The notes under the pieces: generated by a model
What the model saw: the letters and a program-made list of their open reading frames with translations, nothing else
Told to the model about the DNA's origin: nothing
Database searches by the model: none
NCBI GenBank assembly: GCA_037178625.1
Contig: CM074140.1
Location: 1,860,001 to 1,924,000, forward strand
Origin: Skeletonema tropicum
Lineage: Eukaryota; Bacillariophyta; Thalassiosirophyceae; Thalassiosirales; Thalassiosiraceae
Direction of reading: 5' to 3'
DNA length: 64,000 bases
Shown here: one piece after another, positions 1-64,000 of the stretch
Numbering within the stretch: the stretch's first letter is position 1
Layout of the letters: every line of letters starts with the position of its first letter
Made by a program: the position numbers and the translations under genes

Positions 1-1574
1 ATGATAAGTTGTGGGAGTCAGCCATTGTGACGGATATTCACTTTCTCCCCCAGAATGAAGCTGTAGGTACACTTCCTAGTGAATTGCGCCATTTGCGTTA
101 TCTAAAGACACTGAGGATTTACAACCAGCGATTTATTAGCGGAGAAATCCCATCAGATTATGGGTATCTCAAGAACTTGCAGTTGTTGGATTTGGAAGGT
201 AATAAGTTGCTAGGGCAGGTTCCATCATCTTTTAAGTTCTTGAAAGATATGACGTTGATGAACTTGAGGCACAATCGTCTAACTGGTGTTAGTACCGACG
301 CAATGAACCAAATGGACAAGCTACAGGTTCTAGCTCTCGACGGCAACATGATCCAAGGGAAACTTCCTCAGATCAATCTACCCAACCTAAAAGCTATCAC
401 CCTATCTTTTAATGCTTTTAGTGGCGAGATTCCGAATAGTATGGCTGCATTATCTAGCTTGGAAATGCTGGCACTTGACCACAATAATCTCACCGGGAGA
501 CTTGATATTCTCCAAAACATGACTCATCTGACACATGTCTATCTTGACAACAACGTCTGGGACCATGAAATCGATGATCTTTTCTTTGCTGGCCATGAAA
601 ATATCACTCATCTCGACATTAGTAACTGCAGCATTCGTGGGATTGTTCCAGGTCACTTTTTCAACTTTCCGAAACTTGAGATTTTGGATTTGAGTAGAAA
701 CCTGCTTGAAGGGGATCTACCTGAGCCTGCCTTTGATAATTCGAATGAAACTACAACCAAGCTACATTATCTGTCATTGCATTCTAACAATATCACTGGC
801 CCAATTCCACCAGGCATAACCAAGCTAAATTCATTGAAACATTTGGATCTATCTGTCAATAAGATGAATGGTGTTATCACTGAAGAGTTGGGGGAACTAA
901 CAGACTTGGAATACTTATTTCTTGGTAACAATGAGTTCTCTATTTCTGTTGGGAAATTCCCTCAATGGATCCGAAATCTAACAAAGCTTGAAGAGCTTTC
1001 GCTCAAAAACAGCTACCTCAATGGAGAAATTCCAGAATGGATCGGCGAGCTAACAAGTCTGAAACTACTTGATCTAGGAGGTAATCTCTTGAATGGCGAG
1101 CTACCTGAATCAATGGGAAATTTGACCAAGTTGTGGATATTGATTTTGAACTCTAACAATTTAAGAGGCAGCATCCCGTCAAGCTTCCGTCAACTGAAAG
1201 ATCTAGAGACATTGCTAATCGATGACAACAGCTTTAAAGGGGATACAGCTCCTGTCTGTGAGAGTCGTGGGATTGATCGGATCACACACTTTGTCAGTGA
1301 CTGTGCATCGAACTCATCTACCTCTGCTCCCAATGCCTCGGGCGCTATTGGTGGCTGGGAAGATCCTTTGCTTGCAGAAATTGAATGTGAATGCTGTACT
1401 CTTTGCTGTATGGACAAAGATACCACTTGTAATGATGACGAATGGATTGCGCACCATGAAGGTGCTTGGCAATTTGGATACGAACGAGTTTATTGGGATT
1501 TTGAAGAGAATGGAATCATCAGTGAAATGACTGACGCTTATGATACTCTCGCTCAAGCTTGGGGGTTACCGTAG
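1..1574 (+). CDS. Leucine-rich repeat protein, 5' end outside window
   Basis: The frame is open from the left edge, so the N-terminus (signal peptide and any upstream domain) is missing. About 520 residues are visible. They carry more than a dozen plant-type LRRs of 23-25 residues with the pattern LxxLxxLxLxxNxLxGxIP, for example around residues 130-150 and 300-400. The C-terminal 110 residues leave the LRR pattern and form a Cys-rich module with a CECCTLCC cluster, followed by an acidic tail. LRR proteins ending in a CECCxxCC module are, to my knowledge, common in diatoms and often secreted or membrane anchored. No transmembrane segment or kinase is seen in the visible part. The ligand and role are unknown. 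The stop is TAG at 1572-1574. Confidence 0.85.
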   Translation, partial: DKLWESAIVTDIHFLPQNEAVGTLPSELRHLRYLKTLRIYNQRFISGEIPSDYGYLKNLQLLDLEGNKLLGQVPSSFKFLKDMTLMNLRHNRLTGVSTDAMNQMDKLQVLALDGNMIQGKLPQINLPNLKAITLSFNAFSGEIPNSMAALSSLEMLALDHNNLTGRLDILQNMTHLTHVYLDNNVWDHEIDDLFFAGHENITHLDISNCSIRGIVPGHFFNFPKLEILDLSRNLLEGDLPEPAFDNSNETTTKLHYLSLHSNNITGPIPPGITKLNSLKHLDLSVNKMNGVITEELGELTDLEYLFLGNNEFSISVGKFPQWIRNLTKLEELSLKNSYLNGEIPEWIGELTSLKLLDLGGNLLNGELPESMGNLTKLWILILNSNNLRGSIPSSFRQLKDLETLLIDDNSFKGDTAPVCESRGIDRITHFVSDCASNSSTSAPNASGAIGGWEDPLLAEIECECCTLCCMDKDTTCNDDEWIAHHEGAWQFGYERVYWDFEENGIISEMTDAYDTLAQAWGLP

Positions 1575-2388
1575 CTGTTTGATTCTTGTATATTGTACGC
1601 ATGGTTTTAACGTGTTGAAGAATTGCCTGATTTGTAACATAAGAAATAGTTGAGGCAGAAAGCATTCACATTGTCCACATCGAACATGGCCATGCAGGGC
1701 GTCTTGGTAAATACATATGTATTTGCAGATGGTGCTGAAGAGAAGGATGTCTCAGATTCCAGATGATGTATCTTTGATTTGTTTTGTGCCTTAGAACACA
1801 TCTTGCTTTGAGCTTGCTTTGGCATTCTTCGAAGACTTTTATGGCGAAGCAGAAGGGTATAGTTGTCATGATTGGACTATTACTAATCTTCTTCAGACAT
1901 TGCCTGGCTCATTGGCACCTAATAAATCATGGGGAAAGGCCCAGGCTGAAGTTCAGGACACTGTTGTCACAAGCATCCCCCTTCTCGCCTTGCTTGCAGG
2001 AGTAGGCTTGAAAGTAGAATGAGAGAAAAATTGAGGAATGGGGCCCTGCCGCTACGCTCACATCGTACTCCAGGTCGTGGCCACTGATCAAACATCCTCA
2101 TCATTATTATTTGTTCGGGCAGCGTAATATAAGTATAGTATCTCTAAGCTTGACGGAAAGAAAAGAGTCGGGAAAGTCAGCGGTAAAATCCCTCCAGTAT
2201 GAAGAGATGGGTGTCTCAGAATCCAGATGGTGTATCTTGGATTTGTCCTGTGTGACGTGTTCTGAGCATCTTTTTGCATTCTTCTCTGTTGCACTTGCTT
2301 TTATTGCAACATGGCATGCATAGGCTCTAGAGGCGGGCCGGCAGGCAGGGTTGGCATATAATTATCATCTTCCTATTTAAGTTCAAAC
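1575..2388. repeat. Intergenic region with a diverged ~90-bp direct duplication
   Basis: No convincing gene is seen here. Two related segments lie about 470 bp apart in the same orientation: 1737-1832 and 2211-2286. Both share a core reading roughly GTCTCAGA-TCCAGATG-TGTATCTT and a tail ending GCATTCTTC. They differ by many substitutions and small indels, so this is an old duplication or two copies of a short dispersed repeat. Short reading frames crossing them have no ATG-anchored, protein-like character. Confidence 0.5.
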
Positions 2389-3039
2389 ATGGTCTGCAAA
2401 CATCAACAACGCTGCCGTCGCAGCCCATCTGTCATCATTGGATCTGTGGCTCTATCTCTTCTTGCAGTCAAAAGTTGCAATGCATTCATTGCGTCACCAA
2501 GCAAAAATGCCGTCACAACAACAACAACAAATCTCGCAATGAGCTCCTTTCAGGAAGATTTGCCTTCAGAACAAAGTCGCCGCTCGGTTGTATCACTTCT
2601 CACATCAAGTATTGCCACTGCAGTTGGTAGTTCTGTCATATTTCCTGCTGGTGCTCATGCTGAAGCAGAGACGATGGAGAGGGGAGGAGTGCCACTCACC
2701 CCTTTCAATTCTCTCGCGTTTAATTATCGTGGAGGAGACAGTCCCACCGTTGCCGCTGCTGAATTAAATGAACCGTCTGTTCCCTATGCCGAGTTTTTGG
2801 AGAAGCTGAATGCGAATCAAGTAACGTTTGTGGAGTTCTTAGCTCCCAATGGAGATAAAGCCTACGCGACATTTAAATCAGAAGATAGTAATAATTCAAA
2901 ACCAATCCGAATTGGGGAAGGATATCCAATTGAAGATCCAGAGGGGTGGTCCTCTCCTGCGTTTGTTATCAAGGCTGTGGCGAAAGCTAATGTTCCCTAC
3001 AAGTTTGTGGTGCCTGGGCTTAGTGCCTCATTTCATTAA
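2389..3039 (+). CDS. Thylakoid-lumen protein with FtsH-like N-terminal domain (no ATPase)
   Basis: The product has 216 residues. The N-terminus is a diatom plastid presequence: a hydrophobic signal peptide ending at SCNAF, where the Phe after the cleavage site is the plastid-import mark. About 40 residues later a second, Tat-type signal follows: RRSVVS, a hydrophobic stretch, then AHA before the mature part. This predicts delivery to the thylakoid lumen. The mature region (residues about 120-215) contains VPYAEFLEKLNANQVTFVEF, which resembles the membrane-external domain that precedes the AAA module in plastid FtsH proteases. No Walker A, Walker B or HExxH motif is present, and the frame stops cleanly. 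The protein could be a stand-alone FtsH-domain partner or assembly factor. The targeting is well supported by motif; the function is inference. Confidence 0.75.
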   Translation: MVCKHQQRCRRSPSVIIGSVALSLLAVKSCNAFIASPSKNAVTTTTTNLAMSSFQEDLPSEQSRRSVVSLLTSSIATAVGSSVIFPAGAHAEAETMERGGVPLTPFNSLAFNYRGGDSPTVAAAELNEPSVPYAEFLEKLNANQVTFVEFLAPNGDKAYATFKSEDSNNSKPIRIGEGYPIEDPEGWSSPAFVIKAVAKANVPYKFVVPGLSASFH

Positions 3040-3229
3040 TTCAATGAAATAATAATCGTGTAGGAAACAAAACTCTGCAGCATGGAGATAACCTGAATGA
3101 TGCAACAAGATTGATAACAGAACGAAATGATTTGTATGATAGAAGTCACAATGTAATATAAAAGTCAGGTCTACAAATTTATCAATAATCATCTAAAAGT
3201 ACGCTGGCAAGAATCTTGCACATCTCATC

Positions 3230-4435
3230 TCAAACTACCTGCACGGGAACTCCAATGAAGACACGAGGCTTGCTCATATTGCCGTTGACTTCGGCAGCAT
3301 CATCATCATCCTCCTCTTTCATTTTGACATAATCAAAGTCACCAGGCAAGGTTTCTTCTTCCTCCTCATCGTCTTCATCACTGGGATAGAAGTTATCATA
3401 GATAATCAGAACTGCCAGCAATGTGAGCATGAACACTGGACCCGCGAAAATTCCCGCAACGAGTAAGGTAACACCTACAAAGAAAGACCAAATGTCCTTC
3501 ACAGCCAAAACACACAACGAAATCAAAACAACGATTGACGAGAGGATTGACCCGTACACCAAGTAACGAGTGGTGCCATCATTTTCATTGATAAATCGCT
3601 GATGCACTCCTGCCAATGTTTGTACCAGCGTTTCATCAGCAGCTTCCGTGGCAGGTGCAGCGAGTGAGTTCTTGATAGGTGTTTGTTGCTGCTGCACCCT
3701 CGATTCCACGGGTCGAGCAGTCACAAAGTCCATGTAGGAAGACACCGCCGAGGTACACCCGGAAGAAAGATCATTATTTTTGTAGGAAGAGTAGATGCAC
3801 TCATCCACATCCCTATCCCCCAGTCCCAGCATAGGAGTTGGATTTACTTGACTCACAGATACAACTTCCATCGTACCACCCCCGGGGAGTAGAAACAGCT
3901 CTGTCTTGGAAACGTATTCGGTAAGACGACGAGCTAGGCGATCCTTCAATTCAATATGGGGATCATTACTTTTACCCTCGGTAAGGCGTCTCCTTTGTGT
4001 GTCCATTTGGATGTGACTAGTAATATCCATAATTTGTTCCATTAGACCCGCAAACGCATCTTCTTCTTCTTGAGGAGGGACATTGTCAATCTCTCTCTCG
4101 TCACTACTTGATGATGAAGATGAAGACGAGGCAGAGGAAACAATCTCCTCCACAAAGGATGGAAGTTGGGCATCAAACGCCTTGACAGCACGCTCTTCCG
4201 CTTCCGACTCCTCTTGCATGTTCACACTCATTGCCTCATCGAATATTTGCATCGTGGAGGAGATCATCTCATCAATCATGGATTCCAAATCGTCAAATGA
4301 CCCCATCATACCAAAGGAGGAGGAGGGTGGTGGTGGTGGGAAAGACATGAATCCCGAAGAAGATGAAAATGGAGAATGTTGTGCTTGTTGGGAGAAGAAC
4401 AACGAGAGATCTGGACTAGTGGATGCACATTTCAT
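3230..4435 (-). CDS. Acidic membrane protein of unknown function
   Basis: About 400 residues from the first in-frame ATG (4435). The reading frame stays open further upstream without another ATG, so a 5' exon carrying a signal peptide may be missing. Residues 1-150 are Ser/Pro/Phe-rich and acidic with a poly-Ser tract. Two long hydrophobic segments (roughly residues 300-325 and 330-352) form a probable membrane hairpin. They are followed by an acidic tail ([10 protein letters not shown]) and a C-terminus ending in VPVQVV. Two Cys lie in the central region before the membrane part. I do not recognise the family. The gene is divergently arranged with the DOMON-type gene at 5265. Confidence 0.6.
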   Translation of the reverse strand: MKCASTSPDLSLFFSQQAQHSPFSSSSGFMSFPPPPPSSSFGMMGSFDDLESMIDEMISSTMQIFDEAMSVNMQEESEAEERAVKAFDAQLPSFVEEIVSSASSSSSSSSSDEREIDNVPPQEEEDAFAGLMEQIMDITSHIQMDTQRRRLTEGKSNDPHIELKDRLARRLTEYVSKTELFLLPGGGTMEVVSVSQVNPTPMLGLGDRDVDECIYSSYKNNDLSSGCTSAVSSYMDFVTARPVESRVQQQQTPIKNSLAAPATEAADETLVQTLAGVHQRFINENDGTTRYLVYGSILSSIVVLISLCVLAVKDIWSFFVGVTLLVAGIFAGPVFMLTLLAVLIIYDNFYPSDEDDEEEEETLPGDFDYVKMKEEDDDDAAEVNGNMSKPRVFIGVPVQVV

Positions 4436-5264
4436 TTTGGCATCGAGATCACATTGGGAACGGATCGAGTTTCGGAGTACCCTCAATGGACATGGTGTTT
4501 TGTGGGAGGTGATGTCTGTAATTTTTTGACACAGGGTGTGCGTGTTGTGTGAAGTAGCGGTGAGATTTCAGCCGCATTAAACTCATGATACAATTATAAA
4601 CAATGAACAAACTTACAAATCGTTTCTCCCAAGGTAGAACCAACTAGGGAGGCCAACGCCACACTCTTTAGCAACGGCATCATCATGGTAATGTTACTAT
4701 GACTTTGAATTTTCTTCTTTTGTGTGCCTATGTTCTTTGAAATCGTAGCTTTAAAGCGTCAACAAGATTATCTCTACTGTAAAACGCTGCACTACGAAAT
4801 GGAATAGCAGCACAGTTAAATCCTTCTGTAATGCCTATGACTATCAGGCTGCACGGTCGGGCTTTCAGTCTCCTCGCGGTGCTCTCAACGGCGTTATCGC
4901 TGGCATCAATACCGCACCGGCAAATGAGTAATCGTTCGCGGTGATCACACAGAACACAGAACAAGAACTCTTCGATCGTCTCTGCAGATCGGGGGCGGCC
5001 CCCCCTTTCTTTTGAATACCGTACCTGTCACCTCAAATACCTATTTTGTCGAATCGAAGAAAGTGTTCATTTTGATGGCGGCAACTTCTTTCCCGCTCAC
5101 TTCACACGAGTTCACACGAACACTTTCATACGCTGCCTTGAGGCATAAGTACACTCTGGCACAACTCCGAAGTAGTTGGTGGTTTACTCGGGGCCTGCAT
5201 TCTGGTATGCCGTCCATCGCATCCTTGCTCTAGAGTGGCCTTGTGAAAAAGAACCATCTCTAAG
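4436..5264. other. Divergent intergenic region
   Basis: This lies between the start regions of the acidic membrane protein (minus strand) and the secreted DOMON gene (plus strand), and probably holds both promoters. Small frames (for example 4728-4964 minus) have no recognisable character. A short GC-rich inverted motif, GGGGGCGGCCCCCC, sits near 4988. Nothing else is identified. Confidence 0.4.
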
Positions 5265-8200
5265 ATGAAACGTAGGCGGCTACAACAAACAACTGCTGCG
5301 ATTATTGTCACATCTCTGCTATCGACAGAACTGACAGTCTTCACTGCGGCGCAGAGTGGCAACGAAAATGATCAAGGCTCATTCATTCCACCTACACTCT
5401 CGCCATCTTTGACCTCTGCTACGCAGGCAGATGATAGTGTCATCGCTCCGCAACCAGCAGTAAGCACTAAAGAGTTCAGAAATGTTGATACTACTCCACT
5501 TCCAACCTATGGAATGACGTTCCTAGCAACTTCCATCGGCGGTGGTGCAGGTGCATCATCACCCAACGTTGTCATGGGAGGCGGAGGCGGCGCGGAACAA
5601 CCACCATTCGTCGCCGAAATGCAATTATCCGACAAGACTTGTCCTGATGGATCTCTTGATCGACAAATTGTGATCGATCCCAGTGCCACACTGTACTATC
5701 ATCTCGAACCGTCCGATCCTGGTGAAAGTAATGGTATTCTATGTGGAAGATTGGAAGTTGCCAACAATAATGGTGGCTGGATTGGGTTGGGTTGGTCGTT
5801 GAATGGGAACATGATTGGTGGTGAGGCCATCATCGGCTTGGCAGAAGCACGCTCTGTATTGAAATATAGCTTGAATGCCAAGGTGGACAGTGGGGTCACT
5901 CCCATGCCTGCAGCAAGACAAACTTTGACAAATACATCCATTCGACTTGTGAACAATAAAACAATCATGACATTTACAAAGATGCTTAGAGAAATTAATG
6001 ATGAGATTGAGATTTATGAAACGGGACCGAATGCATTCCTTCATGCTCGGGGTAGTAATGGACAAACGCTTGGCTATCATGACCAAGGTAGAGTTGTATT
6101 TGTCAAGGATTTTCTGGATGATATACGAACAGATCCTCCTACACCAGTACCAACACCTTTTCCAACTCGGAGGCCAACACCGATTCCAACTCCAATTTCA
6201 TCAACAGTCTTTACAAATGTTTTGACACCTAACCCCACTGAAAGATTTGTACGACCAACAATTCCAGTATTCACGCCCAACCCAACTGAAAGATTTGTAC
6301 GACCAACAATCCCAGTATTCACACCCAACCCAACTGATATTGCAACGACTAATAATTTTGACACTGGTTTTCGACCAACTGGTTCAGGTCTAGTTTCGAC
6401 ACCCAACCCAACTGAAATGTTTACAAGAATACCATGGGTTCCTAATCGAACACCCAACCCAACTGATGTTACAACAACAACAAATTTCGGAACAGGTTTT
6501 CAACCCGCAGGTTCAGTTTTGTAACACCCAACCCAACGGATTTCGCAACATCCAACTCTGTAACAGGGTTTCGACCAACACCCCAAGTTGTTGTTATGAC
6601 ACCCAACCCAACTGATCGTGTATCTACCTCTGCGTCTGCGACGGGTTTTCGAGATGAAATTATAATTTCAACACCCTCAGGGAGAGATCCTACAATGCGT
6701 CCAGTCCCACCGGTAGGGTTTCCACTTCCGGTTGGGTCTACGAATTGCAACGATCCTTCCATTACAAGATTTGAATGCAGAGCTTCCATTTATTGTGAGT
6801 GGGTGATCGTTAGTGGGGAAAGGAATTACTGTCAGTTTGGCCCTCCGGTTCCGCCGACTTTGCGGCCAACTCCACGACCTACATTCAGGGTAAGCTTGTG
6901 TTCTCTCTTTCTCTTGATATTAACTATAATTTGCATGCTTTCTCAACTGCGTTTATGTTTTATGTGTGTGATCTAGCCGACATTACGACCTACATTCAAG
7001 GTAAGCTTGTGGTCTCTTCGTCTTGATATTAGCTATTATTCTGATGTTTTCTCAACTGCATGTATGCCGTGTGTTCTAGCCGACATTTGTACGAACTTTC
7101 CAACCAACACCACGGCCTTCTTTTGAGTCGACGTTGAAACCCACGCCATGGCCATCTTTTAAGCCAACACTAAAGCCCACTGTTTCGCCAACAATGATTG
7201 TTACTCCAGATCCAACAGGTCGTCCTTCTCTAAAACCAACTTTCCATCCGACAGAAAACCCATCATACACACCGTCATCATCTCCTACACAGAGCCCTTC
7301 TGCCAAGCCTAGCTCGAGCCCAACAACGAGCTCTAAACCATCGGGGCTACCAACGACTTCTCCGACGTTGTCTTCAAACCCTACCCTATCTGCTTCACCT
7401 ACTCACTCTCCAACAAAGACACAATTTCCAACCCTTGCAGACTATGAATACAAAAGACCTCAGAGAGTGGATATACGGTGGATACCCTGGGATGATTTGG
7501 ACAGGAACATTCAAATTGAAGCTAGAGACGCGTTGGGGTACAACAAACACAATTGGAACAACCTCAAAACAAATGATGTCGAGAAATTGCGCTGGTCCGA
7601 TCTAAGTGAGCGAAAAAAGGCTGCTGCAACGATGCTCGGATTTGACAAATGGTCTTGGAATTGTTGGATGAACAACTTTGAAAGTTTTTCATGGAGGCAG
7701 TTGTATGAATGGGAGCTAACACCATATTTAGTAACACTTGGATGGAATAGCCAGAGGTGGAACGGTCAAAATGGTCCACCGATACTGAAACAAACTAGAT
7801 GGGATGATTTGACGATTGAGCAACGGGAGAGTGCAATGCAACTTTGTTTTTACAAGACTTCGTATGATGAGCTCAATATCGTGGAGTATGGCTTTGGGTA
7901 TCCGATAGTGAGACCTGCTGCACGATTCATTCCCTGGGCTGATTTGGATTCAGAGACACGAGTAACTATGGAGGAAACACATGGCTACAACGAATTTACC
8001 TGGAACGTCCCTGCTCTCAATCCAAGTGAGCTCAAAGGCTGGTTCGAAATGACAGACACTGAAAAGAGAGGAGCGGAAGCAATCAACTGTACTGAATCGT
8101 GCTGGGACTGCTGGCAGGCACAATATAACTCGTATGGGTGGCAAGATCTGGTGAATCGAGGTCATGTTGATGCCTATGCCGCGCTTGGATGGTCAGAATC

Positions 8201-8983
8201 ATCGTGGTGTGGAGAATCAGAAGCCCCTCCTACAAATAAACGGTCTTGGAACGAACTCACGGAACAAGAGCAGCTAAATGCCACTGAGTTGTGTCTGGAT
8301 CGGTTTAATTGGGATCGGAACTCTTTGGAAGTGAACACAGGCCCATTTCCATTCATTCTGCCACCTCTTCGGTACAAGCAGTGGAGTACTCTAACATTTG
8401 ATCAGCAACAGATTGCGAAGGATCTGTTCCTTTATAAGAAAGAAACCTGGGATAACGTCGGTACTGCAGACATTGAAATGAGGTTGTTTGATGATTTGAC
8501 AGACCTCCAGAAGACCTACGCGGTTGAACTTGGTTTCTACGGAAAGACATGGGATTGTTTTCAAGTGAGTCCATTTCAACTCGTTCTATATTTTTATCAG
8601 CTATCGCTTCCTAATGTCTACATCTATGTTTCTGTACTGCGTAGAATCATTATCGATCTGAAACATGGAGATACCTTCACCCTGACGTTCGATCTGCCTC
8701 GGAGACTCTTGGGTGGAATCAGAGTAGCTGGGGCATTACGAAACCTACGCCAGACATTTACCATCAAACGTGGGATGACCTTTCTGTTGAGGAACAAACA
8801 GCGGCTACAACACTGTGCTACTTTGATAACACGTGGCCAGGAGGCGCAAAAGATCAACTCATTGGCTCCTCCTTGCAAAAAGGGCAAGAAGGCGTCAAGT
8901 CACAAGCAGCTCAATTGTTGCCAAAAGTAACGACCGTTGCATCTATCTGTGCATTGATGCATATTTTCATAATAAATATTTAG
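5265..8983 (+). CDS. Secreted DOMON / PNPT-repeat / Trp-repeat protein, four segments, one frame break
   Basis: I read this as one gene. A signal peptide (residues 1-29) leads to a DOMON-like beta-sandwich at about residues 120-245 (GWIGLGWSLNG region). A Thr/Pro spacer with repeated TPNPTD/E motifs follows. The frame breaks at 6522 (TAA): the next repeats continue in another frame, and one extra base at 6521-6522 would restore L-V-T-P-N-P-T-D. The frame then runs to 6889. Introns are 6890-6976, 7001-7079 (separated by an 8-codon mini-exon) and 8565-8644, all GT-AG and phase 0. The last exon, 8645-8983, continues the repeat domain. Residues after about 7440 form a Trp-rich repeat domain with W-x-D-L-[TS]-x2-[EQ] and LG-[FYW]-x3-W signatures. 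DOMON domains bind haem or sugars; the function of this protein is unknown. The break could be a sequencing error, an allele or decay. Confidence 0.7.
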
Positions 8984-9041
8984 GTTCATACACTAGTCTT
9001 TCATTCTTGATAAAGGTCGGTTCGAACTTGCCGTCTCCATT

Positions 9042-13530
<4,489 letters not shown>

Positions 13531-16500
13531 ATGAGCAATAATTCCCCCAAGATGGAAATGGAAATCGTATCATCGGATGAGGAGGAGGAGCACAGTGGCG
13601 ACGACATTATTGATGATGATCACAGCGACAATGATTCCGAATACACCTATGTCACTGATGAGGAGGAAGAAGAAGAGGAGGGTAGTGGAGGATGGTTCTC
13701 CTTTCTTCGTCGTGGTAAGCAGCAGCAGCAGCAGCGTGATGATGATGACGTAGATGACGTGAGTGAGAGTGAGGGCAGTGATCATGAAAGTGTCATTAGT
13801 GACCACCACATATTAGAAGAGGATCGTCCTGTGGAAACTGCTCCTCCAGCTCCACGTGAAGAAAATGAGGATAATCACTCAATTTCAACTGAAGAAGAAG
13901 AAGAAGATATTTTGGATGAAATTGACAAGTACAACCCATCCACCACACAACAACACCACCACCACCAACAACTAGAAGAAGATGAAGAGGAGCAAGATGA
14001 AGAAATCCTAATGGCCCAAGCAATCCAACGAGTCCAACAACGGATCCAATCACACGGGGGGAATATCTACAATGCGTTGGGGACGACTGATCGACAGTTG
14101 GTAGATACGTTGCGGAGGGGGGTGGAGGATGAGGGTAAGATTCGTGAGGTGGTGGATGAGGTTATGGATCGAGAGGAGAGGAAGAATAAGGAGGTGAAGG
14201 TGAATGGTGGAGTGGTGGATGAGGTGAATGGTCATGGTGAGGAGGGCGACGTATCACTGGAAGATGTTGTCACTGATGAAGTTGATGTTCATGATAATGA
14301 TCATGAGGCCGAGGTGAAAGACACATCCGTACAGCAGCCATTTATTCAACATGGAGTATACGTGGAGGAAAATGAATTGGCATCAAATAACAATGCTGAT
14401 AGCAATGCCGGTGTCGATAGTTGTAACAATGAGGTCAAAGCGGTGGAAGAGAAAGAACCTAACGATGGCAAAATACACTCACAAGAAGAAGATCATGATG
14501 AATATGAAACGGAAGAAGAAGAAGATGATGATGATGATGAAGAAGAAGAAGGTCCAACACTTGAAGAGCAACGCTCCCTCCTCTCATTGGCAGCTGAACA
14601 TGACCGTGTCGATGTCATCAAGGAACTCTTGTCCATATCTCAAAATGAACAAGTCAACACTTCCCTCCTGTGCGGCTTTTCCTCTGCCAATGATGAACAC
14701 AATAATAACAACAACAATGCTACACCCACCGATGGCACGGAAGAGGATGCAAATTATAACAATGATGTCATCTTTGTACCACCACCACTCCACGCAGCTA
14801 TAGCCCATGGATCCGTCAATGCAGCATCCTGCCTCTTACGTATGGGTGCAAATCCATCCATACGACCAATTGTACCATCACCGTATCTATCTCGAAATTA
14901 TCAACCATCTTCGTCGTCATCACCATCCTCCAAGTCTACTTCTTCGCCACGTAGATCGTCCATGGAAGAAGATCGGAATTATAAAAAGTATCATGAAATG
15001 TCAGCGTGGGAGTTGGCATTTGGTTCGATTGTTATATTGGAAGATGATGATGAGGAGGTGGAAGAGATGGAAGAAGAAGTAGTCGAAAAGAGGGGATGGT
15101 TTGGTTTTGGAGGAGGAGGTGGTGACAAGAAGGAAGAAGAGGAAGATAATATGACAATCGAACAGCAACAACAACAGGATGCAAATAATAATAATGGCAA
15201 ACATCGCATCATTCGTCGTCGGCGAAGACAACCATTAAATATCCCCCCAAATAAACTCGAGGGTATCCGACATGCCTTTACCGCCGAGGCATTACGTGCC
15301 ATTGGTGCCGATGAGGTTGTTCGGTTGAAACAACTTTTGGATTCGGGTATGGATTCGGAAATGGAGGTGGCGGGGAAATCGTTGGTAGCGTGGGCGATTG
15401 AGATGGAGGCGGATGGGTGTTGTGAATTACTTCGTATTGTTGTTGATGATGAGGAGGAGGAGGATGATGAAGTCTCTCCAACTGAGGTGGAGGATAGCTG
15501 TCCTGTGGGTAAGTCGAGTAATGACGTAGATCAATCACAGCAACCACCACCAACAAAGTCACCAACCGCAAATGTAGATCAGCAACCAATCCCACCCATC
15601 ATCCAAGACGAACGTCTCGCCGGTCTTTCTCCCAAGGACATTCTAACACTCATTCAAGAAAATGAGAATTTAATTCCAGCATTAACCACATGTCGCGACG
15701 ATTTGGCCGAAGAAACATCGGCATGTCAAAACATCCTACGTGACATTCAAGCCTCTGGTGGTAGAGGTGGTCTATCCTCCCGATCCTTGTTGGACTTGGT
15801 CCACTCATTAAAGGAGAAGCGTCGAGATTTGGAAGAGGAACTAAAAAATTGGCAACTTGCATGGGAGGAACGTGAGGATGAATTGGATTTCTTTTGGGAG
15901 GAGGTGTTGAATGATGAGTGGCGTGAACATATTGCAGAGTTGGGTATATTGGATGATGTTGGGACGGACACAGTGTCAGCCCCACCTGAGAACACTACTT
16001 CTTCATCACTAGGTGATTTAACGAGACGCTTCTGTGAAGTTGATAATCGCGTCAACACTTTGAGGTCATCGATAACTAGTCTTGCCGACGAGTGCTCTCG
16101 GTATCAGGCTGAGGTGGAACGTGTTGGTATGTCTGGCGCGTTATCATTGACCAAGACTTTGAGAGAGGAGTTGAAAGAAATGGAAGGTCAACTTGCCGAG
16201 GCCAAGTCTGGAGAAGCAATGTGTCGTAGAAAGATTGAATTGATTCAAGAACGACTAACCAATAGCACCAGGGATGACGGTAATGTTGACGCAGAGGAGC
16301 TTCGGTACGAAGGTGGTGATTCTTCTCAGGCTTGGCAAGGACAAGAAGATGTTCCAAATGTTTCACAGGATTACGCAAAGAAAGAGATGCTCGAAGGGGC
16401 GGCTTATGCTGAAGCTTACGTACAAAGAGGAATGGAACGAGAGTGTGATGACCTGAATCAATACGAAGAAGATAATCATAGCGCATCAGAAGAAGGCGCT

Positions 16501-17064
16501 GCTAGTAATGAGAACTACAGCAATGGCGATAAATCCATTGAAAGTGACTTCGTTGTGGATGAAAATGAGGACCACAGTGATTTTGTGGTTGTTGATGACA
16601 CCAATGAAGTACCCGTTGAAGCTAAAGATACAGTTCCAGCGGAGAAGCAGGAAGTGGTAGCTGTCAATGATGATGGCAACGTTGATGACGTTGACGACAT
16701 AATTTCATCAAAGATACAAGAAATAATTCAGCCTGCGATGGTTACAGAAAATGGTCAGTCACACAATATCGAAATCAATGAAGCAGAAAATGGTTCTTTT
16801 GATGACGATGGCGAAGAATGCACTGACTCGCATAACGCAACTCGTGCTCTAGTGCGCCCATCTGATTCGGAATTAGATGCATTGAAACCATCAGATGCAT
16901 TAAAATCTGGAATGTCAACTGCACTCGTCGTGAGACAACCTACTGGGCACAATGGATCGCTTTCTCTACAAATCTGGGATCTTATCCGACGAATCGTAGG
17001 TCTCGGAAGGACACCTAGCTACCGGACACAGAGTGAAAGTAGCACAACCATCATGATAATCTAA
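13531..17064 (+). CDS. Large acidic ankyrin / coiled-coil protein
   Basis: A single open frame of 1177 residues. Residues 1-345 are extremely acidic and low complexity (Glu/Asp runs, a His/Gln tract). Ankyrin-like helices follow: LLSLAAEHDRVDVIKELL near 350, then PPPLHAAIAHGSVNAASCLL near 415-435, and further degenerate units around 580-640 (AIGADEVVRLKQLLDSG, WAIEMEADGCCELLRI). Residues about 690-930 are predicted alpha-helical and coiled coil (SLLDLVHSLKEKRRDLEEEL). The tail is again acidic. No signal peptide or membrane segment is seen, so a cytosolic or nuclear scaffold is the likeliest role, by inference. The family is not recognised. A basic SWAWE-free Arg patch at HRIIRRRRRQ (about residue 560) could be a nuclear localisation signal. 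Confidence 0.8.
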   Translation: MSNNSPKMEMEIVSSDEEEEHSGDDIIDDDHSDNDSEYTYVTDEEEEEEEGSGGWFSFLRRGKQQQQQRDDDDVDDVSESEGSDHESVISDHHILEEDRPVETAPPAPREENEDNHSISTEEEEEDILDEIDKYNPSTTQQHHHHQQLEEDEEEQDEEILMAQAIQRVQQRIQSHGGNIYNALGTTDRQLVDTLRRGVEDEGKIREVVDEVMDREERKNKEVKVNGGVVDEVNGHGEEGDVSLEDVVTDEVDVHDNDHEAEVKDTSVQQPFIQHGVYVEENELASNNNADSNAGVDSCNNEVKAVEEKEPNDGKIHSQEEDHDEYETEEEEDDDDDEEEEGPTLEEQRSLLSLAAEHDRVDVIKELLSISQNEQVNTSLLCGFSSANDEHNNNNNNATPTDGTEEDANYNNDVIFVPPPLHAAIAHGSVNAASCLLRMGANPSIRPIVPSPYLSRNYQPSSSSSPSSKSTSSPRRSSMEEDRNYKKYHEMSAWELAFGSIVILEDDDEEVEEMEEEVVEKRGWFGFGGGGGDKKEEEEDNMTIEQQQQQDANNNNGKHRIIRRRRRQPLNIPPNKLEGIRHAFTAEALRAIGADEVVRLKQLLDSGMDSEMEVAGKSLVAWAIEMEADGCCELLRIVVDDEEEEDDEVSPTEVEDSCPVGKSSNDVDQSQQPPPTKSPTANVDQQPIPPIIQDERLAGLSPKDILTLIQENENLIPALTTCRDDLAEETSACQNILRDIQASGGRGGLSSRSLLDLVHSLKEKRRDLEEELKNWQLAWEEREDELDFFWEEVLNDEWREHIAELGILDDVGTDTVSAPPENTTSSSLGDLTRRFCEVDNRVNTLRSSITSLADECSRYQAEVERVGMSGALSLTKTLREELKEMEGQLAEAKSGEAMCRRKIELIQERLTNSTRDDGNVDAEELRYEGGDSSQAWQGQEDVPNVSQDYAKKEMLEGAAYAEAYVQRGMERECDDLNQYEEDNHSASEEGAASNENYSNGDKSIESDFVVDENEDHSDFVVVDDTNEVPVEAKDTVPAEKQEVVAVNDDGNVDDVDDIISSKIQEIIQPAMVTENGQSHNIEINEAENGSFDDDGEECTDSHNATRALVRPSDSELDALKPSDALKSGMSTALVVRQPTGHNGSLSLQIWDLIRRIVGLGRTPSYRTQSESSTTIMII

Positions 17065-17172
17065 TTCGTCGCCATTTGCCCTACAAAAATACCTACAGAC
17101 TATATTTAATCTCAACTAACTAACATCGTCAATGAATCCATTCGTCCAATTTCCCTCTTGGACTAAACCATC

Positions 17173-18447
17173 TTATCCTTGTTCCACTTTAATGGTATGC
17201 GTTGCTTTGCGCCTTTCATTCTCCCACATGCGTTCAAAGTCATCTGACTCCTCAAATTCACCCTCTGGTACTTGAACTTTAGATCCTTCCTTTTTAGGTG
17301 CGTCATTCTTACTCCTGTGGTTCTTCTCACTCTTGGCAGCTTCGGTGAATTTTCCATGTACTCTAGTTCCCTCCCTCCATGTTCCAATGTACGCTGATTT
17401 GTCCTCATATACAATCTTTCCTCGACCATGAGGTTTACAATGATCATTGATATAACCAGTGTAGAATCCTTCCTTCCCCGTGTCATCCGTGAAAGCCATC
17501 TTTTTCACGCTTTTCTTCTTGCGATTGTTTGATTTCGATGCGGACATGTCTACCTCAATTGTTGCGCCTGACAATCTGCGTGAATACTGACGTCCATCAT
17601 CCTGTCGACTGCCTTTCGAACATACTGACTTGGAACGGCTTTGACGACTGCTCCTGGAACATACTGACTTGGAGCGACTGTGACGGCTGCTCCTAGAACA
17701 TACTGATTTGGATCGACTGCGCCGGCTGCTCTTGGAACAGACTGACTTGGAATCTTTCTCATCGGCAACACATTCGTGACATCGGTCAAGTAATATCTTC
17801 CATCCCCCAGTGAACTTCTTCTTTGCTATGCGCACATTTGAATGACGATGGCAATAACCCTTGTCGTCGAAGGGACATCTCTCTTCATTTCTGTTGTTGT
17901 TACCAAGGGGTAAGATCTTCTTCTTGCCTGGTGAGACTGATCTACTACTGCGAGTTGAATGACGAGAACTTACAGATCGGTTATCACAAACTGATCTAGA
18001 CGAACTTTTGTAGTCACCGCTACCTCGGCGAGCGCTTTTGCTACGCTCACCATGGCTACTACGGGTAGACCTTTTCTCCGATGAAGTCGTGAAACACACA
18101 TCTCCCGTGCACTTGGGACAACTGTTATAAATGACCTTCCACCCACCTGTTAATTTCTTTCGTGCCAGCTGCAAATCAGGATGATAGTGACATCTTCCCT
18201 TGCTGTCAAATGGAGTGTCATATTGTTGTTTGGGTGCTCTGGTCGATGATCGAGGTCTTCCTCGTGTGGATGCAGACCTACTCCTCCTATGCTTATCTTC
18301 GACGCTGCTGTCTGCAGTGGACGGTTTTCGCTGTACTGAGCGCGAGCGAGATGGGGAACGTGGACGAGAGCGGGATCGTTGACGGCGATCTTCGTCAGTC
18401 TTTGAAGAAGAGGTAGTTCTTCTCCTATCATCGGTTCTTACACACAT
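17173..18447 (-). CDS. SR-rich protein with paired Cys/His modules and MORN repeats
   Basis: 424 residues from an ATG at 18447. The N-terminal 80 residues are Arg/Ser-rich (RSRSRPRSPSRSRS). Two copies of a Cys/His module follow, each about 45 residues, with the pattern F-[DS]-x-K-G-x-C-H-x-H-x(6)-[AR]-K-K-x-T-G-G-W-K then C-x2-C (copies near residues 90-130 and 200-240). These look like small zinc-binding units. Next comes a tandem array of about 15-residue units reading SKSVCSRSSRHSR (near 255-305). Residues about 340-385 carry MORN-like motifs (GFYTGYINDHCKPHGRGKIVY, YIGTWREG). The C-terminal part is charged. SR dipeptides suggest RNA- or nuclear-body association, and MORN suggests membrane or scaffold contact. 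The combination is unusual and its function unknown. Confidence 0.7.
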   Translation of the reverse strand: MCVRTDDRRRTTSSSKTDEDRRQRSRSRPRSPSRSRSVQRKPSTADSSVEDKHRRSRSASTRGRPRSSTRAPKQQYDTPFDSKGRCHYHPDLQLARKKLTGGWKVIYNSCPKCTGDVCFTTSSEKRSTRSSHGERSKSARRGSGDYKSSSRSVCDNRSVSSRHSTRSSRSVSPGKKKILPLGNNNRNEERCPFDDKGYCHRHSNVRIAKKKFTGGWKILLDRCHECVADEKDSKSVCSKSSRRSRSKSVCSRSSRHSRSKSVCSRSSRQSRSKSVCSKGSRQDDGRQYSRRLSGATIEVDMSASKSNNRKKKSVKKMAFTDDTGKEGFYTGYINDHCKPHGRGKIVYEDKSAYIGTWREGTRVHGKFTEAAKSEKNHRSKNDAPKKEGSKVQVPEGEFEESDDFERMWENERRKATHTIKVEQG

Positions 18448-18866
18448 GTCTGGTGGCCGGCCTCCCTACGTTCGTAGCTGCACAATCTCTAATTTTGCTC
18501 CAATGTATGTCTATTTAATGCATGCCATTCGGCGATCAGCCCACTGGAGAAGTCACCTTGCGTTGATAGTATGGAGCAGTTCGATAATAGTAAGCATATC
18601 AGCCACAGAATGCATTGAATGGAGGCCGCATTAGCACCACCATTTTACATTTTACATTTTCACGTTTTTGTTTTTTGTGATCGAAAAAGGCTGTTCTGCC
18701 AGATGAGATACTCCTACTTCGCGGAAAGAAAAAGACACCCATCTTACCTTCGTGTCACATCACACAAATCCAAAATTCAAAATCCGAATGCACAAAATCG
18801 TCGACCGTCGATATCGGCAGGTGCATGTCACTTCTTGCAATCATACTACTCTATTACATCATCACC
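18448..18866. promoter_or_regulatory. Divergent intergenic region upstream of FEN1
   Basis: These 419 bp lie between the SR/MORN gene (minus) and FEN1 (plus). They are AT-rich with a TTCGCGGAAAG motif at 18718-18728. No gene is seen. Confidence 0.35.
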
Positions 18867-20480
18867 ATGGGAATCAAAGGCCTAGCCAAACTCCTCTCCG
18901 ACGAGGCACCCGACTGCCTCCGTGAAGTCCCCCTGTCGTCCCTCCAGGGCCGTAAAATTGCTGTCGATGCCAGTATGGCAATATATCAGTTTCTAATTGC
19001 CGTCCGATCAGGTGGACCAGGAGGTGCAGCAATGATGCTCACCAATGCGGATGGGGAGACCACCTCGCACATTCAGGGGTTGTTTAATCGGACTATTCGA
19101 TTTATTACTGAGGGCATTCGACCTGCTGTGAGTAATTGATGGTAACATTTGTCATGCTTTATTTCTTGTCCCGCAAATGTATATGTAAACATCTAAACAC
19201 TTTTCATGCTATATATAATATTATAGTACGTATTCGACGGCAAGCCACCAGAATTCAAAAGCCACGAGCTAGTAAAACGACGTGAAAAACGACAAAAGGC
19301 CGAAGAGGCACTCAAAGCCGCCGAAGAAAGCGGCAACATCGAAGAACAAGACAAACAAAACAAACGCTTGGTACGAGCCGGCACCAAAGAAAATAACGAC
19401 TGCAAAAAACTACTACGGTTAATGGGTGTACCCGTCATTGAAGCACCGTGTGAGGCAGAAGCGCAGGCGGCAGCGTTGGCAGCGGCGGGGAAGGTGTATG
19501 CTACTGCGACGGAGGATATGGATGCGTTGACGTTTCGTACTCCGATTCAGATTCGGAAGATGACATTTGCGAATGCTGCGAAAGCGGAGGTTCAGCAGAT
19601 TGATTATGCCAAGGCGATTGAGGGGTTGGGGATTACGCATGAGCAGTTTGTGGATTTGTGTATTTTGTTGGGATGTGATTATTGTGATACTATACGAGGA
19701 ATTGGGCCCAAGACTGCGCTGGTAAGTTTGCATTCTTGGTCTGACAGATCAGATTTTTTCTGGCAAATTAAGTGCTATAATGGTGCTTGTAAAAATGGCC
19801 CGTCCTCATCTAATCTTGATCTGGCTGCTTTGTTTCAAAATCGAAATTGTGTGTAGAAGCTGATTCGGGAGCACAAGAATATTGAAACGATATTGGATGT
19901 GATCAATAGGGATAAGTATGTCGTGCCAGAGACATACGAACCAATGGAAGCCAGAAAAAGAAAAATGGAAGAAGATAAGAAGAAGGCAGCAAAGGAAGCT
20001 GATACCGATGATGAGGGAGACGATGCCGCCAAAGAGGAGGAAAAAGAAGACGATGAAGAAGAAGAGGAGTTGATTCCAGTGTATGTAGAGGCCCGTCGTT
20101 TATTCAACCATCATGAAGTTCTCTCAGGTGACGAAGTTGAGCTCAAGTGGACAGAATGCCAACCAGAACCACTCAAAACGTTCCTTGTGGATGATATGGG
20201 TTTCAATCCTGACCGTGTGCAAAGCAGTATTGAAAAGTTGCAAAAGGCATTCAAGAAAAGTTCCAAACCACAAGCTCGCATGGATATGTTTTTCAAGGTG
20301 AAGCCAAATCCCGAGGCGGATAAGAAGAGGGCAGCCAAGCGGAAGGCTGAGAAGGAGGCTGAAAAGGCAAAGAAGAAAAGGGGAAGGCTGGTGGAAAAGG
20401 TGGCAAAAGGAAGTAAGAACAGATCAATCTACTTCTTTCATCACGATTCATTTGACCTAGCAAATAAATGCATGCAGTAG
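18867..20480 (+). CDS. FEN1: Flap endonuclease 1
   Basis: A structure-specific 5' flap nuclease acting in Okazaki fragment maturation and long-patch base excision repair in the nucleus. The start is the ATG of [15 protein letters not shown]; the Gly-2 needed after Met removal is conserved. Exons are 18867-19127, 19227-19721 and 19857-20480, with GT-AG introns in phase 0. The spliced protein has about 459 residues against about 380 in animals. The XPG-N region includes the metal ligand Asp in [14 protein letters not shown]. The XPG-I region has [11 protein letters not shown] and [10 protein letters not shown]. The helix-hairpin-helix [17 protein letters not shown] spans the second splice junction. 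An acidic Glu/Asp insertion of about 40 residues sits in the C-terminal half. A PIP-box-like [10 protein letters not shown] lies near residue 405, followed by a Lys-rich tail. The last codons may belong to a further spliced exon, since a GTAAG occurs at about 20412. Confidence 0.95.
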
Positions 20481-20545
20481 AGATGATAAGATCAGTCTAG
20501 TTGCTATCATTGATTATTGTCTAATTTTTGTCTACTTTTGTTGTG

Positions 20546-21655
20546 CTAGCTCTTGTCTTTGTCATCTGTTTTGGCTTCATCCTTCTTCTCTTCCTTTTCA
20601 TGAATATCTTTTCTATCAGGCAACACAGAAATGACTGCCTTTCCCCAATCCTTGTAGCCATTTTCTCTATACTTCAACAGAATTTCAAACACATGATTGC
20701 AAGTTAATATCCTTGTGGATCCCTTGAAGTCAAGATGCTCATCGAGTGGTAATCGAGCTGTTTTGATGGGCAGTTTCGAATTGGAGCCGATGGCTTCTGC
20801 TCGTTCGATTGCCGCACGTTTGAGGCGATTGCGATCGACAATTCCGCCGATGATGTAGGTTGTATTGTTGTCTAGTGTCGATAGAGTGTTTTCAGAGTCT
20901 CCAGTAAGATAGACAAGTTGATGATTTGGTCGAAGCATTGGCTGTGACTGTTGGGAGTCGTCTTTTTTATCAGTGCCTTCTTCTTTATTACCTCCACTTT
21001 TTGCCGTATCATTACTCTCTTGTTTGACTTCTTTGTCTTTGCTCGCAACGGCGTTAGACAGCGCATTACCAAAGACATCTTCTAGACTTTCTTCATGAAC
21101 ATGATACGCTCTACCAGCCCAACTAGGAAATCCATCTATTTTTTCCAAATGCTTCCGCGTATCACACTCGCCCTTCACTCCAGTCACATGTACATGCAGA
21201 GGCATCGGACTTTTCCTATTCATAGCATAAGAATACCTCAACTGAAGCGATAGCGAATTCACCTCCTTCCACGTCATTTGATCCTCAAAGTTACAATCAA
21301 AACATACTCGAAACGACTCATCAATATTCCCCTTTTGACACCTCTCCCTCCACGCTTTCTCCCGACGTTCCCACCCCTTGCCCTCCTTTTCATTCTGCTT
21401 TTGTTGCTCTCGTTCTGCGTCTAGGTCTCGCCCCTCGTTTTGTGCCTTGATGCGACGGATTTCTTTGGATTGTTCCTTGCGTCGCTTTTTGATTGCTTGT
21501 GCCTTTTCCCATCGTTTTTGTCTCTTGAGTGCTTTTTTGGAGAGGGGTAGTGGATTTTCTGTGGTGGCTGTTGGCGGTGTGTTAGCTTGTTCTTTTGTGG
21601 TCGTGGCAGTATCTACTGCTGACGAAGGTGAGGTCGTATCAGTGGACGCTTCCAT
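20546..21655 (-). CDS. TRM10: tRNA (guanine-9 N1) methyltransferase, TRM10 family
   Basis: 369 residues starting at ATG 21655. It methylates N1 of purine 9 in tRNA using S-adenosylmethionine. A basic, Lys/Arg-rich N-terminal region (SKKALKRQKRWEKAQ) precedes the SPOUT-type domain. Signatures are the FDCNFEDQMTWKEVNSLSLQ segment near residue 120, VYLTGDSENTLSTLD, YIIGGIVDRNRLK with the catalytic-region Asp, and TARLPLDEHLD followed by ILTCNHVFEILLKYRENGYKDWGKA near the end. A charged, low-complexity insertion (about residues 205-245) interrupts the domain, and the tail is acidic/Lys-rich. The gene is convergent with FEN1, whose stop lies about 65 bp away, and divergent from the quinone oxidoreductase. 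Confidence 0.93.
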   Translation of the reverse strand: MEASTDTTSPSSAVDTATTTKEQANTPPTATTENPLPLSKKALKRQKRWEKAQAIKKRRKEQSKEIRRIKAQNEGRDLDAEREQQKQNEKEGKGWERREKAWRERCQKGNIDESFRVCFDCNFEDQMTWKEVNSLSLQLRYSYAMNRKSPMPLHVHVTGVKGECDTRKHLEKIDGFPSWAGRAYHVHEESLEDVFGNALSNAVASKDKEVKQESNDTAKSGGNKEEGTDKKDDSQQSQPMLRPNHQLVYLTGDSENTLSTLDNNTTYIIGGIVDRNRLKRAAIERAEAIGSNSKLPIKTARLPLDEHLDFKGSTRILTCNHVFEILLKYRENGYKDWGKAVISVLPDRKDIHEKEEKKDEAKTDDKDKS

Positions 21656-22082
21656 GGTGTCGGGATTGACTGTTGGGTTAGAAGTGCCTATCGTATGCCT
21701 ATGAGCTCATAATATAAAGTAGGCGTGTGGCGGGTGGCGGTGATGGGTTCTGTAAGTAGTCAAATTTTTGATGGGTGGTGGATCAGATATTTACGGGCTA
21801 TCATTATAGTCCTCTCAATTCTTGGACGCCAGTGCACACCACTTTATTGTTAAACGTTTAGACAATTGCAATACATGTTGTTTAGGGGGCCAAACCCCAT
21901 ATCTTTGCCCGCAATGTTTACCATCATTATGCTATGCGCAAAGCGACAGTGAACAGTGACAATGCTCTCTGCTGCTCTGCTCTATGATGTAGCCTGCCCA
22001 TAGGTATGTAATACATATCTTCTTACATCTATCAAAGGGTATCAAAGGAAAATTATAGAGCTATACCGCTAATAGAATAAAG
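21656..22082. promoter_or_regulatory. Divergent intergenic region
   Basis: These 427 bp lie between the TRM10 and quinone oxidoreductase starts. No gene is seen. A short GC stretch, GGGGGCCAAACCCC, near 21885 could form a small hairpin. Confidence 0.3.
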
Positions 22083-23135
22083 ATGAAGGCAGTGGTAGTC
22101 GAAGCAACAGGAGGAGTCGAAGCGCTTCAGTTCAAAAATTACGAAGCCCCCTCTCTCCAGTGTTCATCAAATGAAGCACTCATCAAGAATGAATTCGCCG
22201 GCTTAAATTTCATTGATACCTATCATCGCTCTGGGCTCTACCCTCGTAATTGTCCATTCATCTTAGGACAAGAGGGTGGAGGTGTTATAGAAGGACTTCC
22301 TGATGATCTAGGCGCAGACCTGTTGGGATTCAAAGTTGGAGATCGTGTCGTCTATGGTGCATTTGGATCCTATGCGGAAAAAACAAGTGTCCCATTGGAT
22401 AAATTGGTTCCAGTTCCAGACGATATGGAGATGAAGACGGCAATTGCATGCATGACTCAAGGATTGACTGCACATTACCTCTCTTCTTCGGTAGGTGCTG
22501 GCATCGCAAAAGAGGGGGATTGGGTGTTGGTCTACGGTGTTGGATCTGGCACAGGACAATGGACAAGTCAAATGTGTAAATTGCGTGGATACAAAGTAAT
22601 AGGAACAACATCCAAAGGCAAGATTAACGACATCAATACTGCAAAGTCTGCATTTGGATGTGATGAGCTGATCGTTTTGGACAATGCAACAGGTAAATCC
22701 TACGCTGACTACACCTCTGTCGACATCGTTTCAAAAGTAATGGATATCACAAATGGACAAGGGTGCAAGCTAATTATTGATGGAATCGGAAAGGACACAT
22801 ATGAGATTTCTTTGAAGTGCCTTGCAAAGCGTGGCTTATTTGTGTCATTTGGCAATGCGTCAGGTGCCGTCCCAGCATTCCCAGTGTTGCGCTTACTTCC
22901 ACAATCTGCGTACATGACAAGGCCCAAATTAAATGACTTTGTTGCCACACGAGAAGAATTGCTTCAAAGAGCAACGGATGTGTTTACGTGGGTGAAAGAG
23001 GGCAAACTGAATATAGTGATTGATAAGGTATTTGATCTTGAAGAGGTTTGCGCTGCACACGAATACTTGGAGAATGGAGGATCAAAAGGCAAAGTACTGT
23101 TGGAGATAAAGGCCCAAATTGAAATAATTTCATAA
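22083..23135 (+). CDS. NADPH:quinone oxidoreductase, zeta-crystallin-like MDR family
   Basis: A single-exon frame of 350 residues, the usual family length of about 330. It begins MKAVVVEATGGVEALQF, the typical QOR N-terminus. The substrate-side segment GLNFIDTYHRSGLYP and the QEGGGVIE motif match the GroES-like domain of zinc-free medium-chain reductases. The nucleotide-binding loop reads VYGVGSGTGQWTSQMCKLRG in place of the usual AAGGVG form. The later GLFVSFGNASGAVPAF loop is also conserved. The structural-zinc Cys cluster of alcohol dehydrogenases is absent, as expected. It should reduce quinones or enones with NADPH in the cytosol; no targeting peptide is seen. Confidence 0.93.
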   Translation: MKAVVVEATGGVEALQFKNYEAPSLQCSSNEALIKNEFAGLNFIDTYHRSGLYPRNCPFILGQEGGGVIEGLPDDLGADLLGFKVGDRVVYGAFGSYAEKTSVPLDKLVPVPDDMEMKTAIACMTQGLTAHYLSSSVGAGIAKEGDWVLVYGVGSGTGQWTSQMCKLRGYKVIGTTSKGKINDINTAKSAFGCDELIVLDNATGKSYADYTSVDIVSKVMDITNGQGCKLIIDGIGKDTYEISLKCLAKRGLFVSFGNASGAVPAFPVLRLLPQSAYMTRPKLNDFVATREELLQRATDVFTWVKEGKLNIVIDKVFDLEEVCAAHEYLENGGSKGKVLLEIKAQIEIIS

Positions 23136-24698
23136 CTTCTCAATTATTGAGTAGTATGATACTTTTGAGTCTGATAATTCTTTGGCGTCATCAAAGTACA
23201 GAGCACCACCTTTTATGATTCAAAGTGGGACGGCGGACAGACGGGTCACGCATCATCATCCACCTTCTCATTCTTTTTTTGGAGGGGCAAAATCGACCTA
23301 AACCATGGGATTATTGCCGCAGTAATGATCCTACACACCTCTAATTCGCCCCGCATGTGTGCCCCTCTTGATATGTTCCTCTTCACACTCTGTTGAATCA
23401 CATATCCAGAGGGGCACACATGCGGGGCGAATTCAATAGTGATTTATGGCACCACTAAGATGAGAGCTGCCACTTGCACAGGACCCTCATCCTCACCTTA
23501 TCCTTATGAATAACAATCTGTTGTGAGTGAACACATGTCAAATAGCCCATATTCTGCTTCTATCTTACTTTATAAAACGTTTGACTACCCAATAAGTCTG
23601 TGGTTCTTAGTATTCATGCCAAAGGGGGGTATAAGCGGGGCAAAAGTCTACATAAAAATTGCCAATTCGTAATGATACAGGAGTCTCCTGACATTGCACC
23701 AGATTCCACCCCCGTCAACTTCGGTCTAGCTCATCTTGCATCCATTTATTATCGCGGTTCATCCGCATTTATCGGCGAAAAGTAAGTGTATCCCCACTTC
23801 ATAGCGATCAGCATCCCAAAGTATTAGCTCCACTTAAAAAACTTGTATTGTTGCGTGATCCGGTCTCTACCCAACAATATCTCTGATACGGATCAACCCT
23901 CTGCACTATCAGCTACATATTAACATTATAGAAGCGACGGGGATGAAATAAATGATATTTGGATCATGTCATCGCATTGTAACACCGTCGTATTAAACGT
24001 TATCAATATTCGATGACCCGTCGGTGCTGGTGCATGTCGAACCCAGTGGAGTGTATTCAGAGTTGTCGACCCGGAAGATCAGCCAAGACGACTCCGTTAT
24101 ACTCTTGGATGAAGTTGCCGTCGATGAATGGTGTTCCAATGACTTCACTACATCACTATATCCCCGATCATCGGGACCGGCGACACGATGATACGCCGAT
24201 AAAAAGACCGCTGCCAGGGACTGTATATAATGCACCTATCTCATACTCCAATGTAACCATGCTGTCAATTAATATTTCAAAGACATAATAGAAGAGATAT
24301 TCCTCGAAGTATAGAAGCGATGTCGTCGAAGTGGCGATGATTTTGATAGGGCGAAGTGACGGCTATCATCGTGGTGAACTACTAGCTTTGGGTGGAGGTG
24401 GAAAAATCTTTCCTCATTTTCTGTCTGACCGCGTTTTATTGTCAAGTAGGAATTCAGTATATTTAATTCCTACGTACCCCATGTAAGGACCTTGTCAAAT
24501 TTCCACATTTTGGAGGATGGTGAGAGATGACGTCTCTTCCTCCTGCCCAAGAAGAAGCATACCTACTACACTTGTTTACCTTGACTGAATCTCACGAAAT
24601 CTTCTACGTACGTCGGAATCAGTACATTACCATTCTGAAAGAGGAAGATTCACCCCCAACTCCCCCGACAAATTCGACATGAGGACAAACAAGGCAAA
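23136..24698. other. Gene-poor intergenic stretch
   Basis: This 1.56-kb stretch holds no frame with recognisable protein character. The only clear structure is the strong inverted repeat at 23343-23433, listed separately. The rest is AT-rich with scattered short CG-containing motifs. The right end should hold the promoter of the GT4 gene. Confidence 0.5.
23343..23433. repeat. Near-perfect 33-bp-arm hairpin
   Basis: The left arm 23343-23375 and right arm 23401-23433 are reverse complements over 33 bp with a single mismatch (the arm interior reads CTTGAT against CTGGAT). They are separated by a 25-nt loop. The arms contain AATTCGCCCCGCATGTGTGC. No gene overlaps it. It could be a small-RNA precursor, a cruciform-forming site, or the remains of a short inverted-repeat element. 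Confidence 0.9.
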
Positions 24699-26437
24699 AT
24701 GACGCAAAATCATCATGCTCATTTCGACGCATTTGCTTGCTTGCCATATATACATCTTACCATGTGCCTACCGAACAACAGCCACGGCAAAACTGATAGT
24801 CCTTCATCGACTTTTACTTCTATTTCTGTAGAAGATAAGATTACAGAGGTTCAACCTACCCCAAAGCCTTTGAAAGTCTTGTTGTGCTCCGAAAATGTAC
24901 CTCGTAAGTGATTACGCATCTCTTATGATGTGATTGTTCTGATATTTCATATTACTAACCACATCTTGTATACACGCAGCCCAAGTAAATGGGATTGCTC
25001 GTCGTATAGGCATGTATGAAAAAGGTCTTAAAAATGCCGGCTGCACAGTTGATTCTCTTCATCCAGATATTGGTCTGGATAAGGTTCTGTCTCATGTCAA
25101 CCCATGGAATTTTACATCACGCATGATGATAATCTCCCCCCTTTTTTTGATTCGACTACTCAAGTCATCTTACGATGTAGTGCATGTAGTGATGCCCGCG
25201 AATCTCTCTTCAATGTGGATTCTCGCCGCCTTCAAGTTATTGCGATGCATCAAGCGCGAAACAAAACCGGCTCTTGTTGTCTCGTGGCACTGCAATATTG
25301 TGGATTATATCGAGCATTTTACAATTGCCCCACTGCAGTTTGTTGGCCACTTCTTCTTTTACCTCTTATTTGGTATGCTTCCACTCATCAGTGATCGAAT
25401 CCTTACTCCAACAAGGAAGAGTGAGCCTCACCTCGTCAATATGTGGAGGCGTTCTAATGACAAGGTCTGTGCTGGTGTTTGTTATACTGGAGTAAACAAA
25501 ACAGAGTTCTCTCCTGACGCAAAGTATTCCAGTTGGGGTCAGAGATGGGCTTCATCGAAGGAAAGTTATTTGTCAAAGATGGGGAAGAAGCATCTTCTTG
25601 TGGTGAGTTTTATGATGAAGTATACATCCCCTCATTCATACAACACTTGCTAATACTCATCATTTCCATTCATTCTGTCGTTAGTGTGTTGGAAGGCTGT
25701 CACCTGAGAAGTCAGTTGATGAGCTCATTAAAGCTCTTACTAGCCTCAATGACTGTGCATTGTGGCTCGTCGGCGATGGTCCGCAACGGCCAGAGTTAGA
25801 GCGTCTAGCACGCGACCTCGATGTTCCAGTCAAGTTCCTTGGCTACCAGAGTGGAGAAGCTCTTCATGCTGTGTACACCGTGGCAGATTTGTTTGTCTGC
25901 CCCTCTCTCACCGAGACATTTGGCCAGACTGTCAATGAAGCTCTTGCATCTCAAGTCCGTGTTGCCCTTCCCAATGTTCCAGTATTTGCCGAGGCTTATG
26001 GAGATGCCTTGCCAAGGGACGCATTCTGGGAATCTCACAGCCAGGTAGCTATGATTGATGCTATAAAGAAACAGCTCCATCGACACTCAGAGAATGATCC
26101 CTTCGGAACACCTAATCTCGCTTCTCTCAAGACTTGGGATGATGCCGTTCATGCTCTCCTTGATGAGTACATGGAAGCATTTGAAGATCGTCAACATACT
26201 TTCACCTTGCTAGCAGCATTGTACTTCCCACTTTGGTGTGCAATTACAATAGCTATAGCTATTTTTTTCTTCGCGTTCTCGCAGCTACGTTCATTGTGTG
26301 GAGGATCAGTTAGATTGTTCTTCAAGAAATCAGCTGAAGACGTCTTGATCAAAGTACAATCGTTGCAGAGATTGTCTTCATTCGATGCTCTAGATCAAGC
26401 TGAAAAGACTTCGAAGTGTCCTGAAAAGCAAATCTGA
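24699..26437 (+). CDS. Glycosyltransferase family 4, membrane-anchored
   Basis: Exons 24699-24903, 24980-25602 and 25685-26437 give about 526 residues. Both introns are GT-AG, and splicing restores ENVPPQVNGIARRI and KKHLLVCVGRLSPEKS. The N-terminal Rossmann half carries the acceptor-side PPQVNGIARR loop (about 69-79). The C-terminal half has the donor-binding VGRLSPEKSVDELIKAL (about 278), LVGDGPQRPELERLA, and the E-x7-E type motif SLTETFGQTVNEAL (about 348-361) that binds the nucleotide-sugar diphosphate. A hydrophobic segment near residue 458 (PLWCAITIAIAIFFFAF) suggests a C-terminal membrane anchor; an additional hydrophobic patch lies near residue 190. Similar enzymes glycosylate lipids such as diacylglycerol, but the acceptor here is inferred. 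It lies next to lipid-headgroup enzymes. Confidence 0.9.
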
Positions 26438-26684
26438 TGATCTGTGGCTCTTGAGATTCTTCAATTTGTAGTTATGTGTGTAACCGATACTTAAGCAGTA
26501 TGCAACTTGTATGATCTGTAACTTATCTCTACTAGAGTGGCATTGTATCTGAGCTACCATCTTCGATCTCTCGTAGTATTCTTTCATGTAGACAGATAAG
26601 AGTTACGTAACACTTGTGGATGTATAAAAATGTATTCAATATATTGAGTTTTTGCCTCTTTAGCCGTAACAGGTGCTTTAGGGG

Positions 26685-27710
26685 TTAGTAGTTCTCGCAC
26701 AGAGTCTCTCCAACTTGCACTTCTACATGATCACCTCTTGCTCTTTCGGCCACGTCCATTAGTTCCTTTACCATGCGAAGAGGTTTGGTAGAAAACATTG
26801 CAAAGGCGCTCCCACCGGCTCTAAATGCTGATAATTCTTGTCCCTTTTGCACCATCTTGCCGACAATAGACCTCTCATATGTAATGGTATTCACCCCAAC
26901 TCCGCCAACGATGACCAGGGCGACTCTTAGACCTTCACTCGCCTCCAGAACGATTACTAAGCGCTTATTTTCATTTAGTATGTTGAATTTTCCCCCAAAG
27001 AACTTGACAGATGCTGATAGACTCGTTTCTCCTTCCATCTTGCAATGGATGCATTTACCCGTAATTGGTGAATGGATGCGATGATAGTCCTTCGGAGAGA
27101 GGTATCCTAATGTAATATGGTGTTTCGCATAGCATTCCAGATCTTCATCTGGTAGACCTATACGATCGATGTCGTATTTGCACCCTTTGATCAGCATAGA
27201 CTTCATTGTGGAGTCATCATTGTATATCTGCAAGGTACAGCAAGCGGGAGCAAGAACCTTGCCCGCCCCTAAACGCGGAAAGTGATCATCTTCATATGTC
27301 CTAGAGAAGAAGTCGTTGAGAGATTTGTACTCGGATGGTGCTTTCTCCCATATCCATGGTTTCTGTTCTATACCCAATCTACTGCAAAACTCTGCAATTG
27401 AATGTTCAGCTTCAGTCTCGCTTTTGAAAGGTTTATCCCATGAGTTTTGGATTGATGTAAACAGGTATATGATCCCGTTAATGACAGGGTTCGCTGTTCC
27501 AAATAGTGCAAGATCAAACAACAGAGTTGCAAATACTCCTTCAAATCTTGTCATGCGAGGTTTATCACATTTGAGCTTCATGGATTCTCGTAAAACGTAG
27601 ACACTGAGTGGAGATGTGTTGTGTTTCATGCGATCGGATATGCGGCGAGGTAGCACGAAAAGTAGAATTGACGCGAAGAAGTCGCCTACGGCGAAAAAGT
27701 TTGGCATCAT
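26685..27710 (-). CDS. Phosphatidylserine decarboxylase-like proenzyme
   Basis: 341 residues from the ATG at 27710. The frame continues upstream as protein-like sequence to about 27866, where an in-frame TAG sits in a plausible splice acceptor (TTTTAG), so a 5' exon is possible. Family landmarks in order: LNDFFSRTYEDD (about 131-142), LGYLSPKDYHRIHSP (about 201-215, with the Asp/His pair used in self-cleavage), the KFFGGKFNILNENKR segment, GGVGVNT, and the processing site FRAGGSAFAMF, in which Ser (about S301) would become the pyruvoyl prosthetic group. The residue after the Ser is Ala where Thr is usual. Two hydrophobic segments near the N-terminus suggest membrane attachment. The family converts a lipid-linked serine to the ethanolamine form. 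The gene is divergent from the aminotransferase fusion. Confidence 0.88.
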   Translation of the reverse strand: MMPNFFAVGDFFASILLFVLPRRISDRMKHNTSPLSVYVLRESMKLKCDKPRMTRFEGVFATLLFDLALFGTANPVINGIIYLFTSIQNSWDKPFKSETEAEHSIAEFCSRLGIEQKPWIWEKAPSEYKSLNDFFSRTYEDDHFPRLGAGKVLAPACCTLQIYNDDSTMKSMLIKGCKYDIDRIGLPDEDLECYAKHHITLGYLSPKDYHRIHSPITGKCIHCKMEGETSLSASVKFFGGKFNILNENKRLVIVLEASEGLRVALVIVGGVGVNTITYERSIVGKMVQKGQELSAFRAGGSAFAMFSTKPLRMVKELMDVAERARGDHVEVQVGETLCENY

Positions 27711-27980
27711 GTTACGCAGGTGTAATACAGGGTTATGATCTCTCTGAGCAGCATGAGCAGAAGTAGTGAGACATTGTCGGAGTTCCACCTTGGCTTGACG
27801 CCATCCCCTGAAGGAAGTTTTATGAGCAAGATTCGTCCTATCCGCAAGCCAAGATTCCAATCGGTACTAAAAGATTCCCCTACAGTAGGAATCGTAGTAA
27901 AACTGGAAACATGTCTTTGTTCGCACCTCCTTTCTTGTGAGAACCACCTCTCACACTCCAATGATCATCCCTGCCTCTTG
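27711..27980. promoter_or_regulatory. Shared divergent promoter region
   Basis: This interval separates the decarboxylase ATG (minus) from the aminotransferase ATG (plus). It may include a 5' exon of the decarboxylase. A head-to-head arrangement this tight suggests co-expression, by inference. Confidence 0.35.
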
Positions 27981-30585
27981 ATGATCAAAGCAAAAAATGC
28001 TCTCATTTCTACTTATGCCCTCATTAAAAACTCTCTAATCAAACCTGTAAGCATGGAGCATACTACTCTGCTGATTTGGGCGTTCATTGCTCTTTCCCTC
28101 GCTATCAAATTTGTATGGGAGAAGGTTGAACTTTTCCTCCATTCCAATTTCAAGTATCGCTTCATCAACTCTCTTGCTTCCTACATCTATTATGGTGATG
28201 ATATCGGCGTCAGATCGACTCTGCAGTTGGATTACCCTTCTCCAAACATTCTGGAGCGCCGCCTGGAAGGTCAAAAGTATTTAGAGTCCAAGCTCGGCGG
28301 TAATGCAAGTGCTACGTCGACATCTAAATTCCGTGGTCCAAAATTGGCATCATCTTTAGTGGACTGCCGATTTGCGCTGGCAAAGGTGTGCATGCCCTTG
28401 TTGAGAGAGCTTGAATTCCCTAATGCTGGTCGTAACTTCGTATCTGGTGTGTGCAATGACGGAATAGATGGTAAAGGTGGTATGTTAATCGTGACTACAG
28501 AAGATGGCGTGAGTCGTCCATTTGTGGGCAATGATGCAGTGCACACACTTGGCATCGACACATTCTATGGTCCAATTCAGAAGGAGATTAACCAACGCAT
28601 GCTACTGAATGAGGAGGGAAACAAAGACTCAATGCTGCGTTTCAGTCCCATCTCTATGAACTCAGAACTTGAGAAAAATGTGAGCTTGATTAAGAAGTTA
28701 ACTGGGATGGATAAGGTGAGATACTCACTCAGTGGTAAGTGCACGTGGTTGATAAGGAATTCTCTTCTATGTAGTATGCAAAAACTGAAGCTAACAGATC
28801 AAGTGCAACCTCACTCTTTTCACATAAAGGGAGCGAGGCCGTGGATGCCGCCCTGAAAGATATTAAGGCTTCATGTAATCACAAGCCACTCATCGTACGC
28901 TTCAAGAGTGCCTATCATGGGCATGTGTCGGGAATCAATGTTCTTGATTGCGATGGACATGTCTTTCTTCCTGAATGCTCTCAAGAAAGTCTTGACTTTA
29001 TTGAACGCTACCACTATCGTATTGCTGCTGTAATTGTCAACTCAATGCAGCATTTCACGGGAATAAACAAACCTAGTCCGCCTGGGGAAAAGGTTACACA
29101 TTCGAGCCGTGTACGTTCTGAGGTGTCTCGTGAAGATTACTCAAGGTGGCTCCATTCTCTTCAGAAAAAGTGTAACTACTGCACAAAGTATTTGACGAAG
29201 GTGGCACTGGTAATGGATGACATCTACTTTGCCTTTCGTACGCCAGAACTTCTTAGCTCCAACTATTTCACTCACCCTGAGACAAAAAAAACATTGAAGC
29301 CAGATGTCATCATCTTGGGAAAGGCATTGGCAGCAGGATACCCTCTGAGTGCCGTGGTTGGAAGAGAGGGATGGTTGAACTCGTATGACAAGAAATTTCT
29401 GCTCCAATTGAACAAAACAGTAGGGACTATGGCAGCATGGCACGGCGGCATCGTTGCTTCGAATGTGTTCTTGGAAGCCCTCGAAGGTACTGGATGTATC
29501 AATATTTCCGCAAAACACCAGCTCTCTCTTTTGATGGATAATTGTGATGCATTCACTGTATCCCTCAACGCTAAGTTTGCTGAAACAGGGGTTCCAGTGC
29601 GCATTCGAAACTTCAGTAACACCTTCTCTATCGACTACTTGAACAAGAGTCTTTACAACAGTCGATACCCGCAATACTTGCTCGCAGAGGGTGTCTTCCT
29701 GGGAAACTACTCGACTGGAAAGTTCAATCTCAGCGCTGATGTTTCTGCTGAAGACTTTAAACTTCTTGAGTCAAAGTTTGTATCAGCCGCGTCCCGGATG
29801 CAACATGATGGGTACTTCGAACCTGCGACATCGTCTGCAAGGATCAAACTCTTCGCGACACTTGCTGCTCGTTTCATCAGAAACTATTTGAAGTTGTTCT
29901 GCTGTCAAATCATGAATGACAAGCATATTGACATTGAAGTATCGCACAATCATCCAGTTAACAAGTTTGGTCACTTTTGGTCATCTGTAGGAATGATAAT
30001 CATCGCCTATCCACTTATGTTTTGGTATGGAGAGCCAGTCAAGGGTTGCTGTTGGTTCTTTATCACTCATTTCATTCGTCAAACTGGCCACTTCTTTTAT
30101 GAACATCAGGTAAGCATGAGCATATCTTGTATTGCCTTGAGCCATCTTTCATCTGCTCACACAGCTTGCTCTCAATTGACTAGGACCGAGACATTGAAAA
30201 GCTAAAGTTTGGGCATAAAGATGCATCCAAGAAAGAAGCGGTTGCATTCCTGTTTGGTGCTGCTATCTTCTACAGATATCGAAACGAGTTCTGGAACTTT
30301 GTAGCTCATTACATTGACCCTACTCTATTCCAGCTTTCTCTTGATCAGTACGTTTCCACAATCGCTATGTTCACTATCATTCCACACTTCGTCCAGATTG
30401 TGCACCAGTTTGGGTGGCTGAGAGGAATCAGTTGGGCCGTGAAGATTGCCACTGATCCTTTCACTGATCTACTTGATTTCTACACTCATATTGTCATCCA
30501 TCCGAAGTGGTTTTTGGATGTGAAAGATCAGCGGGCGCGCTACAGGCTAGATGTCAAGACGAAGAAAGTAATGAAGTTAGAGTAA
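27981..30585 (+). CDS. Class III PLP aminotransferase fused to Mpo1/DUF962-like membrane domain
   Basis: Exons 27981-28734, 28830-30109 and 30184-30585 give 811 residues. GT-AG splicing restores VRYSLSGSEAVDAALK. A second in-frame ATG at 28053 is an alternative start. A membrane segment (TTLLIWAFIALSLAIKFVW) lies near residues 27-45. The PLP fold follows: SGSEAVDAAL (cofactor phosphate loop), SAYHGHVSG, MDDIYFAFR with the pyridine-binding Asp (about 380), and LGKALAAGYPLSAVVG with the Schiff-base Lys near 416. From about residue 630 a polytopic region begins NHPVNKFGHFW, with THFIRQTGHFFYEHQ across the last intron. Its His pattern resembles Mpo1/DUF962, an iron-dependent dioxygenase family in yeast fatty-acid degradation. 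The tail has further hydrophobic helices and a Lys-rich end. The domain fusion is unusual; the substrate is unknown, probably a lipid-linked keto compound. Confidence 0.85.
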
Positions 30586-30641
30586 GAGAAAGATAACGAA
30601 GTAGAAGGATTTATTCACCATCTCCATTACTCAATGGGTAC

Positions 30642-30660
30642 ATTAGCTTAGCTTTCGATT
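30642..30660 (+). repeat. Left 19-bp target-site duplication of the retrotransposon
   Basis: ATTAGCTTAGCTTTCGATT occurs here and again at 37720-37738, bracketing the whole non-LTR element. The bases just outside differ (C to the left here, T at the right copy), so the match is exactly 19 bp. At the right side the sequence belongs to a local imperfect tandem duplication (37720-37790) that appears native to the flank. Confidence 0.75.
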
Positions 30661-30835
30661 CCTTTTTTTTTTGCTACGTAGAATGGGCTATGTACTCAAG
30701 AAGAGTCAACCGCGACGGTACTACAATGTTTGCCGACGTCTATTTTAACAGATATAAATCCCATTAACTTGCAAGTTCATTGTTGTGTGGGTTGGTTTGT
30801 TTCACCGAGTGATAACATATTATATACCATACAGC

Positions 30836-30911
30836 AATACTATCGCGACCATCCTAAACTAATCACTTATTTATCCAAAAAAAAAAAAAAAAAAAAAAAT
30901 ACTATCGCGAC
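30836..30911 (+). mobile_element. Tiny poly(A)-tailed retro-insertion with 14-bp target duplication
   Basis: AATACTATCGCGAC occurs at 30836-30849 and again at 30898-30911. Between them lie about 27 bp of unique sequence followed by a run of about 22 A. A short unique body, a poly(A) tail and flanking direct repeats are the hallmark of target-primed reverse transcription of a polyadenylated RNA, here severely 5'-truncated. It sits inside the 5' part of the larger element. Confidence 0.7.
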
Positions 30912-31321
30912 GCACTGCATCGATTTCGATTGTCGCCAACCTGAAAAAAAAAATTGGTGTCAACTTACATCGCTCATGACGTCATACGGTAGGAATAGTA
31001 TTTTACTCCAGAATTCTACAGCTAAATAAATCGTTGAATAATACAAAAGAATATAACAATCATGATGGAAACTACCACTAACGAACTGCACCTCCCATGC
31101 AAAACGATTCGTCCTCATTATACGGATGCATTCCTTCTCGTTCGTGGAGGAATTGATACTAAGTCAGAGCCTCTGTGCTCGTCAGCCACTGGTGCCCCAG
31201 GCTACTCTGTTGAGAGTCAGCAATCAAGGGGAGGTAGTGTCGCCGATGGGCCGGGGGACGTCATCGGCTGAGACCAAACTTTTTCCCCACTTCTTCTGTA
31301 GGTGGTGGGGAAGTAGGCGAA

Positions 31322-34300
31322 ATGGCTACAGATAGAGCTGCTACTGGCCGTCATAGATGCAACGGGTCCAGGCGACGAGCTACCATCCGTCGACAGCACG
31401 CAGTTCATGAGAATAGACATCTAGGGAGTTCATCTCAGGGAAATAACCCGTTACAAGATGGGGATAAACTTTGTTATGATGCAGTTACGAAGTATATACG
31501 CGATAGAATGAGTCGTCGCAACCAGGTAGTCTCAGCAACTGATATAGATAATTTCTTGGAGGCTATCAACGATGAATTGCATATAACTCTTGCCGACCCT
31601 GAAATAGTTGATAGGGAAGTAGCAAGATTACTTGAGGAGAAGGCAAAGTACCATGTTCCCCGGATTGGGGACCTGCCTGAGCAGAAACCTAGTGGTGTTT
31701 TCCGGTTCTTGGCCTGCCAGTTCAATAATATGGCCGGTTCCAAGACACGTGAGAAAAAGGTCGGCGTTATCAAGGACCTGGTAAACAAATATGAGATTAA
31801 TGCTGTTTGCGGGTCCGAAATGGGGGTTAATTTTAGTAGGTTTAATCCGTCCAACTCTTTTGGCTCATGGTTTGAAGGGCCTCGGCCAGTTCGATCTACA
31901 ACAAGTCATAACGTTCATGTTCCGTCTCGATCTACACATCTTGCAGGAGGCACGGGAATGGCTATCTTCAATGAACTCTTACAATACGCGCAACATACGT
32001 GTAATGATTTTCGTAAACTTGGACGGTATTGTTCTTGGGTCTTTCAAGTCACCCCTAATCATCGATTCCGATTGGTTGTGGCTTATTCCACTGGTACTCA
32101 AAGGCCGAAAGGTGTTAGCACTATTTACCAACAACAGTTGGCTTACATTCGAAATAAAAACCTTCGGGTCTCCCCATTCATTTTATTGAAGAATGACTCA
32201 CGACAAGTTCTTAAGCAGTGGATTAAGGATAGTGATCGCATCGCATTGTGTGTGGATTGCAATGAACATATCTTGTCGGGGCGGCTGTCCAAAATGCTGA
32301 CAGAAGAAGTTGGGTTGATCGAGAGGAGTCATGAGTGGTGGCAAGGAGACGAACCTCATACTCATTTAAATGGATCTTCGCCGATCGATGGTATCTTTAC
32401 TACTGTGGATGTCGATGTGTCGTCCCTTTTGATGTTGTCTTTTCATGAGAGCCCAGGTGATCATCGAGCCTTCATCTTTGACCTTACGTCACAGAGCATC
32501 TTTGGTGAAAACTCTTACACAATTCAGCGTCATAGTGCTCGAAAACTGACTCTTAAGAGCCCTCGTGCGGTGAAGGCTTATCTATCTGAGATGCATAAAC
32601 AATTCTCTATACATCGTATAGAACAACGGCAACTGACCTTACGCATCTTGTCTGCTTCCTGTGGAATTCCTCTTTCTCCAGACCTCGAACACCAGTGGCA
32701 AGTTCTTCACAAACAGATCGACGATATTACAAGACATTGTGAGAGTAACTGTCGTCCTCTTCAGTTCCCTGCACTTCCGTGGAGTGAACCAGTGGCCTAC
32801 TGGTATGATAGGAAACGTGCATATGAGCATCTTCGATTGATTTTGCGTCGCGGGTGCACTGGCAATATTAGCAATGCTATTCGAACTTCTAAACGTCATG
32901 GAATCGAGAACCCTGAAGATCTCACCCTTCCGCAGGTCGAAGAAGGTATCAAATATTGTCAGCAGCGACTTCGTCTGCTTACTACTCATGCCTCTGCCTT
33001 ACGAAGTGTTACCCAGCGGAACCAATTGATTGCTGCTGAGGCTTCCGGGAATGCCAAAAAAGTTGTTCGGCTCAAACAGATTGCGGCTAATGAATCTAGT
33101 AAGAAGAGGTGGCGCCAGATAACTCGGTCAACGAAGTCATCCTTTGCTGGAGCAGTGACCAAGACCACTCAGATTAAAGACGGTGTCCTAATCTCAAATG
33201 ATACTGAGGCGTCGGTCTTGGATAGTCTTCAAGAGGCCGTGTCAGAGCGTTTTCTCTCTGCTCACTCTGCTCCTATTCATCAAACATCCTTTGCGGAGCT
33301 GCTCTCTTATCCAAGTGATACTACCATTCCAGATCTTCTTTTGGACAATTCTTTCGTTCTTCCAAATGACTTAGATGACTCCACGAAATGGATCATTGAA
33401 GAGATCCGACGACTACGTGATCGGATTTCACCACCATCTGTCTCCACATTGGTATATACGGAGGACGATTTTCGTCAACAATGGTCGTCTAAACGTGAAC
33501 AAACCTCATCATCTCCGTCTGGCATCCATATAGGTGTCTATAAAGCTGCTCTTCAGGATGATTCTCTTGTCAGATTCTATTCCTCTTATTGGACCGATAT
33601 AATACGTTTCAAGGTGCCTCCTGAGAGGTGGTTTAATGGCCTGCAGGTAGCCTTGCAGAAAGAGAAGGGCAACTTTAATGTCGACCGCCTCCGTTTTATC
33701 CAGCTCTATGAGGCGGATTTTAACCATCTCGACAACTTTCTCTTTGGGAAGAAGGCGATGAATATTCTGTCGGAGGAAGGTGTGATACCTGAGGAGCATT
33801 TTGCTCAGAAACAGAGCACTGCCGAGGATGCAAATATGGATAAGACACTTACCTTTGATCTGTCACGCATTACCAAAACACCCATGACTAATGTCTCTGT
33901 GGACGCAGAGAACTGTTTTGATCGCATTTCACACGTCATCCTGATGCTCATTTGGTACGTTCTCCTTAATGATTGGATGCTCGTTACAATGTTTTTGGAA
34001 GTTATTGGACATATGTGTCTCTACCAGCGTACGGGATATGGCGATTCGCAAACCTTTGTGGGAGGCAAGGACCTTCCTCTCCCGTTTCAAGGGAAGGGGC
34101 AAGGTAGCGGAGGGGCACCTGCAGCATGGATCCACCACAGTACAGTGGCTATTTTGGCTTATCTTCGTCAGGGGTTTTCTTCGTCTTTCACTAATCCCTT
34201 CACTAGGGAAATGTTTGGTTCCATGGGCAGACTCTTCGTGGATGATACTAATCTGTACATTACCCTTGATACAGACTACATGGACCCTACGTTGCTGTAC

Positions 34301-35218
34301 GAGGAACTTTTGGAAGAAACTCAACTGGCGACGACAACTTGGGGGTCTCTCCTCGTGGCTGGGGGTGGTTCTGCAAAGCAGAAGAAGTGCTACTGGCAGC
34401 CCATTCTCTATGAGTCAAATGATGGTCTCTTGTATTATGTTGAAGAGGTGGATATTCAACTTCTGGTACCTCAACCGGGCGACGTTTCAGTCCCCATTGC
34501 TCAACTCTCGCCATTTGATTCGGCTAAGGAGTTGGGCGTGAAGGAATGTGTAGCTGGTGGAAGCCATGATCAATTGGAATCTATGCGTGACAAGTTCAGT
34601 CAATGGGTGTCGAAGATTAGGAACTCGCATTTACAACCCGGCTATGCCTGGTTGGCTTATCGTCTGCAGATTCGGCCAGGGATACGGTATAGTCTTGGGA
34701 CCTTGACCAATGATATGGAGGATATTGCGGATCTGTTTCAAGACATCTATTACAACTTGTTACCCTCGTTAGGTGTTGTCCGCAGCTTCAGGAAGCTATT
34801 ACGTACAGTCCACCAAGCTTTTGGAGGTGTTGGCTTATGGCATATGCCGACTGAACAACTTATTGAACGATTGACAATGTTACTGCAGCATTACCAACGG
34901 GATTCAACTCTTGGACGGAAGTTTAGGGCCATGACGCGGTGGCTGCAGCTTGAAATTGGCACCTGTTTCTCCCCCTTTTCAGTCTCTTATGATACATGGT
35001 CGCCTTTGGCAACACACTGTTGGCATAAAATGCTGTGGAGGACGATTCAATGGTCAGGGATTGAATTATATATTGACTCTGTCCAGATTCCGTATCCCCG
35101 AGAGAATGATATTTGCATTATGGAGTATGTCTTCCAACAGGGTTGTCGGGCGATGATCTGCTCAGCATTAATCGCTGTCGAAATGCCTTACATCTACTAT
35201 TTCTCTCTGATATTGTGA
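31322..35218 (+). CDS. Retrotransposon endonuclease and reverse transcriptase
   Basis: 1298 residues from ATG 31322. Residues about 120-405 form an endonuclease/exonuclease/phosphatase domain: FRFLACQFNNMAGS, a catalytic-region Glu in VCGSEMGVNF, ALCVDCNEHI, and the terminal SPGDHRAFIFD with the catalytic His. The reverse transcriptase domain spans about 715-1010: SGIHIGVYKAAL, NVSVDAENCFDRISHVILM with the first Asp, GSGGAPAAWIHHS, and the active site FVDD near residue 973 (usual form YxDD). The reading frame ends at 35218, but its protein-like character seems to stop near 35140, where the RNase H frame takes over. Two small frames upstream (31062-31271 and 31126-31335) might be remains of an ORF1 but show no recognisable domain. 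Confidence 0.85.
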   Translation: MATDRAATGRHRCNGSRRRATIRRQHAVHENRHLGSSSQGNNPLQDGDKLCYDAVTKYIRDRMSRRNQVVSATDIDNFLEAINDELHITLADPEIVDREVARLLEEKAKYHVPRIGDLPEQKPSGVFRFLACQFNNMAGSKTREKKVGVIKDLVNKYEINAVCGSEMGVNFSRFNPSNSFGSWFEGPRPVRSTTSHNVHVPSRSTHLAGGTGMAIFNELLQYAQHTCNDFRKLGRYCSWVFQVTPNHRFRLVVAYSTGTQRPKGVSTIYQQQLAYIRNKNLRVSPFILLKNDSRQVLKQWIKDSDRIALCVDCNEHILSGRLSKMLTEEVGLIERSHEWWQGDEPHTHLNGSSPIDGIFTTVDVDVSSLLMLSFHESPGDHRAFIFDLTSQSIFGENSYTIQRHSARKLTLKSPRAVKAYLSEMHKQFSIHRIEQRQLTLRILSASCGIPLSPDLEHQWQVLHKQIDDITRHCESNCRPLQFPALPWSEPVAYWYDRKRAYEHLRLILRRGCTGNISNAIRTSKRHGIENPEDLTLPQVEEGIKYCQQRLRLLTTHASALRSVTQRNQLIAAEASGNAKKVVRLKQIAANESSKKRWRQITRSTKSSFAGAVTKTTQIKDGVLISNDTEASVLDSLQEAVSERFLSAHSAPIHQTSFAELLSYPSDTTIPDLLLDNSFVLPNDLDDSTKWIIEEIRRLRDRISPPSVSTLVYTEDDFRQQWSSKREQTSSSPSGIHIGVYKAALQDDSLVRFYSSYWTDIIRFKVPPERWFNGLQVALQKEKGNFNVDRLRFIQLYEADFNHLDNFLFGKKAMNILSEEGVIPEEHFAQKQSTAEDANMDKTLTFDLSRITKTPMTNVSVDAENCFDRISHVILMLIWYVLLNDWMLVTMFLEVIGHMCLYQRTGYGDSQTFVGGKDLPLPFQGKGQGSGGAPAAWIHHSTVAILAYLRQGFSSSFTNPFTREMFGSMGRLFVDDTNLYITLDTDYMDPTLLYEELLEETQLATTTWGSLLVAGGGSAKQKKCYWQPILYESNDGLLYYVEEVDIQLLVPQPGDVSVPIAQLSPFDSAKELGVKECVAGGSHDQLESMRDKFSQWVSKIRNSHLQPGYAWLAYRLQIRPGIRYSLGTLTNDMEDIADLFQDIYYNLLPSLGVVRSFRKLLRTVHQAFGGVGLWHMPTEQLIERLTMLLQHYQRDSTLGRKFRAMTRWLQLEIGTCFSPFSVSYDTWSPLATHCWHKMLWRTIQWSGIELYIDSVQIPYPRENDICIMEYVFQQGCRAMICSALIAVEMPYIYYFSLIL

Positions 35219-37488
35219 CTGCGGATGGATTACATTTTGAGCGTTCCTTGATATCCCGAACTGGCAATACTCCAATTGAATCATCATATGAATTTCCAGT
35301 GTCTCTTCCAACTATGCTGGATTGGAGACGTTGGGAAGCATTCTGGACGAGAGTCAGTGGACCAAGCAATTCTACATATCGCTTCTTGGGACGCTGGATA
35401 CATCTTTCTCATCGCAAGTGGCGCTGGTATTATGACGAAGGCTGTGATCAGATACAATACAAAATTGATTCGTCTACTATTCTCCTGTACAATAGGAGTG
35501 GAATTGGCAGGACACGTTCACAACGCACGTACGTTCGTTCGTCCGTTGAAAGGAGTCAACAAATGTCCCTTGGGATGCCTACATCGATTCATACTATCAC
35601 TGAGGATTCGGTGCTACGGCTGTATACTGGTCCTTCCCTCTCATCACCACCACAGTCACCGGCTGACTTCTGGTCGTTTCTTGCTAGTTGGGGTGGTACT
35701 TGGATGTGGAGGGATGTCGTCAACTCCGCTGCAGCTCCGTCCGATCTTCAGTGGCTCACGATGGCAATACGGTCGAATACCGCTCTTTGGTGTACTGATG
35801 GCTCTCACGACCCTGTCTCAGCTCCTGAGATCAGTGGAGCTGGGTGGATTATCTATGATACCATCACAGAGCACTACCTGAGTGGTTCTTTCTTTGAGCG
35901 TTCTGACCAAGCGAGTTCCTACAGGGTTGAAATGATTGGTAATCTTGCCTTGCACATCATGTGTAGTGCCCTCGAACAGTTTTATGTCCTTCCCAAATGT
36001 TCTAACAAACTGTTTTGTGATAACGAGGTTACTTTGAAAGAGTCAAGACGTAGTCGAAGAAGGGTTCCTCCCAAAAAGGCATGCAGTGATGTTATTCGAC
36101 ATATGCGGTCATTAAAGGAATCCCTGGCGATGCAATTTGATTATATAGACGTTGATGCACATGCAGATGAACGGCAACAATGGGAGCGTCTCACCATAGC
36201 ACAGCAACTCAACTGCAGATGTGACTTACTTGCCAAAAGTGCGGTGTCCACAGCAATTTCCCTTGGCTCTGCCATCCCGCAGCGTTTTCTGTTTCCGAAC
36301 GAAGGCGTTGCTGTCTTTGTCAATGGTTGGAAGCAAACCTCGGATCTGTCCTCCTCAGTGAGGTTCGAGGTTGGCAAGCGAGAAGCAAGGAGAGTTCTTA
36401 CTCAACCATACACCGTTGGGGGCCAGTTGAAGCAGGCTCCTCTCTCTTGTGAACAATTTGATGAAATCGACTGGGAATCGCGTGATCGAGCTCTCACGCA
36501 TGGGGATATGTACAAGACATGGCTGACAAAACAAACGAGCAACTTTTGTGGCAGCGGGGTTCAAGTTGCGAGGTATGCAGGACACACATCGGGCATCTCT
36601 TCGATGGAACTGATCCAGGATTGCTGCCCGAATTGTGGTATGAAGGGCGAGCGTGCCTCTCATCTGTGCTGCTGCCCTGATCCAGATCGTACCAGATTAT
36701 ACAAAGAACAGGTTGAGGACCTCGAAACGTGGATGATCAAGGCGTATGGCCATCCTGAACTTGTTTATTTTCTACCGAAATATCTTCTCTTACGGGGTAC
36801 AAGGGAATTTAGCTCTCTTGGTACAATGTCTTCGGATATGATGAAGGTCGCTAGGAGCCTAGATGTCATCGGATGGAGACACCTTACTGAAGGAAAACTT
36901 TCTAGACTCATTCTACCTATGCAGAAGTCTTACTTAGTCACCACTCCAAGCAGAATTAGCGGTGAGGCATGGGTCAAACAACTTATCCATCGCATCCTAC
37001 ATACTACCCATTCACAATGGATTTATCGCAATGTCAGTCTCCATCACAAACGAAACGGAGTCCTGGCTACACAGCGGTCAAAACATCTTCTCAATGTAAT
37101 CGAACTGATACTTTTGACGCCAGAGGATGAACTTCCCGATGATTCCAGATATCTTCTTGACATCGATATAAATACTCTGCGCAAACGTCCAGTTGAGGAA
37201 CAGGAGAATTACGTTTACGTTGCGAAGGCTGCTATTCGTGCTGGTCAACGAACGCACGCAGGCAGGGCGTCACGACTTCGATTCAAGAATCGTCGTGTCT
37301 CTACACGCCAGAAGCTCGGCCTCGATGAGGTGGAAACCCAACTACGACAGACTAGAACTCCATTTAGTCAGTCGGAACGTGAGAGGCGCTCACTGTTGGG
37401 AGCTTCCACCTTTTCTAGAAGTCGACCACATCCTTCCTCCACCATTGCGAATCAAGGAAGCAACAAGAGGCTGAGGAAACCTGATTGA
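35140..37488 (+). CDS. Retrotransposon RNase H region, shifted frame
   Basis: This open frame (no stop from 35110 onward) continues the protein encoded upstream after a shift of minus one. Within the overlap 35110-35218 the best junction is near YVFQQG to LSGDDLLSINRCR. Around residue 220 from the frame start an RNase H-like fold is visible: ALWCTDGSHDPVS with the first acidic residue, EISGAGWIIYD, ASSYRVEMIGNLALHIM with Glu, and KLFCDNEVTLKES with Asp. Further on, CCPNCGMKGERASHLCCCPD is a Cys/His cluster typical of the zinc-knuckle-like end of LINE proteins. The C-terminal 80 residues are basic. A one-base deletion or programmed frameshifting could explain the break. Confidence 0.75.
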   Translation, partial: GLSGDDLLSINRCRNALHLLFLSDIVTADGLHFERSLISRTGNTPIESSYEFPVSLPTMLDWRRWEAFWTRVSGPSNSTYRFLGRWIHLSHRKWRWYYDEGCDQIQYKIDSSTILLYNRSGIGRTRSQRTYVRSSVERSQQMSLGMPTSIHTITEDSVLRLYTGPSLSSPPQSPADFWSFLASWGGTWMWRDVVNSAAAPSDLQWLTMAIRSNTALWCTDGSHDPVSAPEISGAGWIIYDTITEHYLSGSFFERSDQASSYRVEMIGNLALHIMCSALEQFYVLPKCSNKLFCDNEVTLKESRRSRRRVPPKKACSDVIRHMRSLKESLAMQFDYIDVDAHADERQQWERLTIAQQLNCRCDLLAKSAVSTAISLGSAIPQRFLFPNEGVAVFVNGWKQTSDLSSSVRFEVGKREARRVLTQPYTVGGQLKQAPLSCEQFDEIDWESRDRALTHGDMYKTWLTKQTSNFCGSGVQVARYAGHTSGISSMELIQDCCPNCGMKGERASHLCCCPDPDRTRLYKEQVEDLETWMIKAYGHPELVYFLPKYLLLRGTREFSSLGTMSSDMMKVARSLDVIGWRHLTEGKLSRLILPMQKSYLVTTPSRISGEAWVKQLIHRILHTTHSQWIYRNVSLHHKRNGVLATQRSKHLLNVIELILLTPEDELPDDSRYLLDIDINTLRKRPVEEQENYVYVAKAAIRAGQRTHAGRASRLRFKNRRVSTRQKLGLDEVETQLRQTRTPFSQSERERRSLLGASTFSRSRPHPSSTIANQGSNKRLRKPD

Positions 37489-37719
37489 AACGGTGTACTA
37501 GTAGCGCAGCAGACCTGGTTATGCTACGTTTGTTAGTTCTATTAGTGTTGATGGTTACACTCTTAATCAGATCCCGGCACTTTGCCGAAGTGAGGATTAG
37601 CCTCAGTCGCCTCGTTGCGGCCTTGCTATGTGTGTAAACACATGGCAATGAACAGACCTCGAGTCTACTCAGCAAGTATGTATTGTATTTAGGATAGTTG
37701 AGTAATTTTCTAAGTTATT

Positions 37720-37738
37720 ATTAGCTTAGCTTTCGATT
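37720..37738 (+). repeat. Right 19-bp target-site duplication of the retrotransposon
   Basis: This is an exact copy of 30642-30660. Directly downstream, 37752-37790 repeats a related motif (TTAACTTTCGATGAGAGTATATAGC), so the right copy lies in a native short tandem duplication. Confidence 0.75.
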
Positions 37739-37761
37739 AGATTATATAGCAGCAGCCTGTG

Positions 37762-38409
37762 TTAGTTTAACTTTCGATGAGAGTATATAGCTGCAGCCCA
37801 ACGCCTTCCTCTTTCATGCTCGAATACTTGCATGGACATAGTGTACCAGAATAGCTCAAATACTGGGACAACATAGGATTTAGCCCCAGCAGATAAATAG
37901 ATGCCAAAGATGCACATGACCACGCCCCAATACTGCGGATCATTGATGTTCAGGTTGTAAGGGAAGCATGATACGCGCGCTACATGGTAGCCGAACTCAT
38001 AGCCGTAATATACGCCTTTCGCTCCTAAAGCTTTGAAGACAGCGTAGTTCAATGTCTGACCAGCAAATAGAAAAAGTATTCCAACAGCCAGTTGAACATG
38101 CTTATCGGGGTTCGTGAGCATTCCTCCCATGAGCAAATTACTCTTGACGTTTTCATAGTCCAACACTAACAAATCATACGAGATTACTGAGACTTGAAAT
38201 ACTTTTATGTACACTCCTAGACGTTGCATACAGCGCCAGTAGTTGTGCCTTTTCCCGTCTTTTTGCACTTTAGATAGTCCAGGGATCTTGCTTTCGTCGA
38301 CAGACTTCTTGAAGTGATTAGTACAGATGAAGCAGTAACCGTACAGCACGCGCTCGATGCCAAGCGCAAAGAAAGCGATGACGGCAAAGGGTAAGTCGAT
38401 ATTAAACAT
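37762..38409 (-). CDS. PEMT-family phospholipid N-methyltransferase
   Basis: 215 residues from ATG 38409, close to the usual length of about 200. The frame is open further upstream to an ATG at 38748, but that would overlap the start of the divergent oxygenase gene and adds a poly-Ser tract, so the shorter form is preferred. Four to five membrane helices are visible. The diagnostic C-terminal part reads GVYYGYEFG, then VSCFPYNLNINDPQYWG, matching the GxFxGDYFG and RVTxFPFNxxxNPMYWG pattern of phosphatidylethanolamine N-methyltransferases, followed by an acidic EHERG where the family has a Glu pair. It should transfer methyls from S-adenosylmethionine to an amino group on a membrane lipid. Before the retrotransposon inserted, its 3' end lay close to that of the aminotransferase fusion. 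Confidence 0.82.
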   Translation of the reverse strand: MFNIDLPFAVIAFFALGIERVLYGYCFICTNHFKKSVDESKIPGLSKVQKDGKRHNYWRCMQRLGVYIKVFQVSVISYDLLVLDYENVKSNLLMGGMLTNPDKHVQLAVGILFLFAGQTLNYAVFKALGAKGVYYGYEFGYHVARVSCFPYNLNINDPQYWGVVMCIFGIYLSAGAKSYVVPVFELFWYTMSMQVFEHERGRRWAAAIYSHRKLN

Positions 38410-38711
38410 TGTTGGAATGCTGCTGCTGCTGCTGCTTGCTGCTAAAGTGTCGGCATTGCAATGCTTGGAGAGACGAAGCAGCCAGCAAAAAGTGAGATTC
38501 TCCTGAGATTCATGGGTCGTCGTGGAAGAAAATGAGAAGGTATATAGGTTCAGGTACGGTGCCTGAAAGCGAAGATGGTATCCGAGATGCCTGTCTAAAT
38601 ACCTCACAACTCCAATCACCACAAACCAAACAAGTAAGCGCAGAAGCATGAAGCAAATGCGCCATACTCGTCCATCATAGCACATCGATATCAATTGATG
38701 GCAAAAGAGCA

Positions 38712-40238
38712 ATGAAAAAGATGCATTCTCTAGCGATAACTGCACCATTGCTGCTAGTCTACGCTAGCACGCTATGCTGTGGCTTTACGCACTTTTCACT
38801 GCCTATCTCGTGTCGGCGAGAGGTACCCATCACCAGACAAACATCACTATCGCCTAGAAAAAAGCACGCAATCTATCAATCTGTCCAATCGCAAGGAAAT
38901 GAAGATCCTTGCATTCGACTTGAAGTGGGATCTTGCTTTGGTGTCGAGAGCAACGAGCTGTCACATCTTTTGGAGGCCATGTCAGGTGTATGTCACGAGT
39001 ACGGCGTTAAATTTGACCGTACACTTACATCAGACATCTGTTCATCCACACAACCATCATCATCAGTCCCAGGAGCATTGGGTCGAGTAGTAATTGTAGA
39101 CGTTCATGGAGCAGCAGAAATGAATATTGAAGAGAGTGATTTCATAACAGAGTTGAAGAATGGCATATCGCAACAGATTGATGGCTATCTTTACTCGGGA
39201 CAACTTTCGCAGCCAGTGTTATTGGCATTTCAATGTGCTACTGCAAAGAGTGCCACGTTTGATAGCATAATTGAAAAGGAAGTGCTAGATTATGGTTTGA
39301 GAGATGGCATAGGCAGAGATGCGACAATAACCGATCATGATGATGCATCGTTCATTCCTTCTCGACACATGAAACTGGACGGGGCAATGATAGAAACTAT
39401 TGAATCTCCAGGACAATTACACTTTGATACAAGCTCAGTTGTTGTGTTTGACAATATATTAGATGAGTCATTGCGAAGAAGACTGTTGAATGTTGTGAAA
39501 GGCTATCCAGAAGACGCAGCTGCTGACATTTTTTGGGACGATACTCAAGATGGTCCAAATCCAGATAGATGGGTGAGAGGAGGCCTAATGGATATTGTTG
39601 ACAGCAAAAGCGAAGAAGAAGAAGATGGTCCGTGCTGGGGGCTGACGGACGACGCAATAATTGATATTTGCTTTCACGATCATCCTGCTATCAACGAGTT
39701 TGAAGCCAAGTTAGGGCAGTTATTTTCAGACTACATCGTTACGACTTTGCCCGAGGCAGTTCTAGGTGACTGCGTTTCTCCAATCACGGCTAATGCACCC
39801 TGTTATAAAGACACCTTCGAATATCATATCGACGCTGATCCTATGCAAGTGCCACCGTCACCATGGGCTGATGTATTTGGCAGATATCCAAATAGATCAA
39901 AAAGCAAACCGAGGTTTGTATCTGTTTTGCTGTACTTGAATGATGAATGGAATGCAGAAGAATGGGGTGCGCCCACAAAGTTTTTGGATCCACCAACGCA
40001 AGAATCGTATGAAATATTTCCGCAACCTGGGAGGTGTGTGATCATGGATCAAGATATCAGCCATACGGTTGTTGCACCAAAGAAAGAGGCAGGCAAGCGA
40101 CCAAGGTATTCCATGGTTTGGAAGCTTATTTTACACCCAAAGAAAGTTGGCCAGGATATGACGGATTTATCTTGTGGGAGAGGAAGGTTATGGCCGAAAC
40201 CGGAGCAACTTGGTAGTGCTGTCCGACAAGAAGTGTAA
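38712..40238 (+). CDS. 2-oxoglutarate/Fe(II) dioxygenase, probably organelle targeted
   Basis: 508 residues from ATG 38712. The N-terminus is a hydrophobic signal-type stretch ending LCCGF followed by a basic Ser/Thr-rich segment, compatible with diatom plastid import. The C-terminal catalytic core has the iron-binding facial triad: YHIDADP (H372, D374) and the distal His in DISHTVVAP (H451), followed by the 2-oxoglutarate-binding basic residue in RPRYSMVWKL. The spacing matches prolyl-4-hydroxylase-like enzymes. The middle third (about 60-250) has no recognised fold. The substrate is unknown. It is divergent from the PEMT-like gene with about 300 bp between starts. Confidence 0.82.
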   Translation: MKKMHSLAITAPLLLVYASTLCCGFTHFSLPISCRREVPITRQTSLSPRKKHAIYQSVQSQGNEDPCIRLEVGSCFGVESNELSHLLEAMSGVCHEYGVKFDRTLTSDICSSTQPSSSVPGALGRVVIVDVHGAAEMNIEESDFITELKNGISQQIDGYLYSGQLSQPVLLAFQCATAKSATFDSIIEKEVLDYGLRDGIGRDATITDHDDASFIPSRHMKLDGAMIETIESPGQLHFDTSSVVVFDNILDESLRRRLLNVVKGYPEDAAADIFWDDTQDGPNPDRWVRGGLMDIVDSKSEEEEDGPCWGLTDDAIIDICFHDHPAINEFEAKLGQLFSDYIVTTLPEAVLGDCVSPITANAPCYKDTFEYHIDADPMQVPPSPWADVFGRYPNRSKSKPRFVSVLLYLNDEWNAEEWGAPTKFLDPPTQESYEIFPQPGRCVIMDQDISHTVVAPKKEAGKRPRYSMVWKLILHPKKVGQDMTDLSCGRGRLWPKPEQLGSAVRQEV

Positions 40239-40255
40239 GAATCTTCTCGAGGTCA

Positions 40256-43129
40256 TTAATTCTTTCGCTGAGATGTTGCATTTTGCCTCCACTCAGATGG
40301 AAGGCTTTCTATTTGCAGTGCATCAATTCCTCCTGGCCGTGCCATACCAGTGATGGATTGAAATTCATCTTCAGAAGTATTCTGAGCTAAAATATTAATC
40401 ATGTGTTGATTCAGGAAGCCTCCTTCGCAGCACTTCTTGAACAGAGCTGTCAATGCTTGCACTTTACCTTCCGAGTCATTCATCAGGTTTAGAATTACAC
40501 GGATCATGCTCATGTATGTAACACTATCAGCTATCAAGCCTGCAGCATCAAGAGCATTGTACGCAGATGCAGCTATTTGTAGCGCATTTCTCATGTTATT
40601 CTCTTCAGCTCTCGAACATGTGTGGATCAAAATATTGAAGGATTCCAATGTTGGGGTACATCCATTCGATTCCATTTCTTCCAGCAAGGTTAGCACCTCA
40701 TTTTCTCTGCAAGACATTTCGCTGTGAGAAATCACTACTGCAAGTGCATTGAAGAGGTCTACGGATGGCTCACAAGAGCTATCACCGTCACGGTAGCGTT
40801 GGATTGTTTCATTGAACAAAATCCGAGCCCGTATCACGCGATCCTCCGCTTTACTTTTGCTCAATGAAACAATGCACAGATAGTATGACAGTGTGTTCGG
40901 AGAACAATGACCATGACCTTCTTCTGATAAAGCGATCATATTCCTCAAAATGCTTTCGGCTTCGAAACATCGACCTTCATTTTTGTATGCAGTCAATATT
41001 GTGTTGAACATCACGATGCTCTTCTCGGAATCATCGATGCCTGAAAAAAGCCGAAATGCTTCAGTTGAAAGACCACTTTTGATGCACGCATCAATCACCA
41101 CTGATCTCGCTTTTGTGTCGGGTTTAGCCCCTCTGTTGCCATTCATATATTCATAATTCATTTCGTCCAATAATTCTAGCGCCTTTTCACCTCCAACGGG
41201 ACTGTCAATGTATGCTTTTATGACACCCGTGTAACTGATCACATCGGGCCTCATACGCTCATTGCTAGTATTGCGAGAATTGTCCATCATCCGACGAAGA
41301 ATATTTTCCGCACGATTTCCAGCCATGGTACCAACCTCGGCTTTTGGTGATGATCTCCGCGACCAGGCATCAATGACCTGATTGTATACAATATTGCTTA
41401 GCCGTTCATTTGGATTGGAAGAATGGGTATGGAGGAAAAGCTTCTCGGCTTCGCCCAGCAATCCTTCAGCGTGTTCAGCACTTTCTACTTCTTCGTTTGC
41501 CTTAGCCCAAGCATCTATCACAACTCCAAACAAGAGCACATTCGGTCGCAGCTCCGCATATCCTGTACTATTGTACAATGAGATGTTCCGATTTTTCAGG
41601 CTCTCGCACCGTTCGGCTCCTTCGATACCTTTTCCAGAGTTTGCCCATGCGTGACAGGTAGTAACAAAATGTTGAACGCACGGTCGAATAAACATATCAT
41701 GATCACTACTTGCGCGATGACGACTTTCATCTGCAGAATCAATGCCTCTACTTCGTCGTTCTCGCTCACTCAGACCTATAATCCACTCCAAAACTCGTTC
41801 TGCATTTTCCGCACCCCATCCTAGGTATTCAACATCTGAAACAATTCGTTGAGTAGATGCTTCCACGTTTCTGGTAAGCCATCTTCGACTTTGATTCATT
41901 GACAAATTTTCTTTCCTTAAGCGATCGGCTGCGGCATACATGGATAAAACCGTGCCGAACGTAACACTGGTTGGGCAAAGTTTTCCATTTGTAAATCCAG
42001 ATTCTTCGTACTTTCTAACCAATCGAGCGAGGAGTTCTTCGGCACGCTGTGGATCTTTCATGTAGCGATCGCCGTTACCTGACAAGAACCGTCTCTGCAT
42101 TGCATTCATCACGATTGTGTAAGAATACACATCAGCGGTAACTCCATTTTTTGATTCTTCTAGCTCCTTTAGCAAATCTTCTGCAGCAGAAACATTCCCC
42201 CTTGATGCATAGAGATTGAGTATATTGTTGTAAGAGAAGATATCAGCTCTAGGAAAGACAACTCCGTCTTTTCGGGGTGATGTCATCCTACTTAAGAGCT
42301 CTGTGGCATGCCTTCCGGCATCATTATCCTTTGAACGTGACCAGCAGTTAAGAACATGATTGTATATTCTAGTTGTGGGGAACACATCTTCCTCATTGAA
42401 ACTAAGATTCCGCTTATTCTTCATTCTGTGATGCTTGATATTGATTTCCTCTAGTCTATCCAAGAGCTCTTGTGCTTTGTATGCTCCATCAAAAGCAATT
42501 TTGGGATCGCAACGAGAGAATCCCAATGCTACTGTCTGAGCTAATAGTTCTGTGCTCAGCTTACGAGCAGTATTTCTATATCGTGGTTCGTTCTTATCGC
42601 GTTGAAAATCAGTGTTGTCTTCTTCATCAAGCTCACTTTCTCTAATACTCAACACTTTTGAAACTAAATCATTTGCTAATAACACCGCTCTATAGAGTTG
42701 CTGAGGCGAAGAAGGATTAGATTGACGATGTCGACCCCATAGTTTGGATACATCCATTACAAGCTCCACAGCTGTACGATGCCATGCCGCCAGTGCTGTT
42801 GATGTTTTTGTAGTTGGAAAGTTGTTCAGGTGTTCTTGAATTTTCGATAAATTATTATTCCCTCTATTGTATTGTCTACCATGGCCACCGCGTGCATATT
42901 GAGAGTGGCGATATCGTTGTTCTCTTTGAGCTAGTAAGATTGGCGTACTTGAGTGGAAGGCTCGAAAAGATGAGGAGGGAGATAATTGTGATGTAGGTGA
43001 ACACACTGTTGTAAACCTCCAGTCTTTGGTTGATTTCTCGTCACTATGAATACCATTCACGACTAGAGCACTGGAGCAACAGGGGCGCAAACGTGAGGCT
43101 ACTATCCGCCTCGATATCAAACTGCTCAT
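40256..43129 (-). CDS. Pentatricopeptide repeat protein, organelle RNA-binding
   Basis: 957 residues from the ATG at 43129 (MSSLISRRIVASRLRP), a positively charged, Arg/Ser-rich start typical of mitochondrial presequences. The frame is open to an upstream ATG at 43405, but that extension is low complexity (KLSVKLSVKLSV) and less likely. More than ten PPR motifs of about 35 residues can be seen from about residue 250 on, such as TRIYNHVLNCWSRSKD, FSYNNILNLYASRGNV, YSYTIVMNAMQRR, SYTGVIKAYIDS and ESFNILIHTCSRAEE. PPR proteins bind organelle RNA for processing, editing or translation. The stop lies only 18 bp from the convergent oxygenase stop. No endonuclease or editing domain is visible. Confidence 0.9.
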   Translation of the reverse strand: MSSLISRRIVASRLRPCCSSALVVNGIHSDEKSTKDWRFTTVCSPTSQLSPSSSFRAFHSSTPILLAQREQRYRHSQYARGGHGRQYNRGNNNLSKIQEHLNNFPTTKTSTALAAWHRTAVELVMDVSKLWGRHRQSNPSSPQQLYRAVLLANDLVSKVLSIRESELDEEDNTDFQRDKNEPRYRNTARKLSTELLAQTVALGFSRCDPKIAFDGAYKAQELLDRLEEINIKHHRMKNKRNLSFNEEDVFPTTRIYNHVLNCWSRSKDNDAGRHATELLSRMTSPRKDGVVFPRADIFSYNNILNLYASRGNVSAAEDLLKELEESKNGVTADVYSYTIVMNAMQRRFLSGNGDRYMKDPQRAEELLARLVRKYEESGFTNGKLCPTSVTFGTVLSMYAAADRLRKENLSMNQSRRWLTRNVEASTQRIVSDVEYLGWGAENAERVLEWIIGLSERERRSRGIDSADESRHRASSDHDMFIRPCVQHFVTTCHAWANSGKGIEGAERCESLKNRNISLYNSTGYAELRPNVLLFGVVIDAWAKANEEVESAEHAEGLLGEAEKLFLHTHSSNPNERLSNIVYNQVIDAWSRRSSPKAEVGTMAGNRAENILRRMMDNSRNTSNERMRPDVISYTGVIKAYIDSPVGGEKALELLDEMNYEYMNGNRGAKPDTKARSVVIDACIKSGLSTEAFRLFSGIDDSEKSIVMFNTILTAYKNEGRCFEAESILRNMIALSEEGHGHCSPNTLSYYLCIVSLSKSKAEDRVIRARILFNETIQRYRDGDSSCEPSVDLFNALAVVISHSEMSCRENEVLTLLEEMESNGCTPTLESFNILIHTCSRAEENNMRNALQIAASAYNALDAAGLIADSVTYMSMIRVILNLMNDSEGKVQALTALFKKCCEGGFLNQHMINILAQNTSEDEFQSITGMARPGGIDALQIESLPSEWRQNATSQRKN

Positions 43130-43598
43130 GGTGGAAACAATGATGTTGCCATTTGCATTTGCCATGGGCCATATGGTTTGTGGTTTGCTTGTCGCTTGGG
43201 ACTTCTTGGAGTATGTACTTACTATTGGGAGTACACTCAACTTGACACTCAACTTGACACTCAACCTTGCACAAGCAAGATGTACTTGTTCGTTTGTGCT
43301 CGATGCTCGCATCAATCCACTCGCCGTTCGGTTCATTCCCTTGGCTAGCTCCTTACAGCGCTGAGTGCATTGCTTACGATTACCCAGCATCATACTAAAA
43401 TACATGGTTCCAACCGTACAAAGCTAACACTATACCACCAACTACTCGTTCGCAGGGCTTCTCCTACCCAAGATCATGCAGTATGCAGATGTAGTTACGA
43501 ACGTGGCCAGCATCCCTTAAACTTGGCTCGGGTACAGTCAAACGATCTTTGGTAACATTCTCTATGAAGAAGGGGTGAAGACGGTTGAAATCCTGCCA
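43130..43598. other. Intergenic region with short tandem repeats
   Basis: This is the divergent region between the PPR gene and the small basic protein. A 12-bp unit (TTGACACTCAAC) is repeated three times near 43238-43268. No gene is confidently present. Confidence 0.35.
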
Positions 43599-44438
43599 AT
43601 GTATGGTACGTCAAAGAAAGGAGGTATAGTACGAGCTCTGGTACGAGTATCGTACGAATTCACGACCCGACCCTCGACCGCAACGACAACTTTCCTCATC
43701 GAAATCACAAAGATGATGTTACTAACACCTGACAAGTTACTCTTAACACCCAACAAATTATTATTAACTCCCGACAAAATGGCAATCACAAAAGCCTCTG
43801 CGAAGAAACGCACAGCGATGGCGATGAGCAAACAATCGCCTCGGAACAAATCCGTCGTCAAAGCGGGTAAAACTTTTCCGAAGCAGAAACACGACACAGC
43901 GAAAGAAGTTGCACATATAGCGAAATCATCTGTGCAAGGTAAAAAGATGTCAATTAAAGCGGCGAGATTGGATGCAAAGGCTCGCGCTAGGGCGTGGGCA
44001 AAACGTGAGCTCGGCAAGAAGAAGAGTAGCCAGTCTCAGTCCCGACCTCAAGTAAGTGCGGCTGTTTCTAGTCGAAGCGCGAGCGCTAATGATGACGATG
44101 CAGAGGACGATGTACATCTGCCGAAGAGTAAGAGTATCAACAAAGAAATGGTTGACACTTTGGACCGAATTGGTAAAAGTGACAACCAGTTCATCGTTGA
44201 TGATATTTCAGAGGACGTGTTCTACGATGCAATGGAGTTTCATGAGGAAGAAGAGGCTCATGATATCGTTGTGGAGGATGCATCTGATGATGACGAAGAA
44301 CTCTTCAGTCTCCGTTCATCTATTCGCAACCAACTGCCTACCAAATCTTGGATGGAGCCGGTGGGTGTCATGTATTCCGCTGCCACGGGAGTGAAGAAGC
44401 CTGATCCTGAGACTGAGAGTGAGCATGTATGTATTTAA
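43599..44438 (+). CDS. Small charged protein of unknown function
   Basis: The first in-frame ATG is at 43599 (MYGTSKKGG); the ATGs at about 43713 (MMLLTPDK) and 43779 (MAITKASAKK) are alternatives. Up to 279 residues. A triple LLLTP[DN]K repeat, encoded by a 21-bp tandem unit around 43725-43778, opens the protein. A basic Lys/Ala-rich helix region follows and then an acidic C-terminal half. The C-terminus reads SEHVCI up to TAA 44438. A GTATGT at 44427 may be a donor, with an acceptor at 44519 giving an alternative ending after 44520. I do not recognise the family. Its basic-then-acidic composition suggests a nuclear or ribosome-associated protein, but this is weak. Confidence 0.5.
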   Translation: MYGTSKKGGIVRALVRVSYEFTTRPSTATTTFLIEITKMMLLTPDKLLLTPNKLLLTPDKMAITKASAKKRTAMAMSKQSPRNKSVVKAGKTFPKQKHDTAKEVAHIAKSSVQGKKMSIKAARLDAKARARAWAKRELGKKKSSQSQSRPQVSAAVSSRSASANDDDAEDDVHLPKSKSINKEMVDTLDRIGKSDNQFIVDDISEDVFYDAMEFHEEEEAHDIVVEDASDDDEELFSLRSSIRNQLPTKSWMEPVGVMYSAATGVKKPDPETESEHVCI

Positions 44439-44987
44439 CGCGTTTCTGTATCCTATTCCTCTTTGGTGTTTTGTGTTGTAATTGATCCATAGTAAATTTT
44501 CCTTTTGTTTTGATAAAAGTGGAGAATGAATCGCGTTGCGTGAATCTAGCACTACTATTGCTGCCGGAGAAGGCGAGGTGGAAGGATGCCATTGTGTGGT
44601 TCGCTGCGGGGGATCAGCGCAGATGTCCTGCACACCCGCATTGTACCTCTAGAGTGGCTTCAGATATGAATGTAGTAAAATGTAGTATTACATGAATAGA
44701 AATCCACTTCACCAACATGTGTCAACTGCGGAGGACCATTGGTTTATTTGTACTTATCATGACAACAGTTGCATTGGTCTCCTCCCAGTTCGTTTCCATC
44801 CTTCCTTATATCTGTATCTGTCCTAATTTACTCTCTTAAATAGTTAAAAGCTGTGAGCAGTCATAGACTTCTCACTCAAAAACAGCTCTACATGCTTTAT
44901 CTTACCCCTTCAATCCTCCGAAAACATTTACACCCCCACAAAAATTCCACCTCCATCAATTTCATATTCATAATAGAATCTCAATTT
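44439..44987. other. Intergenic region
   Basis: This is the convergent gap between the small charged protein and V-ATPase subunit E. It may include a short final exon of the former (from 44520). Nothing else is recognised. Confidence 0.35.
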
Positions 44988-45963
44988 TTACTCCGCCTCA
45001 GGGAAAAGAATAGCCCTGATACTAGGCATGAGTTCCTCATAAACAAGTTCCAATCTGGAAGCCATGGTGTTATCAAGAACAATCTTTCCATTCAAGGCAG
45101 TCAAGTGAACTCCGCCATTGGAACTATCGGGCAAGTCCTTCGCCCTATCGGCGTTGAGGGTAACCTTTGGCTCCAACTTTACTCCACTCTCCTTCTCCAT
45201 AATGGCAACATACTCATCAACAGCCTTGGGAAGAATTTTGGTAACAGTGGCGACATCCTCCCCACGGCAGTAAACGACAACCTCCATCTCCTCAATCTTG
45301 ATCAATCCCTGCACAATCAACTTTTGAAGCAATGCAGGGTAATTCTGTCCACTGACGACCATCTTACATTTGGAACCAGCCTCCTTCATCAAGGAAGTGA
45401 GGAGTTCATCACGAAGCTGCATTTTCTTTTGACGGCAGGCACCAATTTCGGCGGAACGGGCAATACGCTCTTGGATCTCACGGTCCTTCTCCTTCTTGGT
45501 GAATTCGTCTTGGACGCTGAGCTTGGCCTCGTGGACGAGGGTTTGCTTTTCAAGGTTGAAGTCGTGCTCAGTCTTAATTTTGGAGAGAGGTAATGATGAT
45601 ATAAAGATTATTAAAGCGTTAGGAATTGCAATGACAAAAATGATCGGAGGCAAAGCGGCTTCATTTAATAAAAAACCAATGCGATTATGACCACCCAATT
45701 AATTCCCCAAGGCACATGGACTAAATTCTCCCACAGAGACCATCGATTGTTGATATTATTTTTAATAATTAAACATCGAGGGAGTGACCGATAATAAGAC
45801 AAGGCCACCCTTCATGACCGCCCCCACGCCACCGCAGCCGTGTCATTTTCGCACACAAGATATGAAAAAAATCAACACCTACCTTGACACGAATTTCATT
45901 AGCCTTTTCGTGAGCCTCTTGGAGGATGAAGTTTACCATCTGTCTTATTTGATCGGATGCCAT
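44988..45963 (-). CDS. VMA4: V-type proton ATPase subunit E
   Basis: Exon 1 45883-45963 (ATG at 45963) and exon 2 44988-45572 are joined across a 310-bp GT-AG intron in phase 0, the longest intron in the window. The product of 221 residues is close to the usual 226. The N-terminus MASDQIRQMVNFILQEAHEK and the spliced NEIRVKTEHDFNLEKQ match the conserved stalk helix. The C-terminal globular head carries GGVHLTALNGKIVLDNTM and RLELVYEELMPSIRAILF. Subunit E with G forms the peripheral stalk linking the V1 catalytic ring to the membrane sector, needed for acidifying vacuoles and, in diatoms, the silica deposition vesicle. Confidence 0.96.
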
Positions 45964-46597
45964 GGTTGCTGTCTATTTTGTTGATTAAACGAAGCCAATG
46001 ATGGATAGGGAGATTAGATTTTTATGGTGGTGTTGTGTGATAAAATCACATGCGGTGAAGATCCAACATCCAACGGCTACTAACTCGAAACTCGTACAGT
46101 GGGCTAATTTCTCCTTTTCGCACTTCGCACCTCGCCCACATACTATTTTTAGATACGATTTTACACGTATGAAAAAAAAGGTATTTATTCTATCTTATGT
46201 ACTTACTCTATAAACGCGGTGAAAAGAACGAGCGACAGTATTGTATAGTGTCCGAGCGAAGTCCAAACGGTATCAGATGCAAAGGTAAGATCGAGAATGC
46301 CGCTACGACAAATATTTTGGCTAAAAAGAAGTGAAAATCTTGCTAAAATGCAAGATACTTTCACGGACAGGATACTTTCCTACTTATTCATGCGAACTAA
46401 AAAAGCACACACATTTATCAGCATACGTGTCAAGGGCGGGGCGTGATGCGTGTTTTTTGCACACACACCACTCTTCAGCTCTACCATCTTTATCAACGCA
46501 GTAACTAAGAAAGTACTGAGGTAATGAAATCTCATTATTTGCATCTCAGACTCGCCTCAATACACTTTCGTGGAATTCCCAAGACGTTACAATCATC
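45964..46597. promoter_or_regulatory. Divergent intergenic region
   Basis: These 634 bp lie between the V-ATPase subunit E and EF-hand gene starts. They are AT-rich with several short direct repeats (AAGATACTTTC and AGGATACTTTCC near 46350-46380). No gene or named site is recognised. Confidence 0.35.
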
Positions 46598-47926
46598 ATG
46601 GCTCGATCATCATCTACCCTTGGACTTGCCTCAGTGGCAGCCTTCCTCGCCGCTGGCGCCTACACCGACGCCTTTACCGTCACCTCTCAATCCTGTCTCC
46701 ACCAAGACCAAGCGCAGCACCTTCGGCCGCTCCATCCCTTCTCAACATTCCGTTCTTCAGCCGCAGTCCACTTAACATCACTTGCAGTCCTCTCCAAAGA
46801 GCAAGCCCTCCACACCGCCGAGCGTCTCGCGGGCATGTCCCGTGGTGAGATCCAACATATCTTCGAAGATCTCGATGCCGACGGCTCAGGGTCAATCGAT
46901 CTCTCCGAATTAGACCTTCTCGCCAAATATTTCCCGGGTGAAACATTCAATGCTGAAATCCGTGCCAATCTAATGAAAGAGATTGATACCGATGGCAATG
47001 GTGAGATTGACGCTGAAGAATTCTACCAGTGGATGGTAGTCAATGCCAAGTCAGAAGGTAGTGCTGATGAGAAAGGTACTAAGAAGATGCAGATGAGACA
47101 AGCTCGTTTAGAAGTAGGTAAAGATGGGATTGACCCACATTTGATGGAGCTGTTGGATGAACTTGGTGTGGGAGCTGTAGTACAGAAGGTTACTCATCCA
47201 TTACATTCGGCATTTGGACGGACGTTGTATGATCATTTTGTTAGTTGTTATTTGATTTCGAAGGAGTGGGGCAATCCAAATTATGTGGCAGTAGCAAACC
47301 TATTCCATGCTCTCTACCAAAGAGGAGATGGGATGCGTGCTGTAGACTTCAACGAATATCGCCCAAAACTCCAAGAGAAACTCGGAAAGGACGTCGAGCA
47401 ACTCATCTACTTGTTTCCCAGTGCACACAAGAGTGCCCTGTTGGCCGATGGGATCCTCATGGCACCGGTAGGAGAGGATATTGAAGTGCCCAATGTTTTG
47501 GAAGGGGGTATGATAACTATTCCCAAGGAGCTTCGCCCATGGCTTGTTGAAATGGAAGTCATTAATAGCCATGATCAACATGTATTGGAGAACACCAACC
47601 CTGTTCATAACTTGTGGAGTTTCTACCAGCATGCAACTGTCTTGCCCATCATGAGCGAGGGAGCACGTGAATCTATCATTGAATATCAAAAGCGTGGGGC
47701 TTCGGCTTCCGTGGCCGATGTATTGAACTGGCACGAAAGCCGATTTTCGGAAAGTGGCAAAGAAATTCCTGAGCTTTGGCAAAAGCATTTGGAACTCTTC
47801 CGAGCACCCTATGGAAAGTTTGTATGTGTGGAGGAGAATTTGGCCCGCCTTGCTGATAAGGATGGTAATGGTGAAATCGATTGGGATGAGTTTGTCAGTG
47901 CTGACTTTCAACAATGCTTTGTATAA
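46598..47926 (+). CDS. EF-hand protein with plastid-type presequence
   Basis: A single exon of 442 residues. The N-terminus is a signal peptide ending in TDAFT, with the Phe mark of diatom plastid import. Two canonical EF-hand loops follow at about residues 93-104 (DADGSGSIDLSE) and 130-141 (DTDGNGEIDAEE). A middle globular domain of about 260 residues, which I do not recognise, contains HPLHSAFGRTLYDHFVSCY and LFPSAHKSALLADG. It could be all-helical, with conserved His residues. A third EF-hand loop, DKDGNGEIDWDE, closes the protein. A calcium-responsive plastid enzyme or regulator is a reasonable inference. In other lineages a middle domain of this HPLHSAFGRTL type is annotated as of unknown function. 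Confidence 0.8.
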   Translation: MARSSSTLGLASVAAFLAAGAYTDAFTVTSQSCLHQDQAQHLRPLHPFSTFRSSAAVHLTSLAVLSKEQALHTAERLAGMSRGEIQHIFEDLDADGSGSIDLSELDLLAKYFPGETFNAEIRANLMKEIDTDGNGEIDAEEFYQWMVVNAKSEGSADEKGTKKMQMRQARLEVGKDGIDPHLMELLDELGVGAVVQKVTHPLHSAFGRTLYDHFVSCYLISKEWGNPNYVAVANLFHALYQRGDGMRAVDFNEYRPKLQEKLGKDVEQLIYLFPSAHKSALLADGILMAPVGEDIEVPNVLEGGMITIPKELRPWLVEMEVINSHDQHVLENTNPVHNLWSFYQHATVLPIMSEGARESIIEYQKRGASASVADVLNWHESRFSESGKEIPELWQKHLELFRAPYGKFVCVEENLARLADKDGNGEIDWDEFVSADFQQCFV

Positions 47927-48078
47927 TAATCTGTTAGGAGAAATGTGAGAGAGAAAGAGCTTGTGGATCCATCGTAATTCGGCCGTAGACATAGTTAGAC
48001 TTTTAAAGTGATAGTTGTTGCAGACCAATTGCGAGATATATCTCTCATCTTCTTTCCAAGACCTGTAGGATCTCAATA

Positions 48079-48601
48079 AAGGCCGTGCGCGTCGATTTTT
48101 TGGAACCGGAGCCTTTCCCGCAATTTTTTTGTTAGTGAAATGCTCTAGCTTTGGGCCATGGTGGCCAAAATTAAGTTTCAGGGAAGTGGTTTACATGCTT
48201 GTCCCGAGATACTATCCTTTAGGTGACTATTATGAGAGTATATATACTGAGGGGCAGGTGGTGAAGCCTTATATTTTCGTCGAGATATGCATTTGAAGGT
48301 GCTCTCTAGCTTGGTACTAGCTTTGATGGCTGACGGCCTGCCAAATTTGTGCAGGAAAAAGCTAGTGGACTCTCACATGCATTTCTCAGCGGAGCATTGG
48401 AATTATTTTACAGCCAACACATGTATAGAACCCCCATTATGGTCGACAAAAGGATGGTGATACTGGAAAAGCATATTCGGCAACTCCCCAAAATATAATT
48501 TTGGCCATTGTGGCCCAAAGCTAGAGCATTTCACTAACAAAAAAAATTGAAAAAAGGCTCCGGTTCCAAAAAACGAAGATTTTGGCGCGGCGCACGGCCT
48601 T
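48079..48601. mobile_element. 523-bp MITE with ~100-bp terminal inverted repeats and TA duplication
   Basis: Left arm 48079-48173 and right arm 48496-48601 are imperfect reverse complements. Both begin AAGGCCGTGCGC at the outer end and run through GGAACCGGAGCC, GTTAGTGAAATGCTCTAGC and TGGCCAAAATTA; the right arm has about 12 extra bases near its outer end. TA dinucleotides flank both ends (48077-48078 and 48602-48603), the target site of the Tc1/mariner superfamily. The 320-bp interior has no coding frame, so this is a non-autonomous element lying in the short gap between two genes. Confidence 0.85.
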
Positions 48602-48783
48602 TATGAGAGAGAAGACTCCTCCTTTCCTGGCCTGATGAAGTGAGTATGTACATACAATCGATCGTAAGTATAGTAACATCGCATATTGTACGTATGTATG
48701 TATTAGCACTGAGCCTCTTCTCCCTCTCCCCGCCTCTCCCCTATCCTCTGTAATGCTCTCGCCTCTCGCCTCTCAAAAAGACC

Positions 48784-50056
48784 ATGACGTCCGCATCCGC
48801 AGCATCTACAAACCAAACCAAAAGCAGCCGCTTCAGCTGCCCATGCCAGCACATCCCTCTATCCCTCTCATCAGCCACATCGGCAGAATACGGTGACGTG
48901 GCCAGTCTAGCTCGTCGTATGAAAGCTGCAAATCAAAACAACAACATCATCTCGAGCAAAACTAAAAATAATGCGAATGGAGGAGGATTATCTTCTGCCA
49001 TTCCAGGAATATCGGATGGAGGGATCACTCCGTTGCATTTGGCTGCGCAGCATGGCCATCCTGCTGCAGTGTCGTTATTGCTGACAGAGGGGTGTTGTGA
49101 TGGTGATACTGGTTTACCAATAATCACTGGAGGTAGATATTCTAATGACAATGATGGTAGGAACAATAGTGAAGACGACAGCAATACTACAGCAACAAAA
49201 CTTTGTGGAGCAACACCACTGCATAGAGCTTCATTTTCGGGAGCTGTTTCTTCCATGCAGGTATTACTTTCTTGGAGACGACCTGACAAAAATAGTCGCG
49301 GTGTAACTATCAATTCTGCAGGAGATCATATATGGTGGAGTAAATTTACTCTCCAGGGATGTAAGCTTTGGTGATCAGCGCACTCCACTTCACAAGGCAG
49401 TAGCTGGTGGGAGACCGTTAGCAGTACAGTTACTATTAACTGCATTGCGTGAACGAGATTTATTGCGTGATGGATTGCTCACTCGAGATGCATTTGGGTT
49501 AACTCCATTGGCATTGGCCAAGCAATTCACTTCATTGGATGAAGATGAATTAGAGCAGGAGCGTTGTTCTGTCAGACGATGGGATGTCGTTTCCGGGGGG
49601 ACATCTGCTGATTGGAATACTTGTCAACGATTGCTGGAGGGGTGCATGACTGATATCAATGTTCCAATGAACAATAATAACACCGCAACACAGATCAATG
49701 GATCGCTGCCAGAGATGGGATGTACAGACGATGAAAATTGTGTGGATGGACAATGTCGTACCGCAGCATGGGAGAATGTATTTCGAATGGCGTTGGTATC
49801 GTCCATGAAAATATCATTAATTGCAACAGTAGGTATGAACAACAATGGTAGTGTCAATGTCACGCCTACCAAAACAGTATCAAAAGAGTCAGAGGAGGGG
49901 TCACAAACGCCCAACATAGAGACTTCTCCTTCTCCTTCAAATACGGCAGCTAAAGCTCCTATTGGGAGAAAATGTGATGCATGTGGCAGTCCGTCTACTG
50001 TCCTCTTTCGAGGGAAGAATAGACAGCTTGTTTGTAAACGATGTCATCGGAAATAA
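48784..50056 (+). CDS. Ankyrin-repeat protein with C-terminal zinc ribbon
   Basis: Exons 48784-49260 and 49322-50056 give 403 residues. The proposed 61-bp GT-AG intron (49261-49321, phase 0) removes a frame clash and places two ankyrin TPLH motifs 36 residues apart, near the expected 33. Ankyrin units: GITPLHLAAQHGHPAAVSLLL (about 81), GATPLHRASFSGA (about 141) and RTPLHKAVAGGRPLAVQLLL (about 178). Poly-Asn/Asp loops separate units. The last 27 residues contain CDACGSP and CKRCHRK, a C-x2-C...C-x2-C zinc-ribbon-like end. Such proteins usually act as protein-protein adapters. An alternative to the intron is a one-base insertion near 49307-49371. Confidence 0.75.
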
Positions 50057-50359
50057 GAGTGTGGTAAAAGATTGCAAATATGGTACAACAATTCAAGCTT
50101 ACAAACAAGTCAACAACATTATTCATGACATTATTCATAAAAATAAACCGATAACATTCACAAAGCACTGTTTATTTGCGAATAACTCTGACACTTTCCT
50201 TAAAGGACTAAATACAAAGATAAAAGCGACACGCAACGTGTGAAAGATGGGCTTATGTATCACTCTCAAGCAACCGATAATTCCAGTCGAGAATATACAT
50301 TCAATCAAAATATGTAATAATTCATGACAGCAGAAAAAAGTGATTGCTAAAGGACACTG
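50057..50359. other. Intergenic region before the satellite
   Basis: These 300 bp of AT-rich DNA lie downstream of the ankyrin gene. No gene or repeat is recognised until the inverted satellite relic begins. Confidence 0.35.
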
Positions 50360-50510
50360 CGCTGCGCATCAGCCGCTTCTAGAGACCCATGATACTTGGC
50401 GACGATAGGATAGAAGCACTTAGCACTGCCCAAACGGAGTGCGTAGATGGACGCAATGCTACAGAATCGTATCTGATTTGAAAGGTCCAGTGCGGGCTCG
50501 GCCTAAAAAG
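50360..50510 (-). repeat. Diverged satellite relic, inverted relative to the array
   Basis: In this segment CAGCCGCTTCTAGAG, CACTGCCCAAACGGA, ATGCTACAGAATCGTA and GGTCCAGTGCGGGCT follow in the order expected from the reverse complement of the 184-bp unit. Many substitutions make it clearly older than the homogeneous array. Confidence 0.7.
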
Positions 50511-50519
50511 CAGCCATCA

Positions 50520-53500
50520 AATGAGCTTGTATCATATCCCCGCCGACTGTAATGGGCCACTAGAAGCGGCTCATGCCCATACTGACGGCGATAGATAGGG
50601 TTTGGTTCAGAGTGGTGCTGCCGGCCAGCTCACTCTGGACCTCTCAGATCAGCTACGACCTACGACAGTGTAGCATCGCTTCTACGGACGCTAGTCGTCT
50701 GGGCAGTACAAATGAGCTTGTATCGTATCGCCGCCGACTGTAATGGGCCACTAGAAGCGGCTCATGCCCATACTGACGGCGATTGATAGGATTTGGTTCA
50801 GAGTGGTGCTGCCGGCCAGCCCACACTGGACCTCTCAGATCAGCTGCGACACTGTAGCATCGCTTCTACGGACGCTAGTCGTCTGGGCAGTACAAATGAG
50901 CTTGTATCGTATCGCCGCCGACTGTAATGGGCCACTAGAAGCGGCTCATGCCCATACTGACGGCGATTGATAGGATTTGGTTCAGAGTGGTGCTGCCGGC
51001 CAGCCCACACTGGACCTCTCAGATCAGCTACGACACTGCAGCATCGCTTCTACGGACGCTAGTCGTCTGGGCAGTACAAATGAGCTTGTATCGTATCGCC
51101 GCCGACTATAATGGGCCACTAGAAGCGGCTCATGCCCATACTGACGGTGGTAGATAGGGTTTGGTTCAGAGTGATCGCTTCTACGGACGCCAGTCGTCTG
51201 GGCAGTACAAATGAGCTTGTATCGTATCGCCGCCGACTGTAATGGGCCACTAGAAGCGGCTGATGCTCATACTGACGGCGATTGATAGGATTTGGTTCAG
51301 AGTGGTGCTTCTTGCCAGCCCACACTGGACCTCTCAGATCAGCTACGACACTGCAGCATCGCTTCTACGGACGCCAGTCGTCTGGGCAGTACAAATGAGC
51401 TTGTATCGTATCGCCGCCGACTGTAATGGGCCACTAGAAGCGGCTGATGCTCATACTGATGGCGATAGATAGGATTTGGTTCAGAGTGGTGCTTCTTGCC
51501 AGCCCACACTGGACCTCTCAGATCAGCTACGACACTGCAGCATCGCTTCTACGGACGCTAGTCGTCTGGGCAGTACAAATGAGCTTGTATCGTATCGCCG
51601 CCGACTGTAATGGGCCACTAGAAGCGGCTCATGCCCATACTGACGGTGATAGATAGGATTTGGTTCAGAGTGGTGCTTCTTGCCAGCCCACACTGGACCT
51701 CTCAGATCAGCTACGACACAGCAGCATCGCTTCTACGGACGCTAGTCGTCTGGGCAGTACAAATGAGCTTGTATCGTATCGCAGGCGACTGTAATGGGCC
51801 ACTAGAAGCGGCTCATGCCCATACTGACGGCGATTGATAGGATTTGGTTCAGCAATCGGATTTGGGACCTCTCAGATCAGCTGCGACACTGTAGCATCGC
51901 TTCTACGGACGCTAGTCGTCTGGGCAGTACAAATGAGCTTGTATAGTATCGCCGCCGACTGTAATGGGCCACTAGAAGCGGCTCATGCCCATACTGACGG
52001 CGATTGATAGGATTTGGTTCAGAGTGGTGCTTCTTGCCAGCCCACACTGGACCTCTCAGATCAGCTACGACACTGCAGCATCGCTTCTACGGACGCTAGT
52101 CGTCTGGGCAGTACAAATGAGCTTGTATCGTATCGCCGCCGACTGTAATGGGCCACTAGAAGCGGCTGATGCTCATACTGACGGCGATTGATAGGATTTG
52201 GTTCAGAGTGGTGCTGCCGGCCAGCCCACACTGGACCTCTCAGATCAGCTACGACACTGCAGCATCGCTTCTACGGACGCCAGTCGTCTGGGCAGTACAA
52301 ATGAGCTTGTATCGTATCGCCGCCGACTGTAATGGGCCACTAGAAGCGGCTGATGCTCATACTGACGGCGATTGATAGGATTTGGTTCAGAGTGGTGCTT
52401 CTTGCCAGCCCACACTGGACCTCTCAGATCAGCTACGACACTGCAGCATCGCTTCTACGGACGCTAGTCGTCTGGGCAGTACAAATGAGCTTGTATCGTA
52501 TCGCCGCCGACTGTAATGGGCCACTAGAAGCGGCTCATGCCCATACTGACGGTGGTAGATAGGGTTTGGTTCAGAGTGGTGCTGCCGGCCAGCCCACACT
52601 GGACCTCTCAGCTCAGCTACGACACTGCAGCATCGCTTCTACGGACGCCAGTCGTCTGGGCAGTACAAATGAGCTTGTATCGTATCGCCGCCGACTATAA
52701 TGGGCCACTAGAAGCGGCTGATGCTCATACTTACGGCGATAGATAGGATTTGGTTCAGAGTGGTGCTTCTTGCCAGCCCACACTGGACCTCTCAGATCAG
52801 CTACGACACTGCAGCATCGCTTCTACGGACGCCAGTCGTCTGGGCAGTACAAATGAGCTTGTATCGTATCGCCGCCGACTGTAATGGGCCACTAGAAGCG
52901 GCTCATGCCCATACTGACGGTGATAGATAGGATTTGGTTCAGAGTGGTGCTTATTGCCAGCCCACACTGGACCTCTCAGATCAGCTACGACACAGCAGCA
53001 TCGCTTCTACGGACGCCAGTCGTCTGGGCAGTACAAATGAGCTTGTATCGTATCGCAGGCGACTGTAATGGGCCACTAGAAGCGGCTCATGCCCATACTG
53101 ACGGCGATTGATAGGGTTTGGTTCAGAGTGGTGCTGCCGGCCAGCCCACACTGGACCTCTCAGATCAGCTACGACACTGCAGCATCGCTTCTACGGACGC
53201 CAGTCGTCTGGGCAGTACAAATGAGCTTGTATCGTATCGCCGCCGACTGTAATGGGCCACTAGAAGCGGCTCATGCCCATACTGACGTCGATAGACTAGG
53301 ATTTGGTTCAGAGTGGTGCTGCCGGCCAGCCCACACTGGACCTCTCAGATCAGCTACGACACTGCAGCATCGCTTCTACGGACGCTAGTCGTCTGGGCAG
53401 TACAAATGAGCTTGTATCGTATCGCCGCCGACTGTAATGGGCCACTAGAAGCGGCTCATGCCCATACTGACGGCGATTGATAGGATTTGGTTCAGAGTGG

Positions 53501-55094
53501 TGCTGCCGGCCAGCCCACACTGGACCTCTCAGATCAGCTACGACACTGCAGCATCGCTTCTACGGACGCCAGTCGTCTGGGCAGTACAAATGAGCTTGTA
53601 TCGTATCGCCGCCGACTGTAATGGGCCACTAGAAGCGGCTGATGCTCATACTGACGGCGATTGATAGGATTTGGTTCAGAGTGGTGCTTCTTGCCAGCCC
53701 ACACTGGACCTCTCAGATCAGCTACGACACTGCAGCATCGCTTCTACGGACGCTAGTCGTCTGGGCAGTACAAATGAGCTTGTATCGTATCGCCGCCGAC
53801 TGTAATGGGCCACTAGAAGCGGCTCATGCCCATACTGACGGCGATTGATAGGATTTGGTTCAGAGTGGTGCTGCCGGCCAGCCCACACTGGACCTCTCAG
53901 ATCAGCTACGACACTGCAGCATCGCTTCTACGGACGCCAGTCGTCTGGGCAGTACAAATGAGCTTGTATCGTATCGCCGCCGACTGTAATGGGCCACTAG
54001 AAGCGGCTGATGCTCATACTGACGGCGATTGATAGGATTTGGTTCAGAGTGGTGCTTCTTGCCAGCCCACACTGGACCTCTCAGATCAGCTACGACACTG
54101 CAGCATCGCTTCTACGGACGCCAGTCGTCTGGGCAGTACAAATGAGCTTGTATCGTATCGCCGCCGACTGTAATGGGCCACTAGAAGCGGCTGATGCTCA
54201 TACTGACGGCGATTGATAGGATTTGGTTCAGAGTGGTGCTGCCTGCCAGCCCACACTGGACCTCTCAGATCAGCTACGACACTGCAGCATCGCTTCTACG
54301 GACGCTAGTCGTCTGGGCAGTACAAATGAGCTTGTATCGTATCGCCGCCGACTGTAATGGGCCACTAGAAGCGGCTGATGCTCATACTGATGGCGATAGA
54401 TAGGATTTGGTTCAGAGTGGTGCTTCTTGCCAGCCCACACTGGACCTCTCAGATCAGCTACGACACTGCAGCATCGCTTCTACGGACGCTAGTCGTCTGG
54501 GCAGTACAAATGAGCTTGTATCGTATCGCCGCCGACTGTAATGGGCCACTAGAAGCGGCTCATGCCCATACTGACGGTGGTAGATAGGGTTTGGTTCAGA
54601 GTGGTGCTGCCGGCCAGCCCACACTGGACCTCTCAGCTCAGCTACGACACTGCAGCATCGCTTCTACGGACGCCAGTCGTCTGGGCAGTACAAATGAGCT
54701 TGTATCGTATCGCCGCCGACTATAATGGGCCACTAGAAGCGGCTGATGCTCATACTTACGGCGATAGATAGGATTTGGTTCAGAGTGGTGCTTCTTGCCA
54801 GCCCACACTGGACCTCTCAGATCAGCTACGACACTGCAGCATCGCTTCTACGGACGCCAGTCGTCTGGGCAGTACAAATGAGCTTGTATCGTATCGCCGC
54901 CGACTGTAATGGGCCACTAGAAGCGGCTCATGCCCATACTGACGGTGATAGATAGGATTTGGTTCAGAGTGGTGCTTCTTGCCAGCCCACACTGGACCTC
55001 TCAGATCAGCTACGACACTGCAGCATCGCTTCTACGGACGCTAGTCGTCTGGGCAGTACAAATGAGCTTGTATAGTATCGCCGCCGACTGTAAT
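50520..55094 (+). repeat. Tandem satellite array, ~25 copies of a 184-bp unit
   Basis: Anchored on the ATG of GGCTCATGCCCATACTGAC or its variant, 25 unit starts are seen: 50573, 50764, 50948, 51132, 51263, 51447, 51631, 51815, 51985, then every 184 bp to 54930 (one step of 185 at 53273-53458). Unit 50573 is 7 bp longer (a CTACGAC duplication), unit 51132 lacks 53 bp, and unit 51815 is 14 bp shorter with a replaced segment. Two variants alternate: GCTCATGCCC with GCTGCCGGCC, and GCTGATGCTC with GCTTCTTGCC. Each unit holds a 68-codon frame, but 184 is not a multiple of three and each copy ends in a stop, so these are not genes. No other gene lies inside. Confidence 0.97.
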
Positions 55095-55560
55095 TAGTGG
55101 CAGTCTGGGCTGGCAAGCAGCACTACAACGACTTGTTTTGTGTCAATCTTTATCAATATGCGCATGATTCGCTTCTTTGGGCCCATTATACTTGGTGGTG
55201 ATTGGATAGAAGTAGACTTGTCTCTCCCAGACGGATTGCTTTGATAGAAGCTATGCTACTGCCTCGTAGCTAATTTGATTGGTCCAGTGCGGGCTGGCCA
55301 GCAGCTCCACAACGACCAGTATCGTGTCAATCGTCGTCAATATCCGTACGAGCCGCTTCTAGAGGCCTGATACTTGGGGGAGATAGAAAAGAATCATATG
55401 TACACTGCTCTATACGTATTTCAATTTCATTGGTAGAGGCGACGCTACAATGTCATAGTTGATTTGAGAGGTCCAGTGCGGGTGTGGGCTTGCCAGCAGC
55501 ATCACATTCTTTGATGTCGTCTCAATTGTCGTCAATATGCGCATGAGTCTCTTCTTGTGA
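55095..55560 (-). repeat. Diverged satellite relics on the right side, inverted
   Basis: Directly after the last array unit the orientation flips. GGCTGGCAAGCAGCACTAC, CGCTTCTTTGGGCCCATTATAC, TCTCCCAGACGGATTGC, ATGCTACTGCCTCGTAGC and GGTCCAGTGCGGGCTGGCC are the reverse complement of the satellite unit with heavy divergence. About two and a half such units can be traced, the last ones around 55340-55545. Confidence 0.75.
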
Positions 55561-56813
55561 TGTTTGTCATTTTTTGGTAACAACGCAATGCTGCGACTTC
55601 GCAGATGTCCCCATAGCTTTATATTTGGGCTTGCTAGTATGTATTCAATTATATCTTTGCCTTATACTTATTGCTATGATGAATTCATGTGTGCCTGTGA
55701 CCCATATAGTTGGTAATTTTAGTTTATAATTACACTTTTGAAGCTGAAACGGACGGCCCATGTATCATGGATGAATCGATGGAAACCCGATAATTCGTAT
55801 CAATCTTTGTAGTATTTTAATCGAAGTCGAAGATTCATTTGTTATGTTATATGCCATATACTCTACACTCGTTGATTTTCACCGTAGCGATTTCAATTTG
55901 GTTTGTCGTAAGTAAATGCAACCATACCTTTATACTTATCTTCTGAGAGAGGTATTTCCAGAGTAGGTTTGTCATCAGACATCAGTCTTTCTTTTATTCC
56001 TGTTCCAGTCAAGTTTGCATGGTTATGCAGTCATTCACTTTTTGTGGTTACATGACCTCCTGAAAACACGTTTCCCAACAAGTTATGTGATTGGAATCTG
56101 CATGCTCATCTCTTGAGTTCGCATCTCAAGAAGTGCTCAATAAGTGAGTATCTACTTCGAAGGTGTAAATTTTTTTTTATTTTTTTTAAAAGATAAATAA
56201 GTGATTAGTTTAGGATGGTATTCAGGAGCTGTTTACTGGGCAAGCTGGATGAGAAGCGTGTTCTGGAATCTGATGGGTCGTACCAAAATACATACATAAA
56301 CCCAAGAAGCGTGTGCGTTGGTCGTTCCATCACCACAAAGTGGAAAGGGGCCGATGTATCGAATGTGCGTTTTGTCTGTGTGCGTTGGCGAATGAGAAAG
56401 TGTGTTCGAGTCGAGTCAACTTTCTACATAGTCACTTTTTTGAGAGTGATTAAAATTGAAAAAGAGGGCTCTGGGGAAGCCATCGTAACGTTTCTCTCCA
56501 TTATCAGTAGAATCACTAATTATATTTCTTAATTGGGGGCAAATAGGGTTCGACCTAGTGATGACCTCGTGAATGACCTCTGTCACATCAAAGCCGTTCT
56601 TGCTTTTCTCCCCATAATTTTATGTCGTCTCCGCCGGTCTTGTTTATTTTTGACCATGATGACAGGCTCAAGTACTTAGTTGTGTAGCCGCCCTAATTAC
56701 TTTGATATCACTGCTGTGAATGATAGGCTCATAATATTCTATCTCGAGTAGGCATATCATCCACATCACATGCGACCGGGATTTTCTCTTCAACTTCCTC
56801 AATAAAATCAACC
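55561..56813. other. Gene-poor intergenic stretch
   Basis: AT-rich sequence of 1.25 kb with poly-T/A tracts near 56168-56190. A frame at 56215-56532 starts with ATG but has no recognisable character. The right end should carry the promoter of the first protease. Confidence 0.4.
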
Positions 56814-58429
56814 ATGAAGTTGCTCCCACTCATCGCCTCTACCATCGCCGCCGCTTCAGCCGCTGGTCTTCGCAACTCCAACAGCCGGGATCTCGGTCTT
56901 CTTTTCGACACCGAGCAGGCCCCTGGCAACGTTCGAGTGACCTCTGTAATTGAAGATGATGGGGCCGCCGCCGCCGCCGCCGCCAATAGCTTTAAGGAAA
57001 TGAGGATCATCGGTGGAGATGATGCACATCAAGATGACTTCGGCTACACCGTCAGCCTCGAGGATGACATCGGTCACTTCTGCGGCGCCACACTAGTCCG
57101 ACGAGATATTGTGATCAGTGCAGCCCATTGCGCAGGGGGAGACATGTGGGCCCGTGTCGGTGCACATAGAATTTCAAGGAATGAAGGCACAAGAATCAGG
57201 GTCAAGGAAGAAATCATTTCACAACAATACAATTCCCGCACTACGGATTATGATTTTATGATCCTCGTGCTGGAAGATCCTGCCCCGGCTGATATACCCC
57301 TCGCACGAATTTTCGATGGGAGTGATAGACTTCGTGAAAACGATTCATTAACTGTTATTGGATGGGGTAATATGAACCCGGGTAACGGATGGGACATGCC
57401 TGATGAGAAGCAGTATGTTGAGGTGAAGTACATTGAAACTGACGACTGTAATGACAGAAACTCCTACAATGGTCAAATCACTGACGCCATGCTGTGTGCC
57501 GGAGAGAAACAGGGTGGGGAAGATGCCTGCCAGGGGGATAGTGGTGGACCTTTGGTTCGTTTGGGGAGAAACGGAGAGCCTGACGATCTTGTGGGAGTAG
57601 TGAGCTGGGGCTACGGGGTAAGTAGGCACCAACACTGTGTTCCGCACTTTTTCCTGACTGTGCCTCGTCATATGTTTTGCTCACATGGTTATCTACTTGC
57701 CTTTTTATGTCACTTTGACAGTGTGGTAGTGCTAGACACCCTGGCGTTTATTCAAGAATCACGGAAGTGTTGTCATGGATCGAAGATACCATTGAGAGAA
57801 AATCAAGATTTGCTGGTACTGATTTTAATTCTGATCCAGAACCTCCTATCTCCACCACCTCTGATGAACCCGCAACCACGTCCTTTTCTGATGAAGACTA
57901 TACTTGGAGTGACAAACCCTCCACTTGGGAGAACTCTTCGTGGAGGACAGTCTTGGAAGAAGATTTCATGAAAGATTTCGGTTCCAATTCAATGGAAAGG
58001 GGTGGCACTCACGCCCGTCAATATAGGAGAGCCTTTGGCAAAGATGGTATTGCACGTATACAGCACGGTAAAGGAAAAAAGTCATCATTTTCAACAAAGA
58101 AAATTTCCACACGACGAAGTGCGGCTCACGAAGACCTTAGAGGTAAAAGAAGTACCGAATATAAGATCACCATGATGTACCAAGGAAAGGGAATGACCGA
58201 AGGCGAAGATAGATTTTGTGTCCAAGTCCAAGAAGACAAAGAATCCTGGAAGGATGTAAGGTGCTACATGAGTGGCAAAGACTTTGACGACGGAGTATGG
58301 GTAACGGATACTATCTCGTTGAACGTAGACGATACCACGGATTCCGTGAAATTTAGATGGATATGTGAAGGTCAGGATAGAACAGACGATGTCCTCTTTG
58401 ACTACATCAAGATTGAGTGTGAGGCATAG
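56814..58429 (+). CDS. Secreted trypsin-like serine protease (S1) with C-terminal beta domain
   Basis: Exons 56814-57617 and 57722-58429 (GT-AG intron, phase 0) give 503 residues. A signal peptide (residues 1-17) and an acidic propeptide with a poly-Ala run (GCC repeat) precede the activation site RIIGGDD at about 64. The catalytic triad is H95 in SAAHC, D137 in TDYDFMIL and S233 in CQGDSGGPL. Splicing restores WGYGCGSARHPGVYSRI, the conserved substrate-pocket region. The residue six before the Ser is Asp (GEDACQGDSGG), pointing to Arg/Lys specificity. After a Ser/Thr-rich linker, the last 85 residues (TEYKITMMYQGKGM to the end, with two Cys) look like a small beta-sandwich found beside proteases in diatoms. 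It should be secreted or vesicular. Confidence 0.9.
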
Positions 58430-58789
58430 AGCGCCATTCTCTCTCTGCATTTGTGTTGTGTTATTGTACTGTACGAGTTGATAAAATTATTATTGCTGCA
58501 TTACTTTCGCTTGACGATGCCTATTTATTCGCTACTGTGTCTGTTGGGGAATGCATTGAACTGACTGCGAAATCAACTCAATGATGTCCAGGGCACAGTT
58601 GATCTCCAAGGCCAAAGGCCAAGCACAAGCTCGCTGTGGTCGTCCTTCGTTCCTTCCCGCTTTTTCGTTCTCTTTCCTCTTCAACCAACGACCAATAACA
58701 CCGACCACCGATGCTTAAGAACAAAGCAGCGCACCATCACATTGCAGCATTGCAACACAGAGAAACATCCGTCAAATAACTCTCCAATA
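58430..58789. other. Intergenic region
   Basis: These 360 bp lie between the protease and the DUF3605-like gene and should include the latter's promoter. A motif CCCGCTTTTTCGTTCTCTTT at about 58658 recurs near 63004, suggesting a small dispersed repeat. No gene is seen. Confidence 0.35.
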
Positions 58790-60078
58790 ATGAAAGCTCT
58801 TATCATCGCAAGTGCAATTGCGAAGTCGTCTTTTGCTCGAAGAGCTGCGTTTGTGGCGCCGACACATCATCGGGTCACTGAAAATGCATCTACACAGCAG
58901 AGGAGACGATGGTGTACAGCAGCAACATTTAATCATTTGCGGCCACCCATTCATTCCCAAAGATATTGCACAACCGTATTTAACAATGTTGATGCGAATA
59001 ATTGTGAAGAGACATCACGGATGGCTACAGCCACTAACGCTAACGAGTTGGACCCATTTACATGGTCAGACATCACCGATCTTTTCATCGACGCAAATAA
59101 TGATTCCAAAGACAAAACTAACAATAATTACATTCCAAGCGATCACCCAAATCTAGCTCTATTTCGACGATCTACAGCCGCCCAGGATTTATACGAGGAG
59201 CACAAACTCTATCTATCGAGCAATTGGAAGAGCCCTTATGATTATTTGGTGTACAGTAAGTTTGGTGAAGAGTTTGGGTTTGAGAAGGAGCTGATACAAG
59301 ATGATGATCCTGGCCTAGATAAGGAGTTTACATTAAAAAATACTGAGGGCAACGGACTCTCCATGTCACCAGAAGGATTCAGGTATCAATGCAATCCCTC
59401 TCTGTCACAAGCATCGGATTACACAATCCAGAATGGCATGACATATCTGAAATTGGTCCTGAATGATTTTCCATACGATGTGCAAGCTGGGATACACCAC
59501 TGGTGTCTCTGGAAGATTGGTGGGAAATGTCGTACAGAAGGCATTTTAAGGGAAGAATTGCAGTGGGCCTTGCAAGAGCTGAACAGCTACCCATCTGATG
59601 GAATCGGTTGCAGCAGCAGCAGCCTCATTGTGAAACAAAATGAGTTGACTGAATCAGTTGCAGCATCAATGGACAAGTTTTCGACTTTTTATTGGGTCAA
59701 TCCACCGCATTTGCAGAGCAGTAAGTCCTTTGTTGTTTATGTATTGCAGGTGACTTGCTGAATGACGATAAACTCCAATATACCAAGATCTGTTCTGAAC
59801 CTTATTGAAGACAGAAGTTTGACTGACAGCCAAAAGTACCATTTTGCCGTGCTCACCCACTGCTGGTGTTCTGAAATGAACTTGCGACTCATCCACCACT
59901 AACTCCGTGTTTGTTTGATCTGATACTTCAAAACATTAACAACAGTGCCCGAGATTCATCATGCTCACATTTTATGCACGCCTACAGATAAGAGTAAGAA
60001 GGAGAATGGATTTTCTTCCCTTCCTCCTGTATGAGGTGCATATTTCAAGTTGGTTATACAAAGACGTTCGGTTTCTAG
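58790..60078 (+). CDS. DUF3605-like protein, plastid-type N-terminus
   Basis: Exon 1 58790-59720 and exon 2 59945-60078 join across a GT-AG intron (phase 1), restoring NPPHLQSMPEIHHAHIL. The product has about 354 residues. The N-terminus MKALIIASAIAKS followed by RRAAFVAPT is compatible with signal plus plastid import. The core (about 200-320) has the features DFPYDVQAGIHHWCLWKIGG and NPPHLQSMPEIHHAHIL, which match the DUF3605 type found in fungi and protists: a Tyr/Asp/Val-His-Trp motif, then a basic Lys and a late Pro-x-His region. The function is unknown. The extreme C-terminus after HILC is uncertain, as further splicing cannot be excluded. Confidence 0.65.
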
Positions 60079-60138
60079 TTATGATATTTCTTCTTCATTT
60101 CTAATGACTATTTTATGATTATGATGCATCGGAAGACT

Positions 60139-61473
60139 TCAGCAATCTCCGACGTAAATCCACGCATTCACCCACAATTCAAATTGAGTATCGTCCCATT
60201 CCGAGTCTGCTTCATATATGTTGCAATACTCCTCGTAGGGATCGGGCTGGCACATATATATCATGCTCTCAAATGTTGCCTTTTCGTAGGCTTGGTAATC
60301 AGTACGGCTATAATCAAAGGCTGGCGGGCAACAGGCTCTGACATGAGACCACACTGACGAGTCATCAGTGCAGTGATCTCTCTCATCTTGAGGCTGACAG
60401 ATGAAGACTTCTTCACCAAAATTTACTTGATCACCAACAGAGTAGCTGAATGAAGAGTCATAGGGAGGAGGACAATTTACTGTAGGCGCCATCGTTGGAT
60501 GAGAAGACGAAGTTGGATGAGAAGAAGAAGATGGCTTCAGCGTAGGAGTAGGAGTAGGAGTTGTTGGGCTTGAGGTCAAAGAATCACAGTTGAACTCGGC
60601 AGGTGGATACATTGATCCATTGCACACTTCTTGGCGAATCCACTGAAAAGCTGAAGATACGCGGGCATAGACTCCAGGAAAGTCTGAATCTGCACAGCCG
60701 AAGCCCCAACTAACTACCCCAACCAGATTATCATCAGATCCATGTTTATCGTTGCCCCGGACAACCAACGGTCCTCCAGAATCTCCTTGACAGCTATCCT
60801 CACCGACGTCTGCTGCGCAAAGCATATTATCTGTAATGTAGCCATCATAAGATCCATAATCAAAACCGACATAACCCTCACTCTGTTCACATTCTTCGTT
60901 TGAAACTACATTTACTTCAACTTCAAGAAGTTCTTCATTAGCTTCAAAACCATTTGGGTCAGTCACTCCATGGCCCATTACAGTTACAGGTTCACCATCA
61001 GCTGGAAAGGATGGATCGCTGTTCAGCTTTACAAATGTCGCACCTTTGGGAGCAGACTCGCGAAGGAAAAGCAGCATGAAGTCATTATCGTCTGTCCAAA
61101 AGTCGTAATTCGGATGAGGAAGAGATTCCTTCACGCTTATGGAAGCTCCATCGCTACTATCATCCAAGTCGTGTCTCTCGATGACAGCCAAAAGATCAGG
61201 ATGTTCACAGTGTGCAGCAGTGAGAACTACATCTGCAGCGATGAGCGAGCCACCACACAAATGGCCATACCACTCATGCTGGAGCGAAACAAAGTAGTTG
61301 TAGCGACCTTCTTCGGCAGCAGTGCCATTCATGATGCGAGTGTGCTTGTGTAGAGGTAGTTTTTGCATCGAGGATGAGGAAGACGAGTCAGCTCTAGCAG
61401 ATGCAAAGTAGGATAGAGAGGCATCAAGCCCAAGAAGAACTGAGAGGGAAGACTGGATTTGTTGCACCTTCAT
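60139..61473 (-). CDS. Secreted trypsin-like serine protease (S1) with two C-terminal Cys modules
   Basis: 444 residues from ATG 61473 with a signal peptide (to about residue 28). The activation site is RIMNGTA (about 45). The catalytic triad is H87 in TAAHC, D130 in TDDNDFMLL and S231 in CQGDSGGPL. GFGCADSDFPGVYARV completes the S1 core, with Asp six before the Ser, so Arg/Lys specificity is expected. A Thr/Pro/Ser linker leads to two modules of about 50 residues, CPPPYDSSFSYSVGDQVNFG... and CCPPAFDYSRTDYQAYEKATFE..., each with GDQV/EKATF, a MCQP or ICQP segment and two or more Cys, resembling small carbohydrate- or chitin-binding repeats. The start agrees with the absence of an upstream in-frame ATG. 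Confidence 0.9.
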   Translation of the reverse strand: MKVQQIQSSLSVLLGLDASLSYFASARADSSSSSSMQKLPLHKHTRIMNGTAAEEGRYNYFVSLQHEWYGHLCGGSLIAADVVLTAAHCEHPDLLAVIERHDLDDSSDGASISVKESLPHPNYDFWTDDNDFMLLFLRESAPKGATFVKLNSDPSFPADGEPVTVMGHGVTDPNGFEANEELLEVEVNVVSNEECEQSEGYVGFDYGSYDGYITDNMLCAADVGEDSCQGDSGGPLVVRGNDKHGSDDNLVGVVSWGFGCADSDFPGVYARVSSAFQWIRQEVCNGSMYPPAEFNCDSLTSSPTTPTPTPTLKPSSSSHPTSSSHPTMAPTVNCPPPYDSSFSYSVGDQVNFGEEVFICQPQDERDHCTDDSSVWSHVRACCPPAFDYSRTDYQAYEKATFESMIYMCQPDPYEEYCNIYEADSEWDDTQFELWVNAWIYVGDC

Positions 61474-61682
61474 TTTGAACAATGAATGAGATGATGACTG
61501 GAAGGGACCTTGTTGCTACTTTTAAGGACAATTTATGAGACTCTTGGCGGCCGCAAAAGATGGATTTGGGCTTGGGTGCTCGACTAAAATGAAGAGAATG
61601 AGAAGAAAGAAAAGATTAGGGTATTAATTGATGTATTATATTGGTGTTGATGTATTGGTGAGAAGTCTGGAAGATGGAAGAT

Positions 61683-62906
61683 GGAAGATCCCCGAATTTT
61701 GTACGTACCTATGCAGGTATCATATGTGTAGGTACCATACCTGTAGGTACATAGGTACCTACGTATGGTATGTAGGTGAAGTACCGTATGGTATGGTACC
61801 TTTTCTTACGTACTTTTTACCTATGTACAAAAGGGGGCGCCAAAAATTAACGCCCCCCAAATGGAACAGCACGGCACGGCACAGCACAGCACAGCACGGC
61901 ACGGCACGGCACCACACGACATGCCACAACATGCCACCGCTAGCCACGTACTATTACATATGAGCTTCAATGGCAAGCAAAAACTCTACCAGACGACAAG
62001 GACAATCTTTGGCTCAGTCGATCAGTCAATTGATGACCATGGGGGGGGGGAAGCGCCGCTACGATGACTCATGTCTCGTCACAAAAATCTCAACCGAAAA
62101 AAATAATAATGATGCATTTCCGGCGCTGGGGTTGGTGGCCAACGGGGGCGAAATAATACGAACTCGTCGTCTTCTCCGGCTACTGCGGGAGGCGGGGGGC
62201 GAGGAACTTCGGGAGCTTCCCACTCCGTTTTTAGTATATAAATATCCATAAAAATAATAATGTAATTCATTATTTATGATCTTCACCCCGATAAGAATGA
62301 TGCACAACTACAGCTGTTGGGATTTCCCTGCCCCGGCCTCCAGAGGTTCCTCGCCCCCCGCCTCCCGCAGTAGCCGGAGAAGACGACGAGTTCGTATTAT
62401 TTCGTCCCCGTTGGCCACCAACCATGGCAGCCAACCCAGCGCCCGAAGCATCATTCTTATTTTTTATTTTTTTTCGGTTGAGATTTTTATGAACGGACGA
62501 AACATGACTCATCGTAGCGGCACTTTCCACCCCATGGTCATCAATTGACTGATCATCTGACTGAGCCAAAGATTGTCCTTGTCGTCTGATAGAGTTTTTG
62601 CTTGACATTGACGCTCATAAGTATAATAGTAGCGGTGGTGTGTTGTGGTGTTTCGTGGCATGTCGTGCCGTGCCGTGCCGTGCCGTGCCGTGCCGTGCCG
62701 TGCCGTGCCGTGCCGTGCTGTGCCGTTTGGGGGGGCGTTAATTTTGGGCGCCCCCTTTTTGTACATAGGTAGAAAGTACGTAAGAAAAGGTACCTTAACA
62801 TACAGTACTTTACCTACATACCATACGTAGATACCAATGTACCTACAGGTATGGTACCTAGAGGTATGGTACCTACATAGGTACGTACAAAATTCGGGGA
62901 TCTTCC
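61683..62906. mobile_element. 1.2-kb foldback element (long palindrome)
   Basis: The left arm from 61683 and the right arm ending at 62906 are reverse complements for most of about 540 bp each, around a loop of roughly 100 bp near 62226-62325. Outer ends read GGAAGATCCCCGAATTTTGT. Inside each arm are a GTACC/TAGG-rich block, a GGGGGGCGTTAA block, a (CGGCA)n microsatellite, a CAAAAACTCTA-CAGACGACAAGG block, and an inner GC-rich block. The arms differ in the lengths of the microsatellite and poly-G runs. No coding frame is credible. Foldback transposon or inverted-repeat MITE; no clear target duplication is seen. Confidence 0.85.
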
Positions 62907-63042
62907 TGGACCGGAGTTGTGTTGAAAAAATCTGCTTTTTTGCGCCGAGGCGAGGCAGATTTTTGCGATTTTAGAGGGGCTTGCACGAGCTTTTTATCCT
63001 TCGCCCGCTTTTTCGTTCTCTTTCACTCTTCCGACCTTCTTC
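62907..63042. other. Short intergenic segment
   Basis: This holds a small inverted repeat (AAATCTGC ... GCAGATTT) near 62927-62975 and otherwise AT-rich sequence with no gene. Confidence 0.35.
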
Positions 63043-64000
63043 CGACCTGTTACATCGAATCCTAGGATTCTGAAAATCCTATCGAAAATCCTAGGATTCC
63101 TGCTCCGAATCCTGATCCATCGAATCCTTGGATTGATGGGCGAAGATGAAGACACCTCGACCCTCGACCGACCATGATACGATATCGCTGCTATGCAGCA
63201 GTAGATAAGGAGGGGCATCAAGAAGTAATTACAAAGGCAACCAACCCGCCCCCTCGCCTCTAATATGATTAAAGACGACGGCTTAGTCACCTGGAGCGGA
63301 AGGAAACGCCACGACGTCGCCTACACGGTACAAAAAGTTTGCATAATTATTCGTTTCCGTCGAACAAACAATCAACTACAATTCAATGCAAACGGCGAAG
63401 ATATCGATCAAACAAGCATTAAAAATTCATTATTACGATAACATGCATTTGTGGGAGCCATATTAATGATAGATTGAGGGGAATATGACATTTATCAAGT
63501 ATTACTTCTAATAATTTACATCACATACCAACAATTAATAATAACATAGTCTATCTGATACTTTAAGCTCTGTATTATGTACCACCAAGACATGCACATC
63601 CATTAGAAGCGTATGATTGAATGGTACATGAATAACAACTCATTTGTTGTTATTGACTTTGTTGTTATCGGCTATCTCGAGTGCTGATTGTTGCGTACTC
63701 TGGATGTGAAAATTAAATTATGTCGGTCGACGTGTGTATTGGCGATGGTAGCGCCGAGAATAATAGCGGTCGAGAGAACATCGTCGGAATAATAATCTAA
63801 AATAATGTGAAGTAAGTATCTGCTATGTTGTTGCTGCAGCAGTAGCCCTCTCTAGTAGGCGTTACTTCATCATCGTGGAGTTCTTTTTCAAGCAAGCCCT
63901 TGCCAGAATCCTAGGATTCGGACGGCATGTTTTATCGAATCCTAGGATTCGGAGCAGGAATCCTAGGATTCGGAAATCCAAGGATTCGATGTAACAGACC
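63043..64000. repeat. Inverted-repeat structure with clustered CCTAGG palindromes, cut by window end
   Basis: Left 63043-63135 and right 63905-64000 contain reverse-complementary blocks beginning CTGTTACATCGAATCC and carrying several AATCCTAGGATT palindromes and the GGATTCCTGCTCCGAAT segment. About 0.77 kb separates them. The interior (63136-63904) has no gene that I recognise. The structure looks like terminal inverted repeats of another element, running off the right edge. Confidence 0.6.

Follow-up and report, generated by a model that had tools for sequence, protein, structure and literature searches.

A cluster of genes in Skeletonema tropicum and other diatoms is predicted to make the head group of DGCC (glycerol-O-CH(COO-)-O-choline), a reading to which we assign a probability of about 0.55. 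In the window analyzed here, by which we mean the whole stretch of 64,000 nucleotides, a GT4 glycosyltransferase, a divergent member of the phosphatidylserine decarboxylase (PSD) family and a class III aminotransferase (AT) fused to an Mpo1-like membrane part lie next to each other, and the same three genes are linked in other diatoms. The fused aminotransferases constitute a family of their own, and the PSD-like enzymes a clade with an altered active site.

Among the membrane lipids of marine eukaryotic phytoplankton is DGCC, described as a major component in coral-symbiotic dinoflagellates (PMC6281602, PMC10301201), and in T. pseudonana it is described as taking the place of phosphatidylcholine (PC) under phosphate shortage. 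Papers of 2017-2023 call its synthesis unknown, T. pseudonana being known for DGCC without a known pathway (PMC5835749, PMC5516115), and searches of the open-licence literature on DGCC or diatom lipids yielded no gene for its synthesis among the entries listed. Label from methionine is described as entering the DGCC head group (PMC5835749), which is the outcome that PEMT chemistry would give. The BtaA/BtaB and BTA1 systems, responsible for DGTS and DGTA, likewise start from diacylglycerol and use SAM-dependent N-methylation, a step that is here predicted, to arrive at a betaine lipid free of phosphorus. Their distinctive reaction is the transfer of homoserine, BtaA moving this unit from SAM (PMC10685587), whereas a search for BtaA-type synthases (PF11899) gave no match in this genome at E<=0.001, with a positive result in the control, Deinobacterium chartae. 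The cluster genes scanned contained no BtaA domain, and T. pseudonana is likewise reported to be without BTA1 (PMC3315573, PMC5516115).

Organization of the locus

Pfam profiles and exon reading located all five genes that the original prediction had placed at this locus. The GT4 glycosyltransferase, assigned by family match, encodes 526 aa on the forward strand (exons 24699-24903, 24980-25602 and 25685-26437) and is followed by the PSD-family pyruvoyl decarboxylase on the reverse strand (26685..27710; PF02666, E 3.6e-26). Divergent from the latter, across a common intergenic stretch of about 340 bp, lies the AT with its C-terminal Mpo1-like membrane part (787 aa; forward strand; exons 28053-28734, 28830-30110 and 30185-30585). 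The splice sites of GT4 and AT were set by reading frame and family match, and not from transcripts. A PEMT-family N-methyltransferase of 215 aa (37762..38409, reverse strand; PF04191, E 8.2e-12) and a 2OG-Fe(II) oxygenase of 508 aa (38712..40238, forward strand; PF13640, E 4.3e-9) complete the group.

These genes had been presented as neighbours; all five are present, but a dispersed repeat, absent from that earlier description, parts AT from PEMT. The insertion measures 7.08 kb and lies outside the predicted pathway; its span on the forward strand (30661..37738) includes one copy of a 19-bp direct repeat that flanks it at 30642 and 37720, and which we read as a target-site duplication. With the insertion removed, the stop codons of AT and PEMT are about 100 bp apart. 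It carries two long ORFs (31322-35218 and 35113-37488), and a Pfam scan of its ORFs gave no match at E<=0.001; read by eye, it looks like a non-LTR retrotransposon. The dispersed repeat accounts for 54 matched stretches genome-wide, a count that includes those of the window and in which some stretches are pieces of one copy. A 2.4-kb copy (99.6%) covering all of GT4 and the 3' end of PSD is present on contig C19. A second copy of the cluster on that contig was considered and rejected, since the 29 kb compared contained no other alignment >100 bp.

Features of the encoded enzymes

The AT fusion forms a distinct family of 88 members, in which scores drop from 410 to 44 bits at the next relative; no second AT was found in this genome. 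Both domains are covered in 83 of the 88 members, and the PLP lysine and the aspartate are present in 86/87 and 87/88, respectively. All 47 members scanned match PF00202 (for instance P0007, with 57.8 bits against a cut-off of 30.5), and the second exon of the window AT alone reaches 29.9 bits, just under that cut-off. By sequence and by fold, the aminotransferase half matches best with class III enzymes, namely the aminotransferase domain of mycosubtilin synthase, GSA aminomutase and beta-transaminases, with 12-19% identity in the 50 Foldseek matches listed, and its structural neighbours include NeoB, an aminoglycoside-sugar aminotransferase. In contrast to these enzymes, the diatom protein has an N-terminal hydrophobic helix and the C-terminal Mpo1-like membrane domain.

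This C-terminal part, in which six histidines are conserved, has conserved histidines and a weak profile likeness (positions 14-69 of 95) in common with the 2-hydroxy fatty acid dioxygenase Mpo1 (PF06127), yet it differs in being part of an aminotransferase and in scoring below the Pfam cut-off. The original prediction of an Mpo1-like domain fused to the aminotransferase is backed by a weak match (E<=0.05, best 8.3e-5) in 39 of the 47 members scanned; in the five proteins for which a bit score is available (the window AT, P0007, P0072, P0063 and P0003), however, this match reaches 13.8-20.4 bits against a cut-off of 24. A PF06127 search of the diatom's own genome for a second Mpo1 gave no match anywhere and missed even the fused domain itself, so that it carries no weight. 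Two other origins or occurrences were considered and discarded. For a bacterial version of the AT fusion, a genome-contig scan returned nine loci; at the one inspected (L035) the match falls in a polyketide-synthase-like protein, on its aminotransferase part, and no Mpo1-like part is present. For viral origin or viral copies, scans of viral contigs with AT alone, the AT alignment and the PSD alignment returned no relative.

The PSD clade has 115 members and is set apart by a drop from 184 to 70 bits to its next relatives. No full PSD match other than the window PSD (92.5 bits for PF02666, against a cut-off of 22) was found in this genome, and the PSD fold was recovered in 18/18 significant Foldseek matches. 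Profile, fold, two active-site histidines and the pyruvoyl-serine motif are common to this protein, to phosphatidylserine decarboxylases and to PsiD-type pyruvoyl decarboxylases; PF02666 also includes enzymes acting on other amino acids, such as PsiD and a fungal arginine decarboxylase. Known PSDs differ from the clade in having LGST where the clade motif is GGSA, in the residue at Asp-90, and in that the clade's genes are linked to AT-Mpo1 and GT4. The GGSA motif is kept, by pattern, in 87 of the 115 members; two of the other 28 have a motif variant, and 26 are apparently cut off or run into other sequence. At the position equivalent to E. coli Asp-90, which is D in five bacterial PSDs aligned with the clade, 101 members have C, 13 have S and one has T, and an enzyme of a clade in which this residue is missing in 115/115 members is, judged by its sequence, not an ordinary PSD. 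E. coli D90 mutants nonetheless decarboxylate phosphatidylserine (PS), and D90 is described as not essential (PMC7952604). Hence, the loss of Asp-90 is weakened as proof of a new substrate, and we use it only as a clade marker. The equivalents of the phosphate contacts Y137 and S166 of E. coli are kept (Tyr in 114/114, Ser in 95/104) and favour PS as a candidate substrate, which leaves an ordinary role in the conversion of PS to phosphatidylethanolamine (PE) a possibility to be weighed below. A search for base-exchange PS synthase gave no match in the genome, and its control search was likewise silent.

The GT4 clade comprises 74 members at >=239 bits, with the next relative at 87 bits, a wide gap that makes it a clade of its own; its best model and structure matches are lipid-acceptor GT4 enzymes (glucosyl-DAG synthases and PI-mannosyltransferases). 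For the clade members P0218 and P0251, IagA/BgsA, GlcDAG synthase and GlcN-PG synthase are among the best NCBIfam matches, far under their cut-offs, and among solved structures P0218 is best matched by a phosphatidylinositol-mannoside mannosyltransferase. The predicted role of the enzyme is to add a sugar to a lipid, with diacylglycerol as the probable acceptor. The N-methyltransferase, which presumably resembles human PEMT, is predicted to trimethylate the amine, and the 2OG-Fe(II) oxygenase might oxidize an alcohol or be an unrelated neighbour.

Linkage of the core genes in other diatoms

Linkage in other genomes refers to AT, PSD and GT4, and that of PEMT and the 2OG oxygenase to this genome alone. 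The three core genes are linked in Thalassiosira profunda (ACHAXT_005177, AT; 005183, GT4; 005186, PSD) and on scaffold1083 of Cylindrotheca fusiformis (genes 8, AT; 9, GT4; 11, PSD), two of them in Conticribra weissflogii (ACHAXS_007147, AT; 007149, PSD), and three metagenome contigs probably carry all three. Members of the AT and PSD families lie on a single 1.99-Mb sequence in T. pseudonana and on separate short contigs (14851 and 8845 bp) in Stephanocyclus meneghinianus. Among the AT, PSD and GT4 homologues listed, no linkage was seen outside diatoms. When the homologue tables were compared for contigs of identical size in bp (>=2 kb), 10 coincidences were obtained for AT-PSD (mean 0.54 and maximum 4 in controls with sizes shifted by 1-60 bp), 6 for AT-GT4 (mean 0.45, maximum 3) and 9 for PSD-GT4 (mean 0.27, maximum 2). 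As the coincidences far exceed the controls, the grouping of the core genes is not due to chance. Gene order differs between Cylindrotheca (AT, GT4, x, PSD) and the Skeletonema window (GT4, PSD, AT), and the three genes remain linked across centric and raphid pennate diatoms; the survival of linkage through rearrangement suggests selection. A lack of clustering in relatives, which the original prediction had named as evidence against itself, is not what was found, GT4, PSD and AT-Mpo1 being linked in other diatoms.

Haptophytes and core dinoflagellates both include DGCC makers, and neither group appears among the named homologues of AT, PSD and GT4, about one quarter of the proteins bearing names. 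A member of the AT family is present in Amoebophrya, a dinoflagellate relative. P. tricornutum, which contains DGTA, is absent from the names in the 88 AT, 115 PSD and 74 GT4 members, most of which are nameless.

A proposed route to DGCC

In the route that we infer from these enzymes, GT4 would attach a pentopyranose to diacylglycerol. Once C3 had been oxidized, the Mpo1-like iron domain would cleave the C2-C3 bond with one O2 (CH(OH)-C(=O)-R + O2 -> COOH + HOOC-R), with an atom balance equal to that of Mpo1, which cleaves a 2-hydroxy acid with one O2, and C2 would remain as the carboxyl of DGCC. A further oxidation, at C4, would allow the fused AT to convert the alkoxy-pyruvate arm into an O-linked serine, which the PSD-like enzyme is predicted to decarboxylate to O-ethanolamine, and PEMT would trimethylate this to choline. 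For the two alcohol oxidation steps, the candidates are the 2OG oxygenase encoded nearby and a dehydrogenase whose gene lies outside the cluster. The carbon count of the original prediction holds, in that the computed atoms of the pentose-to-DGCC scheme balance; it had named no particular oxygenase for the C-C cleavage, for which the Mpo1-like part of AT seems a better candidate. A hexose or glucuronide route was rejected on paper: C5 of a hexopyranose is not CH2, and the choline chain would need an extra decarboxylation. Taken as a whole, the synthesis of DGCC from a pentosyl-diacylglycerol, through a C2-C3 split by the AT-fused Mpo1-like part, a PSD relative and a final PEMT step and without a homoserine step, is put forward as a tentative scheme, somewhat less likely than not.

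Alternative explanations

The same gene families and the same linkage could serve to make a lipid other than DGCC, a glycolipid or betaine-like lipid with an amino or choline group. Here GT4 would add a sugar to a lipid, the oxygenase and AT would modify this sugar, and the PSD-like enzyme and PEMT would trim and methylate it; sequence does not fix the product. The presence of NeoB among the structural neighbours of AT makes an amino-sugar lipid possible, and linkage extends to Cylindrotheca, a genus not known to us as a DGCC producer. We nevertheless consider this unlikely, for a serine decarboxylase paired with PEMT suggests that the head group ends in choline, and T. pseudonana, with members of the AT and PSD families, is known for DGCC without a known pathway (PMC5835749, PMC5516115). 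An ordinary pathway from PS through PE to PC, formed by PSD and PEMT beside unrelated genes, was the simpler alternative named in the original prediction. It would agree with the window PSD being the only full match in the genome, with its retained phosphate contacts, with the activity of E. coli D90 mutants on PS (PMC7952604) and with the PEMT family of the methyltransferase. This PSD clade, however, is devoid of the Asp-90 equivalent throughout and is linked to AT-Mpo1 and GT4, and not to an established PE gene. We know of no step in PE or PC synthesis for AT-Mpo1 or GT4. Moreover, P. tricornutum, described as containing PC (PMC5516115), is not named among the 115 PSD members listed, and we regard the ordinary pathway as unlikely.

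It is also conceivable that the neighbourhood arose by chance in a gene-dense genome, its recurrence reflecting old synteny of unrelated genes. Close spacing is general here (about 18 bp separate the stop codon of the oxygenase gene from the end of the adjacent gene, which encodes a PPR protein), and the divergent AT-PSD intergenic stretch alone could keep that pair together. The linkage of three genes in centric and raphid pennate diatoms despite their changed order makes this explanation very improbable.

Implications

In the sugar-consuming reading of the cluster as a DGCC locus, C1 and C2 of the pentose would become the carboxy-acetal, and a betaine lipid would be built out of a glycolipid. 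If this is true, the three linked genes would provide a short list of candidates and a metagenome marker for DGCC capacity, and the diatom cluster would represent a new way of making a betaine lipid.

The gene cluster and its genomic context

The 78.4-Mb genome of this eukaryote is distributed over 125 contigs, and the 2.7-Mb contig that carries the window contains all five genes of the cluster originally predicted: the GT4 glycosyltransferase (exons 24699-24903, 24980-25602 and 25685-26437, forward strand), the PSD (26685-27710, reverse strand), the aminotransferase-Mpo1 fusion (exons 28053-28734, 28830-30110 and 30185-30585, forward strand), the PEMT (37762-38409, reverse strand) and the 2OG-Fe(II) oxygenase (38712-40238, forward strand). 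The window PSD is 93% identical to one database protein and 84% to a Skeletonema marinoi protein, which suggests that the DNA comes from a relative of Skeletonema. Among the remaining window genes scanned, which include a zinc-type dehydrogenase (22083-23135) and a PPR protein (40256-43405), none has an evident lipid role. Between the dehydrogenase and GT4, at about 23348-23435, an inverted pair of some 28 bp each (attcgccccgcatgtgtgcccctct and its complement) with a short loop was noted by eye, possibly a small mobile element or a hairpin. Further along, G+C content is locally higher at 50001-56000 (0.505, 0.552 and 0.484), a region with no open reading frame of at least 220 aa.

The five genes had been described as neighbours and do all lie within 24699-40238, but a dispersed element at about 30.66-37.72 kb (30661-37738), with two long open reading frames, parts the aminotransferase from PEMT. 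The gap is an insertion of this element: an exact 19-bp repeat flanks it, in copies 7078 bp apart, and when the genome was probed with 1761 bp of its 3' part, 54 stretches matched, the window's own and fragments counted. Bases 1-1724 of the probe are covered by five other genomic matches, which end at window position 37723, inside the repeat copy beginning at 37720. With the insertion discounted, about 100 bp separate the aminotransferase stop codon from that of PEMT. In neither reading frame did Pfam recognise anything at E<=0.001, and by eye we read the element as a non-LTR retrotransposon; since near-identical copies (98-99%) occur elsewhere in the genome, it has been recently active.

Conservation of the core genes

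Co-conservation in relatives, proposed as a check on the original prediction, was borne out for the three core genes in other diatoms. Judging by locus names, the aminotransferase, PSD and GT4 genes lie together in Thalassiosira profunda (ACHAXT_005177, 005183 and 005186) and in Cylindrotheca fusiformis (scaffold1083, genes 8, 9 and 11), and two of them share an 8847-bp contig in Conticribra weissflogii (ACHAXS_007147 and 007149). In T. pseudonana the aminotransferase and PSD share one 1,992,434-bp sequence, weak evidence of linkage taken alone. For other contigs, the exact size of the longest contig served as a stand-in for a shared contig, equal size being no proof of one contig. Comparing 84 (aminotransferase), 111 (PSD) and 70 (GT4) distinct sizes, we counted, at sizes of at least 2 kb, 10 coincidences for aminotransferase-PSD, 6 for aminotransferase-GT4 and 9 for PSD-GT4, including T. 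profunda, C. weissflogii and T. pseudonana and excluding Cylindrotheca, which has no contig size, and a PSD-GT4 coincidence at 1094 bp, which was too short. Control sizes shifted by 1-60 bp coincided 0.54, 0.45 and 0.27 times on average, respectively, and at most 4, 3 and 2 times. Four sizes are common to all three tables: 7126, 12956 and 38639 bp, and the T. profunda size. Stephanocyclus meneghinianus provides a counter-case, its aminotransferase and PSD being on separate contigs, both short (14851 and 8845 bp), and no contig size of an aminotransferase from outside the diatom group recurs in the PSD or GT4 tables. Because gene order in Cylindrotheca is unlike that of the window, linkage seems to have outlived rearrangement. 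The linkage of the three core genes in a conserved diatom cluster is nearly certain.

Each of the three core families forms a separate clade. Among the 7997 candidates with most shared words, the only ones scored, 88 aminotransferase relatives reach at least 410 bits and the next score is 44; the corresponding figures are 115 at no less than 184 bits, then 70, for PSD (best 120 of 124 matches), and 74 at 239 bits or more, then 87, for GT4 (best 120 of 356 matches; 7997 candidates scored). The minority of entries with an organism name are diatoms in all three families, with the sole exception of an aminotransferase from Amoebophrya sp. A25. A tree of the window aminotransferase and 46 others of at least 660 aa, excluding 42 shorter members, places the window and the named diatoms in a fully supported group of 28 and Amoebophrya in a second group of five (support 100/99), the remaining 14 forming no supported group. 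A compact, Asn/Lys/Ile-rich relative of the fusion (P0063, 713 aa) lies on a 70,682-bp metagenome contig and could come from a small AT-rich protist or a large virus; scans of viral sequences for relatives of this type found none.

Conserved residues and predicted structures

The PSD clade keeps the GGSA motif (87/115), two histidines (113/114 and 113/113) and, in E. coli numbering, the residues corresponding to Tyr-137 (114/114) and Ser-166 (95/104), which contact the phosphate, and to Asp-142 (110/114). At the position of Asp-90 all 115 members have C, S or T; the tryptophan decarboxylase PsiD likewise has no aspartate there in a printed alignment, and in a profile search it scored similarly to E. 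coli PSD (50.0 against 48.8 bits). The predicted structure of one clade member (P0102; pLDDT 84.0, pTM 0.84) gave 18 Foldseek matches at E<=0.001, all of them to E. coli PSD, PsiD or fungal arginine decarboxylase.

Members of the aminotransferase family conserve the PLP lysine (86/87) and aspartate (87/88), and 83 of 88 cover both domains. The Mpo1 profile match is weak (E<=0.05 in 39/47 members, and under the curated cut-off in every score shown); in the C-terminal part, each of six histidines is conserved in at least 75 of 81. The predicted structure of one member (P0003; pLDDT 83.6, pTM 0.76) has a helix at the N-terminus and a bundle of helices at the C-terminus. The genome holds one aminotransferase-Mpo1 gene.

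Discussion

DGCC has the structure glycerol-O-CH(COO-)-O-CH2CH2-N(CH3)3. The proposed route would start from a pentopyranose on diacylglycerol, in which C1 is the acetal, C2-C4 are alcohols and C5 is the CH2 on the ring oxygen. Its 3-keto form would be cleaved at C2-C3 with one O2, yielding two carboxylates in exact balance; C4 would then be oxidised, the product transaminated, C3 lost as CO2 and three methyl groups added, and cleavage and transamination may occur in the opposite order. Mpo1, whose family Pfam names 2-hydroxy-palmitic acid dioxygenase, cleaves a 2-hydroxy acid with the same atom balance as the proposed split. The 2OG oxygenase is a candidate for the two alcohol oxidations, a role against which its N-terminus, resembling a plastid pre-sequence by eye, would speak. 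The carbon count of the original scheme fits, the computed end formula, C7H14NO3, equalling the head group as counted from the DGCC structure. We infer the steps past gene-family assignment, and the complete ring-cleavage route is possible, if rather doubtful.

An ordinary role for PSD and PEMT in PE and PC synthesis is an unlikely alternative, yet one that redundancy evidence is compatible with, given a single full PSD in the genome and four additional PF04191 matches that, in the fetched stretches, bear no significant likeness to the window PEMT (best tblastn E 0.063). The other PSD sequence is a fragment on contig C19, where positions 837774-840175 (5775-8175 of the fetched stretch L016) are a 2.4-kb, 99.6% identical duplicate of window 24559-26958 with the entire GT4 gene and the PSD 3' end only, a recent additional GT4 copy. 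The retention of Tyr-137, Ser-166 and Asp-142 equivalents, together with the PS decarboxylation that E. coli D90 mutants retain according to parts of one report (PMC7952604), favours this ordinary role and argues against a new PSD substrate. A base-exchange PS synthase found no match in the genome, nor did the control for that search.

Passages in the literature on diatom lipids indicate that, under phosphate shortage, T. pseudonana swaps PC for DGCC and P. tricornutum uses DGTA, that T. pseudonana is without a BTA1-like gene, and that DGCC synthesis is described as uncharacterised (PMC5516115, PMC5835749, PMC3315573, PMC10685587). Four methyltransferase-domain transcripts are up in T. pseudonana under such shortage, as stated in part of one of these (PMC3315573). 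Another mentions an induced putative DGTA enzyme in S. costatum (PMC5516115), which sits oddly with the lack of any PF11899 (BtaA-type) match in the present genome; the control for that search, in Deinobacterium chartae, was positive. Excerpts elsewhere report DGCC in dinoflagellates (PMC10301201, PMC4837943) and haptophytes (PMC8379373, PMC3806458).

The conserved three-gene cluster of diatoms very likely serves a lipid, and DGCC, to which we assign a probability of roughly 0.55, is the best single reading of its product.
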